Notes under the pieces: model-generated
What the model was told of the DNA's origin: nothing
Seen by the model: the letters and a program-made list of their open reading frames with translations, nothing else
The model's database searches: none
DNA from: Pseudonocardiales bacterium
GTDB taxonomy: Bacteria > Actinomycetota > Actinomycetes > Mycobacteriales > Pseudonocardiaceae
NCBI GenBank assembly: GCA_003244055.1
Contig: QHBZ01000196.1
Span: 1-47,233, forward strand
Reading direction: 5' to 3'
Length of the DNA stretch: 47,233 nucleotides
Part shown: piece after piece, positions 1 to 47,233 of the stretch
How the letters are laid out: the number at the start of each line of letters is the position of its first letter
Position numbering within the stretch: the first letter of the stretch is position 1
Made by a program: the position numbers and the translations under genes

Positions 1-14
1 TCGACCAGTTGGGA

Positions 15-149
15 TCAAGCACTCCTGGACCACTCGAAGAAGAGGTTGCCTTCCTCAGCCCGCGTGGCCTGGGTGAAGTCGTCGACGAGCGACAACCAAT
101 CATCAGCCTTGTCCTCACGAATGGTGAACTTGACGACAATGAAGATCAC
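15..149 (-). pseudogene. Antibiotic biosynthesis monooxygenase (ABM) domain fragment
   Basis: A GTG at 147-149 is preceded by an AAAGGAG ribosome binding site (157-163, 7 nt spacing) and opens a 44-codon frame beginning VIFIVVKFTIRED. The pattern (hydrophobic strand, then DDWLSLVDDFTQATRAEEGN, then LFFEWSRS) is that of the small ABM/YgiN-type ferredoxin-like fold, which normally runs to about 95-100 residues. Here the frame stops at 15-17 straight after EWSRS. The next reading frame continues with VLDPNW, which resembles the usual continuation of the family after EWSRS, so a one- or two-base frameshift is the likely cause. The rest lies outside the window. I infer a frameshifted gene; a function as a monooxygenase or a quinone-handling enzyme cannot be assigned. 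Confidence 0.6.
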
Positions 150-443
150 GGGATGGCTCCTTTGCCTTCGTGTCCGGTCGGGGTCTTGTGCAATCAGGGA
201 CGTTCCGGCACGACATGATCCCGTCCGGTGCGACGGGTCCGCAACGTCCGGCCACTGCGTCGGTGTGCTAGTTCAGGGGTGTCCGCTCGCTGCCGTCAGT
301 TCCCGCCGGAGGCGAGCTGCGAGTCGCTCGGGACGCGGTCCGGGGAATACCGTGGGGTCGCTACTGGGGCGTTCATTTCTCGCGGCGCCCTTTGCCTGAG
401 TGGCGGTCGGTGCTTTTCGTGACCGGGTTGCGCTCCAGTCGCT
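150..443. other. Intergenic stretch, no gene seen
   Basis: Open frames on both strands here have no recognisable protein pattern. The only assignable signal is the ribosome binding site of the ABM fragment at 157-163. Confidence 0.5.
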
Positions 444-782
444 CTAGAGCTTGTCCAGTTCGGCGACCAGACGGCGGGCCTTCGTCAGGTTGACCCGCTG
501 GACAGGCACCGCGCCTTGGACGGCTATGCCGGCCGCGCTGGCGGCGCAAACCCCCCGGATCCAGTCGGACACGCTCATCCCGGCCCGTGCGGCGGCCGCC
601 CGGATCGTGCTCGCCTCGTCCGGGGGGAGCCGGAAGGACATCGAGATCGACAGCGGGTGCGCGATCTCGACCTCGACATCCTCGAGCTCGGCCTCGTCTC
701 CGAGCGGCTCGTCGGGGTGTGCGTACTGATAATCGGCAAGTTCGGCGTCGGTCATGGTCGCAAAGTCGCACTGCGTACTCAT
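444..782 (-). CDS. Antitoxin-like protein with a ribbon-helix-helix-type segment
   Basis: This 112-residue acidic protein starts with MSTQCDFATM. Its middle part reads ISMSFRLPPDEASTIRAAA followed by GMSVSDWIR, the strand-helix-helix spacing of CopG/RHH antitoxins in which the first strand contacts DNA. The N-terminal 50 residues are strongly acidic (DEPLGDEAELEDVEVE), possibly a toxin-binding or disordered region. The start at 782 was chosen because its ATG overlaps the stop of the upstream gene by 4 bp (ATGA), implying translational coupling. The toxin-first, RHH-antitoxin-second order matches the BrnT/BrnA arrangement, where the antitoxin neutralises the toxin and represses the operon. I see no direct proof of the pairing beyond position and family likeness. 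Confidence 0.65.
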   Translation of the reverse strand: MSTQCDFATMTDAELADYQYAHPDEPLGDEAELEDVEVEIAHPLSISMSFRLPPDEASTIRAAAARAGMSVSDWIRGVCAASAAGIAVQGAVPVQRVNLTKARRLVAELDKL

Positions 783-970
783 TGGTCCTCCCACGCGCTG
801 ATCGGTCTTGCGGCTCGGCTGGCGGGGTCATATCGGAAGTTGACGCGAATCGCCCGTCCTCCGTCAGTGCGACCGAACGCACTGTAGCCGGCGGCACGGT
901 TCTTGCGGTTCCTGCTGATGCGCGGCTGGTTGGCAAAAACCTGCATGAGATCCACCTGCTCGATCCGCAC
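779..970 (-). CDS. BrnT-like toxin, possibly N-terminally short
   Basis: A 63-residue basic protein. The core NQPRISRNRKNRAAGYSAFG, then a GRAIRV strand and the ending ARPISAWED fit the BrnT-like RNase toxins, whose members read 'xPRxxRxRxxRxxxxGxTxxGR' and end in a strand followed by a short helix (ISARxA or ITAW). Family members are usually 85-95 residues, so the N-terminal helix region looks missing or degraded. The GTG at 970 has an AGGAG about 11 nt upstream and is the only plausible start. It overlaps the antitoxin-like gene by 4 bp. In the BrnTA family the toxin is a ribonuclease that inhibits translation; whether this shortened version is active is unknown. Confidence 0.55.
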   Translation of the reverse strand: MRIEQVDLMQVFANQPRISRNRKNRAAGYSAFGRTDGGRAIRVNFRYDPASRAARPISAWEDQ

Positions 971-1167
971 CCACTACCGCTCCTAGCTGTTGTAATACAC
1001 GACTCTGGCAGCCTCGTATGACAGATGAGGTAATCGGCGGCCAGCGCGAAGGCGCGGGTGCGGCGGGCTCTTTGGCGCTGCCCACCGCATTCTCGATGCT
1101 GGCCACGCCCTCGTGGAACGCTGGATTCGCCAAGACCAGCGCCGAAGCCCGAGCGAACCGATGACCT

Positions 1168-1572
1168 TCACCGACGCGGTCGGCCACGATCATCTTCTAC
1201 CAGCCGGACGCGGATTGGCAGGTCGAGGTCAGCCCACACGCGGTCGGCGGTCAACACCTCGGCAGGCGCGCTTCGTACGGTGAGGGCGAGGCAGCAGCGG
1301 TCCCCGAGCGAGAGCGCTCCTCCTCCTTCGACGGAGCGCAGGGCTCCGGCCAGCTCAGCGTCCTCGGCAAGCAGTGGCTCCACCGTGACGCCCGCGGCGG
1401 TCAGCAGCTGCCGAACCCGGCTCGCGTCGACATCGGCGTCCACCAGCTTGCCGATAATCTCCGCCAGGTTGGCAGCTCCCAGCGACGCTCCGGGCAGGGC
1501 CTCGGCCACCTGGTCTGCGCCGGGTTCCTCGTGGATCAGGGCGAGGACGGCGGAGGCATCGAGAACAGTCAC
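1168..1572 (-). CDS. vapC: VapC-type PIN-domain toxin ribonuclease
   Basis: This 134-residue protein is a full-length PIN domain. It begins VTVLDASAVLALI and carries the four acidic residues of the active site at D5, E38 (in NLAEIIGKL), D91 (in LSLGDRCCLAL) and D110 (in VLTADRVWADL). PIN toxins of this type are Mg-dependent RNases that cut tRNA or rRNA. The GTG start at 1570-1572 was chosen over much longer in-frame extensions because it overlaps the stop of the preceding VapB-like fragment by 4 bp (GTGA), and the family always begins 3-5 residues before the first Asp. The partner antitoxin is truncated, which raises the question of how the toxin is neutralised. Confidence 0.85.
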   Translation of the reverse strand: MTVLDASAVLALIHEEPGADQVAEALPGASLGAANLAEIIGKLVDADVDASRVRQLLTAAGVTVEPLLAEDAELAGALRSVEGGGALSLGDRCCLALTVRSAPAEVLTADRVWADLDLPIRVRLVEDDRGRPRR

Positions 1573-1715
1573 TCGCTGGTCGCGGCAGCGCGACGCTCGG
1601 CCAGCAGCTCCTCGACCAGGGAGCGACCACACGGGACCGCAGAGCCTAAGCGGCGTAGTTCGACCACCGCGTCCTCGGGCCGCTCGAGCACGAGCCGGTC
1701 CCCCGCCTGGCACAC
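1569..1715 (-). pseudogene. C-terminal remnant of an AbrB/MazE-type VapB antitoxin
   Basis: From a GTG at 1713-1715 there are 48 codons ending at 1569, four bases inside vapC. The segment contains AGDRLVLERPEDAV and ends SLVEELLAERRAAA, the typical C-terminal toxin-binding tail of AbrB-type VapB antitoxins. The N-terminal swapped-hairpin DNA-binding domain that should precede GDRLVLERPE is not recognisable; the frame instead runs back without interruption to the TAG stop of rnhA. No ribosome binding site was seen before the GTG. I infer a 5' truncated antitoxin. A toxin-binding tail alone may still neutralise VapC, but promoter autoregulation by DNA binding should be lost. Confidence 0.6.
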
Positions 1716-1775
1716 CGGGCCCCACGTCCACAGCGCGCAGGTAGCCGAGCGCAGCAGATGCCGGTGGGATGGCCG

Positions 1776-2234
1776 CTATGGGCACGCCTCGTGCAGGCCC
1801 CGGGCGGCAAGCCGGTCGGCGCGCTCGTTCTCCGGGTGCCCGGCGTGGCCCTTGACCCAGTGCCATTGCACCTGATGCCGGTGCACAGCGGCGTCGAGGC
1901 GCTGCCACAGGTCGGCGTTCTTGACCGGTTGCTTGGCAGCGGTCTGCCAGCCGTTGCCCTTCCATCGCGGCAGCCACTTGGTGGCGCCGTCCAGGACGTA
2001 CCTGCTATCGGTATGCAGCCGCACCGCCACCGGCCGGGTCAGGCTTTCCAACGCCCGGATCGGGGCCATCAGCTCCATCCGGTTGTTGGTGGTCTCGGCC
2101 GGCTCGCCTCCGTAGATCTCCTTCTCGCGAGTGCCGTACCTCAGAACAGCTCCCCACCCGCCCGGGCCCGGATTGCCGCTACACGCACCGTCGGTGTAAA
2201 TATCGACGGACCGATCGGCTGCCTGGTCTGCCAC
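1776..2234 (-). CDS. rnhA: Ribonuclease HI
   Basis: A complete 152-residue RNase HI, which cuts the RNA strand of RNA-DNA hybrids (R-loops, primers). The signature is clear: [18 protein letters not shown] with catalytic D15, NRMELMAPI with E54, LHTDSRYV with D76 and the [14 protein letters not shown] loop with D140 and the conserved His. The basic handle region ([10 protein letters not shown]) is present. The length matches the E. coli enzyme. The gene is followed on the same strand by the VapB remnant, whose frame is continuous with rnhA after the TAG at 1776-1778, so vapC may be co-transcribed from here. Confidence 0.95.
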
Positions 2235-2691
2235 ACCGGCAACCTACCGAACCTGATCCGCCGCCCTGCCCGTCCAATCCCGCTATCCTCCACAAGCCCC
2301 CGGGTCCGTTCCAAGAAGTCCCGCACCGCCGGGATCTCGTAACCTCGCCGGGCGGCACGCCATCCCCTGCACACACGTGGGTCAGCGACCGTGAAGTTCT
2401 TCGTGAGCTACGCGACAGGGCAATGTCCGCGATCTTGGTCGCGGCCCAGCCACCGGCCTTGATCACCGAAACTGAGTGATGACAGTGCAATCCTGCACGG
2501 TGACCGCTCACTTTCAGCGATCAAGAGAACGGGGCGACGCTATGAGCCTCGTGGCTCCCGGCTGCCGACGACGGCCATGATCTTCTGGAAGTGGGCGTAG
2601 GTCCCGGTCAGCGGCGGTGTCCCCCAGGTCTTCTGCGCTAACACGTGCACGACCAGAAGAAACCGTCCGATCGGCATCGACGTACGCACGG
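2235..2691. other. Gene-free interval holding a transposon-end-like hairpin
   Basis: Frames on both strands in this 457-bp interval show no protein family pattern. A minus-strand frame at 2540-2737 is open but overlaps the NYN gene and is unrecognised. The notable content is the inverted repeat at 2460-2523, listed separately. Confidence 0.5.
2460..2523. repeat. Imperfect 24-bp inverted repeat around a hairpin, insertion-element-end-like
   Basis: The left arm 2460-2483 begins TGATCACCGAAACTGAGTG. The right arm 2500-2523, read on the minus strand, begins TGATCGCTGAAAGTGAGCG; 18 of 24 positions agree. Between them GTGCA-ATCC-TGCAC forms a perfect 5-bp stem, so the whole 64 bp folds into one long hairpin. 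Repeats of the form TGATC(A/G)CTGAAA(C/G)TGAG resemble the terminal repeats I associate with actinobacterial insertion sequences, possibly IS21 type; that likeness is from memory. No transposase frame is present. It could be a non-autonomous element, a scar, or a bidirectional terminator. Confidence 0.45.
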
Positions 2692-3840
2692 TTAGCCGGG
2701 CACGCGCAGCAGGTAGTCCCCGGCGTCGTCGTCCCACTCCATAGCGATCAGACCGCGCGCGCGGGCCGCCTTGGCGAAGGACAGGAAGCTGTTGAAGCCG
2801 TAACGCTTCTCGCTGAAGGCGGGTAGGCGCTTGCGCAGCTGGTTCTTCAGCCCGCTGAGCTGGGGCAGCGCGCCCGACGCCTGCAACTCGCGGACGACGT
2901 CTACCAGTAGCCGGAAGGCGTCGTCATCGGCCGAGTCGTCCTCGGGGAACGTCACCTCGGGGTCGCCTTGGGCCGATCCCGGGCGCAGCTCCACGACGCG
3001 CTGGCTCTCGAGGTGGCGCAGCAGCTCGCCGAACCCCCGGAAGCCCTGGTCTGCCTCGTCGAAGGTGGGGTCCTTTCGCAGGATCGCCCGCTTGAGCATC
3101 GACGCGCGCACCGGTCCGTCGGCGTGGCGCTGCAGGCCGGACAGGGTTCGCGCGACGAGCAGCCCGACGTCGCTGTCCTGTCCCGCTGCCACCGGCTCGT
3201 CGACCGGAACGTCGGCGCCCACCCGGTCGACCTCACCGGCCTCCGCGCTCGCCGTGGCACCCGAGGGCGTCGGGATAGCGACCGATGGTAGCGACACCGC
3301 CGGCGGCATAGCGCCTGGCTGGCGACCGCGCGATCGGCCTCGCTTGGGCTCTTGCGACGGCTCGACGCCGGGCAGGCGGTCGTAGAACAGGAACTCGTCG
3401 CAGGCGGGCGGCAGCAGGGCCGACGTCGACGACTGCACGCCGATTCCGATCACCCGCTTGTCGAGCTCGCGCAGCTTGTGCACCAGTGGTGTGAAGTCGG
3501 AGTCACCGGTACCGATGGCGAACGTCGTGATGAAGCCGCGCTCGTAGGCGAGCTCGATGGCGTCGACGGCCATCTTGATGTCCGCTGCATTCTTCCGCGA
3601 CCCCCCGATGCGCTGGGGGATCTCGATGAGCTCGACCTGTGCCCGGGCGAGCAGCCGGCGGTCGGCGTCGAAATACGACCAGTCGGCGTAAGCCCGGCGC
3701 ACCACCACGCGCCCACGCTCAGCGAGCGCGTCGGCCACCGGGCCGAAGTCGAAGGGCGACACCCCCAGGCCGTCGCGCGCTCCGATCGCGAGATTCTCAT
3801 AGTCGAGGAACAGGGCGATGCGTTCGTCGTCGTTTGCCAC
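2692..3840 (-). CDS. NYN-domain protein with two C-terminal OST-HTH/LOTUS domains
   Basis: A protein of 382 residues from the GTG at 3838-3840 (VANDDERIALFLDYENL). Residues 1-150 form a NYN (LabA/PIN-like) nuclease domain with the acidic set in LFLDYENL, NAADIKMAVDAIELAYE and GTGDSDFTPLV. A low-complexity Pro/Ala/Ser linker follows. Two LOTUS-like winged-helix units come next: one around LLVARTLSGLQRH to GFGELLRHLESQ, and one from DAFRLLVDVVREL to FNSFLSFAKAARARGL. LOTUS domains bind RNA or helicases, so RNA processing or decay is likely. The start at 3840 was preferred because the 19 upstream codons have no family similarity. Confidence 0.85.
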   Translation of the reverse strand: MANDDERIALFLDYENLAIGARDGLGVSPFDFGPVADALAERGRVVVRRAYADWSYFDADRRLLARAQVELIEIPQRIGGSRKNAADIKMAVDAIELAYERGFITTFAIGTGDSDFTPLVHKLRELDKRVIGIGVQSSTSALLPPACDEFLFYDRLPGVEPSQEPKRGRSRGRQPGAMPPAVSLPSVAIPTPSGATASAEAGEVDRVGADVPVDEPVAAGQDSDVGLLVARTLSGLQRHADGPVRASMLKRAILRKDPTFDEADQGFRGFGELLRHLESQRVVELRPGSAQGDPEVTFPEDDSADDDAFRLLVDVVRELQASGALPQLSGLKNQLRKRLPAFSEKRYGFNSFLSFAKAARARGLIAMEWDDDAGDYLLRVPG

Positions 3841-3986
3841 TGCACGCGCTCCCAGAGCTAGTCCGGCCCAGCAGCGTACGGCCCGAAGTGCACGCAACGG
3901 TGCCCCGGGGCCCGGCCGACAAGCGACCCCACCGGTTACCTACGGGCGGGGCCGTTTGTCAGCGTCGGCAGGTGAGATCCTCGCTA

Positions 3987-4184
3987 TTAGAAGAAATTGT
4001 GCGAACCGAGGAAGCAGCCGCCCGGCGAGAAATCGATGTTGCCGGTTCCGCAATTTGTTTGTGCTGATGGGTCGTCGCCGCCTGTTGGACGTGCCGTGTC
4101 AGCAGCGGCCAAGCCGGCTCCAGTGAGAATAAGTCCGCTGAGCACGGCAGTGGTCGCTAGAGAACGAATGATGACTCGTCGCAT
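3987..4184 (-). CDS. Small secreted protein of unknown function
   Basis: A 65-residue frame starting MRRVIIRSLATTAV, preceded by a weak GGGGGGA. It has a classical signal peptide: basic n-region, hydrophobic stretch LATTAVLSGLILTGAG and a cleavage-like site LAAADTA. The mature part is only about 35-40 residues and contains two Cys (in TNCGTGN and PGGCFLG), which could form a disulfide, and ends in the aromatic HNFF. I do not recognise a family. Small exported Gly/Cys peptides are common in actinobacteria; the role is unknown. Confidence 0.6.
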   Translation of the reverse strand: MRRVIIRSLATTAVLSGLILTGAGLAAADTARPTGGDDPSAQTNCGTGNIDFSPGGCFLGSHNFF

Positions 4185-4437
4185 GGTGTCCCCCCAAGTT
4201 GAGTTGTCGGTGAACCGTGGCCGTCGAGCACCCCCTACCGCGGCAGCGCATGCGCCACTGTCCCGGGCCGCTTGATCCTGCGGTCCATCCCCCACCGCAG
4301 CGAACGGCCCCATACATGTATCGAGCGCGGCCGTTCGTTGTTACTCGGCGACTGTTCGGCGCCGGGTCGAGCCGTCCCCGACCTCCCCGTACAGCCTGCC
4401 GCTCCGGCCCGCCCACGCTGGCCGGAGCGGAGGAACA

Positions 4438-4548
4438 ATGTCGATACCGCTCCAGATCCGTATCCAAGCGGCCGCGGCGAAGTTGCTGTACGCGCTGCCG
4501 CAGCCGGTCCGCCGGTTAATCGCCGGCCGGCCTGTCCGGCGCGACGGG
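4438..4548 (+). pseudogene. N-terminal stub of an alpha/beta-hydrolase (esterase/lipase)
   Basis: An ATG with a good CGGAGGAAC site begins MSIPLQIRIQAAAAKLLYAL, followed by PQPVRRLIAGRPVRRDG. This matches the N-terminal helix and RPVRxDG turn of HSL-type actinobacterial esterases as I know them. After about 37 residues the frame turns into unrelated sequence and ends within the convergent GNAT gene. The catalytic domain (HGGG and GDSAGG motifs) is absent. I infer that nearly all of the esterase gene has been deleted at a junction close to 4550. Confidence 0.5.
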
Positions 4549-4569
4549 CCCCACTGCGGGTGTTGGCCG

Positions 4570-5037
4570 TCACAGCATCAGCTTGAAACCCTCGTGCGTT
4601 GCGGTGAAGCCGACTCGTTCGTAGAAACGATGCGCGTCGACGCGTGTCTTGTCTGAGGTGAGTTGGACTGACTGGCAGCCCCAGCTGCGCGCTTCGTTGA
4701 TCGCCCACTCGATCAGGTATGCGCCGAGCGCGTTGCCCCGCTCACTGCCGGCTACCCGAACACCCTCGATCTGTGCCCGGAAAGCCCCTCTTCTGGACAG
4801 GCCGGGCAGCAGCGACAGCTGCAATGTGCCGATGATCCCGCCGTTGCGTTCGGCGACCATCAGCAACTCGTGCTGATCCGACTCGATGACCTCGAACGTG
4901 CGCTGGTACGGCGTGAGGTCATCTGGCGACTCGCGACCGACGCCGATCTCGTCGTCTGCCAGCAGCGCGACGATAGCTGCCAGATCCGATGCTGTGGCGC
5001 GACGGATCACGACATCGTCATGGTTATTCGCAGACAC
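4570..5037 (-). CDS. GNAT-family N-acetyltransferase
   Basis: A 155-residue protein from the GTG at 5035-5037: VSANNHDDVVIRRATASDL. The GNAT fold is complete: N-terminal strand VVIRRA, helix with LAAIVALL, strands HELLMVAER and GGIIGTLQLSLLP, motif A region IEGVRVAGSERGNALGAYL (the R/Q-x-x-G-x-G/A acetyl-CoA loop, here slightly divergent), and the C-terminal VQLTSDKTRVDAHRFYERVGF that is typical of the family. The in-frame extension upstream belongs to the ATP-grasp remnant and is not part of this gene. The acyl acceptor cannot be predicted. Confidence 0.85.
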   Translation of the reverse strand: MSANNHDDVVIRRATASDLAAIVALLADDEIGVGRESPDDLTPYQRTFEVIESDQHELLMVAERNGGIIGTLQLSLLPGLSRRGAFRAQIEGVRVAGSERGNALGAYLIEWAINEARSWGCQSVQLTSDKTRVDAHRFYERVGFTATHEGFKLML

Positions 5038-5087
5038 AATTTCGACTATGGCGGAAGGTCTTCGCTGTGGCCAGCAGCGTGATCGCG

Positions 5088-5505
5088 TTAGGCGCCTGGG
5101 CCGGCAGCTGCCGCGATCGCCGCGGCGAACTGCGACACGGCTCGTGCCGGCGCGTAGGGAAGGAACATGGAGGGCTCGACCAGCTCGAGCTCCAGCAGCA
5201 GCGGCCTTCCGCCCGAGCAGTGGACCAGGTCGACTCGGGCGTAGAGCAGCTCGGCTGGCCCGAAGGGCGTGGCCGCCAGCCGCGGTGGCCGTTGCCCACG
5301 CAAGGAACGCGTCTCGGCGCAGGGTGTAGTCCCAGGTGGAGCGCACCCCGTACCCCGCCAGGTCGAAGGCACTCCAGTCTGCGACGGGGTCTTCCCACTC
5401 CACGACCTCGACTACCGTAGCCGCCTCAGACAGTGCAGCCAGTAGCAGCTGCTCATCGTCATCGGTGCCAACGGCCGCGCGGGCGGTCACGATCGCAATA
5501 CGCAC
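5088..5505 (-). pseudogene. ATP-grasp (RimK-like) protein lacking its central domain
   Basis: The frame from 5505 begins MRIAIVTARAAVGTDDDEQL and continues with GYGVRSTWDYTLRRDAFLAW, the N-terminal pre-ATP-grasp region of a RimK-like protein. The C-terminal part is found in another frame (to 5088): LYARVDLV, GGRPLLLELELVEPSMFL, ending SQFAAAIAAA, the family's metal-binding C-terminus (usually 'RVD...G.P.LLELELIEPSLFL'). About 130-150 residues carrying the ATP-binding loop and lysines are missing between them, and the two parts are out of frame. The family is normally near 280-300 residues. The gene is clearly non-functional by internal deletion. Confidence 0.75.
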
Positions 5506-5616
5506 GCATCGATCATTTCCAAGCCGGAACTCAGCCGATCGGCGGGCGCCACACTGTCGCCGGCGTGGGCTTTGCCTCGCGCAGCGGATCGTCCGACGCT
5601 CGTTCTCGTCAGTCCT

Positions 5617-5772
5617 TCAGGAGTGCTGGACTCGGGAGAACGTCACGCCAAGGACTGCGGCCGCGTCACGCAGACTCAAGCCACCCTCGCACATGAGCCG
5701 CCTTGCGGCCTGGCGCCGAGTAGCCGCAGCACTGCGGATCAGCTCGTGGTCAGGGTATTCGCTTCGCCCCAT
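5617..5772 (-). CDS. Small helix-turn-helix protein, possibly partial
   Basis: From the ATG at 5772 (MGRSEYPDHELIRSAAATR) a 51-residue frame ends SLRDAAAVLGVTFSRVQHS. The last 25 residues fit a helix-turn-helix (LSLRDAAAVLGVTFSRV), similar to C-terminal HTH segments of antitoxins or sigma region 4-like domains. It overlaps the 3' end of the DUF4383 gene by 23 bp in another frame, so translation may be coupled. A larger upstream extension in this frame is only an antisense-like reading of the DUF4383 gene. The gene may be the stub of a bigger regulator. Confidence 0.4.
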   Translation of the reverse strand: MGRSEYPDHELIRSAAATRRQAARRLMCEGGLSLRDAAAVLGVTFSRVQHS

Positions 5773-6421
5773 TGTCGCGGGTCTGGCTACTTTCGTAGAG
5801 CTCCCAGGCGCGCCGGTGCGCCTCGTTGGCGCGGCGCTGCGCGTCTTCACGCACCAGCAGCTCCTGCAGCGGCGTGGCATGGCCCGCGGCGACCGCCAAC
5901 TCCGCGGCCACCAATCGGTCCTCCTCCTCATCGTGGGGGTGATCCGCAGGCCCGGCACCGCGATCTCCACGATGCCGACTCTGGTAGTAGGGGTTATCCG
6001 CCGACAAGCCGCCACTGAACCGACCGTAGGAGCCAAGGAACAGCAGGAGCATCCCGGCGACGATGCTGAAGACCACATTCGACAGCCGGAACGCCAGCAG
6101 GTTGAACTTGGTGTCCAGCACGGCGAGGTTCAGGATGCCGGAGAGCAGGAAGAGCACTCCTACGAACACCGTGATCGTCGAGGAGACCCGGCCACCGCGC
6201 AACGCGGCACCGATGAGAACCGCGCCGACGATGACCGAGATCGTCGACAGTAGGCCGTTCGAGGCAAGCCCGAGTACGACTTTGCCGTGGACGGCGAGGA
6301 ACTTCAGCCGGTCGACGAAACCCAGGATGCCGAATAGGCACAATCCGGCCCCTAGCACCGCCGCGCCGATACGGTGCACAAGGTCCAGTCGACTCCCAGA
6401 CGCAGGCGGGGAGTGTAACAT
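5750..6421 (-). CDS. DUF4383 membrane protein
   Basis: A 223-residue protein with four hydrophobic segments in the first 150 residues: IGAAVLGAGLCLFGILGF, LSTISVIVGAVLIGAAL, TITVFVGVLFLLSGILNL and NVVFSIVAGMLLLFLG. The pattern around LLSGILNLAVLDTKFNLLAF followed by RLSNVVFS matches DUF4383, where the conserved N-x-L-A-F-x-x-x-N occurs between the third and fourth helices. The tail after SADNPYYQ is long, charged and probably cytosolic (DEEEDRLVAAELAVAAG, then QELLVREDAQRRANEAHRR), with a helical, coiled-coil-like composition. Function of DUF4383 is unknown. Confidence 0.8.
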   Translation of the reverse strand: MLHSPPASGSRLDLVHRIGAAVLGAGLCLFGILGFVDRLKFLAVHGKVVLGLASNGLLSTISVIVGAVLIGAALRGGRVSSTITVFVGVLFLLSGILNLAVLDTKFNLLAFRLSNVVFSIVAGMLLLFLGSYGRFSGGLSADNPYYQSRHRGDRGAGPADHPHDEEEDRLVAAELAVAAGHATPLQELLVREDAQRRANEAHRRAWELYESSQTRDNGAKRIP

Positions 6422-6662
6422 TCGTCACATCGTACTCTGATCTTTTGCCACTGATAAGTGCGACTCGGAAGCCCAGCCCGGGCAAATGGTGGACGCCTCG
6501 ACCACGACTGCGTGACAATTTTCGTCACTGTTCGTAACGAACAGCAGAGGCGAGACGATCACCCAGGCGGAGTATCGAATGCGGGCCGATACCAATAACA
6601 ACGCCGAGTTCGTAGTGGCTTCGCCGCAGGTTCTGGAACTGCTAACGCACGGCTCGTAAGAG

Positions 6663-8435
6663 TCAGGTATCCAGGGAACGAGCGTCGCGCTCGACGTCGA
6701 GCAGCCCCTCGCTCTGTCGGGCTGGGCTGCCGTTGCCCGCGCCGTTGGCGGCCGCATGAGGTCGGGCCAGGCTCCCGTTCGCAACTGCGCCGCCTGCAAC
6801 TGCGCCGTTTCTGACTGGACCGCCGTTGGCGAGTGCAGTCGACGTGGTGGCCTGTGGCGGCGACGCGAGGCTGGCTGGGGTCGCGGGGGCAGGTCCGGAT
6901 CGCAGCAGCAGCGCACCCAGCGCACCCAGGGCGCTGAGTCCGGCGGCGATCAGAAATAGGTTATCCAGCCCTCCGACGAACACCTGCAGCTGGGTCTGCT
7001 GGTAGAGGGCGTACGCGCCGACCCAATCGGGGACGGCCGGGCCGCCGAGGTGTGGGGTGGCGGTGTCGGCGGGCAGCAGTGCGGCACGCCCGGCCAACTG
7101 CTGGGCCTGCTGGGTGGTAAAGATCGCCGTCAGGACGGCCAGTCCCAATGCGGCCGAGGTCCGTTGTGCGATGTTGTTGAACGCACTGCCGGCGTTGACC
7201 CGGGCTGCGGGGATGGCTGCGAGACCTCCGGTCATGATCGGCATCATGGCCAGCCCGAGGCCGGCGGCTCGCAGCATCAGCCACCAGATGATCTGCTCGC
7301 GGGAGGTGTCGATGGTCAAGTTGTGCATCAGGTAGGTGGCGACGGCCACGATCGCCACGCCTATGGTCGCTGGCCACCGAGGTCCGATCCGATCATAGAT
7401 TCGCCCGGCGAGGGGCATCAGCACCGCCATTACCAGTGCCTGGGGCAGCAGGATGAGCCCGGCGTCGAATGCCCCCAGCCCCTGAACCTGCTGCAAGAAC
7501 AGCGGGATGTAGAACAGCACCCCGAACAGCCCGATCATCAACACCGAGATCAGCAGCAGCGAGTTGGTGAACTGCCAGTAACGGAATACCCGGATGTCCA
7601 GCAACGGGTCGGTGACCTCCAGCTCGATCACCACGAACAGCGCCAGGCTCAGCACGCTGAAGGTGATCAAACCCAGGACCCGGTAGGAATACCATCCCCA
7701 GGATTCGCCCTCTGACAGCGCGAGCAGCAACGCCAACAGCCCACTCGCTATGGTGACGAAACCCAAAACGTCGAATCGGCGTTTGGCGATACTGGGGAAT
7801 CGTGGCAACACCAGCGCCGCGGCCACCGCGCCCAAGATCCCGACCGGCACGTTGATGTAGAAGATCAGCCGCCAGTTCACATATTCGACCAGATACCCGC
7901 CCAGGGTTGGGCCGATCGCCGGGGCCACCACGATCCCGAGCCCGTACAAACCCATCGCTGTACCGATTCTGTGCCGCGGCACGATCCGGTACAGCATCGA
8001 CAGCGAAACCACCGGTAGCAGCCCGCCTGGGATTGCCTGGATGATCCGGAAGACGACCAAGCTGTTGAGGTCCCAGGCCAGCCCGCACAGCGCCGACCCA
8101 GCGGCAAAACCCAGCAATGCCAGGTTGTACAGCCGTTTCAACCCTAGGCGATCCCCCAGCCAAGCACTGGCCGGCACGACCACGCCCAGCACCAGCGTGT
8201 AGCCCGTGACTACCCACTGCACCTGGTCGGTGGTCGCGCCGAAGTCGTTCTGAAGGGTGGGGACGGCCACATTGACGATGCTGGTGTCCAGCACCGACAT
8301 GAACATCCCGACGATCAGCACCAGCAGCGGCAACCCCCAGCCCGCCCCGGCCTCCGGCCTGGCAGCCGCGCTAGCAGGCCGGGCCGCCACCCCGTTGGAG
8401 GTGCTCACCTGCGGATCCGCTTCGGTCGTCGTCAT
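6663..8435 (-). CDS. DHA2-family multidrug efflux MFS transporter (EmrB/QacA type)
   Basis: About 590 residues with 14 predicted membrane helices, the DHA2 number. Diagnostic motifs: MSVLDTSIVNVAVPTL in helix 1, QVQWVVTGYTL, motif A GDRLGLKRLYNL, motif C around GLGIVVAPAIGPTLGGYLV, then NWRLIFYINVPVG. It should export hydrophobic drugs in exchange for protons. The C-terminal tail is Ala/Gly/Pro rich. A TTG at 8501 would give 22 more residues, but the predicted promoter overlaps that codon, so the ATG at 8433-8435 (MTTTEADPQ) is preferred; no good ribosome binding site is visible for either. Divergent from the next MFS gene. Confidence 0.9.
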   Translation of the reverse strand: MTTTEADPQVSTSNGVAARPASAAARPEAGAGWGLPLLVLIVGMFMSVLDTSIVNVAVPTLQNDFGATTDQVQWVVTGYTLVLGVVVPASAWLGDRLGLKRLYNLALLGFAAGSALCGLAWDLNSLVVFRIIQAIPGGLLPVVSLSMLYRIVPRHRIGTAMGLYGLGIVVAPAIGPTLGGYLVEYVNWRLIFYINVPVGILGAVAAALVLPRFPSIAKRRFDVLGFVTIASGLLALLLALSEGESWGWYSYRVLGLITFSVLSLALFVVIELEVTDPLLDIRVFRYWQFTNSLLLISVLMIGLFGVLFYIPLFLQQVQGLGAFDAGLILLPQALVMAVLMPLAGRIYDRIGPRWPATIGVAIVAVATYLMHNLTIDTSREQIIWWLMLRAAGLGLAMMPIMTGGLAAIPAARVNAGSAFNNIAQRTSAALGLAVLTAIFTTQQAQQLAGRAALLPADTATPHLGGPAVPDWVGAYALYQQTQLQVFVGGLDNLFLIAAGLSALGALGALLLRSGPAPATPASLASPPQATTSTALANGGPVRNGAVAGGAVANGSLARPHAAANGAGNGSPARQSEGLLDVERDARSLDT

Positions 8436-8497
8436 CGAACCGTCGGCCTGGTTGTGCAGATGCCCGCCCACGGCGTCAATGTGGTTGGTTGGTTCAC

Positions 8498-8572
8498 GCA
8501 ACTAACATAAGCGGCGCCGCGGGGCATCGCAACCCTTCATGGTTTGAAGATTAGTTGCGCTATACATATTCT
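8498..8572. promoter_or_regulatory. Divergent promoters sharing an inverted TTAGTTGCG site
   Basis: Leftward: -35 TTGCGA (8527-8532) and -10 TATGTT (8504-8509), 17-nt spacer. Rightward: -35 TTGAAG (8544-8549) and -10 TATTCT (8567-8572), 17-nt spacer. GCAACTAA at 8498-8505 and TTAGTTGC at 8551-8558 form an inverted pair; each lies at the same side of its own promoter, overlapping the leftward -10 and sitting in the rightward spacer. This fits a repressor site serving both exporters. The boxes were found by eye. Confidence 0.5.
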
Positions 8573-8640
8573 TTGCTTATCTTGGTGTCGACGTACCAGC
8601 CGGCGCTCCAGCGACCCGTCCCCCGAGAGGAGCACAGCCA

Positions 8641-10512
8641 ATGCCGACGACCGGGACGAGCACAGCCGGACCTGACGCTGGCGGCCTGCGCCGACGGTGG
8701 GCCGGACCGGACTCGCCGCACTACAAGTGGGTCGCGCTGTCGAACACCACACTCGGCGTGCTGATGGCGACGATGAACTCCTCGATCGTGCTCATCTCGC
8801 TGCCCGCGATCTTCCGGGGAATCCACATCGACCCGCTCCAGCCGGGCAACATCAGCTACCTGCTGTGGATGATCATGGGGTACATGCTGGTCACCGCGGT
8901 GCTGGTGGTCACGCTCGGTCGGCTCGGTGACATGTACGGGCGCGCGAAAATCTACAACGCCGGGTTCGCCGTGTTCACCGTCGCCTCGATCCTGCTGGCC
9001 GTGGAACCGCTGGACGGCGGCGCTGGCGCGCTGTGGCTGATCATCGTCCGGGTCCTGCAGGGCATCGGCGGTGCGATGCTGATGGCCAACGCCACCGCGA
9101 TCCTCACCGACGCCTTCTCCGCCGACCGGCGAGGCCTCGCAGTGGGCATCAACGCCGTGGCGGCGATCGGCGGTTCGTTCATCGGCCTGCTCGTCGGCGG
9201 CGTGCTCTCCGAGTTCGACTGGCGACTGGTCTTCTGGGTCAGCGTGCCATTCGGCGTCGTCGGCACGATCTGGGCATACCTGAGCCTGCACAGCACGAAC
9301 GTGCGCCGCGCTCACAAGATCGACTGGCCGGGAAACATCACCTTCGCGATCGGGCTGATCCTGCTGCTGGTCGGCATCGTGTACGTCATCCAGCCCTACG
9401 GCGGGCACGCCGAGGGATGGACGAACCCGTTCGTCCTCGGCTGCCTGGGCTTCGGCCTGCTGGCGCTCAGCGGGTTCTGTATCATCGAGCGCCGGGTCGC
9501 CCAGCCGATGTTCAACCTCCGGCTGTTCCGCATCCCGGCGTTCGCGTTCGGCAACGTGGCGACCCTGATGAGCTCGCTGAGCCGCGGTGGCCTGCAGTTC
9601 ATGCTCATCATCTGGCTGCAGGGGATCTGGCTGCCACTGCACGGCTATGACTACTCGGAGACGCCGCTGTGGTCCGCGATCTACATGGTCCCGCTGACCG
9701 TCGGCTTCCTTGGCTCGGCGCCGGTGGCCGGCTGGTTATCCGACCGGTTCGGGGCCCGCACGTTCGCCACCGGCGGCCTGCTGATCGTCGCCGTCACCTT
9801 CGCCGCGCTGCTGCTGCTGCCGACCGATTTCACCTACTGGCAGTTCGCGGTCATCCTTTTCGTCAGTGGTATCGGCGCCGGCCTGTTCGCGTCGCCGAAC
9901 ATGACCGGGGTGATGAACAGCCTGCCCCCGGACCAGCGCGGGGCGGGCAGCGGCATGCTGAGCACGCTGCAGAACTCCGGGATGGCACTGTCGATCGGGG
10001 TCTTCTTCTCCACGCTGATCGCCGGCCTCGCCTCCACAATGCCCGCCGCCCTTTTTTCCGGCCTAACCCAGCAGAACGTCCCGGCTGACGTGGCTGCCAA
10101 CGTCGCGAACCTGCCACCGGTCGGCACCCTGTTCGCCGCGTTCCTGGGCTACAACCCGATGCAGAAGATCCTCGGGCCACAGGTACTCGCCCAACTCCCC
10201 CCGGGCAACACAGCCACCGTCGTCGGCAAGCAGTTCTTCCCGAACCTGGTAGCCGATTCCTTCCACCACGGCCTAGTAATCGTGTTTCTCACAGCCATCG
10301 GCGTATCCCTCATCGGCGCGATAGCGTCGTTGTTCCGCGGCGCCCGCTTCGTCTACGACGAAGCCCCATCCGTTGGGCATCGTCGTGAACTCGACAGCAC
10401 GGACGTTTTCGTCGACGGAAATGTCGGTACTGTCGAGTTCACGACGCTGACTGCCCTCCGACGATCTCCTGCGCGAGCTGGAGAGCGGCGTCGCGGCGCT
10501 GCTGGTCGGTAG
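8641..10512 (+). CDS. DHA2-family MFS transporter
   Basis: A 623-residue protein with an AGAGGAG site 7-8 nt before the ATG. It has about 14 membrane helices: helix 1 [17 protein letters not shown], then [17 protein letters not shown], motif [30 protein letters not shown], and [20 protein letters not shown] (motif C region). The region after residue 480 has a larger extracellular or periplasmic-type loop ([19 protein letters not shown]) with no known role. Family members export drugs or metabolites. It is divergent from the other MFS gene and its last 74 bp overlap, on the opposite strand, the 3' end of the TetR gene. Confidence 0.9.
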
Positions 10513-11002
10513 CGTCGATGTCGCGGCCGGCGAACGCTCCGACGTGTAGCGCCATCAGGGCGACCCGGGCCCTGAGCTGGGTGGTCAGGGGGTGGCCAGG
10601 GGTGGCGAGAATGCCGACGAGCCGGTCGAACCGCTTGCGCATCTCGGTCCCCGCGGCGAGGTCGCGGATGGCCGCCTGGCCTTCTTGCATGAAGCGGGCG
10701 AGCTGTGTGGTCCGCCCACCCAGCAGATCGCTGTAGCGGCGCAACACCTCATGGCGGGTCGCTACGCCGGCGGGTTGGGATTGGGCCCAGTCCACCACGT
10801 CGTCGACCTGGGCCAGGAAGTCCTCGATCAGGCTGACCAGGATCTCCTCCTTGGTCTTGAAGTGGTAGTAGACCGCGGCCTTGGTCACCCCGAGCCGCTC
10901 GGAGATCTCCCGCAGCGAGGTCTTGCCGTAGCCCTGCTCAGCGAAGAGCTCCAGGGCCACCGACCGGATCGCCTCACGAGTGTCGGTACGCCGTTCGTCC
11001 AC
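10439..11002 (-). CDS. TetR-family transcriptional regulator
   Basis: A 187-residue regulator. The N-terminal DNA-binding domain (residues 8-55) is textbook: [47 protein letters not shown]. The C-terminal ligand-binding part is helical and family-variable. It starts with a GTG at 11000-11002, divergent from the MFS exporter at 11125; two matching operators occupy the gap between them. By analogy with other TetR/MFS pairs it should repress itself and the exporter until a toxic ligand binds. Its 3' end overlaps the convergent MFS gene by 74 bp. Confidence 0.9.
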
Positions 11003-11033
11003 CGTGCCCAGTCTCCCCGAATCTGCCGGCCAA

Positions 11034-11101
11034 ACTTACTTGACGACCGGCTAGTAAGTGATAGCGTACTCCCTGCAGCTACTAGCCGGCCGTAAAGTAA
11101 G
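11034..11101. promoter_or_regulatory. Two TetR-type operators
   Basis: Operator 1 (11035-11058) is CTTACT-12 nt-AGTAAG, a clear inverted repeat. Operator 2 (11078-11101) read on the minus strand is CTTACTTTACGGCCGGCTAG plus TAGC and agrees with operator 1 at about 20 of 24 positions, including the shared core ACG(A/G)CCGGCTAGTA. Both lie between the divergent TetR and MFS starts, where a repressor of this family would act. Binding is inferred from symmetry and position. Confidence 0.6.
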
Positions 11102-11124
11102 CAGATTGAGTGACGGAGGATCCG

Positions 11125-12654
11125 ATGACGACCACCACTGCGGGGCCGGCTCCGGCCGCTGCAGCCGTGGACCTACCGCGGTCGAAGCGGGAGATCTACA
11201 CCGTGATGAGCGGTCTGCTGCTCGCCATGCTGCTCGCGATGCTGGACAACCTCGTCGTGGGCACCGCGATGCCGACCATCATCGGTGAGCTGGGTGGGCT
11301 GGAGCACCTGTCCTGGGTGGTCACCGCCTATGCGCTGGCTACCGCGGTGTCCACCCCGGTGTGGGCCAAGCTCGGTGACCTCTACGGCCGCAAGGGCGTG
11401 TTCATGGCGTCGATCGTGGTGTTCCTGGTGGGGTCCGCGCTGACCGGGCTATCCCAGAACATGGGTGAGCTGATCGGGTTCCGGGGCGCGCAGGGTCTGG
11501 GCGCCGGTGGTCTGATGGTCGGCGCGATGGCGATCATCGCCGACCTGGTGCCGCTGCGGGAGCGGGGTCGCTACCAGGGGATGATGGCCGCGGTCATGCC
11601 GCTGGCGTTCATCGGCGGTCCGCTGCTCGGCGGCTTTCTCACCGACAACTTCAGCTGGCGGTGGGCGTTCTACATCAACCTCCCGCTCGGCGTGCTCGCC
11701 CTGGTCGTGGTCGGGTTGACGATGCACCTGCCGGGACGCCGCGCCGAGCGGGTCTCGATTGACTGGCGGGGCGCCGGGCTGCTCGCGGCCGGCCTGGCGG
11801 CGCTGACCCTGCTGTGCAGCTGGGGCGGCAGCCAGTACCCGTGGACCTCCGCACCGATCATCATGCTCGGCGTGGTCACGGTGGCGGCGCTGGCGGCGTT
11901 CGTCGCGGTCGAGCGCCGGGTCACCGAACCGGTGCTGTCGCTGGCGCTGTTCCGCAGCCGCAACTTCACCGCCGCCACGGCGCTGACCTTCCTCACCGGC
12001 TTCGCGATGTTCGGAGCGGTGACGTTCCTGCCGCAGTTCCAGCAGAACGTCCAAGGCGCCTCGGCCACCAGCAGCGGGCTGCAGCTACTACCGCTGATGG
12101 GCGGCATGCTGGTCACTTCCCTGCTCGGCGGGCAGCTGGTCACTCGGACCGGCCGCTACCGCGGCCTGCTGATCGCCGGATCTATGATCATGACGGCCGG
12201 GTTGGCCCTGCTGGCCACGATGAGCGTGACTACCGGGCAGCTCACCACGTCGGTGTACATGGTCGTGCTGGGCGTCGGCATGGGCCTGCTGATGCAGACC
12301 ACCATGCTGGTGGTGCAGAACAGCGTCGCCCAGCGCGACGTCGGCGTCGCCAGCGGCGCCGCCACCCTGTTCCGCACAATCGGCGGCTCGATCGGGGTGT
12401 CGCTGCTGGGCACCCTGTTCGCCCAGCAGGTGCAGTCCGCCCGCGCGGGGGCCGCACCGTCCGGGCGTCAACTCACCCCCAGCATGCTCGAAGCACTGCC
12501 CGCACCGCTGCGCGAGGCCTACCAGAGCGCGATCACCAGCGGCATCCACCAGGTGTTCCTGTGGGCCGCGGTGATCGCCGTGGTCGCGCTGATCGCGGCG
12601 TGGGGGATAAGGGAGGTCCCGCTGCGCGGGAGCTCCTCACGAGTCACCACGTGA
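11125..12654 (+). CDS. DHA2-family drug efflux MFS transporter
   Basis: From the ATG at 11125 (after ACGGAGGATCCG, a good ribosome binding site) 509 residues with 14 membrane helices. Motifs: LLAMLLAMLDNLVVGTAMPT in helix 1, LSWVVTAYALA, motif A GDLYGRKGVF, GAGGLMVGAMAIIADLVPLR and motif C region FIGGPLLGGFLTDNFSWRWAF. Asp in helix 1 (MLDNLVV) is the conserved DHA2 residue. Paired with the divergent TetR regulator, it is probably an inducible drug exporter. Its last 18 bp overlap the end of the convergent ogt gene. Confidence 0.92.
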   Translation: MTTTTAGPAPAAAAVDLPRSKREIYTVMSGLLLAMLLAMLDNLVVGTAMPTIIGELGGLEHLSWVVTAYALATAVSTPVWAKLGDLYGRKGVFMASIVVFLVGSALTGLSQNMGELIGFRGAQGLGAGGLMVGAMAIIADLVPLRERGRYQGMMAAVMPLAFIGGPLLGGFLTDNFSWRWAFYINLPLGVLALVVVGLTMHLPGRRAERVSIDWRGAGLLAAGLAALTLLCSWGGSQYPWTSAPIIMLGVVTVAALAAFVAVERRVTEPVLSLALFRSRNFTAATALTFLTGFAMFGAVTFLPQFQQNVQGASATSSGLQLLPLMGGMLVTSLLGGQLVTRTGRYRGLLIAGSMIMTAGLALLATMSVTTGQLTTSVYMVVLGVGMGLLMQTTMLVVQNSVAQRDVGVASGAATLFRTIGGSIGVSLLGTLFAQQVQSARAGAAPSGRQLTPSMLEALPAPLREAYQSAITSGIHQVFLWAAVIAVVALIAAWGIREVPLRGSSSRVTT

Positions 12655-13143
12655 CAGGTAGCGGCGCTCGAAATCGAGCAGGTGCTGCTTGCGTGCCAGG
12701 CCGCCGCCGTAGCCGGTCAGGTTTCCGGTGGCGCCGACGACGCGGTGGCAGGGCACGATGATGCCGATCGGGTTGCGGCCGTTGGCGAGACCGACCGCCC
12801 GGGCGGCGCCGCGACGTCCGATCCGCTCGGCGAGCCGGCCGTAGGACCATGTCTCGCCGTAAGGGATCTCCTGCAGAGCGGCCCACACTGTGCGCTGAAA
12901 CGGGGTGCCGACCAGCGCCATCGGCATGTCGAACGCAATGCGCTGCCCAGCGAAATACTCATCCAGTTGCATGATCACTTCGGTGAACGGGGTGGGGTCC
13001 GGGTCCCCGAACAGCTCCGCTGGGGGTCGGTGCCGCTGCAGGTCCATGTAAAGGCCGGCGAGGGCGCCGTCGAGGGCAACGAGGGTGAGCTGGCCGACTG
13101 GGCTGTCCCGCACAGTGTGAACCAACACGAGTGTTCCTTTCAT
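12637..13143 (-). CDS. ogt: Methylated-DNA-protein-cysteine methyltransferase
   Basis: A 168-residue O6-alkylguanine-DNA alkyltransferase starting MKGTLVLVHTVRDSPVG. It contains the DNA-binding helix-turn-helix (IPYGETWSYGRLAERIG, RAVGLANGRNP) and the active-site IVPCHRVVG with the alkyl-accepting Cys132, then GNLTGYGGGLARKQHLL. It repairs O6-methylguanine by suicidal transfer of the alkyl group. The ATG at 13141-13143 overlaps the stop of alkA (TGATG), so the pair is one operon, in the order also found in mycobacteria. An in-frame extension to 13221 lies inside alkA and was rejected. Confidence 0.95.
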   Translation of the reverse strand: MKGTLVLVHTVRDSPVGQLTLVALDGALAGLYMDLQRHRPPAELFGDPDPTPFTEVIMQLDEYFAGQRIAFDMPMALVGTPFQRTVWAALQEIPYGETWSYGRLAERIGRRGAARAVGLANGRNPIGIIVPCHRVVGATGNLTGYGGGLARKQHLLDFERRYLSRGDS

Positions 13144-14612
13144 CAGGTTGGTAGCCGGTTGATGGCATGGTCGCCGGTCGCCCACAGGTACTGCACGGCA
13201 TAGGCGCGCCAGGGCCGCCAAGCGCTGGCGTGAGCGGTCAGTCCCGGGGCGGCCGAAGGAAGACCCACTTCCCGGGCGGCCCGCCGGATTCCCAGGTCCG
13301 TCGGTACGAAGGCATCCGGATCGCCGAGACCGCGCATCGCGATCGTCTCGATGGTCCAGGGTCCGAAGCCCGGCAGCGCGCCAAGCTGGGAGCGAACCTG
13401 TTGCCAGTCACTTCCCGGGCCGAGGATGATCTCGCCGCCGGCCAGCGCACCGACCAGGGAGGTGAGTGTGGTTCGCCGCGCCCGCGGCAGGGCCAGCGCG
13501 GCCGGATCGAGCGAGGCCAGCGCCGCCGGGTCCGGGAACAGGTGGGTCAGGCCGCCGGTCGGGTCGGTCACCGGCTCGCCGTGTGCGGCCACCAACCGGG
13601 CGGCGTGGGTGCAGGCGGCCTTGGTGGAGACCTGCTGCCCGAGCACCGCACGCACCGCGAACTCCGACGCGTCGACGGTGCGGGGCACCCGGCGGCCCGG
13701 ATTCTTGTCCACCAGGACGGCGAGCAGCGGGTCGGTGCGCAGCAGATCATCGACGGCCACCGGGTCGGCGTCGAGGTCGAGCAGCCACCGGCACCGGGTG
13801 ATCGCGGCGGACAGGTCGCGCAGGTCGGTCAAGGCCAGCCGGCAGTCGATGTGATCAGGCAACGGCCGCAATGTGACGACACCGTGGCCGTGCGGCAGGC
13901 GCACGGTGCGCCGGTAGGCGCCATCACGCCACTCCTCCACCCCTGGGACGGCGGTCGCCGCAAGATGTCCGAACAGGTTGTCCGGACACAGCGGCACCCG
14001 GAACGGCATCCGCAGCGCCAGGAGCCCAGAGGTTGCCAGCGGGTGCCGGCGGCCGGCACGGGCGCGCAGCTCGGTGGGCGCGAGGGCGAAGATCTCGCGG
14101 ACGGTGTCGTTGAACGTCCGCACGCTGGCAAAGCCTGCGGCGAAGGCGACGTCGCTCATCGCCACGGTGCTGGTCTCAATCAGCAACCGCGCGGTCTGAG
14201 CGCGCTGCGCCCGCGCCAGAGCCAGCGGGCCGGCCCCCAACTCGGCGAGCACCTGCCGCTGTACCTGCCGGACGCTGTATCCCAGCCGCCCGGCCAGGCC
14301 AGGGACACCCTCGCGATCGACCACTCCATCGGCGATCAGCCGCATCGCCCGAGCCGCCAGGTCAGCCCGCTCGTTCCATTGTGGAGATCCGGGGCTGGCG
14401 TCCGGCCGGCAGCGCTTGCAGGCCCGAAACCCGGCCAGCTGCGCCGCGGCCGCGCTCGGGTAAAAGCGCATGTTGACCGCTTTGGGCGGCACCACCGGGC
14501 AGCTCGGCCGGCAGTAGATACCGGTGGTCACCACCGCGGTGAAGAACCAGCCGTCGAACCGTGCGTCCTTGGACTGCACCGCACGCACGCACCGCTCTAC
14601 GTCCTCATACAT
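13143..14612 (-). CDS. alkA: AdaA-AlkA fusion: adaptive-response regulator and 3-methyladenine DNA glycosylase
   Basis: A 489-residue three-domain protein. Residues 1-75: Ada zinc domain with the four Cys at 34, 38, 65 and 68 (GIYCRPSCP, ACKRCRP), which senses methylphosphotriesters. Residues about 85-185: AraC-type helix-turn-helix pair (GRLGYSVRQVQRQVLAELG, MSDVAFAAGFASVRTFND). Residues 200-489: AlkA fold with the HhH-GPD motif (LGALPGFGPWTIETIAMRGL) and the catalytic Asp in FVPTDLGIRRA. The fusion is the usual actinobacterial type. Transcription of the alkA-ogt pair is probably self-activated on alkylation. Confidence 0.95.
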   Translation of the reverse strand: MYEDVERCVRAVQSKDARFDGWFFTAVVTTGIYCRPSCPVVPPKAVNMRFYPSAAAAQLAGFRACKRCRPDASPGSPQWNERADLAARAMRLIADGVVDREGVPGLAGRLGYSVRQVQRQVLAELGAGPLALARAQRAQTARLLIETSTVAMSDVAFAAGFASVRTFNDTVREIFALAPTELRARAGRRHPLATSGLLALRMPFRVPLCPDNLFGHLAATAVPGVEEWRDGAYRRTVRLPHGHGVVTLRPLPDHIDCRLALTDLRDLSAAITRCRWLLDLDADPVAVDDLLRTDPLLAVLVDKNPGRRVPRTVDASEFAVRAVLGQQVSTKAACTHAARLVAAHGEPVTDPTGGLTHLFPDPAALASLDPAALALPRARRTTLTSLVGALAGGEIILGPGSDWQQVRSQLGALPGFGPWTIETIAMRGLGDPDAFVPTDLGIRRAAREVGLPSAAPGLTAHASAWRPWRAYAVQYLWATGDHAINRLPT

Positions 14613-14661
14613 GGTCCCAGCATCACCGGTAGCCGCGAGCAGAGCTAGCGAGAATGCGACA

Positions 14662-15540
14662 TCATGGGCAGACGCCCTGGGGGCATGCAGCGCTCATATA
14701 GCCTCCCCCGCACGCACCGCGGTGATCTTTGGCGATCTTCTCGAAGCCCCCGGTGATCATCAGCTGAGCCAGGCTCGTGTAGCGCTGGAAACGCAGCATC
14801 GGCGAATCGTCGACGATCTTCCCCGCTCGAGTGATGTAGCGCAGCGTGCCCACCGCCGCGTAGTCGAGATCGAGCCGATGCACGTACGGCTTGGCGAACG
14901 GCACCAATGCGAACATATGACGAAACGCGAGGCTCGGCGGCAGGAGCGGCACGATGTCGTCGGCATATTCGTAACGGATGCTCGCGATGTGTGCGTCGTA
15001 CGCGGCGGCGAAATCCTCGTTGCCGGGATGCGGCCCGGCGTAGGTGAAAACCTTTGCGTTCAGGCCGCGCTCGATCAGGAACCGCATCGCCGCAAGGTCG
15101 GCCATCGCGCCGCCCTTGCTGTGCCCGGTGACATAGACTTGACTCGTCGATCCGGCTTGGGTGAGCCTTCGCTGCACTTCGGGAACGACCTTGGCCCACA
15201 GGCTGTCCAATGATCCCCAGAAGCCGGAGTGCACGAGCCCCGGCAGCCCGGCGCCCCGCACCAGCTCGGCGTCCAGATCGTTGATCCAGTCGCGAATCGT
15301 CTGTTCCCAATCGGGACTGTCGAGAGGCAACGTCCCGCGGAAGGCGAGCATCACGCCATCGACCGTCGTACCGACGAGGCAGGCATTGATGGCATCGTTT
15401 CCGCCGACGAAGCCGACCGGGTCGTCGAGGAATTGGGACGCATCGAAATACGGCTGCGGTGGGGTGATCGGTCCGTCGTTGGTGATGGAATAAGCCGTCA
15501 TGCTCGCGCAGAGCAGCCGGCACTCAAGACTGGTCGACAT
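14662..15540 (-). CDS. Class 3 lipase-family hydrolase
   Basis: A 292-residue protein with an AGAGGA site before the ATG. The lipase_3 features are present: oxyanion strand GVMLAFRGTLP, the HSGFW region, the nucleophile elbow VYVTGHSKGGAMADLAA with Ser141, then FTYAGPHPGNEDF and the acid residue in EYADDIVPLLP. A His follows in the C-terminal part. No signal peptide is evident (MSTSLECRLLCASMTAYS). The C-terminus is Cys rich (GACGGGYMSAACPQGVCP), which is unusual for the family. Probable substrate is a lipid ester; specificity is unknown. Confidence 0.8.
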   Translation of the reverse strand: MSTSLECRLLCASMTAYSITNDGPITPPQPYFDASQFLDDPVGFVGGNDAINACLVGTTVDGVMLAFRGTLPLDSPDWEQTIRDWINDLDAELVRGAGLPGLVHSGFWGSLDSLWAKVVPEVQRRLTQAGSTSQVYVTGHSKGGAMADLAAMRFLIERGLNAKVFTYAGPHPGNEDFAAAYDAHIASIRYEYADDIVPLLPPSLAFRHMFALVPFAKPYVHRLDLDYAAVGTLRYITRAGKIVDDSPMLRFQRYTSLAQLMITGGFEKIAKDHRGACGGGYMSAACPQGVCP

Positions 15541-15650
15541 GATGCATCCTCTCCGTCGTTGAGGGCCGCCGTCGAGCCGGTCGCCCGCAGCGCGGAGGCT
15601 ACAGTTGCACAGTCACGTCCAGAGCAGCACACAGCCGAGGGAGACGACTC

Positions 15651-16472
15651 GTGGAGGACCGCCCGCCCGCGGCCGCGCGGGAGCCGCTGTCGGATATCGA
15701 TACCACGATTCCGCAACCAGCGCGGTTCTGGGATTACATGCTGGGCGGCAAGGACAATTACCCGATCGACCGCGAGGTCGGCGAGCAAGTCCTGAGAACC
15801 TTTCCCGATCTGCGTGACGCTGCTCGCGCCGACCGCGCGTTCCTGGTCAGGGCTGTCAGGTACCTGGTCGCGGAGGTAGGGATCCGCCAGCTGCTAGACA
15901 TCGGCACCGGGCTGCCCACCGTGAACAACACTCACCAGGTAGCCCAGGCGACTGCGCCGGAGTGCCGCATCGTCTACGTCGACAACGACCCGATGGTGCT
16001 GGTTCATGCGCGTGCGCTGCTTACCAGTACACCACAGGGCGTCACCGACTATCTTCACGCCGACGTGCGCGACCCGGAGAGAATCCTCGAAGAAGCTTCC
16101 CGGACGCTGGACTTCACCCGACCTGTCGCGCTCATGCTGCTGGGGGTGATCAACTATATTCTGGATGACGCCGAGTCCCATGCAATCGCCAACCGGCTCC
16201 TGGATGCGTTGCCTTCAGGAAGTTACCTGGCGATGTCCCACCCCACCTCAGAGGTTCACACCGAGGCGATAGAAACGTCCGTCCGGCAGTACAACTCCAG
16301 CGGCGCACCCCCGATCAAGACCCGCAGCCGCCAGGAACTCACCGTCTTCTTCGACGGCCTGGAACTACTGGAGCCGGGCGTGGTCTCGTGTTCGCTGTGG
16401 CGCCCTGACCCCCGCGAGGTCGGAACGCCCGCCGAGGTAACTCAGTTCTGCGGGGTCGCCCGAAAGCCTTGA
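15651..16472 (+). CDS. SAM-dependent methyltransferase, DUF574 family
   Basis: A 273-residue protein beginning with GTG after GAGGGAGACGACTC. The family hallmarks are clear: IPQPARFWDYMLGGKDNYPI near the N-terminus, LLDIGTGLPTVNNTHQVAQ as the SAM-binding loop, VYVDNDPMVLVHARALL, and PVALMLLGVINYILDD. DUF574 methyltransferases are abundant in filamentous actinobacteria and often lie near XRE/DUF397 pairs, as here; their substrates are not known. The gene converges on the XRE gene with the two stop codons directly abutting (TGATCA at 16470-16475). Confidence 0.92.
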   Translation: MEDRPPAAAREPLSDIDTTIPQPARFWDYMLGGKDNYPIDREVGEQVLRTFPDLRDAARADRAFLVRAVRYLVAEVGIRQLLDIGTGLPTVNNTHQVAQATAPECRIVYVDNDPMVLVHARALLTSTPQGVTDYLHADVRDPERILEEASRTLDFTRPVALMLLGVINYILDDAESHAIANRLLDALPSGSYLAMSHPTSEVHTEAIETSVRQYNSSGAPPIKTRSRQELTVFFDGLELLEPGVVSCSLWRPDPREVGTPAEVTQFCGVARKP

Positions 16473-17375
16473 TCAAGCCTCTTTGAGAGTACTGGTCAGG
16501 AACCTGATCGTCTCTGAGGGAGATTTGGCCTGGACACATAACCGGTCCATGAGCACCAGGTAGTGCTGAACATCCTCGCTCTTGTCCAGGTACAGGGCGC
16601 TGGTCAACTGTTCCAGGTAAACGAGGTCCGGTAAGTCGGGCTCGGAGAACCGGAGCACCGTGAACGGTCCGCCTACTGCCGCGTGTGCACCTGAATAAAA
16701 CGGCATCACCTGCAGGGTGAGATTGGGGAGCTCGGCCATCTCGATCAGGTGCCGGATCTGCTCCTGCATCGTCGTACGGCCATCGAGACGCCATAGTGCC
16801 GCCTCGTCGAGCACTGCCCACAGGCTGGGCGCACCAGGTTGGGTGAGCACTCTTTGGCGCTTCATCCGCAGTGCGACCCGGCGCTCGAGATCTTCGTGGG
16901 ATGCGTTGGGGTTGCCCAGCTGGATCACCGCGCGAGCACCCTCCTGGGTCTGCAGCAGGCCGGGTACGAGCTGGGGCTCATAGGTGCGGATGACGGAACT
17001 GGCCTGCTCCAAACCGATGTACATCTCGAACCAGCTCGGCAAGATGTCACCGTAGTGGTGCCACCAGCCGGGCACATTGGCCCGCCGGGCCAACGCGAGG
17101 AACGCGCCCCGGTCGTGTTCGTCGGTCACGCCGTACAGGGTGAGCAGATCTGCCACGTCACGCTCCTTGAAGCTGACCCGTCCGAGCTCCATGCGGCTGA
17201 TCTTGGCATGGGACGCCCGGATCGCGTGGCCAGCTGCTCCGGTGGTAATTCCGCTTGCTTCTCGGAGCTGACGTAGCTGGTTGCCCAACACGATACGCAG
17301 CGCGGTCGGCCCCTGCGATTGTATCTGAGCGTGACTATTGATCGGATCGTTACCCGACCGAGCCGTCCTCACCAT
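16473..17375 (-). CDS. XRE-family regulator with DUF5753 C-terminal domain
   Basis: About 300 residues from the ATG at 17373-17375, directly preceded by TAGGAGGA (a GTG three bases later is equally possible). Residues 30-90: HTH of the XRE type (LGNQLRQLREASGITTGAAG, IRASHAKISRMELGRVSF, DLLTLYGV). The remainder fits DUF5753: WWHHYGDILPSWFEMYIGLE, IRTYEPQLVPGLLQTQEGAR, LWAVLDEAALWR, LQVMPFYSGAH, LVYLEQLTSALYL. Such regulators pair with DUF397 proteins and influence antibiotic production and differentiation in Streptomyces. The in-frame extension to 17546 overlaps the DUF397 gene and lacks similarity. Confidence 0.92.
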   Translation of the reverse strand: MVRTARSGNDPINSHAQIQSQGPTALRIVLGNQLRQLREASGITTGAAGHAIRASHAKISRMELGRVSFKERDVADLLTLYGVTDEHDRGAFLALARRANVPGWWHHYGDILPSWFEMYIGLEQASSVIRTYEPQLVPGLLQTQEGARAVIQLGNPNASHEDLERRVALRMKRQRVLTQPGAPSLWAVLDEAALWRLDGRTTMQEQIRHLIEMAELPNLTLQVMPFYSGAHAAVGGPFTVLRFSEPDLPDLVYLEQLTSALYLDKSEDVQHYLVLMDRLCVQAKSPSETIRFLTSTLKEA

Positions 17376-17473
17376 TCCTCCTACGAGTGAAGCACTACGG
17401 ATCGTCTCACCATAGACCGCACCTGTCCCACCCGAAACCCCGGCCTGCCCTTGGGCAACCGCGGACAAGGCGG

Positions 17474-17710
17474 TCAACTTGCCACCTCGTCGAACTGACC
17501 GTCCTTCACGGCACGCACGAACGCGGCCATCTCGGCCCGGGCGCACAACAGGGCAGGGCCGCCCGGTCGCCGCGAATTGCGCACGGCGATGGCGCCGCCG
17601 GCAAGCTCCGCCAACTCCACACAGTTACCATTGGGATTGCTGTGACTACTCTTGGTCCACCTGACTCCCCGCAGTAGCGTGGCCAGCATACCGTTCGTCA
17701 CCGGCGGCAT
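17474..17710 (-). CDS. DUF397 protein
   Basis: A 78-residue protein preceded by AGGAGGTGGCGG. It has the whole DUF397 signature: VRWTKSSHSNPNGNCVELAE, then AIAVRNSRRPGGPALL and EMAAFVRAVKDGQFD. These small proteins act with neighbouring XRE regulators, perhaps as antitoxin-like or anti-regulator partners. Here the DUF397 gene is upstream of its XRE gene on the same strand with a 98-bp gap, the less common order; the XRE gene then has its own ribosome binding site. Confidence 0.92.
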   Translation of the reverse strand: MPPVTNGMLATLLRGVRWTKSSHSNPNGNCVELAELAGGAIAVRNSRRPGGPALLCARAEMAAFVRAVKDGQFDEVAS

Positions 17711-18408
17711 CCGCCACCTCCTGTCGGCTCTGGTCGGCCGGCAGGCCCTCCAGAGCGGTCATAACGCCCGAAAATGATGCGCCCGACCATATATTAGATA
17801 TCAACAGTTCTTGCATCGGTACACGACGTTTGAGACGCTCGCGGAGGTGGCATTCCGGTGAATCACTTACCGTGGTTATTCACGAACAGGACGCGCTCGG
17901 GGAAATCACGATACGTGATCGGAGGAGTACCTACGCGTGAGTGGTGCGGATCAGGAGCACAGTGGCCCCAGCCGCTGGCGCTCGCGTTAAGTCAGCTGAT
18001 GCTGTTATCCGCTGACGCGGAGCCGCCAATCCAAATAAGCATAACCACGCGATCTCTGTTTGCTGCACGCATCGACCCTGCGGCCCTCAGCCGCGGCGTG
18101 CTGGGACGTCCTCCGCCGCTCATGCCCTCACGCAGCACCACAGGCAGACGGCACGGCACGGAAACGGGCTTGACCGCCATACTGGTGACCGGGAGTGTCC
18201 GCTCCCGGTCACCGACCCACTCACTCCCTGTATGCAAGACATCAGTGACGACGTGGTTGGCATGCCACTGGTTCGCCAGTCACTGAGTGTGCCTACCCGG
18301 ACAGCAGCCCGAACATCCCTGCGTCGCCAAGGATACCGATGCGAACTAAGAATTTCCTTATAACAGCCCCAGTCGCCGGCTGCTCTGCGGACACGGGAGG
18401 CTCTCGCG
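17711..18408. other. Gene-free interval
   Basis: No family-like frame was found on either strand in about 700 bp. There is a good ribosome binding site (GGAGGAG near 17922) followed by two very short frames (from 17938, 17 codons, and an overlapping frame of 23 codons), neither recognisable. AT-rich sequence near 17790 (ATATATTAGATATC) could be promoter for the DUF397 gene. A 12-bp perfect hairpin is listed separately. Confidence 0.45.
18184..18213. terminator. Perfect 12-bp hairpin, terminator-like
   Basis: GGTGACCGGGAG (18184-18195) pairs perfectly with CTCCCGGTCACC (18202-18213) around a 6-nt loop. There is no T-run on either side, which is common for actinobacterial terminators. It sits downstream of the molybdenum-storage pseudogene on the minus strand; it could also be a protein-binding palindrome. 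Confidence 0.45.
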
Positions 18409-18850
18409 TCAGTCCGCGTGGACGATGGTGCCTACGTGTTCTCCCTGAAGGGCCTTGGTGATGTTGCCGGAGGTGAGGCCGTTGACGATCTGGATCTCCT
18501 TCTGGTGCTTGGCGTGTGCCATGAGCTGGAGTACCAGCGCGTCGACGGGCAGGGTGTCGAGTTTGCGGGCGAGTAGCGCGCCGGCCCGATCCGCGGGATG
18601 AGCTCGGCTGGGCTGCCGTTGGTCACCGCCGGATCGCTGGTGAACACGCCGTCGACGTCTTTGACGTAGATGAGTCGGGCGGCACCGTAGGCATCGGCGA
18701 GGCTCCGACATCGGTCAGTACACCGGTGGGCAGACCGAGCTCCGCCGCCAGGGAATAGAGGTGTCGAGCCCGCGTGCCGGCGCCGGTACCGATGAGGACC
18801 ACCCGTACGGACCTGCGGAGATAGCCGGGTTCAACGCACCGCGCGGGGAC
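18409..18850 (-). pseudogene. Decayed molybdenum storage protein (MosA/MosB, amino acid kinase fold)
   Basis: Three frames together give one protein. N-part (frame ending near 18710): VRVVLIGTGAGTRARHLYSL, AAELGLPTGVLTDVGAS. Middle part, next frame: GAARLIYVKDVDGVFTSDP, then AELIPRIG. C-part, third frame: LLARKLDTLPVDALVLQLMA, HAKHQKEIQIVNGLTSGNIT, KALQGEHVGTIVH, stop at 18409. The order and the endings (VxDGVxTxDP, VQVVNGL, GEHVGTII) are those of the UMP-kinase-like molybdenum storage protein subunits. About 60-90 residues are missing between the first and second parts and there are two frame changes. It lies beside the molybdate transport genes, which supports the assignment. Not functional as read. 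Confidence 0.7.
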
Positions 18851-19174
18851 AGTGTGGCGCGTGATCCGCTGGCCCGGCGTTGTCATCCAGAAGGTTGGTC
18901 TTAGCGATGATGCGGATCGTGCGGCCACGCGACCCCCCAGGAGGGTGGCCGCACAATCCTATCCCCCGCGCGGAGATCGTCGCACCGAGATCGTTTCCGC
19001 ACAAGCGTCAGTACAAACTTGTTGGCGACCTATCAGCGGAAGGTACGTGCATCCTGATCCGCCTGTGCGTATCCGTGGCAGCATCCTCGGCACCTGCGGG
19101 CTTCGCTGACAGTGAAGATCTCAATTACGTCAGTAGCCCTGTTTTGACTCCGCTTCTGCGGATAGGCTGGCACG
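18851..19174. other. Intergenic region upstream of the molybdate operon
   Basis: No coding pattern seen. It holds the hairpin at 18919-18954 and, nearer the regulator gene, TTGACT (19144-19149) and the small palindrome CCGCttctGCGG. No ribosome binding site precedes the ATG at 19175, so the regulator mRNA may be leaderless or nearly so. I saw no convincing molybdenum-cofactor riboswitch. Confidence 0.4.
18919..18954. terminator. 10-bp perfect inverted repeat
   Basis: GTGCGGCCAC (18919-18928) pairs with GTGGCCGCAC (18945-18954) around a C/G-rich 16-nt loop. It could be a terminator or a binding site between the storage-protein remnant and the molybdate operon. Confidence 0.4.
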
Positions 19175-19627
19175 ATGCCCGTGTTCCGGATCGGTGAGGC
19201 GGCCCGCCTGCTCGGGGTTAGCGATGACACGTTGCGGCGCTGGGCCGACGCCGGCCGCTTCGCCTCCACAACCACTGAGTCCGGCAGGCGCGGAGTGGAC
19301 GGCGCTGAGCTGGCCCGGTTCGCCACCTCGCTGGCCGCTGATACCGAGGAAGCGGTACCGCACCTGCCCGCCTCCGCGCGCAACCAGTTGCCCGGCCTGG
19401 TCACCAGGGTCATCCGGGACCAGGTGATGGCCAAGGTGGAGATGCAGGTCGGACCGCACCGGATCGTGTCGCTGATGTCGGCCGAGGCGGTCGACGAACT
19501 CGGGTTGGAGCCCGGCGTCGTGGCCGTGGCCTCGGTGAAGTCCACCAGCGTCGTGGTCACGCTGCCCCAGCAGCCACCCCGGGACGGCCTCAGCAGGGCG
19601 GGCCTGGCCAAGCAGTCAAAGGCTTAG
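19175..19627 (+). CDS. HTH-TOBE molybdate-responsive regulator
   Basis: A 150-residue protein with two modules. Residues 1-55: excisionase/MerR-type helix-turn-helix (FRIGEAARLLGVSDDTLRRW, then DAGRFASTTTESGRRGVDG). Residues 75-140: a TOBE domain (ARNQLPGLVTRVIRDQVMAK, VEMQVGPHRIVSLMSAEAVD, ELGLEPGVVAVASVKSTSVVV), the fold that binds molybdate or tungstate oxyanions in Mop proteins and ModC/ModE. In actinobacteria this two-domain protein usually precedes modABC. It lies 11 bp before modA, so it is the first gene of the operon and probably its oxyanion-sensing regulator. Confidence 0.88.
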   Translation: MPVFRIGEAARLLGVSDDTLRRWADAGRFASTTTESGRRGVDGAELARFATSLAADTEEAVPHLPASARNQLPGLVTRVIRDQVMAKVEMQVGPHRIVSLMSAEAVDELGLEPGVVAVASVKSTSVVVTLPQQPPRDGLSRAGLAKQSKA

Positions 19628-19638
19628 GAAGGACATCG

Positions 19639-20574
19639 ATGCGGGTCGCGGGTGTTACCGGGGCGCTGACGGCGATGTTGGTGACGCTGACGGCGTGCGG
19701 TGGTTCAGGCGGCGGCACAGCCGGCACCTCAAGCGGGCCGAAGGGTCCGGTGAAGGTGCTTTACGCCGGCTCGCTGGTCAACCTGATGGAGCACAGCCTC
19801 GGCCCGAAGTTCGAGCAGGCCAACGGGGACACCTTCCAGGGTTTCAGCGCCGGGTCCAGCGCACTGGCGACGCAGATCAAGGACAAGGTCCGCCAGGGTG
19901 ACGTGTTCATCAGCGCCAGCCCATCGGTCAACGAGACACTCCAGGGTCCGGTTAACGGCAACTGGGTGCCCTGGTACGTGAAGTTCGCCTCCGCGCCACT
20001 GGTGATCGGCTACAACCCCAACTCGAAGTTCGCCGCCGACCTGAAGTCCAAGCCGTGGTACCAGGTGATCACTGAGCCCGGCTTCAAGCTGGGCAGCACC
20101 GATCCCGCGGTCGACCCCAAGGGCAATCTCGCCCAGCAGGCTCTCACCGAAGGCGCCAAGATCTACAACGATCCAGGCCTGCCGGCCGCCGCGAAGCAGA
20201 ACATCACGGTGCTGCCGGAGACCGAACTGGTCGGCCGGTTGGAGTCCGGTCAGCTCGACGCCGGCTTTTTCTACAGCAACGAGGCGGGCGAGCAGAAGAT
20301 CCAGACTGCCAGCCTCGATCAGGTCCATCTGGCCGCCAGCTACACCGTGGCCGTGCTGAACATGGCCCCGGATCCCGGACCAGCCGCGGACTTCGTGCAG
20401 TACCTGGTCTCCCCGGAGGGTCAGGCGCTGTTGAAGCAGGACGGCCTGACGGTACTGCCGCTGACCCTCTACGGTGACCCGGCCGCAGTGCCACCGGCGT
20501 TGAAGTCGGTGCTGCCGACGACGGCAAGCGCCCCAGCCACTCCCACGACCAGTTCAGCGCCCGGCGGCCGATGA
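19639..20574 (+). CDS. modA: Molybdate/tungstate ABC transporter substrate-binding lipoprotein
   Basis: A 311-residue lipoprotein: signal peptide with lipobox LTAC (Cys20), Ser/Gly linker, then a type II periplasmic-binding fold: KVLYAGSLVNLMEHSLGPKF, FQGFSAGSSALATQIKD, GDVFISASPSVNETL, APLVIGYNPNSKF, LGSTDPAVDPKGNLAQQAL, DAGFFYSNEA. The AGS and SxPxxDP motifs contact the oxyanion in ModA/WtpA. The C-terminus is a Pro/Thr/Ser tail. It captures molybdate outside the membrane and delivers it to the fused permease-ATPase encoded next, whose start overlaps it by 4 bp (ATGA). Confidence 0.9.
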   Translation: MRVAGVTGALTAMLVTLTACGGSGGGTAGTSSGPKGPVKVLYAGSLVNLMEHSLGPKFEQANGDTFQGFSAGSSALATQIKDKVRQGDVFISASPSVNETLQGPVNGNWVPWYVKFASAPLVIGYNPNSKFAADLKSKPWYQVITEPGFKLGSTDPAVDPKGNLAQQALTEGAKIYNDPGLPAAAKQNITVLPETELVGRLESGQLDAGFFYSNEAGEQKIQTASLDQVHLAASYTVAVLNMAPDPGPAADFVQYLVSPEGQALLKQDGLTVLPLTLYGDPAAVPPALKSVLPTTASAPATPTTSSAPGGR

Positions 20575-22535
20575 CCGCCAGGCCAGCCGGGGGGGCGGCG
20601 CTCATCTTCCGTACCCCGCTGCCGTGGCTGGCCGGGCTGCTGACGCTATACCTGCTGGTCCCGATCCTTGCCTACGCGATCCGGGTGGCCGATACCCCGG
20701 TCAGCGCCCTCGCTGCCCCCGGGCTCGGTTCGGCGCTGGTGGTGTCGGTGGAGACGGCCAGCATCTCGACAGTGATCATCGCTGTGCTCGGGATCCCGCT
20801 GGGCTACCTGCTCTCCCGCGGTCGCGGGCGCACCTCGACGGTGATCGGGGTCGCGGTGCAGTTGCCGCTGGCGTTGCCACCGCTGATGAGCGGCATCCTG
20901 CTGATCTACCTGGTCGGCCCGTACACGTTTCTCGGGCAGGTCTTCCACGGCGCGCTGACCGACACCCGGATCGGCATCGTGCTGGCCCAGACTTTCGTCG
21001 CGGCACCGTTTCTGATCGTGGCCGCCCGCTCGGCGTTCGCCACGCTGGACCCGGCTCTGGACGACGTGGCCGCCACCCTCGGGCACGGCCGGTGGTCGCG
21101 GTTCGCCCGGGTGGCGGCCCCGGCCGCCACGCCCGGCATCGCCGCCGGTTTGCTGCTGGCCTGGCTGCGCGCCTTCGGCGAGTTCGGCGCCACCGTGGTG
21201 CTCGCCTACCACCCGTACTCGGTGCCGGTATTCACCTACGTGCAGTTCGGCGGGACCGGGATCACCTCCACGCTGACCGCGGTCGGGGCCAGCCTGGGCG
21301 CGGCCGCGGTGGTGCTGCTGCTGGCCGCATACCTACCCCGACTGCGCCGCCGGCACCCGGTGCCCGATCCGTTGCCGGAGCCGAGCGCCCCCAGCTCGTC
21401 CGCCAGCCCGCGGTTGACCTTCGACCTGGCCGGCCGGCTGGGAACGTTTCAGGTCGAGGTCGCACACACCACCACGACCGGTCGACACCTGGCCATCCTC
21501 GGGGCCTCGGGTTCCGGCAAGAGCCTGACCCTGCGGATGCTGGCCGGGTTGATCCGGCCCACTGCTGGTCAGGTGTGCCTGGACAGCGCCGATGTCACTT
21601 CCGTAGCGCCGGAGGACCGCGGGTTCGGCTACGTCCCGCAGGACGCCGCCCTGCTCCCCCACCTACCGGTGTGGCACCAGGTGATGTTCGGGGTCGGCAC
21701 CGAGCCGGGCCTAGCCGCCCACTGGATCAGGCGGCTGGGGCTGACCGGGCTGGAGAGCCGGTTGCCGTCGCAGCTGTCCGGTGGCCAGCGGCGCCGGGTG
21801 GCGATCGCCAGCGCACTGGCTCGCAATCCGCGGCTGCTTCTACTGGACGAGCCGTTCACCGGCTTGGACGCCCCGGTCCGCGACGAGCTGCGCCACGAGC
21901 TGCGCCGCCTGCAGCGCGACACCGCGATCACCACCGTCATCGTCACGCACGACCCGGTCGAGGCCGCGTTGCTCGCCGACGAGGTCCTGATCCTGGACTT
22001 CGGCCGGGTAGCACAGGGCGGCCCGCAGCCGGCGGTCTTCGCACATCCCGCCAGCCCGACCGCCGCCCGGTTGCTCGGCATCCGCAACCTGCACGTCGGC
22101 CAGCGGGCCGGCCACCGGGAACTGGTCGCCGGCCGGGTACGGATCAGCTTCGCGGCCTCCGCCCTGCCAGCTGGCACCGCCCTAGACGCGGAGCTGACCT
22201 GGTGCATCCGCCCCGAGAACCTGAGGTTGGACGACCCGGTGGAGGAGAACGCGGATGGACATCCCGGCACGGTCAATGACGTCGTCTCTCTCGGCGCGGT
22301 CGACGAAGTTCTGGTGGCCCTGGACGGTGGCCCCGAGCTGACCGCGCAGACCCCGGCCGGCGATCACCCGGAGCCCGGTGCCCGGTGCCGGCTCACCCTG
22401 CCGCCCGCCTCGGTGATCGTCTGGCCGGGTCGAAACATCCCGACCCCGGCCGGCGACTCGCCCGGTCGCCAGCGCACCACGGATTTCACCATGCCGGACC
22501 TCTACGACCTGTCCTCCACCCCACCACCCCGGTAG
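20571..22535 (+). CDS. modBC: Molybdate ABC transporter permease-ATPase fusion (ModB-ModC)
   Basis: A 654-residue fusion. Residues 10-265: ModB permease with about six membrane helices and the EAA loop (DDVAATLGHGRWSRFARVAA). Residues 285-500: ABC ATPase with Walker A LGASGSGKSLTL, Q-loop GYVPQDAALLPHL, signature LSGGQRRRVAIASALARNP, Walker B LLLLDEPFTGLD and H-loop VIVTHDPVEA. Residues about 505-625: TOBE-like domain (HVGQRAGHRELVAGRVRIS, WCIRPENLRL). The last residues, DFTMPDLYDLSS, are encoded in a stretch that is repeated at 22981-23049. Fusion fixes one permease to one ATPase; two copies should form the transporter. Confidence 0.93.
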   Translation: MTARPAGGAALIFRTPLPWLAGLLTLYLLVPILAYAIRVADTPVSALAAPGLGSALVVSVETASISTVIIAVLGIPLGYLLSRGRGRTSTVIGVAVQLPLALPPLMSGILLIYLVGPYTFLGQVFHGALTDTRIGIVLAQTFVAAPFLIVAARSAFATLDPALDDVAATLGHGRWSRFARVAAPAATPGIAAGLLLAWLRAFGEFGATVVLAYHPYSVPVFTYVQFGGTGITSTLTAVGASLGAAAVVLLLAAYLPRLRRRHPVPDPLPEPSAPSSSASPRLTFDLAGRLGTFQVEVAHTTTTGRHLAILGASGSGKSLTLRMLAGLIRPTAGQVCLDSADVTSVAPEDRGFGYVPQDAALLPHLPVWHQVMFGVGTEPGLAAHWIRRLGLTGLESRLPSQLSGGQRRRVAIASALARNPRLLLLDEPFTGLDAPVRDELRHELRRLQRDTAITTVIVTHDPVEAALLADEVLILDFGRVAQGGPQPAVFAHPASPTAARLLGIRNLHVGQRAGHRELVAGRVRISFAASALPAGTALDAELTWCIRPENLRLDDPVEENADGHPGTVNDVVSLGAVDEVLVALDGGPELTAQTPAGDHPEPGARCRLTLPPASVIVWPGRNIPTPAGDSPGRQRTTDFTMPDLYDLSSTPPPR

Positions 22536-22548
22536 TCCGAGGCGCGGG
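22480..22548 (+). repeat. Direct repeat copy 1: 3' end of modBC
   Basis: This 69-bp stretch covers the last codons and stop of modBC. The copy at 22981-23049, 501 bp downstream, agrees at about 85 percent of positions by eye, including TTCACCATGCCGGA and CTCTACGACCTGTCCTCC. Confidence 0.75.
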
Positions 22549-22565
22549 CTCTTTAGAATCAAGGT

Positions 22566-22847
22566 GTGAGCACTACTGGAACGTTTCGAGACATCCACGG
22601 GCGTCTGGTGCGATTGCCGTTACCCAGTTGCGAAGACCAGGAGGCCGTCGCCGAGTTCCGGTTGGAGCTCAATGGGCGGATGGCGCCTGCCGCAGTACTG
22701 GAGAGGATCAGAAAGCACACGGCCCTGATCGCTGAGGGCCCGCCGGGTAGCGAATGGATGAAGACTGGCCGCACCCGGAATAGGTCATGCTCGACAACCC
22801 GTTCTTGTATCTCCGCACCTCTGCCGGTGATGTGGACCTGCTGCTGA
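22566..22847 (+). CDS. Hypothetical protein, first gene of a toxin-antitoxin-like remnant
   Basis: From a GTG after TTTAGAATC (a -10-like TAGAAT at 22552-22557, so possibly leaderless) the frame reads STTGTFRDIHGRLVRLPLPS then CEDQEAVAEFRLELNGRMAP and AAVLERIRKHTALIAEGPPG. After EWMK (about 22763) it turns to Arg/Cys-rich sequence of non-coding character until 22847. A one-base shift at that point gives DWPHPE and a TAG at 22781-22783, just before the ATG of the next frame. I infer a 70-75-residue gene with a frameshift near its end. Family not recognised; the position before a nucleotidyltransferase remnant suggests an antitoxin or partner. Confidence 0.4.
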   Translation: MSTTGTFRDIHGRLVRLPLPSCEDQEAVAEFRLELNGRMAPAAVLERIRKHTALIAEGPPGSEWMKTGRTRNRSCSTTRSCISAPLPVMWTCC

Positions 22848-22960
22848 ATCCGACCGGCGACGACATCGCCACGTCGAAGAGAGCGACAGGTCGTCCCAAG
22901 GACCTTCACGCCCTTGACGAGATCGAGCGACTCCGGGGTCACTCACGTCGATCGGACTGA
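22787..22960 (+). pseudogene. Nucleotidyltransferase (AbiEii-like toxin) remnant
   Basis: A 57-residue frame: MLDNPFLYLRTSAGDVDLLL, NPTGDDIATSKRATGRPKDL, HALDEIERLRGH. The end, ATSKRATGRPKDLHALDEI, is the hallmark C-terminal part of AbiEii/MNT-type nucleotidyltransferases (usually 'DLIAMKRAAGRPKDLADVEAL'), and the start resembles the strand with 'LDLLxxPxG'. About 40-60 residues seem to be deleted between NPTG and DDIATSKR, and the catalytic GSxxD region upstream is absent. It ends 20 bp before the second copy of the modBC 3' end. Confidence 0.5.
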
Positions 22961-22980
22961 TGAACAGGGCTGGCGCAGCG

Positions 22981-23049
22981 CGGGACTTCACCATGCCGGA
23001 TCTCTACGACCTGTCCTCCGCGCACCGCCCCGGTGGTCCCGGGCGCGCG
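22981..23049 (+). repeat. Direct repeat copy 2 of the modBC 3' end
   Basis: This copy still reads DFTMPDLYDLSS in frame-equivalent position but continues AHRPGGPGR instead of ending. No modC sequence precedes it. It lies at the 3' edge of the Ig-like gene on the other strand. Confidence 0.75.
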
Positions 23050-23050
23050 A

Positions 23051-23785
23051 TCAGAACCGCGGCGCGACCGTCAGCACGACGGGTAGCGACGCCGACGGCA
23101 CGAAGGCCGCCTGATTGGTGGGGGTGAACACTACGGTCAGTGAGTGCTCACCCTTCGGCAGCGGGGTGATGAGCAGCGCGAAGCCGTCGGTCGCCAGCAC
23201 CGGGGCACCCAGCGCGGATTCTCCGTCCATGAACTGGATGGTTCCGACCGCGCCGACTGGCGCAATATTCGCCAGGAGGACCACCGGAATACCTTGGAAT
23301 ACCGGAGTCGGGAACACCCTGAGCGTGCTGACCGTAGCGTTTTCCCCAATGGGAGAATTGACCACATAGGACGCTGTGTTCGACATCGAGGAGCCGAACA
23401 TCATGGCGTCGGTCGGGGTGAACACCGCCTTGAGCAGATGCGTCCCCGTGGGCAACGTCGTCTTCGTCGACGCGATGCCGCCGGTGACCGGGACCGCGGC
23501 ACCAATGTTCGTGCTGTCCTCCATAAACTGCACCGAACCCGCAGCTGACGGGCTCACCGTCGCCTTCAGCGTCTCTACAGTGACAGAGGCGATCGCGTCG
23601 CGGCCAGGAGGTGTCACACCCAGCGCGGTGACCGTCGCTGTCGGCGGCGCGTCGAAGATCAGGCTGCCCACCGGCGAAGCATTGGCCACCCCACCCAGCA
23701 GCAACGCGGACCCAGCCGCCACCGCGATCAGAAGCCTCGACAACAGTCGAGCCAAAGCTCTGCCGTTAGGCACGATGTACGTCAC
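23051..23785 (-). CDS. Secreted protein with two bacterial Ig-like repeats
   Basis: A 244-residue exported protein from a GTG at 23783-23785. Signal peptide: RLLSRLLIAVAAGSALLLGG, then ANAS. Two Ig-like (Big_3-type) repeats follow: one with VTVETLKATVSPSAAGSVQF and GTHLLKAVFTPTDAMMFGSS, one with VVLLANIAPVGAVGTIQFMD and GEHSLTVVFTPTNQAAFVPS. The GxVQFxD...LxxGxHxLxAVFTPT pattern is the same as in the protein at the right end of the window. Such repeats form stalks or adhesive domains. There is no anchor motif. The start overlaps by 4 bp the stop of a small membrane-protein-like frame that contains repeat copy A. Confidence 0.85.
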   Translation of the reverse strand: MTYIVPNGRALARLLSRLLIAVAAGSALLLGGVANASPVGSLIFDAPPTATVTALGVTPPGRDAIASVTVETLKATVSPSAAGSVQFMEDSTNIGAAVPVTGGIASTKTTLPTGTHLLKAVFTPTDAMMFGSSMSNTASYVVNSPIGENATVSTLRVFPTPVFQGIPVVLLANIAPVGAVGTIQFMDGESALGAPVLATDGFALLITPLPKGEHSLTVVFTPTNQAAFVPSASLPVVLTVAPRF

Positions 23786-24078
23786 TCTCGCTCAAGAATG
23801 GCGGCGGGATTCCTGTTCATTTCGGTGGGACAACACTCGCCCCTGAACGTGAACAGGACGAGTCCAGCAGCAGACGAGAAGATTGCGACCAACCCCACAG
23901 GGGACAGCCACTTTCTGAGGTGTTTGGCAATGCCGCACAGGTGGCGGCGCAGCGCGTCCACCTCATCGTCAGCTGTGGCCGGCCAGCGGTCGGACAGGGA
24001 CGCTGGTGCCCTCGCGCGGCGGGATCGGGCGCGTGGGGCCGCGGGTGGCTCTGTCGGGCTGCTATCCTCGCGACCCAT
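23782..24078 (-). CDS. Hypothetical single-span membrane protein containing repeat copy A
   Basis: A 98-residue frame from ATG at 24076-24078 (MGREDSSPTEPPAAPRARSR). The first 50 residues are Pro/Ala/Arg rich, then DDEVDALRRHLCGIAKHLRK precedes one hydrophobic span WLSPVGLVAIFSSAAGLVLF and a short tail. The span is encoded by dispersed repeat copy A. It overlaps the Ig-like gene start by 4 bp (GTGA), suggesting coupling, but there is no ribosome binding site and the start shares the palindrome CCATGG with the divergent DUF218 gene. It may be a real small gene or chance openness around the repeat. Confidence 0.35.
   Translation of the reverse strand: MGREDSSPTEPPAAPRARSRRARAPASLSDRWPATADDEVDALRRHLCGIAKHLRKWLSPVGLVAIFSSAAGLVLFTFRGECCPTEMNRNPAAILERE
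23824..23913 (-). repeat. Dispersed 90-bp element, copy A (upstream of the Ig-like gene)
   Basis: Read on the minus strand: AAGTGGCTGTCCCCTGTGGG near the start, TCGCAATC, then GTTCACGTTCAGG, with 45 nt from TGTGGGG to GTTCAC. It points toward the Ig-like gene, about 40 bp away. The element keeps an open frame for SPVGLVAIFSSAAGLVLFTF. Confidence 0.75.
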
Positions 24079-24682
24079 GGCGTTCGCGAGGATGTACTCA
24101 ATCCGGAGTCGAGCGGCAAAGGCATTAGTATTGACGATCCGGTCTGCGAGTGGTCGATACCGCGTAGCAGAAAATCCCGAAGAAATGCAGTGTGTTGTCG
24201 CCCTGGCTTTCGGATATCGCCGCGCTGGAGTAGCTCGAGAACCGGGACCGTGCAATGAGTACCTCGCCGCACTCACACTGGCCACAAGCAACGGTCGTCC
24301 TATCATTGCACAAGCCGAGATAGATCAAGCAATCCGCTCCTGTCGTCCGGGTGTGGGCGCCGCCCAGATAATCGGTCCCACTTTAAACTCGGAGCGATAT
24401 TTTGATACGCGCGAATGTGCAGTTCAGGCGCATTCCATCATGAGCGACTCTGGTTGGAAAACCGCCGCGCTGATAGCACATCCGCATCATCTCCCACGGG
24501 TACAAGCAGTCTTCGCGTCATACGGAATTGAGACCGCGACACCGCCTGACATTCGGGCGATCTGGGATCGCGAATCTAACCAACCGTGGACGCGTGGACC
24601 CCTTCGCTGGGCGATTCGGGAATTGTTCGCAATTTGGTTATATGAACGACGCGGCTGGCTACGGCTATCCTACCTGAAGTGA
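24077..24682 (+). CDS. DUF218/YdcF-like protein
   Basis: A 201-residue frame from ATG (MAFARMYSIRSRAAKALVLT). The core fits the DUF218 (ElyC/SanA/YdcF) fold: VVALAFGYRRAG, GPCNEYLAALTLA, GRPIIAQAEID, then FDTRECAVQAHSIMSDSGWK, TAALIAHPHHLPRVQAVFAS, YGIETATPPDI. The stretch 'T.E.A......W....LIxxPHHLPR' is the strongest match. DUF218 proteins are small redox- or envelope-related proteins of uncertain role; no membrane anchor is present here. Ribosome binding site is weak. The C-terminus ends YERRGWLRLSYLK. Confidence 0.6.
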   Translation: MAFARMYSIRSRAAKALVLTIRSASGRYRVAENPEEMQCVVALAFGYRRAGVAREPGPCNEYLAALTLATSNGRPIIAQAEIDQAIRSCRPGVGAAQIIGPTLNSERYFDTRECAVQAHSIMSDSGWKTAALIAHPHHLPRVQAVFASYGIETATPPDIRAIWDRESNQPWTRGPLRWAIRELFAIWLYERRGWLRLSYLK

Positions 24683-24697
24683 GGACCGACAGTAAGG

Positions 24698-25147
24698 CTA
24701 ATGTGGCGAAGGGACGCCAGTCGGGGATCCGGCAACGGCATGCCGGGCCGAGTCACCTTGCGGCAAGTCAAAAATGTAGCCAACCCCACGGACTGTCCGA
24801 ATACGAGTCGGTCTTTCAGTATCACTCTCGATCTTCGTACGAATCCGGCGGATGTGCACCTCCAAGTAGTTTCGTGCGTCCGACCGATCCGGACCCCATG
24901 CATTGTCCAGCAACGCGCGCCGGGTAACGACCCGACCGGCATTGTCCATCAACTGCTGCAGGATCACGAACTCCTTGTGCGGCAGGTGAACCGGTGTGCC
25001 CCGGACGAGGAGCCGGTGCCCATCGAGCTGTAGCTCCACGTCACCGATCCTCAGACTCCGTAGCCGGCCGAGCGTCTGGGGATCGACCGACAGGTAACGG
25101 CGTGGCTCCGACGTGTTCGTCTGCCCCCAGTTGCCGATCAACGACAT
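24698..25147 (-). CDS. Winged-helix DNA-binding protein (OmpR/PhoB type) without receiver domain
   Basis: From the ATG at 25145-25147 (GGAGG 8 nt upstream) 149 residues: MSLIGNWGQTNTSEPRRYLS, then a Trans_reg_C winged helix: LRSLRIGDVELQLDGHRLLV, VHLPHKEFVILQQLMDNAGR, VVTRRALLDNAWG, DARNYLEVHIRRIRTKIESD, RIRTVRGVGYIFD. The recognition helix and the C-terminal hairpin are intact. No phosphoacceptor domain or partner kinase is nearby, so it is an orphan effector. The frame is open further upstream through dispersed element copy B, which would add a hydrophobic N-terminal span; the internal ribosome binding site argues for 25147. It is a candidate regulator for the dispersed element family. Confidence 0.85.
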   Translation of the reverse strand: MSLIGNWGQTNTSEPRRYLSVDPQTLGRLRSLRIGDVELQLDGHRLLVRGTPVHLPHKEFVILQQLMDNAGRVVTRRALLDNAWGPDRSDARNYLEVHIRRIRTKIESDTERPTRIRTVRGVGYIFDLPQGDSARHAVAGSPTGVPSPH

Positions 25148-25743
25148 CAGCGAAACCTCCGAGACATCCGAGGGTCTCGCTGCATGCGATGGGCCCCGAT
25201 CACAATCGTGTAGTCCATCTTCACTCCCAATCCTGTCCTCGATCTCCGGGGTGGAGATCGGTGCCTCGTGTTTCACAGCAGGATGTTGCGTCCTGAAAGT
25301 GAACAGGAGGAGTCCTGCAGCCGACAAAAACATTGCGGCCAACCCCACTAGGGACGGCCACTTAGCTTAGCGACCCACTCACTGGCGACCCAGTACACTG
25401 GTCCACCGTTCTCATTTTCCGCTAGCTCGATTGTGCGTCCCCTGTTCATTTCTACGAAAGCTGCTGAGCCACCGGGCCCGCGTCTGCGGCCGCCCGATGT
25501 GCGGTGTTCACCCAAAGGCAAGCACCTCGCCATACCAAAGTAAGAGAAATCGGTCACTATCCACAGAACAGAGCGTGCACGCCGACCACACGACGGTGGA
25601 ATCACACCATTGGACAGTCAGGGTGACAGTGGATGAGCAGTCGAGCACATTCTGCTCTACAGTCCGTGAAAGATGCGAGCTGCTCCCAACCGTACACAAA
25701 GAGTGAAACCGACGAGCTCCCTGAAAACGGAGAACACACCAAC
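25148..25743. other. Gene-free interval between the winged-helix gene and the coiled-coil gene
   Basis: It contains the leader of the winged-helix gene with repeat copy B (25275-25363), and then about 380 bp with no recognised gene. A minus-strand frame ending in copy B (VEMNRGRTIELAENENGGPV, ending SEWVAKLSGRP) is open but unrecognised. Promoters for the divergent genes should lie here. Confidence 0.4.
25275..25363 (-). repeat. Dispersed 90-bp element, copy B (upstream of the winged-helix gene)
   Basis: Minus-strand reading: AAGTGGCCGTCCCTAGTGGG, CCGCAATG, then GTTCACTTTCAGGA; spacing TGTGGGG-equivalent to GTTCAC is 45 nt. It is about 128 bp upstream of the ATG at 25147 and co-oriented. It encodes SLVGLAAMFLSAAGLLLFTF in the conserved frame. 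Confidence 0.8.
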
Positions 25744-26421
25744 ATGGCAGCCCAGACCATCGACGCACTCCACGAGCGTCGCGAGCAGTTAAATGACCAG
25801 CTGAAAGCCCTGCGATCCCAACACGCGTATATCTCGCGGGATGTGCAGCTGGCTGAAACTCGCTGGCGCGCGGCCCTCGCGGAGGGGCAGGACGCCGACC
25901 TTCTCGCCGAACGACGCAGACAACGGGAGGCCGGATTGCAACAGACATCATGGGCGATCGAGAGGATCCGAACGCGGGTTGCTGAGACGGAGGCCGAGAT
26001 TCGCCAACGGGCATCCCACTCCTCCCTCGACCGGGATCTCCTGCAGTTCCTCGCCGACCTGCAGAGCTACGACGAATGCCGGGCGCAGCTCGACGGTGCC
26101 CACCAGGCCGCGATCGACAAGATCGCCAACATCGCCAAGGAGCTGCACGAACTGGTCTGGACGGCGCGCCAGCGTCACGACGAACTCAACACGCGCGCGC
26201 GGAACCTGCGCGCCACCGCAGGGCAACTTGACCGCCCTGACGTCACCGTTCCGGAACCCCGCAGCTGGTCAAAGCCGATCGAGCAGGCACTACGCGGTAC
26301 CGGCGCACCGTGGCGGGCATACCTGACCTCGACGCAGAACCGCGCTCCGGAACCCTTTGCTCGTGAGCTCGGTGTCGCGGCGGCGGCCGCGCTTGTCGTG
26401 CGCCGTCAGACGATGCGCTGA
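25744..26421 (+). CDS. Coiled-coil protein of unknown function
   Basis: From the ATG at 25744 (MAAQTIDALHERREQLNDQL; GGAGA about 10 nt upstream) 225 residues. The first 175 are almost entirely charged helix with heptad character: REQLNDQLKALRSQHAYISR, LLAERRRQREAGLQQTSWAI, RIRTRVAETEAEIRQR, KIANIAKELHELVWTARQRH. The end is more mixed (APWRAYLTSTQNR, ELGVAAAAALVVRR). No signal peptide or membrane span. It could be a structural or phage/plasmid-type accessory protein; the sequence gives no function. Confidence 0.7.
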   Translation: MAAQTIDALHERREQLNDQLKALRSQHAYISRDVQLAETRWRAALAEGQDADLLAERRRQREAGLQQTSWAIERIRTRVAETEAEIRQRASHSSLDRDLLQFLADLQSYDECRAQLDGAHQAAIDKIANIAKELHELVWTARQRHDELNTRARNLRATAGQLDRPDVTVPEPRSWSKPIEQALRGTGAPWRAYLTSTQNRAPEPFARELGVAAAAALVVRRQTMR

Positions 26422-26807
26422 TCCCGACTGGGCGCGCCCTGCGGGCTCGCTTGAGACTTTCATGAGCGCGGCACCGGACCGTCCAGCTACCGCAGCGCTG
26501 CAAGGATGACCCGATGGGGCGGTTGTTGACCAGTACCTCAACCAGCCACTAATTCTTATCTGAAGACTGATGAAAAAATTGCCATAAGCTGAAGAAGCTG
26601 TCTCTTGTGGGGCTCATCGTAATCTCCTCTTCGATTTTCTCACCTCTCCCGTTCATCTTGCGGAGGCAGGATCTCGCTCCGTGAAATCGACGCGCACGGG
26701 ATTACGATCCATGCCCGGGCGCTCCCCCCACCTCCCAGATGGACCCCGTACAGGGGCTCTTCGATGCTCGATGACCGAATGAGCCACAACGTGGCGAGAG
26801 GCAGGAC
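26422..26807. other. Intergenic region upstream of the glycosylation island
   Basis: No gene seen. It is AT-richer than its surroundings around 26540-26660 and contains repeat copy D (26592-26681). A GAGAGGCAGGAC site precedes the GT2 start. Confidence 0.5.
26592..26681 (+). repeat. Dispersed 90-bp element, copy D (upstream of the GT2 gene)
   Basis: Plus strand: AAGAAGCTGTCTCTTGTGGG, TCGTAATC, then GTTCATCTTGCGGAGGCA; 45 nt from TGTGGGG to GTTCAT. It is about 127 bp upstream of the GT2 ATG and co-oriented. The conserved frame reads LSLVGLIVISSS then PFILRRQDLAP and stops, so here it would be a stand-alone leader of about 25 residues from the GTG. Confidence 0.75.
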
Positions 26808-27854
26808 ATGCTGTTATCGGTCGTCGTCCCATGCTATGACGAGCAGGATGCGTTGCCCGACCTGGTCGACCAGTTGTTCTCGACGCTGGAGGCGGCGGAC
26901 GTCGATATCGAGATCGTACTCGTCGATGACGGCAGTCGTGACGGCACACGCCAGTCGATTCAGCGGCTGAGCGAGCAGGATCCCCGAGTCACCTACGTCT
27001 CCTTCAGCCGAAACTTCGTCAAGGAATCCGCGATGCTGGCCGGCTTGGTCTACGCCCGCGGCGACGCGGTCGTCCTCATGGACGCCGACCTCCAGCACCC
27101 TCCGCGCCTCATACTCGAGATGCTGGCGTTGCACCGGCAAGGGTACGATCAGGTGGTCGCGCGCCGGACGCGCGAAGGTGAAGGTTTCGGTCGGACCTTG
27201 CTGGCGCGCTTGTACTACCGGGTCGTGAACTCCCTCGTTGACGTGAACATGGAGGACGGCGTCGGCGACTTCCGACTTCTCAGCCGCCGCGCAGTGGACG
27301 CGCAGTGGACGCGCTGCTTCAAATGGGCGAGTACAGCCGCTTCTCGAAGGGCTTGTTCTCCTGGATCGGATTCTCGGTCGCCAGTCGATTACGAAAATAT
27401 CACCCGGCAGGGCGGAGGGGCGAGCAAGTGGTCTTTCCGCCGGTTGCTCAACTACGGCATCGACGGGATCATGTCGTTCAACGCCGCCCCGCTGCGCCTG
27501 TCCGTATATCTCGGCGCGGCCGTGACGATGCTATCGGTCGCATACGTGATCTTCCTTGTCATCGCAGGCCTGATCCAGGGCATCACGGTTCCTGGCTACA
27601 TCACACTCGTCGTGGCGGTCCTCGGCCTCGGTGGTCTTCAACTGCTTTTTCTCGGCGTGATCGGCGAATATGTCGGTCGCATCTACTACGAGACTAAACA
27701 GCGACCGCACTTCATCGTGGCCGAGACCAGCCACGTGACCGGGCCTCCAACTGCGGTGACTCGCACCCGCGCACACCCCCTCAGGATGCGCGTCACCAAC
27801 GGTAGCGTCCGGCACACAGACATGCCCGACAGGATGCCGGATTTCACGTCGTGA
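26808..27854 (+). CDS. GT2 glycosyltransferase (GtrB/DPM type) with an internal frame-scrambled segment
   Basis: A 348-residue membrane glycosyltransferase that should load a sugar onto a polyprenyl phosphate. Residues 1-165: GT-A domain with SVVVPCYDEQDALPDLVDQL, VLVDDGSRDGT and the DxD in LMDADLQHPP, then EDGVGDFRLLSRRAVDA. Residues about 225-290: two membrane helices. Residues 165-191 (QWTRCFKWASTAASRR and on) are out of frame: the neighbouring frame gives the expected LLQMGEYSRFSKGLFSWIGF. The cause is an 11-bp duplication at 27291-27312; frame is regained near 27382 before VDYENITRQGG. The loss of the conserved RFxKGLFSWxG loop probably impairs activity. TGATG overlap with the next gene. 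Confidence 0.85.
   Translation: MLLSVVVPCYDEQDALPDLVDQLFSTLEAADVDIEIVLVDDGSRDGTRQSIQRLSEQDPRVTYVSFSRNFVKESAMLAGLVYARGDAVVLMDADLQHPPRLILEMLALHRQGYDQVVARRTREGEGFGRTLLARLYYRVVNSLVDVNMEDGVGDFRLLSRRAVDAQWTRCFKWASTAASRRACSPGSDSRSPVDYENITRQGGGASKWSFRRLLNYGIDGIMSFNAAPLRLSVYLGAAVTMLSVAYVIFLVIAGLIQGITVPGYITLVVAVLGLGGLQLLFLGVIGEYVGRIYYETKQRPHFIVAETSHVTGPPTAVTRTRAHPLRMRVTNGSVRHTDMPDRMPDFTS
27291..27312 (+). repeat. 11-bp tandem duplication inside the GT2 gene
   Basis: GCAGTGGACGC occurs twice head to tail (27291-27301 and 27302-27312). Eleven bases shift the frame by two; a change near 27380 shifts it back. Confidence 0.9.
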
Positions 27855-28333
27855 TGCCATTACGCCTCCACCTGCCACCACACGCCAGCAGGTTCGCGGT
27901 GGCTGGTGCAATCAACACCGGTGTCTACTACGGCCTGTACCTGCTCCTACATACGGTCCTGCCGTACCTCGCCGCGCACCTGATCGCGATCTTCATCGCG
28001 ATGGTCGGCTCCTTCTTCCTGAACTGCCACTGGACCTTCCAGACCCCACCGACATGGCGCAAATTCGCTCTCTTCCCGCTGACGAACGCGACGAACTACA
28101 TCGTCACAACCCTGGGCGTCGTCGTGCTCGTCGAGTGGTTCGGCGTCGACGAACGCGTGGCACCACTCCTCGCAGCGGTCGCCGCCATCCCGGTTACGTT
28201 CGTACTCTCACGGCGGGTACTCACAGGCCCTCACAGGCCGAGTCGGTTGCGCCCGTTGCACCGGGGACACGTCCTGATGCGGGGTAAGACGGTGTTGCTC
28301 ATCCCCTCACCCTGGCCTTGGTCCTCGACCTGA
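27854..28333 (+). CDS. GtrA-family membrane protein
   Basis: About 159 residues from the ATG at 27854, which overlaps the GT2 stop (TGATG). Four membrane helices: FAVAGAINTGVYYGLYLLLH, YLAAHLIAIFIAMVGSFFLN, ATNYIVTTLGVVVLVEWF and VAPLLAAVAAIPVTFVLSRR. The HWTF motif after helix 2 (NCHWTFQ) and the final FVLSRRxxF-like end fit GtrA/DPMS_2, proteins thought to flip or hold polyprenyl-linked sugars. Normal family end is at SRRVLTG; the last 30 residues (RPLHRGHVLMRGKTVLLIPS) are atypical. It probably works with the adjacent GT2. Confidence 0.88.
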   Translation: MPLRLHLPPHASRFAVAGAINTGVYYGLYLLLHTVLPYLAAHLIAIFIAMVGSFFLNCHWTFQTPPTWRKFALFPLTNATNYIVTTLGVVVLVEWFGVDERVAPLLAAVAAIPVTFVLSRRVLTGPHRPSRLRPLHRGHVLMRGKTVLLIPSPWPWSST

Positions 28334-28348
28334 GAAGTGTGACCCTCG

Positions 28349-28553
28349 ATGCTGGTGATCCTTTATCTCCTGTTGTCGTTCCTGGCGGCGCTCGTCATCG
28401 TCCAACGTGTCTTCGCCGAGTTCCCCATCTTCGTGCGGCTCGTCGGAGCCTTCGCGGTCAGCATCGTGCTCACCGGCTGGGTGAACTTCGCTGCGGGATG
28501 GCTGATCCACAGCCTCGGTCGCAGCGACGCAACGTTATGGCGCCTTCGTCGCG
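28349..28553 (+). pseudogene. N-terminal part of the following GT-C-like protein, separated by a frameshift
   Basis: From ATG the frame gives MLVILYLLLSFLAALVIVQR, then FAEFPIFVRLVGAFAVSIVL and TGWVNFAAGWLIHSLGRSDA: two membrane helices that fit the start of the next gene. Near 28535 the frame changes; the alternative frame continues YGAFVAMGANALII into the 28554 gene. One base difference would join them. Confidence 0.65.
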
Positions 28554-30533
28554 ATGGGAGCCAACGCGTTGATCATCGGACTAGGTCGGCGGGAATTCCG
28601 GCGCGCCGCATTCCGCGTACAGCCGCTCGCGATACTAGGCGTCGGTTCGGCCTTGGCGTTGTCCGGCTGGGTGATGCACACGCGCCTGTCCGGCGAGCCG
28701 CTCACGGTCGCAAACAACACGTGGGCAGACACCGCACTCCACATCGGCATTGCGCGATCGTTCTCCGAAGGAGACAACTTCCCGCCTGCGCTCCCGGTAT
28801 TCAGCGGGGAGACGATCCGCTACCACTTCGGGTTCGACTTCTACGCCGGCGCGCTCGAACGGATGGGACTGCCGATCGAATGGGCGTTCAATTTGCCCGG
28901 CGCGCTGGGATTCACCGCGATTATGGTACTTGTCTTCGAGTTCGCATACTACCTCTGGCGGCGGATTTCGATCGGCGTCATCGCTGTGGTTCTCTTCGCA
29001 ACCAACGGCTCACTCGCCTTCCTCCGCTACTTCAGCAGCTACCCTTCGGTAATCGAGGCACTGAAGCCCTCGAACTGGTGGAATCACGGCCAGTACTTGG
29101 CGACCGCTCCGTATCAGAGTGGCGAGCCGATATCGATCTTCTGGACGCTGAACCCCTACCTCAACCAGACCCACCTCATCGTGTCGATGGTCGTCGCACT
29201 GTTCGTCGGCTATGGCCTACTCCGGCATCTGCGCGGGCCCGGCGGTATCGCTGGGCATCCCCTTGACGCGTTTGCGGACGAGAACCATCGCCTGCCCCTC
29301 ACTCGGGAGCGCGCCTTAGCCCTCGGTCTGCTCTCGGGAGCAGGATTCTGGCTCAACGGGATTGTCTTCGTGGCGTCCATGATCTTCTTCTGTGTGCTCC
29401 TCTATCTCTACAGCGGTCACCTGCGGAGAGTGGCTGTGCTCACCGTCGTGCTGGTGTCGGGGTCAGTGACCCTGTTTGTGGTGGGCGCGTTCGAGCAGAG
29501 CGACGGGATCCGCAAGGTGGCGCTACTGCTGCTGATCGGCGTTCTCGTGCTGTTGGGACCCGTTCGCGAGTCGCTGCCATTCTTCGCCACCGCGAGTGTC
29601 GCCGCGCTCCCCCAGATGATCTGGCTCAATGGCGGTCTCGGCACGAAGGGCGTACTCAGCTTCCACAACGGCTACCTCGTCGACAACTTCCGCTTCCAGA
29701 ACCCTGCGTCGTACCTGGATTTCGTCACCTACTGGTGGCTCAACCTCGGTCTTGTCGTCCCGCTCGTCGTCCTGGCGGCCGTCGTCGGGCGCAGAGCCGA
29801 CCGCAAACTGCTAGTGGCCATCATGGCGATCTTCGCCTTCGGCAACGTCGTGGCCGTCGGCCTCGATATCGGCGGACACGGCCACAAGGTCTTCAACCTG
29901 TGGGAGGTCCTGGTCAACCTCTTCGCCGCCTACACCCTCGTCTTCGGGGCACGCATGCTGTGGCACGGTCTCCCGGTGCGGAACCGGCGACTAGGCCTCC
30001 TCGCGGGACGCGGCATCGCCGTCGCGGTAGTCCCGGCGGCTTGCATCGTCCTGGTGCTTTCCGGGCTCCTCGACTTCATGACACTCAAGAACGACTCCCG
30101 ATTCGGGGTGTTCGGCAGCGACTGGCAGCCTGCTATCAGCTGGATCGAGAACAACACGAGCCGGGACTCGGTGTTCCTCACCGCGTACGACGACGTCTAC
30201 ACGATCCCCACGCTCGCTGGCCGGTCCGTGTACTTCGGTGGGTTCTCTGGCTGGTCTGAGGGCATGGGATACGACATCATGTCGCGGGAGCGGAGGATCG
30301 CGAGCATCTACTCCGCACCGGATCAGGCAGCGGCCTGTGAGCGCATGCGAGGCACCGGCGTCGACTACATCCAGGTCGGTGACGGGGAGACCAAACCCGA
30401 TCGCTTCCCGCAGCGCAACCCTCATCTTTTCCCGGGGAATTTCATCCGCGTCTACTCGGATGCCCACTTCTCCTACTACGACGTCAGAGCGTCCTGCAAG
30501 ACCGGCACGATTACGGGGAGCAGAGGAACCTGA
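28554..30533 (+). CDS. Large multi-span membrane protein, GT-C glycosyltransferase-like
   Basis: At least 659 residues, longer if the upstream frame is joined. Many membrane helices in the first 470 residues, then a C-terminal soluble domain. The first loop carries NTWADTALHIGIARSFSEGD and RYHFGFDFYAGALERMGLP, resembling the acidic first loop of GT-C enzymes. The C-terminal part has WIENNTSRDSVFLTAY, then TLAGRSVYFGGFSGW and GVDYIQVGD. The minus-strand protein at 32787-34688 has the same layout (WADFGLHSAIISHF; LAGRSAVLGYTGWLYSYN; PDYLLVG), so the two are paralogues. A polyprenyl-phosphate-sugar-dependent transferase of the envelope is inferred. ATG at 28554 is probably internal to the original gene. 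Confidence 0.75.
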   Translation: MGANALIIGLGRREFRRAAFRVQPLAILGVGSALALSGWVMHTRLSGEPLTVANNTWADTALHIGIARSFSEGDNFPPALPVFSGETIRYHFGFDFYAGALERMGLPIEWAFNLPGALGFTAIMVLVFEFAYYLWRRISIGVIAVVLFATNGSLAFLRYFSSYPSVIEALKPSNWWNHGQYLATAPYQSGEPISIFWTLNPYLNQTHLIVSMVVALFVGYGLLRHLRGPGGIAGHPLDAFADENHRLPLTRERALALGLLSGAGFWLNGIVFVASMIFFCVLLYLYSGHLRRVAVLTVVLVSGSVTLFVVGAFEQSDGIRKVALLLLIGVLVLLGPVRESLPFFATASVAALPQMIWLNGGLGTKGVLSFHNGYLVDNFRFQNPASYLDFVTYWWLNLGLVVPLVVLAAVVGRRADRKLLVAIMAIFAFGNVVAVGLDIGGHGHKVFNLWEVLVNLFAAYTLVFGARMLWHGLPVRNRRLGLLAGRGIAVAVVPAACIVLVLSGLLDFMTLKNDSRFGVFGSDWQPAISWIENNTSRDSVFLTAYDDVYTIPTLAGRSVYFGGFSGWSEGMGYDIMSRERRIASIYSAPDQAAACERMRGTGVDYIQVGDGETKPDRFPQRNPHLFPGNFIRVYSDAHFSYYDVRASCKTGTITGSRGT

Positions 30534-30590
30534 ACTGCTGACGCCGCCGTTTTCAGGCCTCCGCTACCCGGCATTATTAGCACCATCCGC

Positions 30591-30670
30591 AGCGTTATCT
30601 TGTGGGTTCGTTTCAATCCCTCCCTCAGCTTCTGGACACCTTCCCTTCACCTTCGGAATGCAGTGTCCCA
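30591..30670 (+). repeat. Dispersed element, copy E (at the start of the PIG-V-like gene)
   Basis: Plus strand: GCGTTATCTTGTGGGTTCG, TTCAATC, then CTTCACCTTCGGAATGCA. The spacing is 44 nt because one G of TGTGGGG is missing. It ends at the proposed start of the next gene. The conserved frame reads LSCGFVSIPPSASGHLPFTF. Confidence 0.6.
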
Positions 30671-30672
30671 TC

Positions 30673-31863
30673 ATGAAGTCACGCGCGGGACTCGACGTTG
30701 AGGATCTGGATTATCAACGTTCATCGCAGCCCGCTCAGCAGCACTCCGCGCGGAGTCTACTCTGGCGTCTGGTACTGCTCTGCGCCAGCATTCGAATACT
30801 ACTTGAGGCCATCGGTTTGGTCTCACTCAAGTTCCATGGCCAGCCGGTCTGGACGAACGCGCTCAATCTGTGGAACCAGTGGGACGCGCCGCATTACCTC
30901 CGGCTCGCCGAGGTAGGTTACGTCCAGCTACCACACCCACCCAACACCGAGGATCCGTTCTTTATCGTTTTCTTCCCGTTCTTCCCTCTTGCAGTGCATA
31001 TCATCTCTATCGCCGTCCAGAACCTCGTGTTGTCCGCGCTCATCGTGTCTTTCTCAGCGAGCGTGGGAGCTGGCTACTTCCTCTTCCGGATGGTCGCCCT
31101 CGACGCCGACGAAGCCGCGGCGTGGCGGGCGGTGCTCCTGCTTTTTTCCTTCCCTACCGCGTACTTCCTCGCCGCACCGTACAGCGAGGCGCTGTGTCTG
31201 GTCGCCGTGCTCGCCTCCGTCTACGGTGCGCGGACCGGCGCCTGGGCGAGAGCCGGAGTCGCCGGAGCGCTGGCGACAGGCACCCGCGTGACGAGCATCG
31301 CGCTAGCACCGGCCCTCCTCGCAGAAGCATTCAACAGAAAGGACGGCAGATCAGGAGTCCGCGGTCAAGTCCACAAGCTTGCGTGCATCTCTTTCTCTGC
31401 GGCGGGCCTCTTGACGTATCTGGCGATCAATCAGGTCGTTTACGGCGACCCGATGTGGTTCCTTAAGGTGCAACGTGTACACTGGATGCAGCACATAGTC
31501 CCTCCGTGGCAGCCAGTGCAGGAAGCGATCACCTCGCTACTGGCAGGGGCCAACGACTTCACGTTCACCTTCATCTATGTCGGACGCGTTGCGGGAGTCC
31601 TAGTCGCGTTGCCGGGCCTCTTAATAGCGGTGAGGCGCTTGCGGCTGCCGGATGTGCTGTATGGATGGACGAGTTTCATCCTCATCCTGTCGACGTCGTG
31701 GTTGATCGCCCTCCCGCGTTATCTGCTCGTTCTGTATCCGCTTTTCGTCGTCGGTGCGCGACTCAGTCGCTCACCCCGGGTGTTGATCCCGCTAGTCTTC
31801 GCAGGCGTGGCGCTCCAGGGGTGGCTGATGTGGCGCTACTCGGTTGGCTACTGGACCTTCTGA
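30673..31863 (+). CDS. PIG-V-like mannosyltransferase family membrane protein
   Basis: About 396 residues from the ATG at 30673. Hallmarks of the PIG-V/GPI mannosyltransferase 2 family: WNQWDAPHYLRLAEVGY in the first loop and FIVFFPFFPLAVHI after it, then FPTAYFLAAPYSEALCLVA and a total of about nine helices (LPGLLIAVRRL, LYGWTSFILILSTSWLIALP). In actinobacteria such proteins transfer mannose from polyprenyl-phosphate-mannose to lipids or glycans outside the membrane. No ribosome binding site is visible and the start abuts repeat copy E; a start further in is possible, since the first 35 residues are hydrophilic and variable. Confidence 0.8.
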   Translation: MKSRAGLDVEDLDYQRSSQPAQQHSARSLLWRLVLLCASIRILLEAIGLVSLKFHGQPVWTNALNLWNQWDAPHYLRLAEVGYVQLPHPPNTEDPFFIVFFPFFPLAVHIISIAVQNLVLSALIVSFSASVGAGYFLFRMVALDADEAAAWRAVLLLFSFPTAYFLAAPYSEALCLVAVLASVYGARTGAWARAGVAGALATGTRVTSIALAPALLAEAFNRKDGRSGVRGQVHKLACISFSAAGLLTYLAINQVVYGDPMWFLKVQRVHWMQHIVPPWQPVQEAITSLLAGANDFTFTFIYVGRVAGVLVALPGLLIAVRRLRLPDVLYGWTSFILILSTSWLIALPRYLLVLYPLFVVGARLSRSPRVLIPLVFAGVALQGWLMWRYSVGYWTF

Positions 31864-31890
31864 GAACCTCGCCGCGACGGACGGGCAAGG

Positions 31891-32727
31891 TTAGAAGTAG
31901 ACTGCGGCGATGAGAGTGAGGACTAGGCAGGCGCCTAGAACCTGGAGGACGCGGTCGCCGAGGGCGATTTCTTCGGGTTCGCCGCCCTTGCCGCTGTCGA
32001 CGTCTACAGCATAACGCAGGACGGCCACCACGAAGGGCACCAAGGAGATCACCGGCCAGCGGGAGTGGTTGGTCTGGCTGAGCTGAAACGCCCACAGTCC
32101 ATACGTCATGATCACCCCAGTGGCGGCGAGGGTCCACACGAAACGCAGATAGGAAGCAGTGTAGCCATCGAGCGACTTGCGGATCTTCGCGCCGGTGCGC
32201 TCGGCGAGCCGGATCTCGGCATAGCGCTTACCGGCCACCATGAACAGCGAGCCGAACGCAGTCGTGAGTAAGAACCACTGCGACAGCGCAATCCCGGCAG
32301 CCGCGCCACCCGCGATAGCCCGCAGCAGGAAACCGGACGCGACGATGCAAATGTCCAACACGGGCTGGTGTTTGAGCCACCAGCAGTAAGCCAGCTGCAC
32401 CGCGATGTAGATCGAGGTGACCACGACCAGATCGGTCGACGCCAGCAACGACACTCCGATCGCGGCCACCAACAAGGCCGCCGCAACAGCCAACGCCAGC
32501 CGCGGTGGCACTACCCCGGCGGCGATCGGGCGGTTGCGCTTGGTCGGATGCGCCCGGTCGGCCTCGACGTCCTGAACGTCGTTGACCAGATATACCCCGG
32601 ACGCGGCGAGCGAGAACGTGACAAACGCAATCCCGACCGAGCCGAGAACCGGCAACTGAAAGAGGGTGCCCCCGGCGAACGGCGCGGCCAGCACCAGGAC
32701 GTTCTTCACCCATTGCCGGGGCCGCAT
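31891..32727 (-). CDS. ubiA: Decaprenyl-phosphate phosphoribosyltransferase (UbiA family)
   Basis: A 278-residue polytopic UbiA-fold protein. MRPRQWVKNVLVLAAPFAGG at the start, the Mg-binding motif NDVQDVEADRAHPTKRNRPI and the second site SGFLLRAIAGG, then KRYAEI and DGYTASYLRF are those of the DPPR synthase (Rv3806c type), which attaches phosphoribose from PRPP to decaprenyl phosphate as the first step to decaprenylphosphoryl-arabinose for arabinogalactan. Relatives have 15-25 more residues before RPRQWVKN; here DNALAGLVRT precedes in frame with no obvious ATG, so the true start may overlap the upstream gene. Last gene of a three-gene operon on the minus strand. Confidence 0.9.
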   Translation of the reverse strand: MRPRQWVKNVLVLAAPFAGGTLFQLPVLGSVGIAFVTFSLAASGVYLVNDVQDVEADRAHPTKRNRPIAAGVVPPRLALAVAAALLVAAIGVSLLASTDLVVVTSIYIAVQLAYCWWLKHQPVLDICIVASGFLLRAIAGGAAAGIALSQWFLLTTAFGSLFMVAGKRYAEIRLAERTGAKIRKSLDGYTASYLRFVWTLAATGVIMTYGLWAFQLSQTNHSRWPVISLVPFVVAVLRYAVDVDSGKGGEPEEIALGDRVLQVLGACLVLTLIAAVYF

Positions 32728-32786
32728 GGTGCGAACCAGCCCAGCCAGCGCGTTATCGCCTCGGGCGGTCTGGGTCGGCGGCGCGT

Positions 32787-34688
32787 CTACCGGAACTCCT
32801 GACTTGCCTTGGTGCTATCGGGGGCAGCTCCGGCCAGCCGGTACATCGTCCATTCCGCGTTGTGATAAGCGACCGGAAGCCGCGCAAGCGAGCTGCGGTC
32901 GATCGTCCATGACTTGTCTTCGTTCACGCCGACGAGCAGATAATCGGGGTGGAACTTGCGCACCATCGGGTCGTCGATCCGTCCCTGGAGCGCCGCGGTG
33001 ACCGCGGCCACCCGGTCCGCGTACGGCAGGTTGTAGCTGTACAACCAGCCCGTATAGCCCAGCACGGCCGACCGCCCGGCCAGTGTCGCGACCGGCTGCC
33101 CGGGACGGTCAGCGCCGATGAATACGGCGTCGGGCGCGGTGTGGGCGCGGACCCAGCCGGCGAGCGCCACGTCGGAGGTGGAGGCGAACTGGTCGCGCTG
33201 TTGGAACTCGTGGGTGACAGACAGCAGCCCCGGGATCGCCACGATGAGCCCGATCGGCAGCACCGCCGCGAGATTCCAGCGGCTCGACCGGTAGGCCTGG
33301 ACGGCGAGGAAGCCGGCGAACAGGCAGGCCATGAGGTAGACATAGTTGATCAACTTGAGGTTGTCGTACTCGAATGGCTGGAACGCATACACCTGGGTGA
33401 CGGCGAGGATCGCCAGGAAGGGCAGGTACCACACCAGGTAGTGTCGCCAGGCTGGCCGCAGCAGCAGGAACGGCAGGGCGACGAACAAGATGCCCATCAG
33501 GCCGAAGTTCGTCCACCAGAAGGCCCAGATCGACTCGTCCGCGCGCTGCGCCCACCCGAGCCGCCACCGTCCCCCAGTACCACCGCCGTTCGCCAGCTGT
33601 TGCCACGCCAGCTGCGGCACGGCCAGGACGATGGCGCCCACCCCCGCGGCCAGGTGGCCCCAGGGCGGCTGGCGCAGACGGAAGGCGGCCTCCACGGTGA
33701 GGGCGACGAGCACAACTCCACAGATGATGAAGGTGTGCGGGTGGGCCATCGGTAGCAGGCCGATCAGCGCGCCGCTGACGAACAGGTATCGCCGCTCGCC
33801 GGTATGCCGGGCGGTGTGGAGCAGGATCAGCACGGTCAGCCCGACGCCGAACCCGAAAAGGATCGCGCGCTGCGGCAACAGGGTAGTCGTGACGAGGTTG
33901 GTGACCTGGCCGTTCTCGGCGTTGAGCACGGTGTAGTCGCGCGGCAGGTCGGAGAGGAAGTCTGGCAGGCTCCGGCCGCTGTGTTGCCAATCGACGTAGG
34001 CGAGGCGCAGGCCGGCGGCCGAACCCATCAGCAGAAACAAAGAGAGGCCGCCGACGGCGGCGCCGACGTGGCCGAACAGTCGCAGGCTGAATGACAGCAG
34101 CAGTTGGCAGATGGCCAGCGCCAGCAGGACACCGGGCAGGAAGAGGCTGAGGTGAAGGCTCCAGCCGTCGCGGAGGTAGAGGGCCGACAGGAAGTCGATG
34201 AGGAACGGGTAAGTCAACTTCGCCCCGCTCGCGACCGGCAGGTCCAGTTGCAACCGGTCGAGCACCGCGAAGTGGCTGATGATGGCCGAGTGCAACCCGA
34301 AGTCGGCCCAGGTCGACCCGGCGGAGTACACCCCGGTGGAGTCCCGCAGGAGGCTGTGTGTCCAGAAGAGCCGGCCGAGCACCGCTGTGGTGACCAGGCT
34401 GGCGGCCCCCCACAGGATCCAACCGGATCGGCCGCCCTCCAGCGGGCGCCATTGCGGCCGACGTGGCTGCCACAACAGTACGCAGGCACCGGCGCTGAGG
34501 CCGATGGTGAGCGGTATCGCGAAGTGATACGGCAGCACCAGAGCGGTGAGGAACGCCAGCCAGGTCCAGCCAAAGAGACCGATCACCACGGTGAGCGCCG
34601 CGGCCTCGAAGAAATAGAGCGGCAGCTTGAGCCACCCGACCACGGACGCACCGAGCAGCAGAGCGGAGACGAACAGGATCAGCGCCAT
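32787..34688 (-). CDS. Large multi-span membrane protein, GT-C glycosyltransferase-like
   Basis: A 633-residue protein with about 12-13 membrane helices followed by a soluble C-terminal domain of about 130 residues. The first loop STWADFGLHSAIISHFAVLD and the middle LTYPFLIDFLSALYLRDGW parallel the 28554-30533 protein, as does the C-terminal LAGRSAVLGYTGWLYSYNLP and KFHPDYLLVGVNED. It is probably a polyprenyl-linked sugar transferase or arabinan/mannan assembly protein; the acceptor cannot be told. Its start overlaps the end of the PMT gene by 10 bp and ubiA follows directly, so the three form one operon. Confidence 0.8.
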   Translation of the reverse strand: MALILFVSALLLGASVVGWLKLPLYFFEAAALTVVIGLFGWTWLAFLTALVLPYHFAIPLTIGLSAGACVLLWQPRRPQWRPLEGGRSGWILWGAASLVTTAVLGRLFWTHSLLRDSTGVYSAGSTWADFGLHSAIISHFAVLDRLQLDLPVASGAKLTYPFLIDFLSALYLRDGWSLHLSLFLPGVLLALAICQLLLSFSLRLFGHVGAAVGGLSLFLLMGSAAGLRLAYVDWQHSGRSLPDFLSDLPRDYTVLNAENGQVTNLVTTTLLPQRAILFGFGVGLTVLILLHTARHTGERRYLFVSGALIGLLPMAHPHTFIICGVVLVALTVEAAFRLRQPPWGHLAAGVGAIVLAVPQLAWQQLANGGGTGGRWRLGWAQRADESIWAFWWTNFGLMGILFVALPFLLLRPAWRHYLVWYLPFLAILAVTQVYAFQPFEYDNLKLINYVYLMACLFAGFLAVQAYRSSRWNLAAVLPIGLIVAIPGLLSVTHEFQQRDQFASTSDVALAGWVRAHTAPDAVFIGADRPGQPVATLAGRSAVLGYTGWLYSYNLPYADRVAAVTAALQGRIDDPMVRKFHPDYLLVGVNEDKSWTIDRSSLARLPVAYHNAEWTMYRLAGAAPDSTKASQEFR

Positions 34689-36184
34689 GAATCCAGCCAG
34701 ATTCGGGCGGACAGGCCGCCGTCACTGAGTGGGAGCCCGTAAGAGATCGGCGCGAAGAACACGAAGCCTGCCAGCGCGACCGCGAGAATGCCCCAGTAGA
34801 GAACCGCCGAACGCCGCGAGGGGAACTGCCATACCTCCTCGCCGTCGGTCATCCAGCCCGCCAGCGCACCTATCCCGATACTGACCGCGGCGATGCTGAA
34901 AAGGAAAGCGAAGAAGTAGTGGTAGAGGAACATCGGCCTGACGATGCCGGCGAACGGCAGGAAATTGGCTACCCACGCGACGCCGAGCAGGGCCATCGCC
35001 CCGCGATGCCGATCGAAGAGCGCCGGGCGGCGCATCCAGCCCAGCGCGACCACGACCGCGCCCACCAGTAGACCCCACCAGACGACCGGGTTGCCCTGGA
35101 GGTAGATGTACTCCTTCGGGCCGGTCCAGTAGTAGACGGGGCGCTTCAAGAACGGCCAGCTCAGCCAGCTGGAGCTGTACGGGTGATGGCTGTTGTCGAG
35201 CGAGATCTGAGCGGAGTTCATCGCCTTGTTGAGGTCGATGAAGCGGTCGAGAAACGACACTCTGGCAGCCGGGTTGTAGCTGGCGTTGCCGACCAGGGTG
35301 GACTGGAAGCGCTGGGACATGAATGCATCGCCTGGACCGCTGTGGGGAAGCAGCTGGAAATGGATGGCGAAGACGCTGACGTAGACAAGCGCCGGGACAA
35401 GGACGAGGACGGCCGCCTGGGGGATCGCGAGCCGCCAGCCGACCCGCTGCCGCAACGTCTGGGCGAACCACACGAGCCCGATCAGACCGAGTGCTGTCAG
35501 GCCGGACCACTTGGTGCTGGCAGCCATGCCGGCTAGGACAGCGCTGGCGGTCAGCAGGATCCAGTGCGCCCGTCCGGTGCGGCGCCGGGACGCGAGGTAG
35601 CAGGTGACGGCACTGATGCCGAACAGCAGCAGCATGCTGTCGACGAGGATGAGCCGGGACTCGACGAGGATCGCGTTGTCCAGCAGCACCAACGCCGCCC
35701 CGAACGTCGCCACCCGACGGCTGGCGGTCAGCTCACGTAGCAACAGGTAGAACACCGCCACGAGTGCAGTGCCGGCCAGCGCCGGCAGTACCCGCAGGGC
35801 CACCGCGGGATCGTGGGACTGCACCGTGGCGGAGACCCCGAACAGCTTCGCCCAGCCGGCCAGCAGGAGCTTGCCCAGCGGCGGGTGGATGTCGAAGTAG
35901 TACGAGCCGTCCAGGTAGCGCAGCGCGTACTCCCGGAACCACACCTCGTCGAAGACGATCGCCCGCGGGTGGGTGATCGCCGAAAGGCGGGTCACCGCGG
36001 CGAGGAAGGTGAGCCAGACGAGCTCCGGGGGCACGTTCAGCCGCCGCCGACCTGCCGTAACGCTCTGCGGAACATCCTTCTTGACGTCGGTCTTGTCAAG
36101 GGTCGTCACGCGCTGGGCGGGAGCCCGTTTGGTCGGGCGCTCGACGGGCCAAGAGCGGAGCGAACCTGCCACGCGACACTCCAT
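34679..36184 (-). CDS. pmt: Protein O-mannosyltransferase (PMT, GT39)
   Basis: A 501-residue GT-C enzyme that transfers mannose from polyprenyl-phosphate-mannose to Ser/Thr of exported proteins. The catalytic loop is intact: HPRAIVFDEVWFREYALRY with the Asp-Glu pair, then DGSYYFDIHPPLGKLLLAGW. Eukaryote-like PMT features follow: DNAILVESRLILVDSMLLLF, STKWSGLTALGLIGLV, SLDNSHHPYSSSWLSWPFLK, RPVYYWTGPKEYIYLQGNP and LYHYFFAFLF. About 11 helices; the length matches mycobacterial Pmt. TAGGGA precedes the ATG at 36184; a GTG at the TTLDKTDVKK position is an alternative. Likely substrates in this window are the Ser/Thr/Pro-rich exported proteins at 42-45 kb. Confidence 0.93.
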   Translation of the reverse strand: MECRVAGSLRSWPVERPTKRAPAQRVTTLDKTDVKKDVPQSVTAGRRRLNVPPELVWLTFLAAVTRLSAITHPRAIVFDEVWFREYALRYLDGSYYFDIHPPLGKLLLAGWAKLFGVSATVQSHDPAVALRVLPALAGTALVAVFYLLLRELTASRRVATFGAALVLLDNAILVESRLILVDSMLLLFGISAVTCYLASRRRTGRAHWILLTASAVLAGMAASTKWSGLTALGLIGLVWFAQTLRQRVGWRLAIPQAAVLVLVPALVYVSVFAIHFQLLPHSGPGDAFMSQRFQSTLVGNASYNPAARVSFLDRFIDLNKAMNSAQISLDNSHHPYSSSWLSWPFLKRPVYYWTGPKEYIYLQGNPVVWWGLLVGAVVVALGWMRRPALFDRHRGAMALLGVAWVANFLPFAGIVRPMFLYHYFFAFLFSIAAVSIGIGALAGWMTDGEEVWQFPSRRSAVLYWGILAVALAGFVFFAPISYGLPLSDGGLSARIWLDSWR

Positions 36185-36503
36185 TCCCTACTGCTCGGGA
36201 GCGGGCCGGTATCTCGCCGCGACGTTGTGCCAGGATCCGGAACGTCGTGCATGGACCTCCGGTCGGCCCGCGCAGGACTCTGCAAGACGAGGGTGAACAA
36301 CCATCTAATGGCGATTGACGGCACCGGGGCGAACTCGTGTACGAAGGACATCTCTTTTCCGGGGCCTCTTCGCCGATGAGCATCCTGGCCTTACCGAGAA
36401 AGCTCCAGGTTAAGTAGGGACCAACGCTAGACGAAACCCCGACGTCGTTAAGACCGCGACCTGCTGCGGGCGGGAGCCTGCCACCTTCGGTTTTCCTCGC
36501 TGA
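36185..36503. other. Intergenic region between PMT and the GT2-GtrA fusion
   Basis: Divergent promoter region of 319 bp. It holds the weak repeat copy G (36271-36352) pointing to the PMT gene. No gene recognised. Confidence 0.45.
36271..36352 (-). repeat. Dispersed element, weak copy G (upstream of PMT)
   Basis: Minus-strand reading: ATGTCCTTCGTACAC at the position of CTGTCCCTTGTGGGG, then GTCAATC (shifted), then GTTCACCCTCGTC exactly 45 nt on. The TGTGGGG block is degenerate, so assignment rests on spacing, GTTCAC, orientation and the open frame SFVHEFAPVPSIAIRWLFTL. Confidence 0.35.
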
Positions 36504-37799
36504 GTGACGAAGAATCCACCCACCGCTACAATCGCGGCGTTGACATTCCCCTTTACTGTTTCCAACGTGACCACCGGAAATCTCGCCCGGGCCGACACCT
36601 CCGGCGCTCGACAGCCGCCTGCGTTGTCGCCCGTTGTCGACATTGTCATTCCGGTGTACAACGAGGAAACCGATCTCGAGCCGAGCGTGCGACGGCTGCA
36701 TGAGCACCTGAGCGCCGGGGTCCCATACCCGTTCCAGATCACCGTCGCCGACAATGCGAGCACCGACAGCACGCTCGAGGTCGCCAACCGGCTGGCCGCG
36801 GAGTTCCCGTCGGTACGGGTCGTGCATATGCCGGAAAAGGGCAAAGGCCGCGCGCTGCGCGCGGTCTGGTCGACGTCAGATGCGGCCATCCTGGCCTACA
36901 TGGATGTCGACCTGTCAACCGATCTCGCGGCCGTGCTGCCGCTGATCGCGCCGCTGGTCTCGGGACACTCCGACCTCGCCATCGGAACGCGGCTGCACCG
37001 AGGCTCGCGCGTCGTGCGCGGCGCGAAACGGGAGTTCATCTCGCGCAGCTACAACCTGATGCTCCGGCACACGCTGTCCACCCGTTTCTCCGACGCGACG
37101 TGCGGGTTCAAAGCCATCCGGCAGGAGGTTGCAGCCCACCTCCTGCCGCTGGTCGAGGACAACGGGTTCTTCTTCGACACCGAGCTGTTGGTCCTCGCCG
37201 AGCGCAGCGGGCTGCGCATCCACGAGGTCCCGGTCGACTGGATCGACGACCCGGACAGTCGCGTGCACATCGTCAGCACCGCGAAGGCCGACATCCGGGG
37301 GATCGTCCGGCTGGCCCGCGCGCTCGCCACCGGGAAACTGCCCGTGCACGATCTGCGTGCCCAGCTGGGCCGGGCCCCGCTGGAGCCGGCGACCCCGGGC
37401 GTGCCGCCGGGGTTGACCCGCCAACTGGTGCGCTTCGGCGCCGTCGGGGTGTTCAGCACGGTGGCCTACCTCGTCCTGTTCGTCCTCCTGCACCACCCAC
37501 TCGGCTCGCAGGGCGCCAACGTGGTGGCCCTGCTGAGCACCACCGTCGTGAATACTGCACTGAACCGGCGCTTCACCTTCGGGGTGGTGGGACGCCAGCG
37601 CAGGACGCGACAACAGCTCCAAGGACTGATCGTCTTCGGCCTGGCCCTGCTCCTGACCAGCGGCACGCTGGCCATGGCGCATTTCTTACACAGCGCGCCA
37701 CCGCCCTGGCTCGAGCTCGCGCTACTCGTCACCGCCAACGCCGCCGCCACGTTGCTGCGGTTCCTGCTGCTGCGCCGCTGGGTCTTCCGCACAGCCTGA
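36504..37799 (+). CDS. GT2 glycosyltransferase-GtrA fusion (polyprenyl-phosphate mannose synthase-like)
   Basis: A 431-residue two-domain protein. Residues 40-285: DPM1-type GT2 with VDIVIPVYNEETDLEPSVRR, TVADNASTDSTLEVA, MPEKGKGRALRAVW, the DxD in AYMDVDLSTDL, IGTRLHRGSRVVRGAKREFI, DATCGFKAIR and FFFDTELLVLAERSG. Residues 300-431: GtrA-like four-helix domain (LVRFGAVGVFSTVAYLVLFV, NTALNRRFTFG, RFLLLRRWVF). It should make a polyprenyl-phosphate sugar, probably mannose, and help present it across the membrane to the PMT and PIG-V-like enzymes nearby. Start could also be the GTG at 36567, since the first 40 residues are variable. Confidence 0.92.
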   Translation: MTKNPPTATIAALTFPFTVSNVTTGNLARADTSGARQPPALSPVVDIVIPVYNEETDLEPSVRRLHEHLSAGVPYPFQITVADNASTDSTLEVANRLAAEFPSVRVVHMPEKGKGRALRAVWSTSDAAILAYMDVDLSTDLAAVLPLIAPLVSGHSDLAIGTRLHRGSRVVRGAKREFISRSYNLMLRHTLSTRFSDATCGFKAIRQEVAAHLLPLVEDNGFFFDTELLVLAERSGLRIHEVPVDWIDDPDSRVHIVSTAKADIRGIVRLARALATGKLPVHDLRAQLGRAPLEPATPGVPPGLTRQLVRFGAVGVFSTVAYLVLFVLLHHPLGSQGANVVALLSTTVVNTALNRRFTFGVVGRQRRTRQQLQGLIVFGLALLLTSGTLAMAHFLHSAPPPWLELALLVTANAAATLLRFLLLRRWVFRTA

Positions 37800-37832
37800 A
37801 CGCCGCTCGGTGATCGAGTCGCTGAGCTGACC

Positions 37833-38122
37833 ATGACGACAATGTCGCTCGCTGACGTCAAGGCGCACCTCTCCGAGCTGGTGGGTAGGGTCCACCGGCA
37901 TCACGAACGAGTCACGGTGACGTGACGGTGCATGGCCGACCGTCTGCGGTGTTAATCGCGGTAGAGGATCTGGAGGCATTGCAGGAGACATTGTCAGTTT
38001 TATCCGATCCTGAAACGCTGCGGCGCTTGATCCAGTCCGACGCCGAGCTGGCGCGAGGCGAGGTAATCGACGCCGAGGAGTTGGCGGAGTCAATGGCGGC
38101 GCGACGCCGACACTCGGCGTGA
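37833..38122 (+). pseudogene. Phd/YefM-type antitoxin gene with a frameshift
   Basis: The 5' frame from ATG at 37833 reads MTTMSLADVKAHLSELVGRV, HRHHERVTVT and stops at 37923-37925. The second frame, open from the GTG at 37922, continues VHGRPSAVLIAVEDLEALQE and ends EELAESMAARRRHSA. Joined they make a normal 95-residue Phd/YefM antitoxin ('ELVxxVxxxHERVTVTxHGRPxAVLxSxEDLEAL'). A one-base change in GTCACGGTGACGTGACGG would restore it. The C-terminal part overlaps the toxin start by 4 bp (GTGA), the usual coupling. Confidence 0.8.
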
Positions 38123-38419
38123 GTGATGGATCGACGGAGCGGATCGCGCTGCGCGTCACTCCCGCCGTTCGGCGAGCGCTGGCCGAACGGCTTCCCGAGT
38201 CGGTAGCATTCGCCGCGTTCGAGTTCATCAACGGGCCACTGCTGGACAATCCGCACCACGTTGGCAGACGGCTGCTGGCACCACTGGACGAATCGGCACA
38301 CCGCCCGCCGCGGCAGCTACCGGATCATCTACCGGATCATCTACCGGATCGATGACAAGGCACGGACGGTCACGGTCGTAGATGTAGATCATCGGAGCGA
38401 TGTCTACAAACCCCACTGA
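38119..38419 (+). pseudogene. RelE/ParE-type toxin gene with a frameshift and a short tandem expansion
   Basis: The frame from GTG at 38119 reads TERIALRVTPAVRRALAERL, AFAAFEFINGPLLDNPHHVG, RRLLAPLD, the N-terminal two-thirds of a RelE fold. After about 38297 the right continuation is in another frame: RRGSYRIIYRIIYRIDDKAR, TVTVVDVDHRSDVY, stop at 38417-38419. The 12-bp unit CTACCGGATCAT is repeated (38327-38354), doubling the normally single RIIYRID. As read the toxin is truncated and carries a Pro-rich tail. Loss of the toxin makes loss of the antitoxin tolerable. Confidence 0.8.
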
Positions 38420-38495
38420 TGCCTCTCCCTTTTCAAGGCCACTCGTCCCATCAGTCCCTCCCGCCCCAGGGAGGAGGTGGATGGTTCCGTAACAA

Positions 38496-38513
38496 GTTGC
38501 CGGTGCCGGCAAC
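38496..38513. terminator. Palindrome after the RelBE-like pair
   Basis: GTTGCCGG-TG-CCGGCAAC is a perfect 18-bp palindrome in the otherwise featureless 38420-38710 gap. It may terminate the toxin transcript or be a binding site. Confidence 0.35.
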
Positions 38514-38710
38514 TTTGGACCAGAAGTTGCCAGCTGTGGCACATCCGCACGCGGCAACAGTGCTCTCCCTGACCTTACGGACAGTGACATCAGGTGCTGC
38601 GCGGGAACCGTCAGGCGATCGTCACCCGCCCTGGTCGGCCCCGGCTCGGGCGGAAGCACCGCGGGGACGTGCTCGCGAAACCACAGGCCCCTCGTCGTAG
38701 GCTCTCGGCC

Positions 38711-38995
38711 ATGACGACGCCGGCGGAGATCGAGCGCAAGGTTAGACAGCTCGACAATGACGTCCAGTCGATCTATGAGATGTTGGCTGAGATCGCGGCG
38801 ACCCAGCGTCGGCAAGGTAACCGGTTGATGGAGATTGCCAGCAAGCTGACCGAGATGGACGACACGCTGACCGGGACGGACGGCAAGGTCAGCGAGATGG
38901 ACGCCAAGGTCACCGGGACGGACGACAAGGTCACCGAGATGGACGGCAAGCTGGACACCATCCTCGGTTTGCTGCGCGGTGGTCAACCCGGCTGA
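38711..38995 (+). CDS. Small heptad-repeat coiled-coil protein
   Basis: From the ATG at 38711 (MTTPAEIERKVRQLDNDVQS) 94 residues. After EIAATQRRQGNRLMEIASKL the sequence is a run of exact 7-residue units: TEMDDTL, TGTDGKV, SEMDAKV, TGTDDKV, TEMDGKL, DTILGLL. Alternation of (T/S)EMD and TGTD units is also visible in the DNA as 21-bp repeats. Hydrophobic residues fall at fixed heptad positions, so a parallel coiled coil, perhaps trimeric, is likely. No signal peptide. Function not recognised; the periodicity suggests recent expansion. Confidence 0.7.
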   Translation: MTTPAEIERKVRQLDNDVQSIYEMLAEIAATQRRQGNRLMEIASKLTEMDDTLTGTDGKVSEMDAKVTGTDDKVTEMDGKLDTILGLLRGGQPG

Positions 38996-39031
38996 CGTCA
39001 CGCGGGCCGATCGGCGCTTTTGGCGCGGTTA

Positions 39032-39592
39032 TCAGTGTGCCGCGGTAGCACCCAACCGCTGGCACTCCGGTGCCTTGCCAAATGCGGGCGCCAGCTCCTT
39101 GTTACTGGTCAGCCCCTGCATCTGACTGCCGGCCGGACCGAGATCGGGCGCAGCGAGGTTGTTGGCCTTCTGCGCGAAGGCTGGGTCTTTGACGTCCAAC
39201 GCTGCGACCTTCGCGCGCTGGCTTCCGACCGTCGCGGCTGCGGTGGTGAAAAATCCCACCGCGGTGGCCTGGACCTGTTGACCGTCGGTGATCCTCGGCT
39301 GGCCGAGCTGGGTGAGCTTCTGGGCGGTATCGGAGAACGCCTGCTGGGTGACATCAGCCAGCTTGAGCAACCCATCCTTTTGACCCTGCGGGGTCGGCGG
39401 CGACTTCGGGATCGCGGACGCTCCGGCGATCACATCACCGAGACCCCCGCAGAACAAGCCCACCCAGGCCACCGGGTCAGCACCCTGAGGGGCGGCGGGT
39501 TTCGCCTTGACATCGGCGGAGCCGCATCCACCCAGCGCCAGGCCGAGCGCTAACAGGCCGACAACACCGACACGGCAACGGGCTAAGGACAC
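39032..39592 (-). CDS. Secreted lipoprotein of unknown function
   Basis: A 186-residue protein from a GTG with AAGGAGTAACC before it. Signal peptide VGVVGLLALGLALGG followed by the lipobox Cys (LGGCGS). The mature part is helical: DPVAWVGLFCGGLGDVIAGA, LLKLADVTQQAFSDTAQKLT, TAVGFFTTAAATVGSQRAKV, LAPAFGKAPECQRLGA, with two conserved-looking Cys (FCGG, PECQ) that could bond. The architecture is like small mycobacterial lipoproteins with a helical bundle. Function unknown. Confidence 0.75.
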   Translation of the reverse strand: MSLARCRVGVVGLLALGLALGGCGSADVKAKPAAPQGADPVAWVGLFCGGLGDVIAGASAIPKSPPTPQGQKDGLLKLADVTQQAFSDTAQKLTQLGQPRITDGQQVQATAVGFFTTAAATVGSQRAKVAALDVKDPAFAQKANNLAAPDLGPAGSQMQGLTSNKELAPAFGKAPECQRLGATAAH

Positions 39593-39899
39593 GGTTACTC
39601 CTTGGTCTCGATTGGCTCCCCCGCCAGGGTAATCGACCCCGGTGGTGAAGTATTACTAGAAGGGCACATTGCACGCAATTAGCGATCCCTTGTGGGGTAT
39701 ATCGCAATCCCCCGGTCGCTCGCTGGAATTGTTCTGTTCACCTTTGACACCCAGCATTGCCCCTGATGCTGGCGTTGTTTGTTTCACCGGCTGGACCTTT
39801 TGGCCATGATCGGTACTGGTCCCGGCGCCGCAATCTGACTAGTACTGGAACGGACGGGCACGCCTGCTGGCGGGCTCCCCACAACCTCGCGGAGCACAG
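39593..39899. other. Intergenic region upstream of the sedolisin gene
   Basis: A 307-bp divergent promoter region. It contains repeat copy F (39682-39771), oriented toward the sedolisin gene, and the short hairpin-like GCATTGCCCCTGATGC at 39753-39768. No gene seen. Confidence 0.5.
39682..39771 (+). repeat. Dispersed 90-bp element, copy F (upstream of the sedolisin gene)
   Basis: Plus strand: GCGATCCCTTGTGGGGTATA, TCGCAATC, then GTTCACCTTTGACACCCA, 45 nt from TGTGGGG to GTTCAC. It lies about 130 bp before the sedolisin ATG. The conserved frame from the GTG reads GYIAIPRSLAGIVLFTF then DTQHCP and stops, a possible 24-residue leader. Confidence 0.8.
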
Positions 39900-41597
39900 A
39901 TGCGCAAGGGCCTCGCCCTGCTGGTCGCGGTCGTGATGGCCGCTGGCATCGTCGTCCTGTGGCAGCCGGCCACCGCCGCCGCCCCGGCCCGCCGCCATCC
40001 GACCGCCCGGGTGTGCCCGGACAACGGCAAGCTGCTGGTCTGCTTCGCGATCCGCCAGACCGACACCGTGGTACCCAACCTCGCGGCCAACGCGCTGCCC
40101 AACGGGTTCGGACCAGCCGACCTGCGCAGCGCGTATGGCCTCACCACCACCGGCAGCGCCGCGATGACCGTCGCGATCGTCGACGCCTTCGACGACCCGC
40201 AAGCCGAATCCGACCTCGCCACCTACCGGTCCACCTTCAGCCTTCCGGCGTGCACCACCGCCAACGGTTGCTTCCGGAAAGTCAACCAGAGCGGGCAGGC
40301 CAGCCATCTGCCACGGACGGACACCGGCTGGGCCGGCGAGATCTCCCTGGACCTCGACATGGTGTCCGCGATCTGCCCGGACTGCCACGTCCTGCTGGTC
40401 GAGGCGAACAACCCCAGCACCACCAATCTCGGCACGGCAGTGAACACCGCGGCAAACCTGGGCGCGAAGTTCGTGTCCAACAGCTACGGCGGCCCGGAAA
40501 ACGGCTTCGAGAACAACTCCGATGCCTCGTACTTCAACCACCCCGGCGTGGTGATCACCGCAAGCACCGGCGACAACGGATTCGGCGTGTCCTACCCAGC
40601 GTCCGGCAAGGGCGTCACCGCGGTCGGCGGCAGCTCACTGACCCGCGACACCAGCACCCGCGGCTGGTCGGAGACGGTCTGGAACGGCGCGGGCTCGGGG
40701 TGCTCGGGATCGGTGGCCAAGCCCGCCTTCCAGGTCGGGCTCACCACCGGTTGCCCCAACCGCGCCGAGGCCGACGTCGCCGCGGTGGCCGACCCGCAGA
40801 CCGGCGTCGCCGTCTACCAGACCTTCGGCGACAACGGCTGGGCGGTTTACGGCGGCACCAGCGCGGCCAGCCCGATCATCGCCTCGGTGTACGCGCTGGC
40901 CGGCAACCCCGGCGCCACCGACTCACCCAACAGCTACCCATACGCCCACACCGGCGCGCTCAACGACGTCACCACCGGCAACAACGGCCCCTGCGGCGCG
41001 CCGCTGTGCACCGCCGGCGTCGGCTATGACGGCCCGACCGGACTCGGCACCCCGCAGGGTATCGCGGCATTCGCGGCCGTTCCCGTCGCTACGACGACTG
41101 GGCTCACTTCGTCGACCAACCCGTCGGTGTTCGGCCAGGCGGTGACAATGACGGCAACGGTGACCTCGCCGGCCGGCGCCCCGACCGGCAGCGTGACATT
41201 CGCCAGCGACGGCAACACGCTGGGCACGGTGGGCCTGGCCGGCGGAGCCGCCACCCTGATCACGGCGACCCTCCCGGCCGGCACCCACACGATCTCGGTG
41301 ACCTACGGCGGTGATGCGAACGTGAACCTCGCGCCAAGCACCGGCACGCTGACGCAGACCGTCAACACGGCCCCGCCGGCTTTGGAGGGTCTCTCCGATC
41401 CGAACGTCTCTCCCCTTATGAACGCCCTATCCGGCGTCATCAGGGACAACGCCGGCAACCAGATCATCGGTTTGGACCCCCCCTGCGCCATGACCGGCCC
41501 TTATCAAGGCCTCTCTGACACCGACAAACTGGTTAAATCGCGACAGCTGGGAGACGGGTGCCTGCAGTTCGTCACCACATATGACAGTCCCTCGTGA
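39900..41597 (+). CDS. Secreted sedolisin-family (S53) serine peptidase with Ig-like domain
   Basis: A 565-residue exported peptidase; GGAG lies 6 nt before the ATG. Signal peptide: GLALLVAVVMAAGIVVLW then ATAAA. Catalytic domain, residues 65-395: NGFGPADLRSAYGLT, AIVDAFDDPQAESDLATYR, the Glu/Asp pair in GWAGEISLDLDM, SNSYGG, STGDNGFG, and the Ser in YGGTSAASPI. There is no long pro-domain. Residues about 400-490: one Ig-like repeat (GQAVTMTATVTSPAG, GSVTFASDGNTLG, GTHTISVTYGGDANV). The last 70 residues (ALEGLSDPNVSPLMNALSGV) are unrecognised. Acidic-type serine carboxyl peptidases act outside the cell. Confidence 0.88.
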   Translation: MRKGLALLVAVVMAAGIVVLWQPATAAAPARRHPTARVCPDNGKLLVCFAIRQTDTVVPNLAANALPNGFGPADLRSAYGLTTTGSAAMTVAIVDAFDDPQAESDLATYRSTFSLPACTTANGCFRKVNQSGQASHLPRTDTGWAGEISLDLDMVSAICPDCHVLLVEANNPSTTNLGTAVNTAANLGAKFVSNSYGGPENGFENNSDASYFNHPGVVITASTGDNGFGVSYPASGKGVTAVGGSSLTRDTSTRGWSETVWNGAGSGCSGSVAKPAFQVGLTTGCPNRAEADVAAVADPQTGVAVYQTFGDNGWAVYGGTSAASPIIASVYALAGNPGATDSPNSYPYAHTGALNDVTTGNNGPCGAPLCTAGVGYDGPTGLGTPQGIAAFAAVPVATTTGLTSSTNPSVFGQAVTMTATVTSPAGAPTGSVTFASDGNTLGTVGLAGGAATLITATLPAGTHTISVTYGGDANVNLAPSTGTLTQTVNTAPPALEGLSDPNVSPLMNALSGVIRDNAGNQIIGLDPPCAMTGPYQGLSDTDKLVKSRQLGDGCLQFVTTYDSPS

Positions 41598-41644
41598 GGA
41601 CGTCTTCGCCGCGGTGCATACGATATTCAGCAATCCCCCGATTC

Positions 41645-42166
41645 CTATCGCACCGGTACGTCTATCTCGGCACCCATAATCGCGCCGACGGGAAGCGCTG
41701 GAAGTCCAGGACTGCCGATGGCGTTGCTTTCTTGATAATCTAGCAATGCATTCACGGCTTGCGCATTTGCACGCATGATGATTACGTGGAAGAGAATGGA
41801 ACGGCCTGGTGCAGGTGTTCCAAAGAGAACCGCACAGCTCCAAGCCTTACTATTTGTGTTTGTGTCACAAGGCCGCGCGTTCGGATAGATCTTGCTGTCA
41901 CCCGGAGGACGTATTGCGAGCCATAGCAACTCGCCGCCTCCGATGTTCTCGAAAGAGCCGCTTGCGGAGAGAACACGAGCGTTGGGACTGCGGGGATCCG
42001 GTCTCGCGCCAGTGCTGGTAACCTTGACGCGCGTCGGATGCAGCAATCCCATCCACTTGTCGGCAGTTTCAACCAGGCCGACGATTGTCACTGTAGTAGC
42101 GATAAGGGCAGTCGCAGCGACGATTCCCGCAGTTCGGCGATTAGCCTTCTTTGTCGGGGATGACAT
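41645..42166 (-). CDS. Hypothetical membrane-anchored protein
   Basis: From the ATG at 42164-42166 (GGGAGA just upstream) 173 residues. A basic N-terminus (SSPTKKANRRT) precedes one hydrophobic segment, AGIVAATALIATTVTIVGLV, which fits a signal anchor. The outside part begins ETADKWMGLLHPTRVKVTST and contains GSFENIGGGELLWLAIRPPG, two Cys (in ARPCDTN and WSCAVLF) and a final AIMGAEIDVPV. I do not recognise a family. The gene starts 43 bp after the lytic transglycosylase gene ends, same strand, so co-transcription is possible. Confidence 0.6.
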   Translation of the reverse strand: MSSPTKKANRRTAGIVAATALIATTVTIVGLVETADKWMGLLHPTRVKVTSTGARPDPRSPNARVLSASGSFENIGGGELLWLAIRPPGDSKIYPNARPCDTNTNSKAWSCAVLFGTPAPGRSILFHVIIMRANAQAVNALLDYQESNAIGSPGLPALPVGAIMGAEIDVPVR

Positions 42167-42209
42167 GGGTCTCCCGTTGTAGACATTGCGACCAAGGGCG
42201 GTTTCCCGG

Positions 42210-43508
42210 TCACGGTTTGAACGCACTCATCGGCGTCGGAGTGGTCGTCGGCGAGGGTGGCGTTGGTGCCGGCTCGATGGTCGGGGTGGGGGTCGCTGGC
42301 GGCGATGGGCTGGTGGTCGTTGGCGATGGTGACGGCGAACTGGTTGTCGTGGGCGGTGGCGTCGTCGTGGGCGGCGGCGTTGACGTGGGCGGCGGCGTTG
42401 ACGTGGGCGACGGCGTGGTCACCGGTGGCAGTGGTGACGCACTCGTGGTCGTCGTGGGGGGTGTCGTTGTGGTCACCGGCAACGGTGGCGGAGTCGTTGT
42501 CATGGTGGGGGGAGCCGGGGCGAGCGGCGCGGGTTGGGTAGTGGCTATTGGTGCGAGCGCTGCTAGCAGGGAAGCGTCCGTAACGAGGGTGCGGCCGCCG
42601 TTGCCGGTAGTTCCCGGCGGGATCGGTCCGGGTGCGGACGGTGTCGGGGTGACGCCGGTCAGGTAGGCATGGGCCCACTGCAGCACGATGTCGACGTAGG
42701 TTGTGGAGTGGTTGTAGCGGAAGACAGCCGCTTGCTGCTGTGCCGGATCGGCGAGGTCGGTGCCTGCGGAGCACAAGTAGATGCCAGTGGTGATGGTGGC
42801 GTCATAGATGTTGTTGGGGTTGGCGACACCGTCGCCGTTGCCATCGACACCAAAGGCACGCCAACTGGCGGGGATGAACTGCATCGGGCCCACCGCTCGA
42901 TCCCAGACCGGGTCCCCATCCAACTGACCATGGTCGGTGTCGGAGATGGCAGCGACGCCCGGCGAACCGTCCAGCCGTGGGCCCAGGATCGGTCCCAGGG
43001 TGTTACCGAAGGCATCGAGGCGCCCGTCGCTGGCATGATTGGACTCGATACGCCCGATCCCGGCCAACACCGACCACGACAGGTGACAGCCCGGCCGGAT
43101 GGCCGCCAAGGTCCGCTGGGCGAACTGGTAGGCATCAAGCACCACACCCGGGATCCCTAGCGGTCCATCGGGCAGGTTCGGTGGAGTCGGGATCCCCGCT
43201 GGCGGGGTGCTGACGGGATCACCCGACACCGAGCCCGGGGCCACCCCGTCACCAGGCAGCGCTGCACTGGGAACGGCGTCGCTGGTCATCGGGTCGGCAG
43301 GCAGCGTCCCGGTGACCCCGAGCCCAGCTGGATCTGCGAGACGGCCCACGGGATACCCGTCAACGGTCGATACCGGGGCACTCAGGATCGCGACCGGCAC
43401 CCCCACGCTGAGGAGCAGACCGATCAAGGCCACGACCGCCCGGGTGCGGCGCCCGTGCACCACCAGCCGCGGTGCAGGTGGGTGGTCGATGCGGTGGCGG
43501 GGGGTCAT
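42210..43508 (-). CDS. Secreted lytic murein transglycosylase with Pro/Thr-rich tail
   Basis: A 432-residue exported protein. Signal-anchor: TRAVVALIGLLLSVGVPVAI. Catalytic domain, residues about 125-275: LSWSVLAGIGRIESNHASDG with the catalytic Glu, then RAVGPMQFIPASWRAFGVDG, NGDGVANPNNIYDATITTGI, YLCSAG and QQAAVFRYNHSTTYVDIVL. This is the actinobacterial MltB/SLT-like arrangement that cuts peptidoglycan between MurNAc and GlcNAc. Residues 300-432 are a long Pro/Thr/Ser tail (TTPPTTTTSASPLPP and similar tandem units), an obvious substrate for O-mannosylation by the PMT in this window and a likely wall-spanning spacer. Confidence 0.9.
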   Translation of the reverse strand: MTPRHRIDHPPAPRLVVHGRRTRAVVALIGLLLSVGVPVAILSAPVSTVDGYPVGRLADPAGLGVTGTLPADPMTSDAVPSAALPGDGVAPGSVSGDPVSTPPAGIPTPPNLPDGPLGIPGVVLDAYQFAQRTLAAIRPGCHLSWSVLAGIGRIESNHASDGRLDAFGNTLGPILGPRLDGSPGVAAISDTDHGQLDGDPVWDRAVGPMQFIPASWRAFGVDGNGDGVANPNNIYDATITTGIYLCSAGTDLADPAQQQAAVFRYNHSTTYVDIVLQWAHAYLTGVTPTPSAPGPIPPGTTGNGGRTLVTDASLLAALAPIATTQPAPLAPAPPTMTTTPPPLPVTTTTPPTTTTSASPLPPVTTPSPTSTPPPTSTPPPTTTPPPTTTSSPSPSPTTTSPSPPATPTPTIEPAPTPPSPTTTPTPMSAFKP

Positions 43509-43556
43509 GACGTCCTTACCGTTGCTGGGTGCGTCGGTTGTGGGGTGCTGGTGGGG

Positions 43557-44399
<843 letters not shown>

Positions 44400-44473
44400 G
44401 ACGTCAGACTCCTCGATTTCAGGTCGTCGGGCCTTCTGCCGGGTGTCGGTCACTCGCCCACTCAGCGCTGCCC

Positions 44474-44564
44474 TTCCAGGGGGACGCTGCCTCCCGAAAG
44501 TGAACGAGAGAAGGCCGGCAGCAGGCGGTAGAATTACTACCAACCCCACAAGGGACAGCTACTT
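44474..44564 (-). repeat. Dispersed 90-bp element, copy C (upstream of pstB)
   Basis: Minus-strand reading: AAGTAGCTGTCCCTTGTGGG, TAGTAATT, then GTTCACTTTCGGGAGGCA, 45 nt from TGTGGGG to GTTCAC. It is 75 bp upstream of the pstB GTG and co-oriented. Conserved frame: [20 protein letters not shown]. Confidence 0.8.
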
Positions 44565-44661
44565 ACCGCCGCTGATCGACTGTCAGGACCTGTTAAAGCG
44601 CCAGACACTAATAATTACATCCTGCCGGTCACTCGCGCGTCAGGTGTGTCGCCCCCGACAG

Positions 44662-45480
44662 TCAGAGCCGACTCTTTTTACGTTGCAACCAGAGAACTAA
44701 GACCAGACCCGCGGCCAGGAGGATCAAACCTCCGAGAAAGAGGACCGCGATTGGAGCGCCGGTGTTCGCCAGGCCGCCCGTCGCTGCCGTGTTTTGCGTC
44801 CCACCGCCTGTGTCAGACGGTGTGTTCGTACCCCCGTTGTCGGTCGTGCTCGTCGGGGCAGGGGTAGCGCTGTCCGACGGCGTGTCGGTCGGAGTAGCTG
44901 TGGGAGACGAGGTCGGCGACGGGCTCGGGCTCGACGACGGACTCGGTGACGGGCTCGGGCTCGACGACGGACTCGGGCTCGGCGACGACGAAGAAGCGCC
45001 GGTGTTGTAGTGCGTGGAGTCGGTGAAGAATTGGGAACCGATGAAGGTGGCGAACTCCTGATTTCCGTCGTTCTGGCAGTGCACAGTGAACTGGTACTCA
45101 CCAGGTGTCACCTGCTGCAGACCCCGGTCGACGACGGCCTGCAGGAGGCTGTTGTCTTCGCCGACCTCGAAGGGATCGGTCAGCGACAGGGTGATTGCTT
45201 CCGGCTGGTGGGTAACATAAGGGTTGGCCGGTGGGAAAGGCTGGTTCGACCCACCAATCGGCCCCACAACCGTCATCAGGTCCTGGGTGGTGCCCGCCGG
45301 GCAGCCGCCAGACGTAGTCGCCGTCACAATGGTCTGGTCACTGCCAGTCGATGGACGAAACGTGAGGGTGCCTACTGGTCCGGTGGCGCTGGCCACCCCG
45401 TTGCTGATGAGCAACGACCCCCCAGCGACAGCGACCGCCGCGACCGCCATCGTAAACCTGGTCAAGAATCTCTTCTTATC
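44662..45480 (-). CDS. LANTG-anchored surface protein
   Basis: About 272 residues from the GTG at 45478-45480 (GGAAGA 7 nt upstream; an ATG 36 bp earlier lacks a site). Signal peptide RFLTRFTMAVAAVAVAGGSL. Residues 30-165: extracellular domain starting TGPVGTLTFRPSTGSDQTIV with two Cys (GGCPAG, VHCQND) and a GEYQFTVHCQND strand. Then a long Ser/Pro and Thr/Pro spacer (SPSPSPSSSPSP units). C-terminus: LANTG, a 22-residue hydrophobic span (APIAVLFLGGLILLAAG) and RKKSRL, a complete LAxTG sorting signal as used by class E sortases. The next gene upstream on the same strand encodes a sortase-like protein. Confidence 0.88.
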   Translation of the reverse strand, partial: DKKRFLTRFTMAVAAVAVAGGSLLISNGVASATGPVGTLTFRPSTGSDQTIVTATTSGGCPAGTTQDLMTVVGPIGGSNQPFPPANPYVTHQPEAITLSLTDPFEVGEDNSLLQAVVDRGLQQVTPGEYQFTVHCQNDGNQEFATFIGSQFFTDSTHYNTGASSSSPSPSPSSSPSPSPSPSSSPSPSPTSSPTATPTDTPSDSATPAPTSTTDNGGTNTPSDTGGGTQNTAATGGLANTGAPIAVLFLGGLILLAAGLVLVLWLQRKKSRL

Positions 45481-45653
45481 CACAGAATTATTCTTCCAGT
45501 CGAGGGATTGAATCATGCCAGGGAAAGCGCCGGACTAGTCTCCGGGACCCGCAGTATCGATGCCATTACTTGCGTCAGCCTGGATTGCATCGCTGCCGCA
45601 GTCGTAACGCGCATGAGCGGGCGAACCATCGGGAACCTCCATTCCAGGGGTGG

Positions 45654-46697
45654 TCACAGCATGTTCGGCAATAAGGCCGCAATCTGGTCTGACATGGTCA
45701 ATCCCAGCGCGACGAGCACCGGCAAGCCGATCACCCAGGCCTGCCACAGTCCCGTCTGGAAACGGACCCACACAGTGGCGACCGCGGCAGCGACCAGCAA
45801 CATTGACCACCCGACGAGGTCCAGCAACCCCGAGTTGTCGCCCGCCATCAGGGCATCAGCCGCCGGTAGAGCCGCTGTTGGCAGCTGGGCGGGTCTGGAC
45901 TGGGCGGCTGTGACCAGCTTCGCGTCGACCCGAAGCACGTCGGCGGGGGCCAACGCCGGCCCGTCGGTGGTCACCAGGGTGAGCCGACCCTGGCCACTGG
46001 GCAGCGCGGGTGGTAGCGGATCACCGGCGCGCCGTACATCGAGCACCTTGAAGGAGTGCTTGCCCTGCCCGGTGGTCACGGTGATCTGGTCCCCGGCGTG
46101 CAGCTGGCCTAGGGACCTGAACGGTTCGCCATAGGTCGCGCGCCGCCCGGCGATCACGCTGATGCCGACCTGGCCTGGAAGCGGGGTGTCTCGCCTATGA
46201 CCCGGACCGGCCATCGTAGTGGTCGATGAGGTGCCCTCCACGACCACTTCCCGCAGGTGCAATGCCGGGATCTCCAGCAGGGCGACCGGGGCTCCCGCAG
46301 TCAACGGCTTGTTCGCGTCATCGAGCGGACCGACCGGCGCCAGCCCGAAGTCAGGGCCCTGGGCAAGCTCGATGCGGAACTGGGGGGCGAGCTGAGCCTG
46401 ATCGCGGTCGTGCCGCAGATTGCCCAGCACTGTCAGTTCGATCAGGAAGGTCAGCGCCAGGACCGCGAAGATACCCAACACCTGACCGGCCAGCCGAAAC
46501 TCAGGTCTGCTGAGGGGCAGCGGGGCAGCCACCGGTTGGGGTCGCTCGCCGCGCTGTGCCGGTTGCTCATCCACCTGGTGGCGCTCCTGCAGCGCGGCAG
46601 CGCCTGGCCGGTGGTCGGCGCGCTCGTACCCATGCCGCTGGCGGGATGTTCCGGCGAAAATGCGCCGGAATCCTTCAGCCGGGACTCGGGTGGTCAC
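45654..46697 (-). CDS. Sortase-like membrane protein lacking the catalytic His and Cys
   Basis: A 347-residue protein. One membrane span at 73-92 (VLGIFAVLALTFLIELTVLG), a sortase-type beta-barrel at about 135-262, and two or three further spans at 290-345. Barrel landmarks align with class E/F sortases: VALLEIPALHLREVVVEGTS, PLPGQVGISVIAGRRATYGE, LHAGDQITVTTGQG, GRLTLVTTDGP, DVLRVDAKL. The catalytic His expected in 'AGHRxT' is Arg185 and the Cys expected in 'TLVTC' is Thr244; Arg256 is kept. It thus cannot be a normal transpeptidase. It sits between an Ig-like protein gene and the LANTG protein gene on one strand, so a role in handling those proteins is likely. Confidence 0.75.
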   Translation of the reverse strand: MTTRVPAEGFRRIFAGTSRQRHGYERADHRPGAAALQERHQVDEQPAQRGERPQPVAAPLPLSRPEFRLAGQVLGIFAVLALTFLIELTVLGNLRHDRDQAQLAPQFRIELAQGPDFGLAPVGPLDDANKPLTAGAPVALLEIPALHLREVVVEGTSSTTTMAGPGHRRDTPLPGQVGISVIAGRRATYGEPFRSLGQLHAGDQITVTTGQGKHSFKVLDVRRAGDPLPPALPSGQGRLTLVTTDGPALAPADVLRVDAKLVTAAQSRPAQLPTAALPAADALMAGDNSGLLDLVGWSMLLVAAAVATVWVRFQTGLWQAWVIGLPVLVALGLTMSDQIAALLPNML

Positions 46698-46766
46698 GAT
46701 GCGAGCCGCTTCCGGATCGAAAGAAGGGCCAGGCGGGGCTGTCGGTGCATGAAATTCCCTTGCCAG

Positions 46767-46811
46767 CCGTGAGCGGGAACCGGTGAGAAAACCACCGATC
46801 CCCGCTCACGG
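46767..46811. terminator. Long hairpin between the sortase-like and Ig-like genes
   Basis: CCGTGAGCGGG (46767-46777) pairs with CCCGCTCACGG (46801-46811), with an inner CGGTG/CACCG stem. It is 90-110 bp downstream of the Ig-like stop and upstream of the sortase-like start, so it could terminate the first transcript or attenuate entry to the second. Confidence 0.5.
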
Positions 46812-46865
46812 GTAGTTCTCAGATAGCGGTCAGAGATGCTGTCCGCCGTGGATGGACTGGCTGAA

Positions 46866-46904
46866 TTGCTGGCCCCTGAGCACGGAACACCCGGGGGCCA
46901 GCAA
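46866..46904 (-). terminator. Terminator hairpin of the Ig-like gene
   Basis: TTGCTGGCCCC (46866-46876) pairs perfectly with GGGGCCAGCAA (46894-46904). It lies 5 bp after the Ig-like stop codon in the direction of transcription. A strong intrinsic terminator is likely. Confidence 0.65.
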
Positions 46905-46909
46905 CAGTT

Positions 46910-47233
46910 CTAGAACGTGAACGTCACAGTGTTCGACGTTGACGGCTTGAACTTCGCCGCGTTCTTCGGAGTGAATACTGCTGTCACCGAGTGGTGGCCG
47001 GCAGGAAGGGTCGTGAAGGGCCCGACGGCGACGCCACCGAACACCGGCACCGGACCACCGATGTTGTTCCCGTTGTCCTGGAACTGCACGGTTCCGGCCG
47101 CGTTAAACGGATCCACGTTCGCGATGGGGATCGCGAAGCCCCCCAACCCGAAGGGCAGCGGAACCTCGATCACAGACAGCGTGGTCGTCGTGGCCTTTGC
47201 CCCAGGTACTGGGGTAGCCGTAGGCGTCGCGGT
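46910..47233 (-). CDS. Ig-like-repeat exported protein, C-terminal part (runs off the window)
   Basis: The frame is open from the window edge to the stop at 46910 (108 codons). It starts in a Thr/Ala/Pro linker (TATPTATPVPGAKATTTLSV) and contains one complete Ig-like repeat: NAAGTVQFQDNGNNIGGPVP, GPFTTLPAGHHSVTAVFTPK, AAKFKPSTSNTVTFTF. The GTVQFxD and LPAGxHxxxAVFTP signature is shared with the secreted protein at 23051-23785 and with the tail of the sedolisin. No sorting signal follows, so the protein ends in the Ig-like fold. Upstream domains are not visible. Confidence 0.85.
   Translation of the reverse strand, partial: TATPTATPVPGAKATTTTLSVIEVPLPFGLGGFAIPIANVDPFNAAGTVQFQDNGNNIGGPVPVFGGVAVGPFTTLPAGHHSVTAVFTPKNAAKFKPSTSNTVTFTF

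Follow-up and report, generated by a model that had tools for sequence, protein, structure and literature searches.

A compensated double frameshift in a GtrB-like glycosyltransferase gene of a Pseudonocardiales bacterium, probably within a recently inactivated operon

Introduction

In three-component systems of lipid-linked glycosylation, GtrB loads a sugar onto undecaprenyl phosphate, GtrA probably aids membrane crossing, and a GT-C enzyme passes the sugar on. On a contig of a Pseudonocardiales bacterium (QHBZ01000196.1, assembly GCA_003244055.1) we found a GtrB-like GT2 gene in which the reading frame is lost at a short tandem duplication and regained a little downstream, and the question is what such a full-length gene with one frame-born segment represents. 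A preliminary description of the locus had considered the change either tolerated or even selected, or else a reversible slipped-strand switch. The question has practical weight because a compensated double frameshift can go unnoticed in annotation, where the full-length gene looks intact: here an automatic pipeline would report a normal GT2 protein, despite a lost conserved segment and a broken gene in the same operon. Should the product prove active, the gene would offer a rare case of a frame-born segment within a conserved catalytic domain. Throughout, the window is the whole stretch of DNA analysed, 47,233 nucleotides in length. It comes from a single genome, a draft of 4.63 Mb in 379 contigs that is 94% complete. 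The features discussed are listed in Table 1.

Table 1. Positions of the features discussed, numbered along the window
Feature	Position	Strand	Details
GtrB-like (polyisoprenyl-phosphate glycosyltransferase) GT2 gene with the scar	26808..27854	+	348 aa
Codon 71 of the GT2 gene	27018..27020	+	Gly in 108/110 loci (window counted), Val in the window
Exact period-11 run	27288..27314	+	27 nt, 2.45 copies, 11 nt above relatives
27 codons in shifted frame, residues 166-192	27303..27383	+	By alignment
Junction lacking 2 nt that relatives have, where the frame is regained	27383..27384	+	By DNA alignments
GtrA partner gene	27851..28333	+	PF04138, E 4.5e-24; ends overlap with GT2 gene
Large membrane protein gene (GT-C-like), broken	28349..30533	+	Parts 28349-28533 and 28536-30533 in different frames
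PMT-type mannosyltransferase gene	34679-36184	-	Adjoins the fused GT2-GtrA gene
Gene for fused GT2 and GtrA domains, one protein	36504-37799	+	Conserved in G005 and G006

Results

The GT2 gene encodes a GtrB-like protein

The GT2 gene product contains a PF00535 domain (Pfam, E 2.1e-32), and its nearest solved relatives, by sequence and by fold, are the GtrB structures 5EKP and 9NYC. The features by which the GtrB family is recognised, namely a GT2 domain, a DxD motif and transmembrane helices, are all present, and by alignment the protein keeps the DxD motif together with the equivalents of GtrB R122, R125, D157 and R200. GtrB of Synechocystis (sll0501) requires R122, R200 and D157 for activity (PMC4728340). 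The window protein resembles it in its GT-A domain, two C-terminal transmembrane helices, DxD motif and R122, D157 and R200 equivalents, and a GtrA gene adjoins in the window. Unlike GtrB, it has no counterpart of GtrB residues about 169-192, and the Gly71 position is occupied by Val. The best NCBIfam model over the whole length was PgfS (NF047588, E 4.2e-93), but the score of 312 lies below the curated cut-off of 500 (G005 scores 374) and the name was not assigned.

Among 61 genomes searched, the closest relative of the gene is in G005, a genome of the same genus, with 74% amino acid identity over the whole protein. At E <= 1e-30 the gene is present in 2 of the 11 genomes of the genus, the window's own counted, and neither of these two carriers has a second copy at that threshold. 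Members of the genus can evidently do without it.

An 11-nt duplication and a 2-nt shortfall together preserve the frame

The first frame change lies at an exact tandem duplication of GCAGTGGACGC at 27291-27312, just where the preliminary description had placed it. The duplication is part of a longer period-11 run composed of two copies of CGCGCAGTGGA plus CGCGC, which occurs once across the 4.63-Mb genome; ten first-order Markov versions of the window contained no exact tandem units of 11 nt or longer. DNA alignment to G005 places 11 additional nucleotides in the window at 27288-27314. Two CGCGC 5-mers lying 11 nt apart bound the duplicated unit, an arrangement typical of substrates for strand slippage, and slippage between them probably produced the gain. 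Elsewhere in the genome, a sample of 210,879 nt contained 4 short exact tandem repeats with a unit length that breaks the frame, compared with 2 in the window; the excess is not clear, and such repeats were dropped as a peculiarity of the genome.

The return of the frame about 70 bp further on, also described previously, coincides by alignment with a junction that lacks 2 nt present in the relatives. The two indels (+11 and -2 nt) sum to a net +9, each of them breaking the frame and the two together keeping it. No stop codon arises, and from either end the protein follows its reference up to the indels, departing from it only in the stretch that they enclose, according to both the alignment and the phase run, which bears out the earlier view of a full-length product with one replaced segment. 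As the preliminary description had proposed, relatives were aligned: in nine rows comprising the window, G005 and seven loci from further genera in the family, all 8 relatives carried neither indel, indicating that the state in the window is derived. The 2-nt loss was probably an event separate from the duplication, either before or after it. It may have restored the frame by chance, as about a third of random second indels would; alternatively, the restoration could have been a partial rescue preserving the membrane helices.

An exact 12-nt direct repeat, CGCCAGTCGATT, is present at 26949-26960 and 27379-27390, its second copy spanning the 2-nt shortfall. An equally long repeat across the 27383/27384 junction appeared in 5 of 3000 codon shuffles, and 2.2% of the junctions in the GT2 gene have a repeat as long as this one. 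A template switch was considered as the source of the 2-nt loss and is suggestive, but it was chosen post hoc, and GTCGA.TAC at that place is ordinary family sequence in the relatives; the repeat may be due to chance, and the template switch was rejected.

The replaced segment and Gly71 are conserved in the family

Residues 166-192 of the window protein, 27 in all, stand in for 24 conserved family residues. The preliminary description was thus right that the stretch is read in the wrong frame, while its length of 26 residues needed correction. It had also noted family sequence in the neighbouring frame, and this older frame does still encode LLQMGEYSRFSKGLFSWIGFSVA across the segment. In a phase scan against the relative the off-phase run extends over 27299-27383, with 86% DNA identity. 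An open shifted frame is unsurprising here, since 46-57% of 87-nt stretches in the GT2 gene are open when shifted.

Six residues show no variation across the 28 aligned relatives (a chosen set, G005 plus 27 of the loci) and are all lost in the window: E171, R174, F175, G178 and G184 within the segment, and G71 upstream of it. Among the full 110 loci, which were assembled from sets of 30 and 80, take in the window and G005 and include 4 without coverage of the segment columns, E171 was found in 101, R174 in 100, G178 in 97, W182 in 99 and G184 in 102. The window protein thus lacks the family-invariant E171/R174/F175/G178/G184 segment expected of a functional GtrB. The Gly71Val change lies in the SRNFGKE motif and is unique to the window.

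Alignment to Synechocystis GtrB, in which G005 residues 119-197 equal the GtrB numbers minus 3, places the replaced segment at approximately GtrB 169-192, between the putative catalytic D157 and the acceptor-loop residue R200. Phe178, Met179 and Phe183 of GtrB, which fall within the replaced stretch, are named in interface-helix packing (PMC5526996). GtrB was the best match of the AlphaFold models of both the window protein and G005. In the window protein model pLDDT drops below 50 at residues 170-186, and in that of G005 only the C-terminal tail does so. Overall pLDDT is alike (77.9 for the window protein, 77.2 for G005); with both models equally good overall, the predictions say little about function. 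The product probably has little or no activity, since it lacks the segment between D157 and R200 that would pack on the interface helices and the Gly71 of SRNFGKE is now Val.

Frame breaks cluster in the GT2 gene and its two downstream neighbours

The phase scan covered 25 window genes, each compared with one genus relative, over 29,188 aligned nt, and such a scan against relatives reveals hidden double-frameshift cases. Off-phase runs of at least 20 nt occurred in 5 of the 25 genes. Two of these were set aside as lying at the extreme 5' end of a gene: the run at 24049-24071, where the gene start was cut during analysis, and that at 36504-36547, where the G006 relative starts at 36540. The other three genes, GT2, GtrA and GT-C, are mutual neighbours; three genes hit among 25 would adjoin by chance with a probability of 0.01, a post hoc figure. 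No internal frame break was detected by the scan in the 22 other window genes. Further frame differences were not counted as window breaks: at 16476, 36549 and 42222 another relative matches unbroken, the difference at 14665 is probably an antisense shadow frame, and that at 18269 is weak.

From about 28242 the frame of the GtrA tail differs from that of G005, following a 1-nt difference. This tail is poorly conserved, and either of the two versions may be the derived one. The gtrA gene also contains an exact 10-bp tandem repeat at 28220-28239. It was considered as another duplication and dropped, as it aligns to G005 without a gap.

In the GT-C-like gene, a single 733-aa frame of G009 is matched by two separate parts, 64 residues from 28349 and a frame of 659 residues from 28554, with 66% identity for the first part (residues 1-56) and 65% for the body. 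The two parts also match one 726-aa frame in G037, with one TGA noted inside the body match. The G009 relative has weak similarity to chlor_Arch_YYY. By DNA alignment the gene has a 2-nt shortfall near 28534, and the off-phase run covers 28349-28533. Both halves have a dN/dS near 0.20 relative to G009, suggesting that this break is recent too. As expected of a decaying operon, there is more than one probably disabling lesion, and the lesions extend to operon partners: Gly71Val and the scar in the GT2 gene and the GT-C break, along with the GtrA tail shift, which may be ancestral or derived.

Substitutions follow the older reading frame

The window and G005 are separated by 13 differences over the 86-nt stretch that the indels enclose. 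By codon positions 1, 2 and 3 these fall 3/1/9 in the older frame, at least 9 of 13 at third positions having a binomial P of 0.009, and 1/8/4 in the current frame; the corresponding counts for the 5' part of the gene are 20, 7 and 57. The third-position bias suggests that the segment was under constraint in its older frame until recently, for nearly its whole history. Judged by this pattern, the double indel is young.

Relative to G005, dN/dS is 0.093 before the segment, 0.121 within it when the older frame is used, and 0.213 from its end to codon 305. These values (0.09-0.21) are similar to those of neighbouring genes and show none of the relaxed constraint of a pseudogene. At family-conserved columns outside the segment, 5 changes are unique to the window, Gly71Val included, and 5 are unique to G005. 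The low dN/dS and the equal numbers of changes suggest that decay, if real, has only begun; taken at face value, the dN/dS would fit only a very recent loss.

Discussion

The locus is probably best read as a recently inactivated lipid-linked glycosylation operon, in which either chance or a partial rescue restored the frame of the GT2 gene. The double indel would then be a real and recent frameshift scar in a gtrB-gtrA-GT-C operon that the lineage is losing. Since the GT-C gene, two genes downstream of the altered GT2 gene, is broken as well, the whole pathway is probably off in the source genome. Lipid-linked sugar supply may nevertheless persist in part: the fused GT2-GtrA gene elsewhere in the window has no internal frame break against its relatives, which suggests that this supply is probably not wholly lost.

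The event itself, if real, is a frameshift scar, of a type already described and longer than most. The ScarTrek analysis of M. tuberculosis (PMC8339072) lists 74 unique scars in 48 genes from 5977 isolates, the two-indel scars mostly having less than 10 nt between their indels. The window case is like these in its two indels of a length not divisible by three, the changed residues between them and the dispensable gene. It differs in coming from one draft genome rather than a population with reads, in the distance of 70-95 nt between its indels, in the absence of a conserved catalytic-domain segment and in the broken partner gene. In animals, frameshifting mutations that compensate each other in pairs have been reported (PMC8935012), and there too a second nearby indel restores the frame. 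Those pairs are seen between species and have persisted for long, unlike the recent bacterial case here.

A less probable but serious alternative, of a kind already named in the preliminary description, is a local assembly or consensus error, in which all four frame-changing differences (+11, -2, -1 and -2) would be spurious and the real genes intact. All four fall within 1.25 kb (27288-28534) of one contig, the genome is a draft of many contigs, and the older frame is well preserved. On the other hand, an exact 11-nt duplication and 2-nt losses outside homopolymers are atypical of sequencing errors. The substitution pattern is also normal, with dN/dS in and after the segment like that of the neighbours, and frame-breaking short exact tandem repeats are present elsewhere in the same genome.

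That function was kept, the first indel acting as a knockout and the second being selected because it restored enough activity, we regard as unlikely. The frame does come back within about 70-95 nt, the protein retains its catalytic residues and, outside the segment, its predicted fold, and pairs of this kind are known from the M. tuberculosis scars and the animal examples cited above. Against this, five invariant residues are gone, Gly71 is replaced, and nothing compensates for the break in the GT-C gene; moreover, most of the two-indel scars described for M. tuberculosis change little, whereas 27 residues are affected here. The same losses, together with the break in the next-but-one gene of the operon, argue against the earlier suggestion of a tolerated or selected change.

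We consider it very improbable that the double indel is a fixed functional replacement, with the frame-born 27 residues serving a working GtrB of changed specificity, and slightly more improbable still that the loop swap was selected for a new donor or acceptor specificity. The full-length frame is open and the remaining fold is predicted to be intact. Yet the differences counted by current codon position give no evident selection on the new frame, the segment is predicted to lack confident structure and the operon GT-C gene is broken.

The least credible reading is a reversible slipped-strand switch through the copy number of the 11-nt unit: the 27-nt run could slip, but it holds only two copies of the unit, the duplication is absent from all 8 relatives, and with n units the frame is displaced by 11(n-1), which puts the loop in the family frame at n = 1, 4, 7 and so on and, given the downstream 2-nt shortfall, the C-terminal half at n = 2, 5, 8 and so on, never both and hence never a functional protein. 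Nothing supports a loop that is selected or switching.

Other features of the window

A 654-aa protein encoded at 20571-22535 (+) is a fusion of permease (PF00528), ABC ATPase and TOBE domains, and its gene is preceded by one for a solute-binding protein at 19639-20574. The window also contains two frame-keeping tandem arrays, one of 21-bp units in 5.3 copies at 38842-38953 and one of 18-bp units in 4.3 copies at 42343-42420. At 14645-16472, open frames overlap on both strands and match relatives in different frames.
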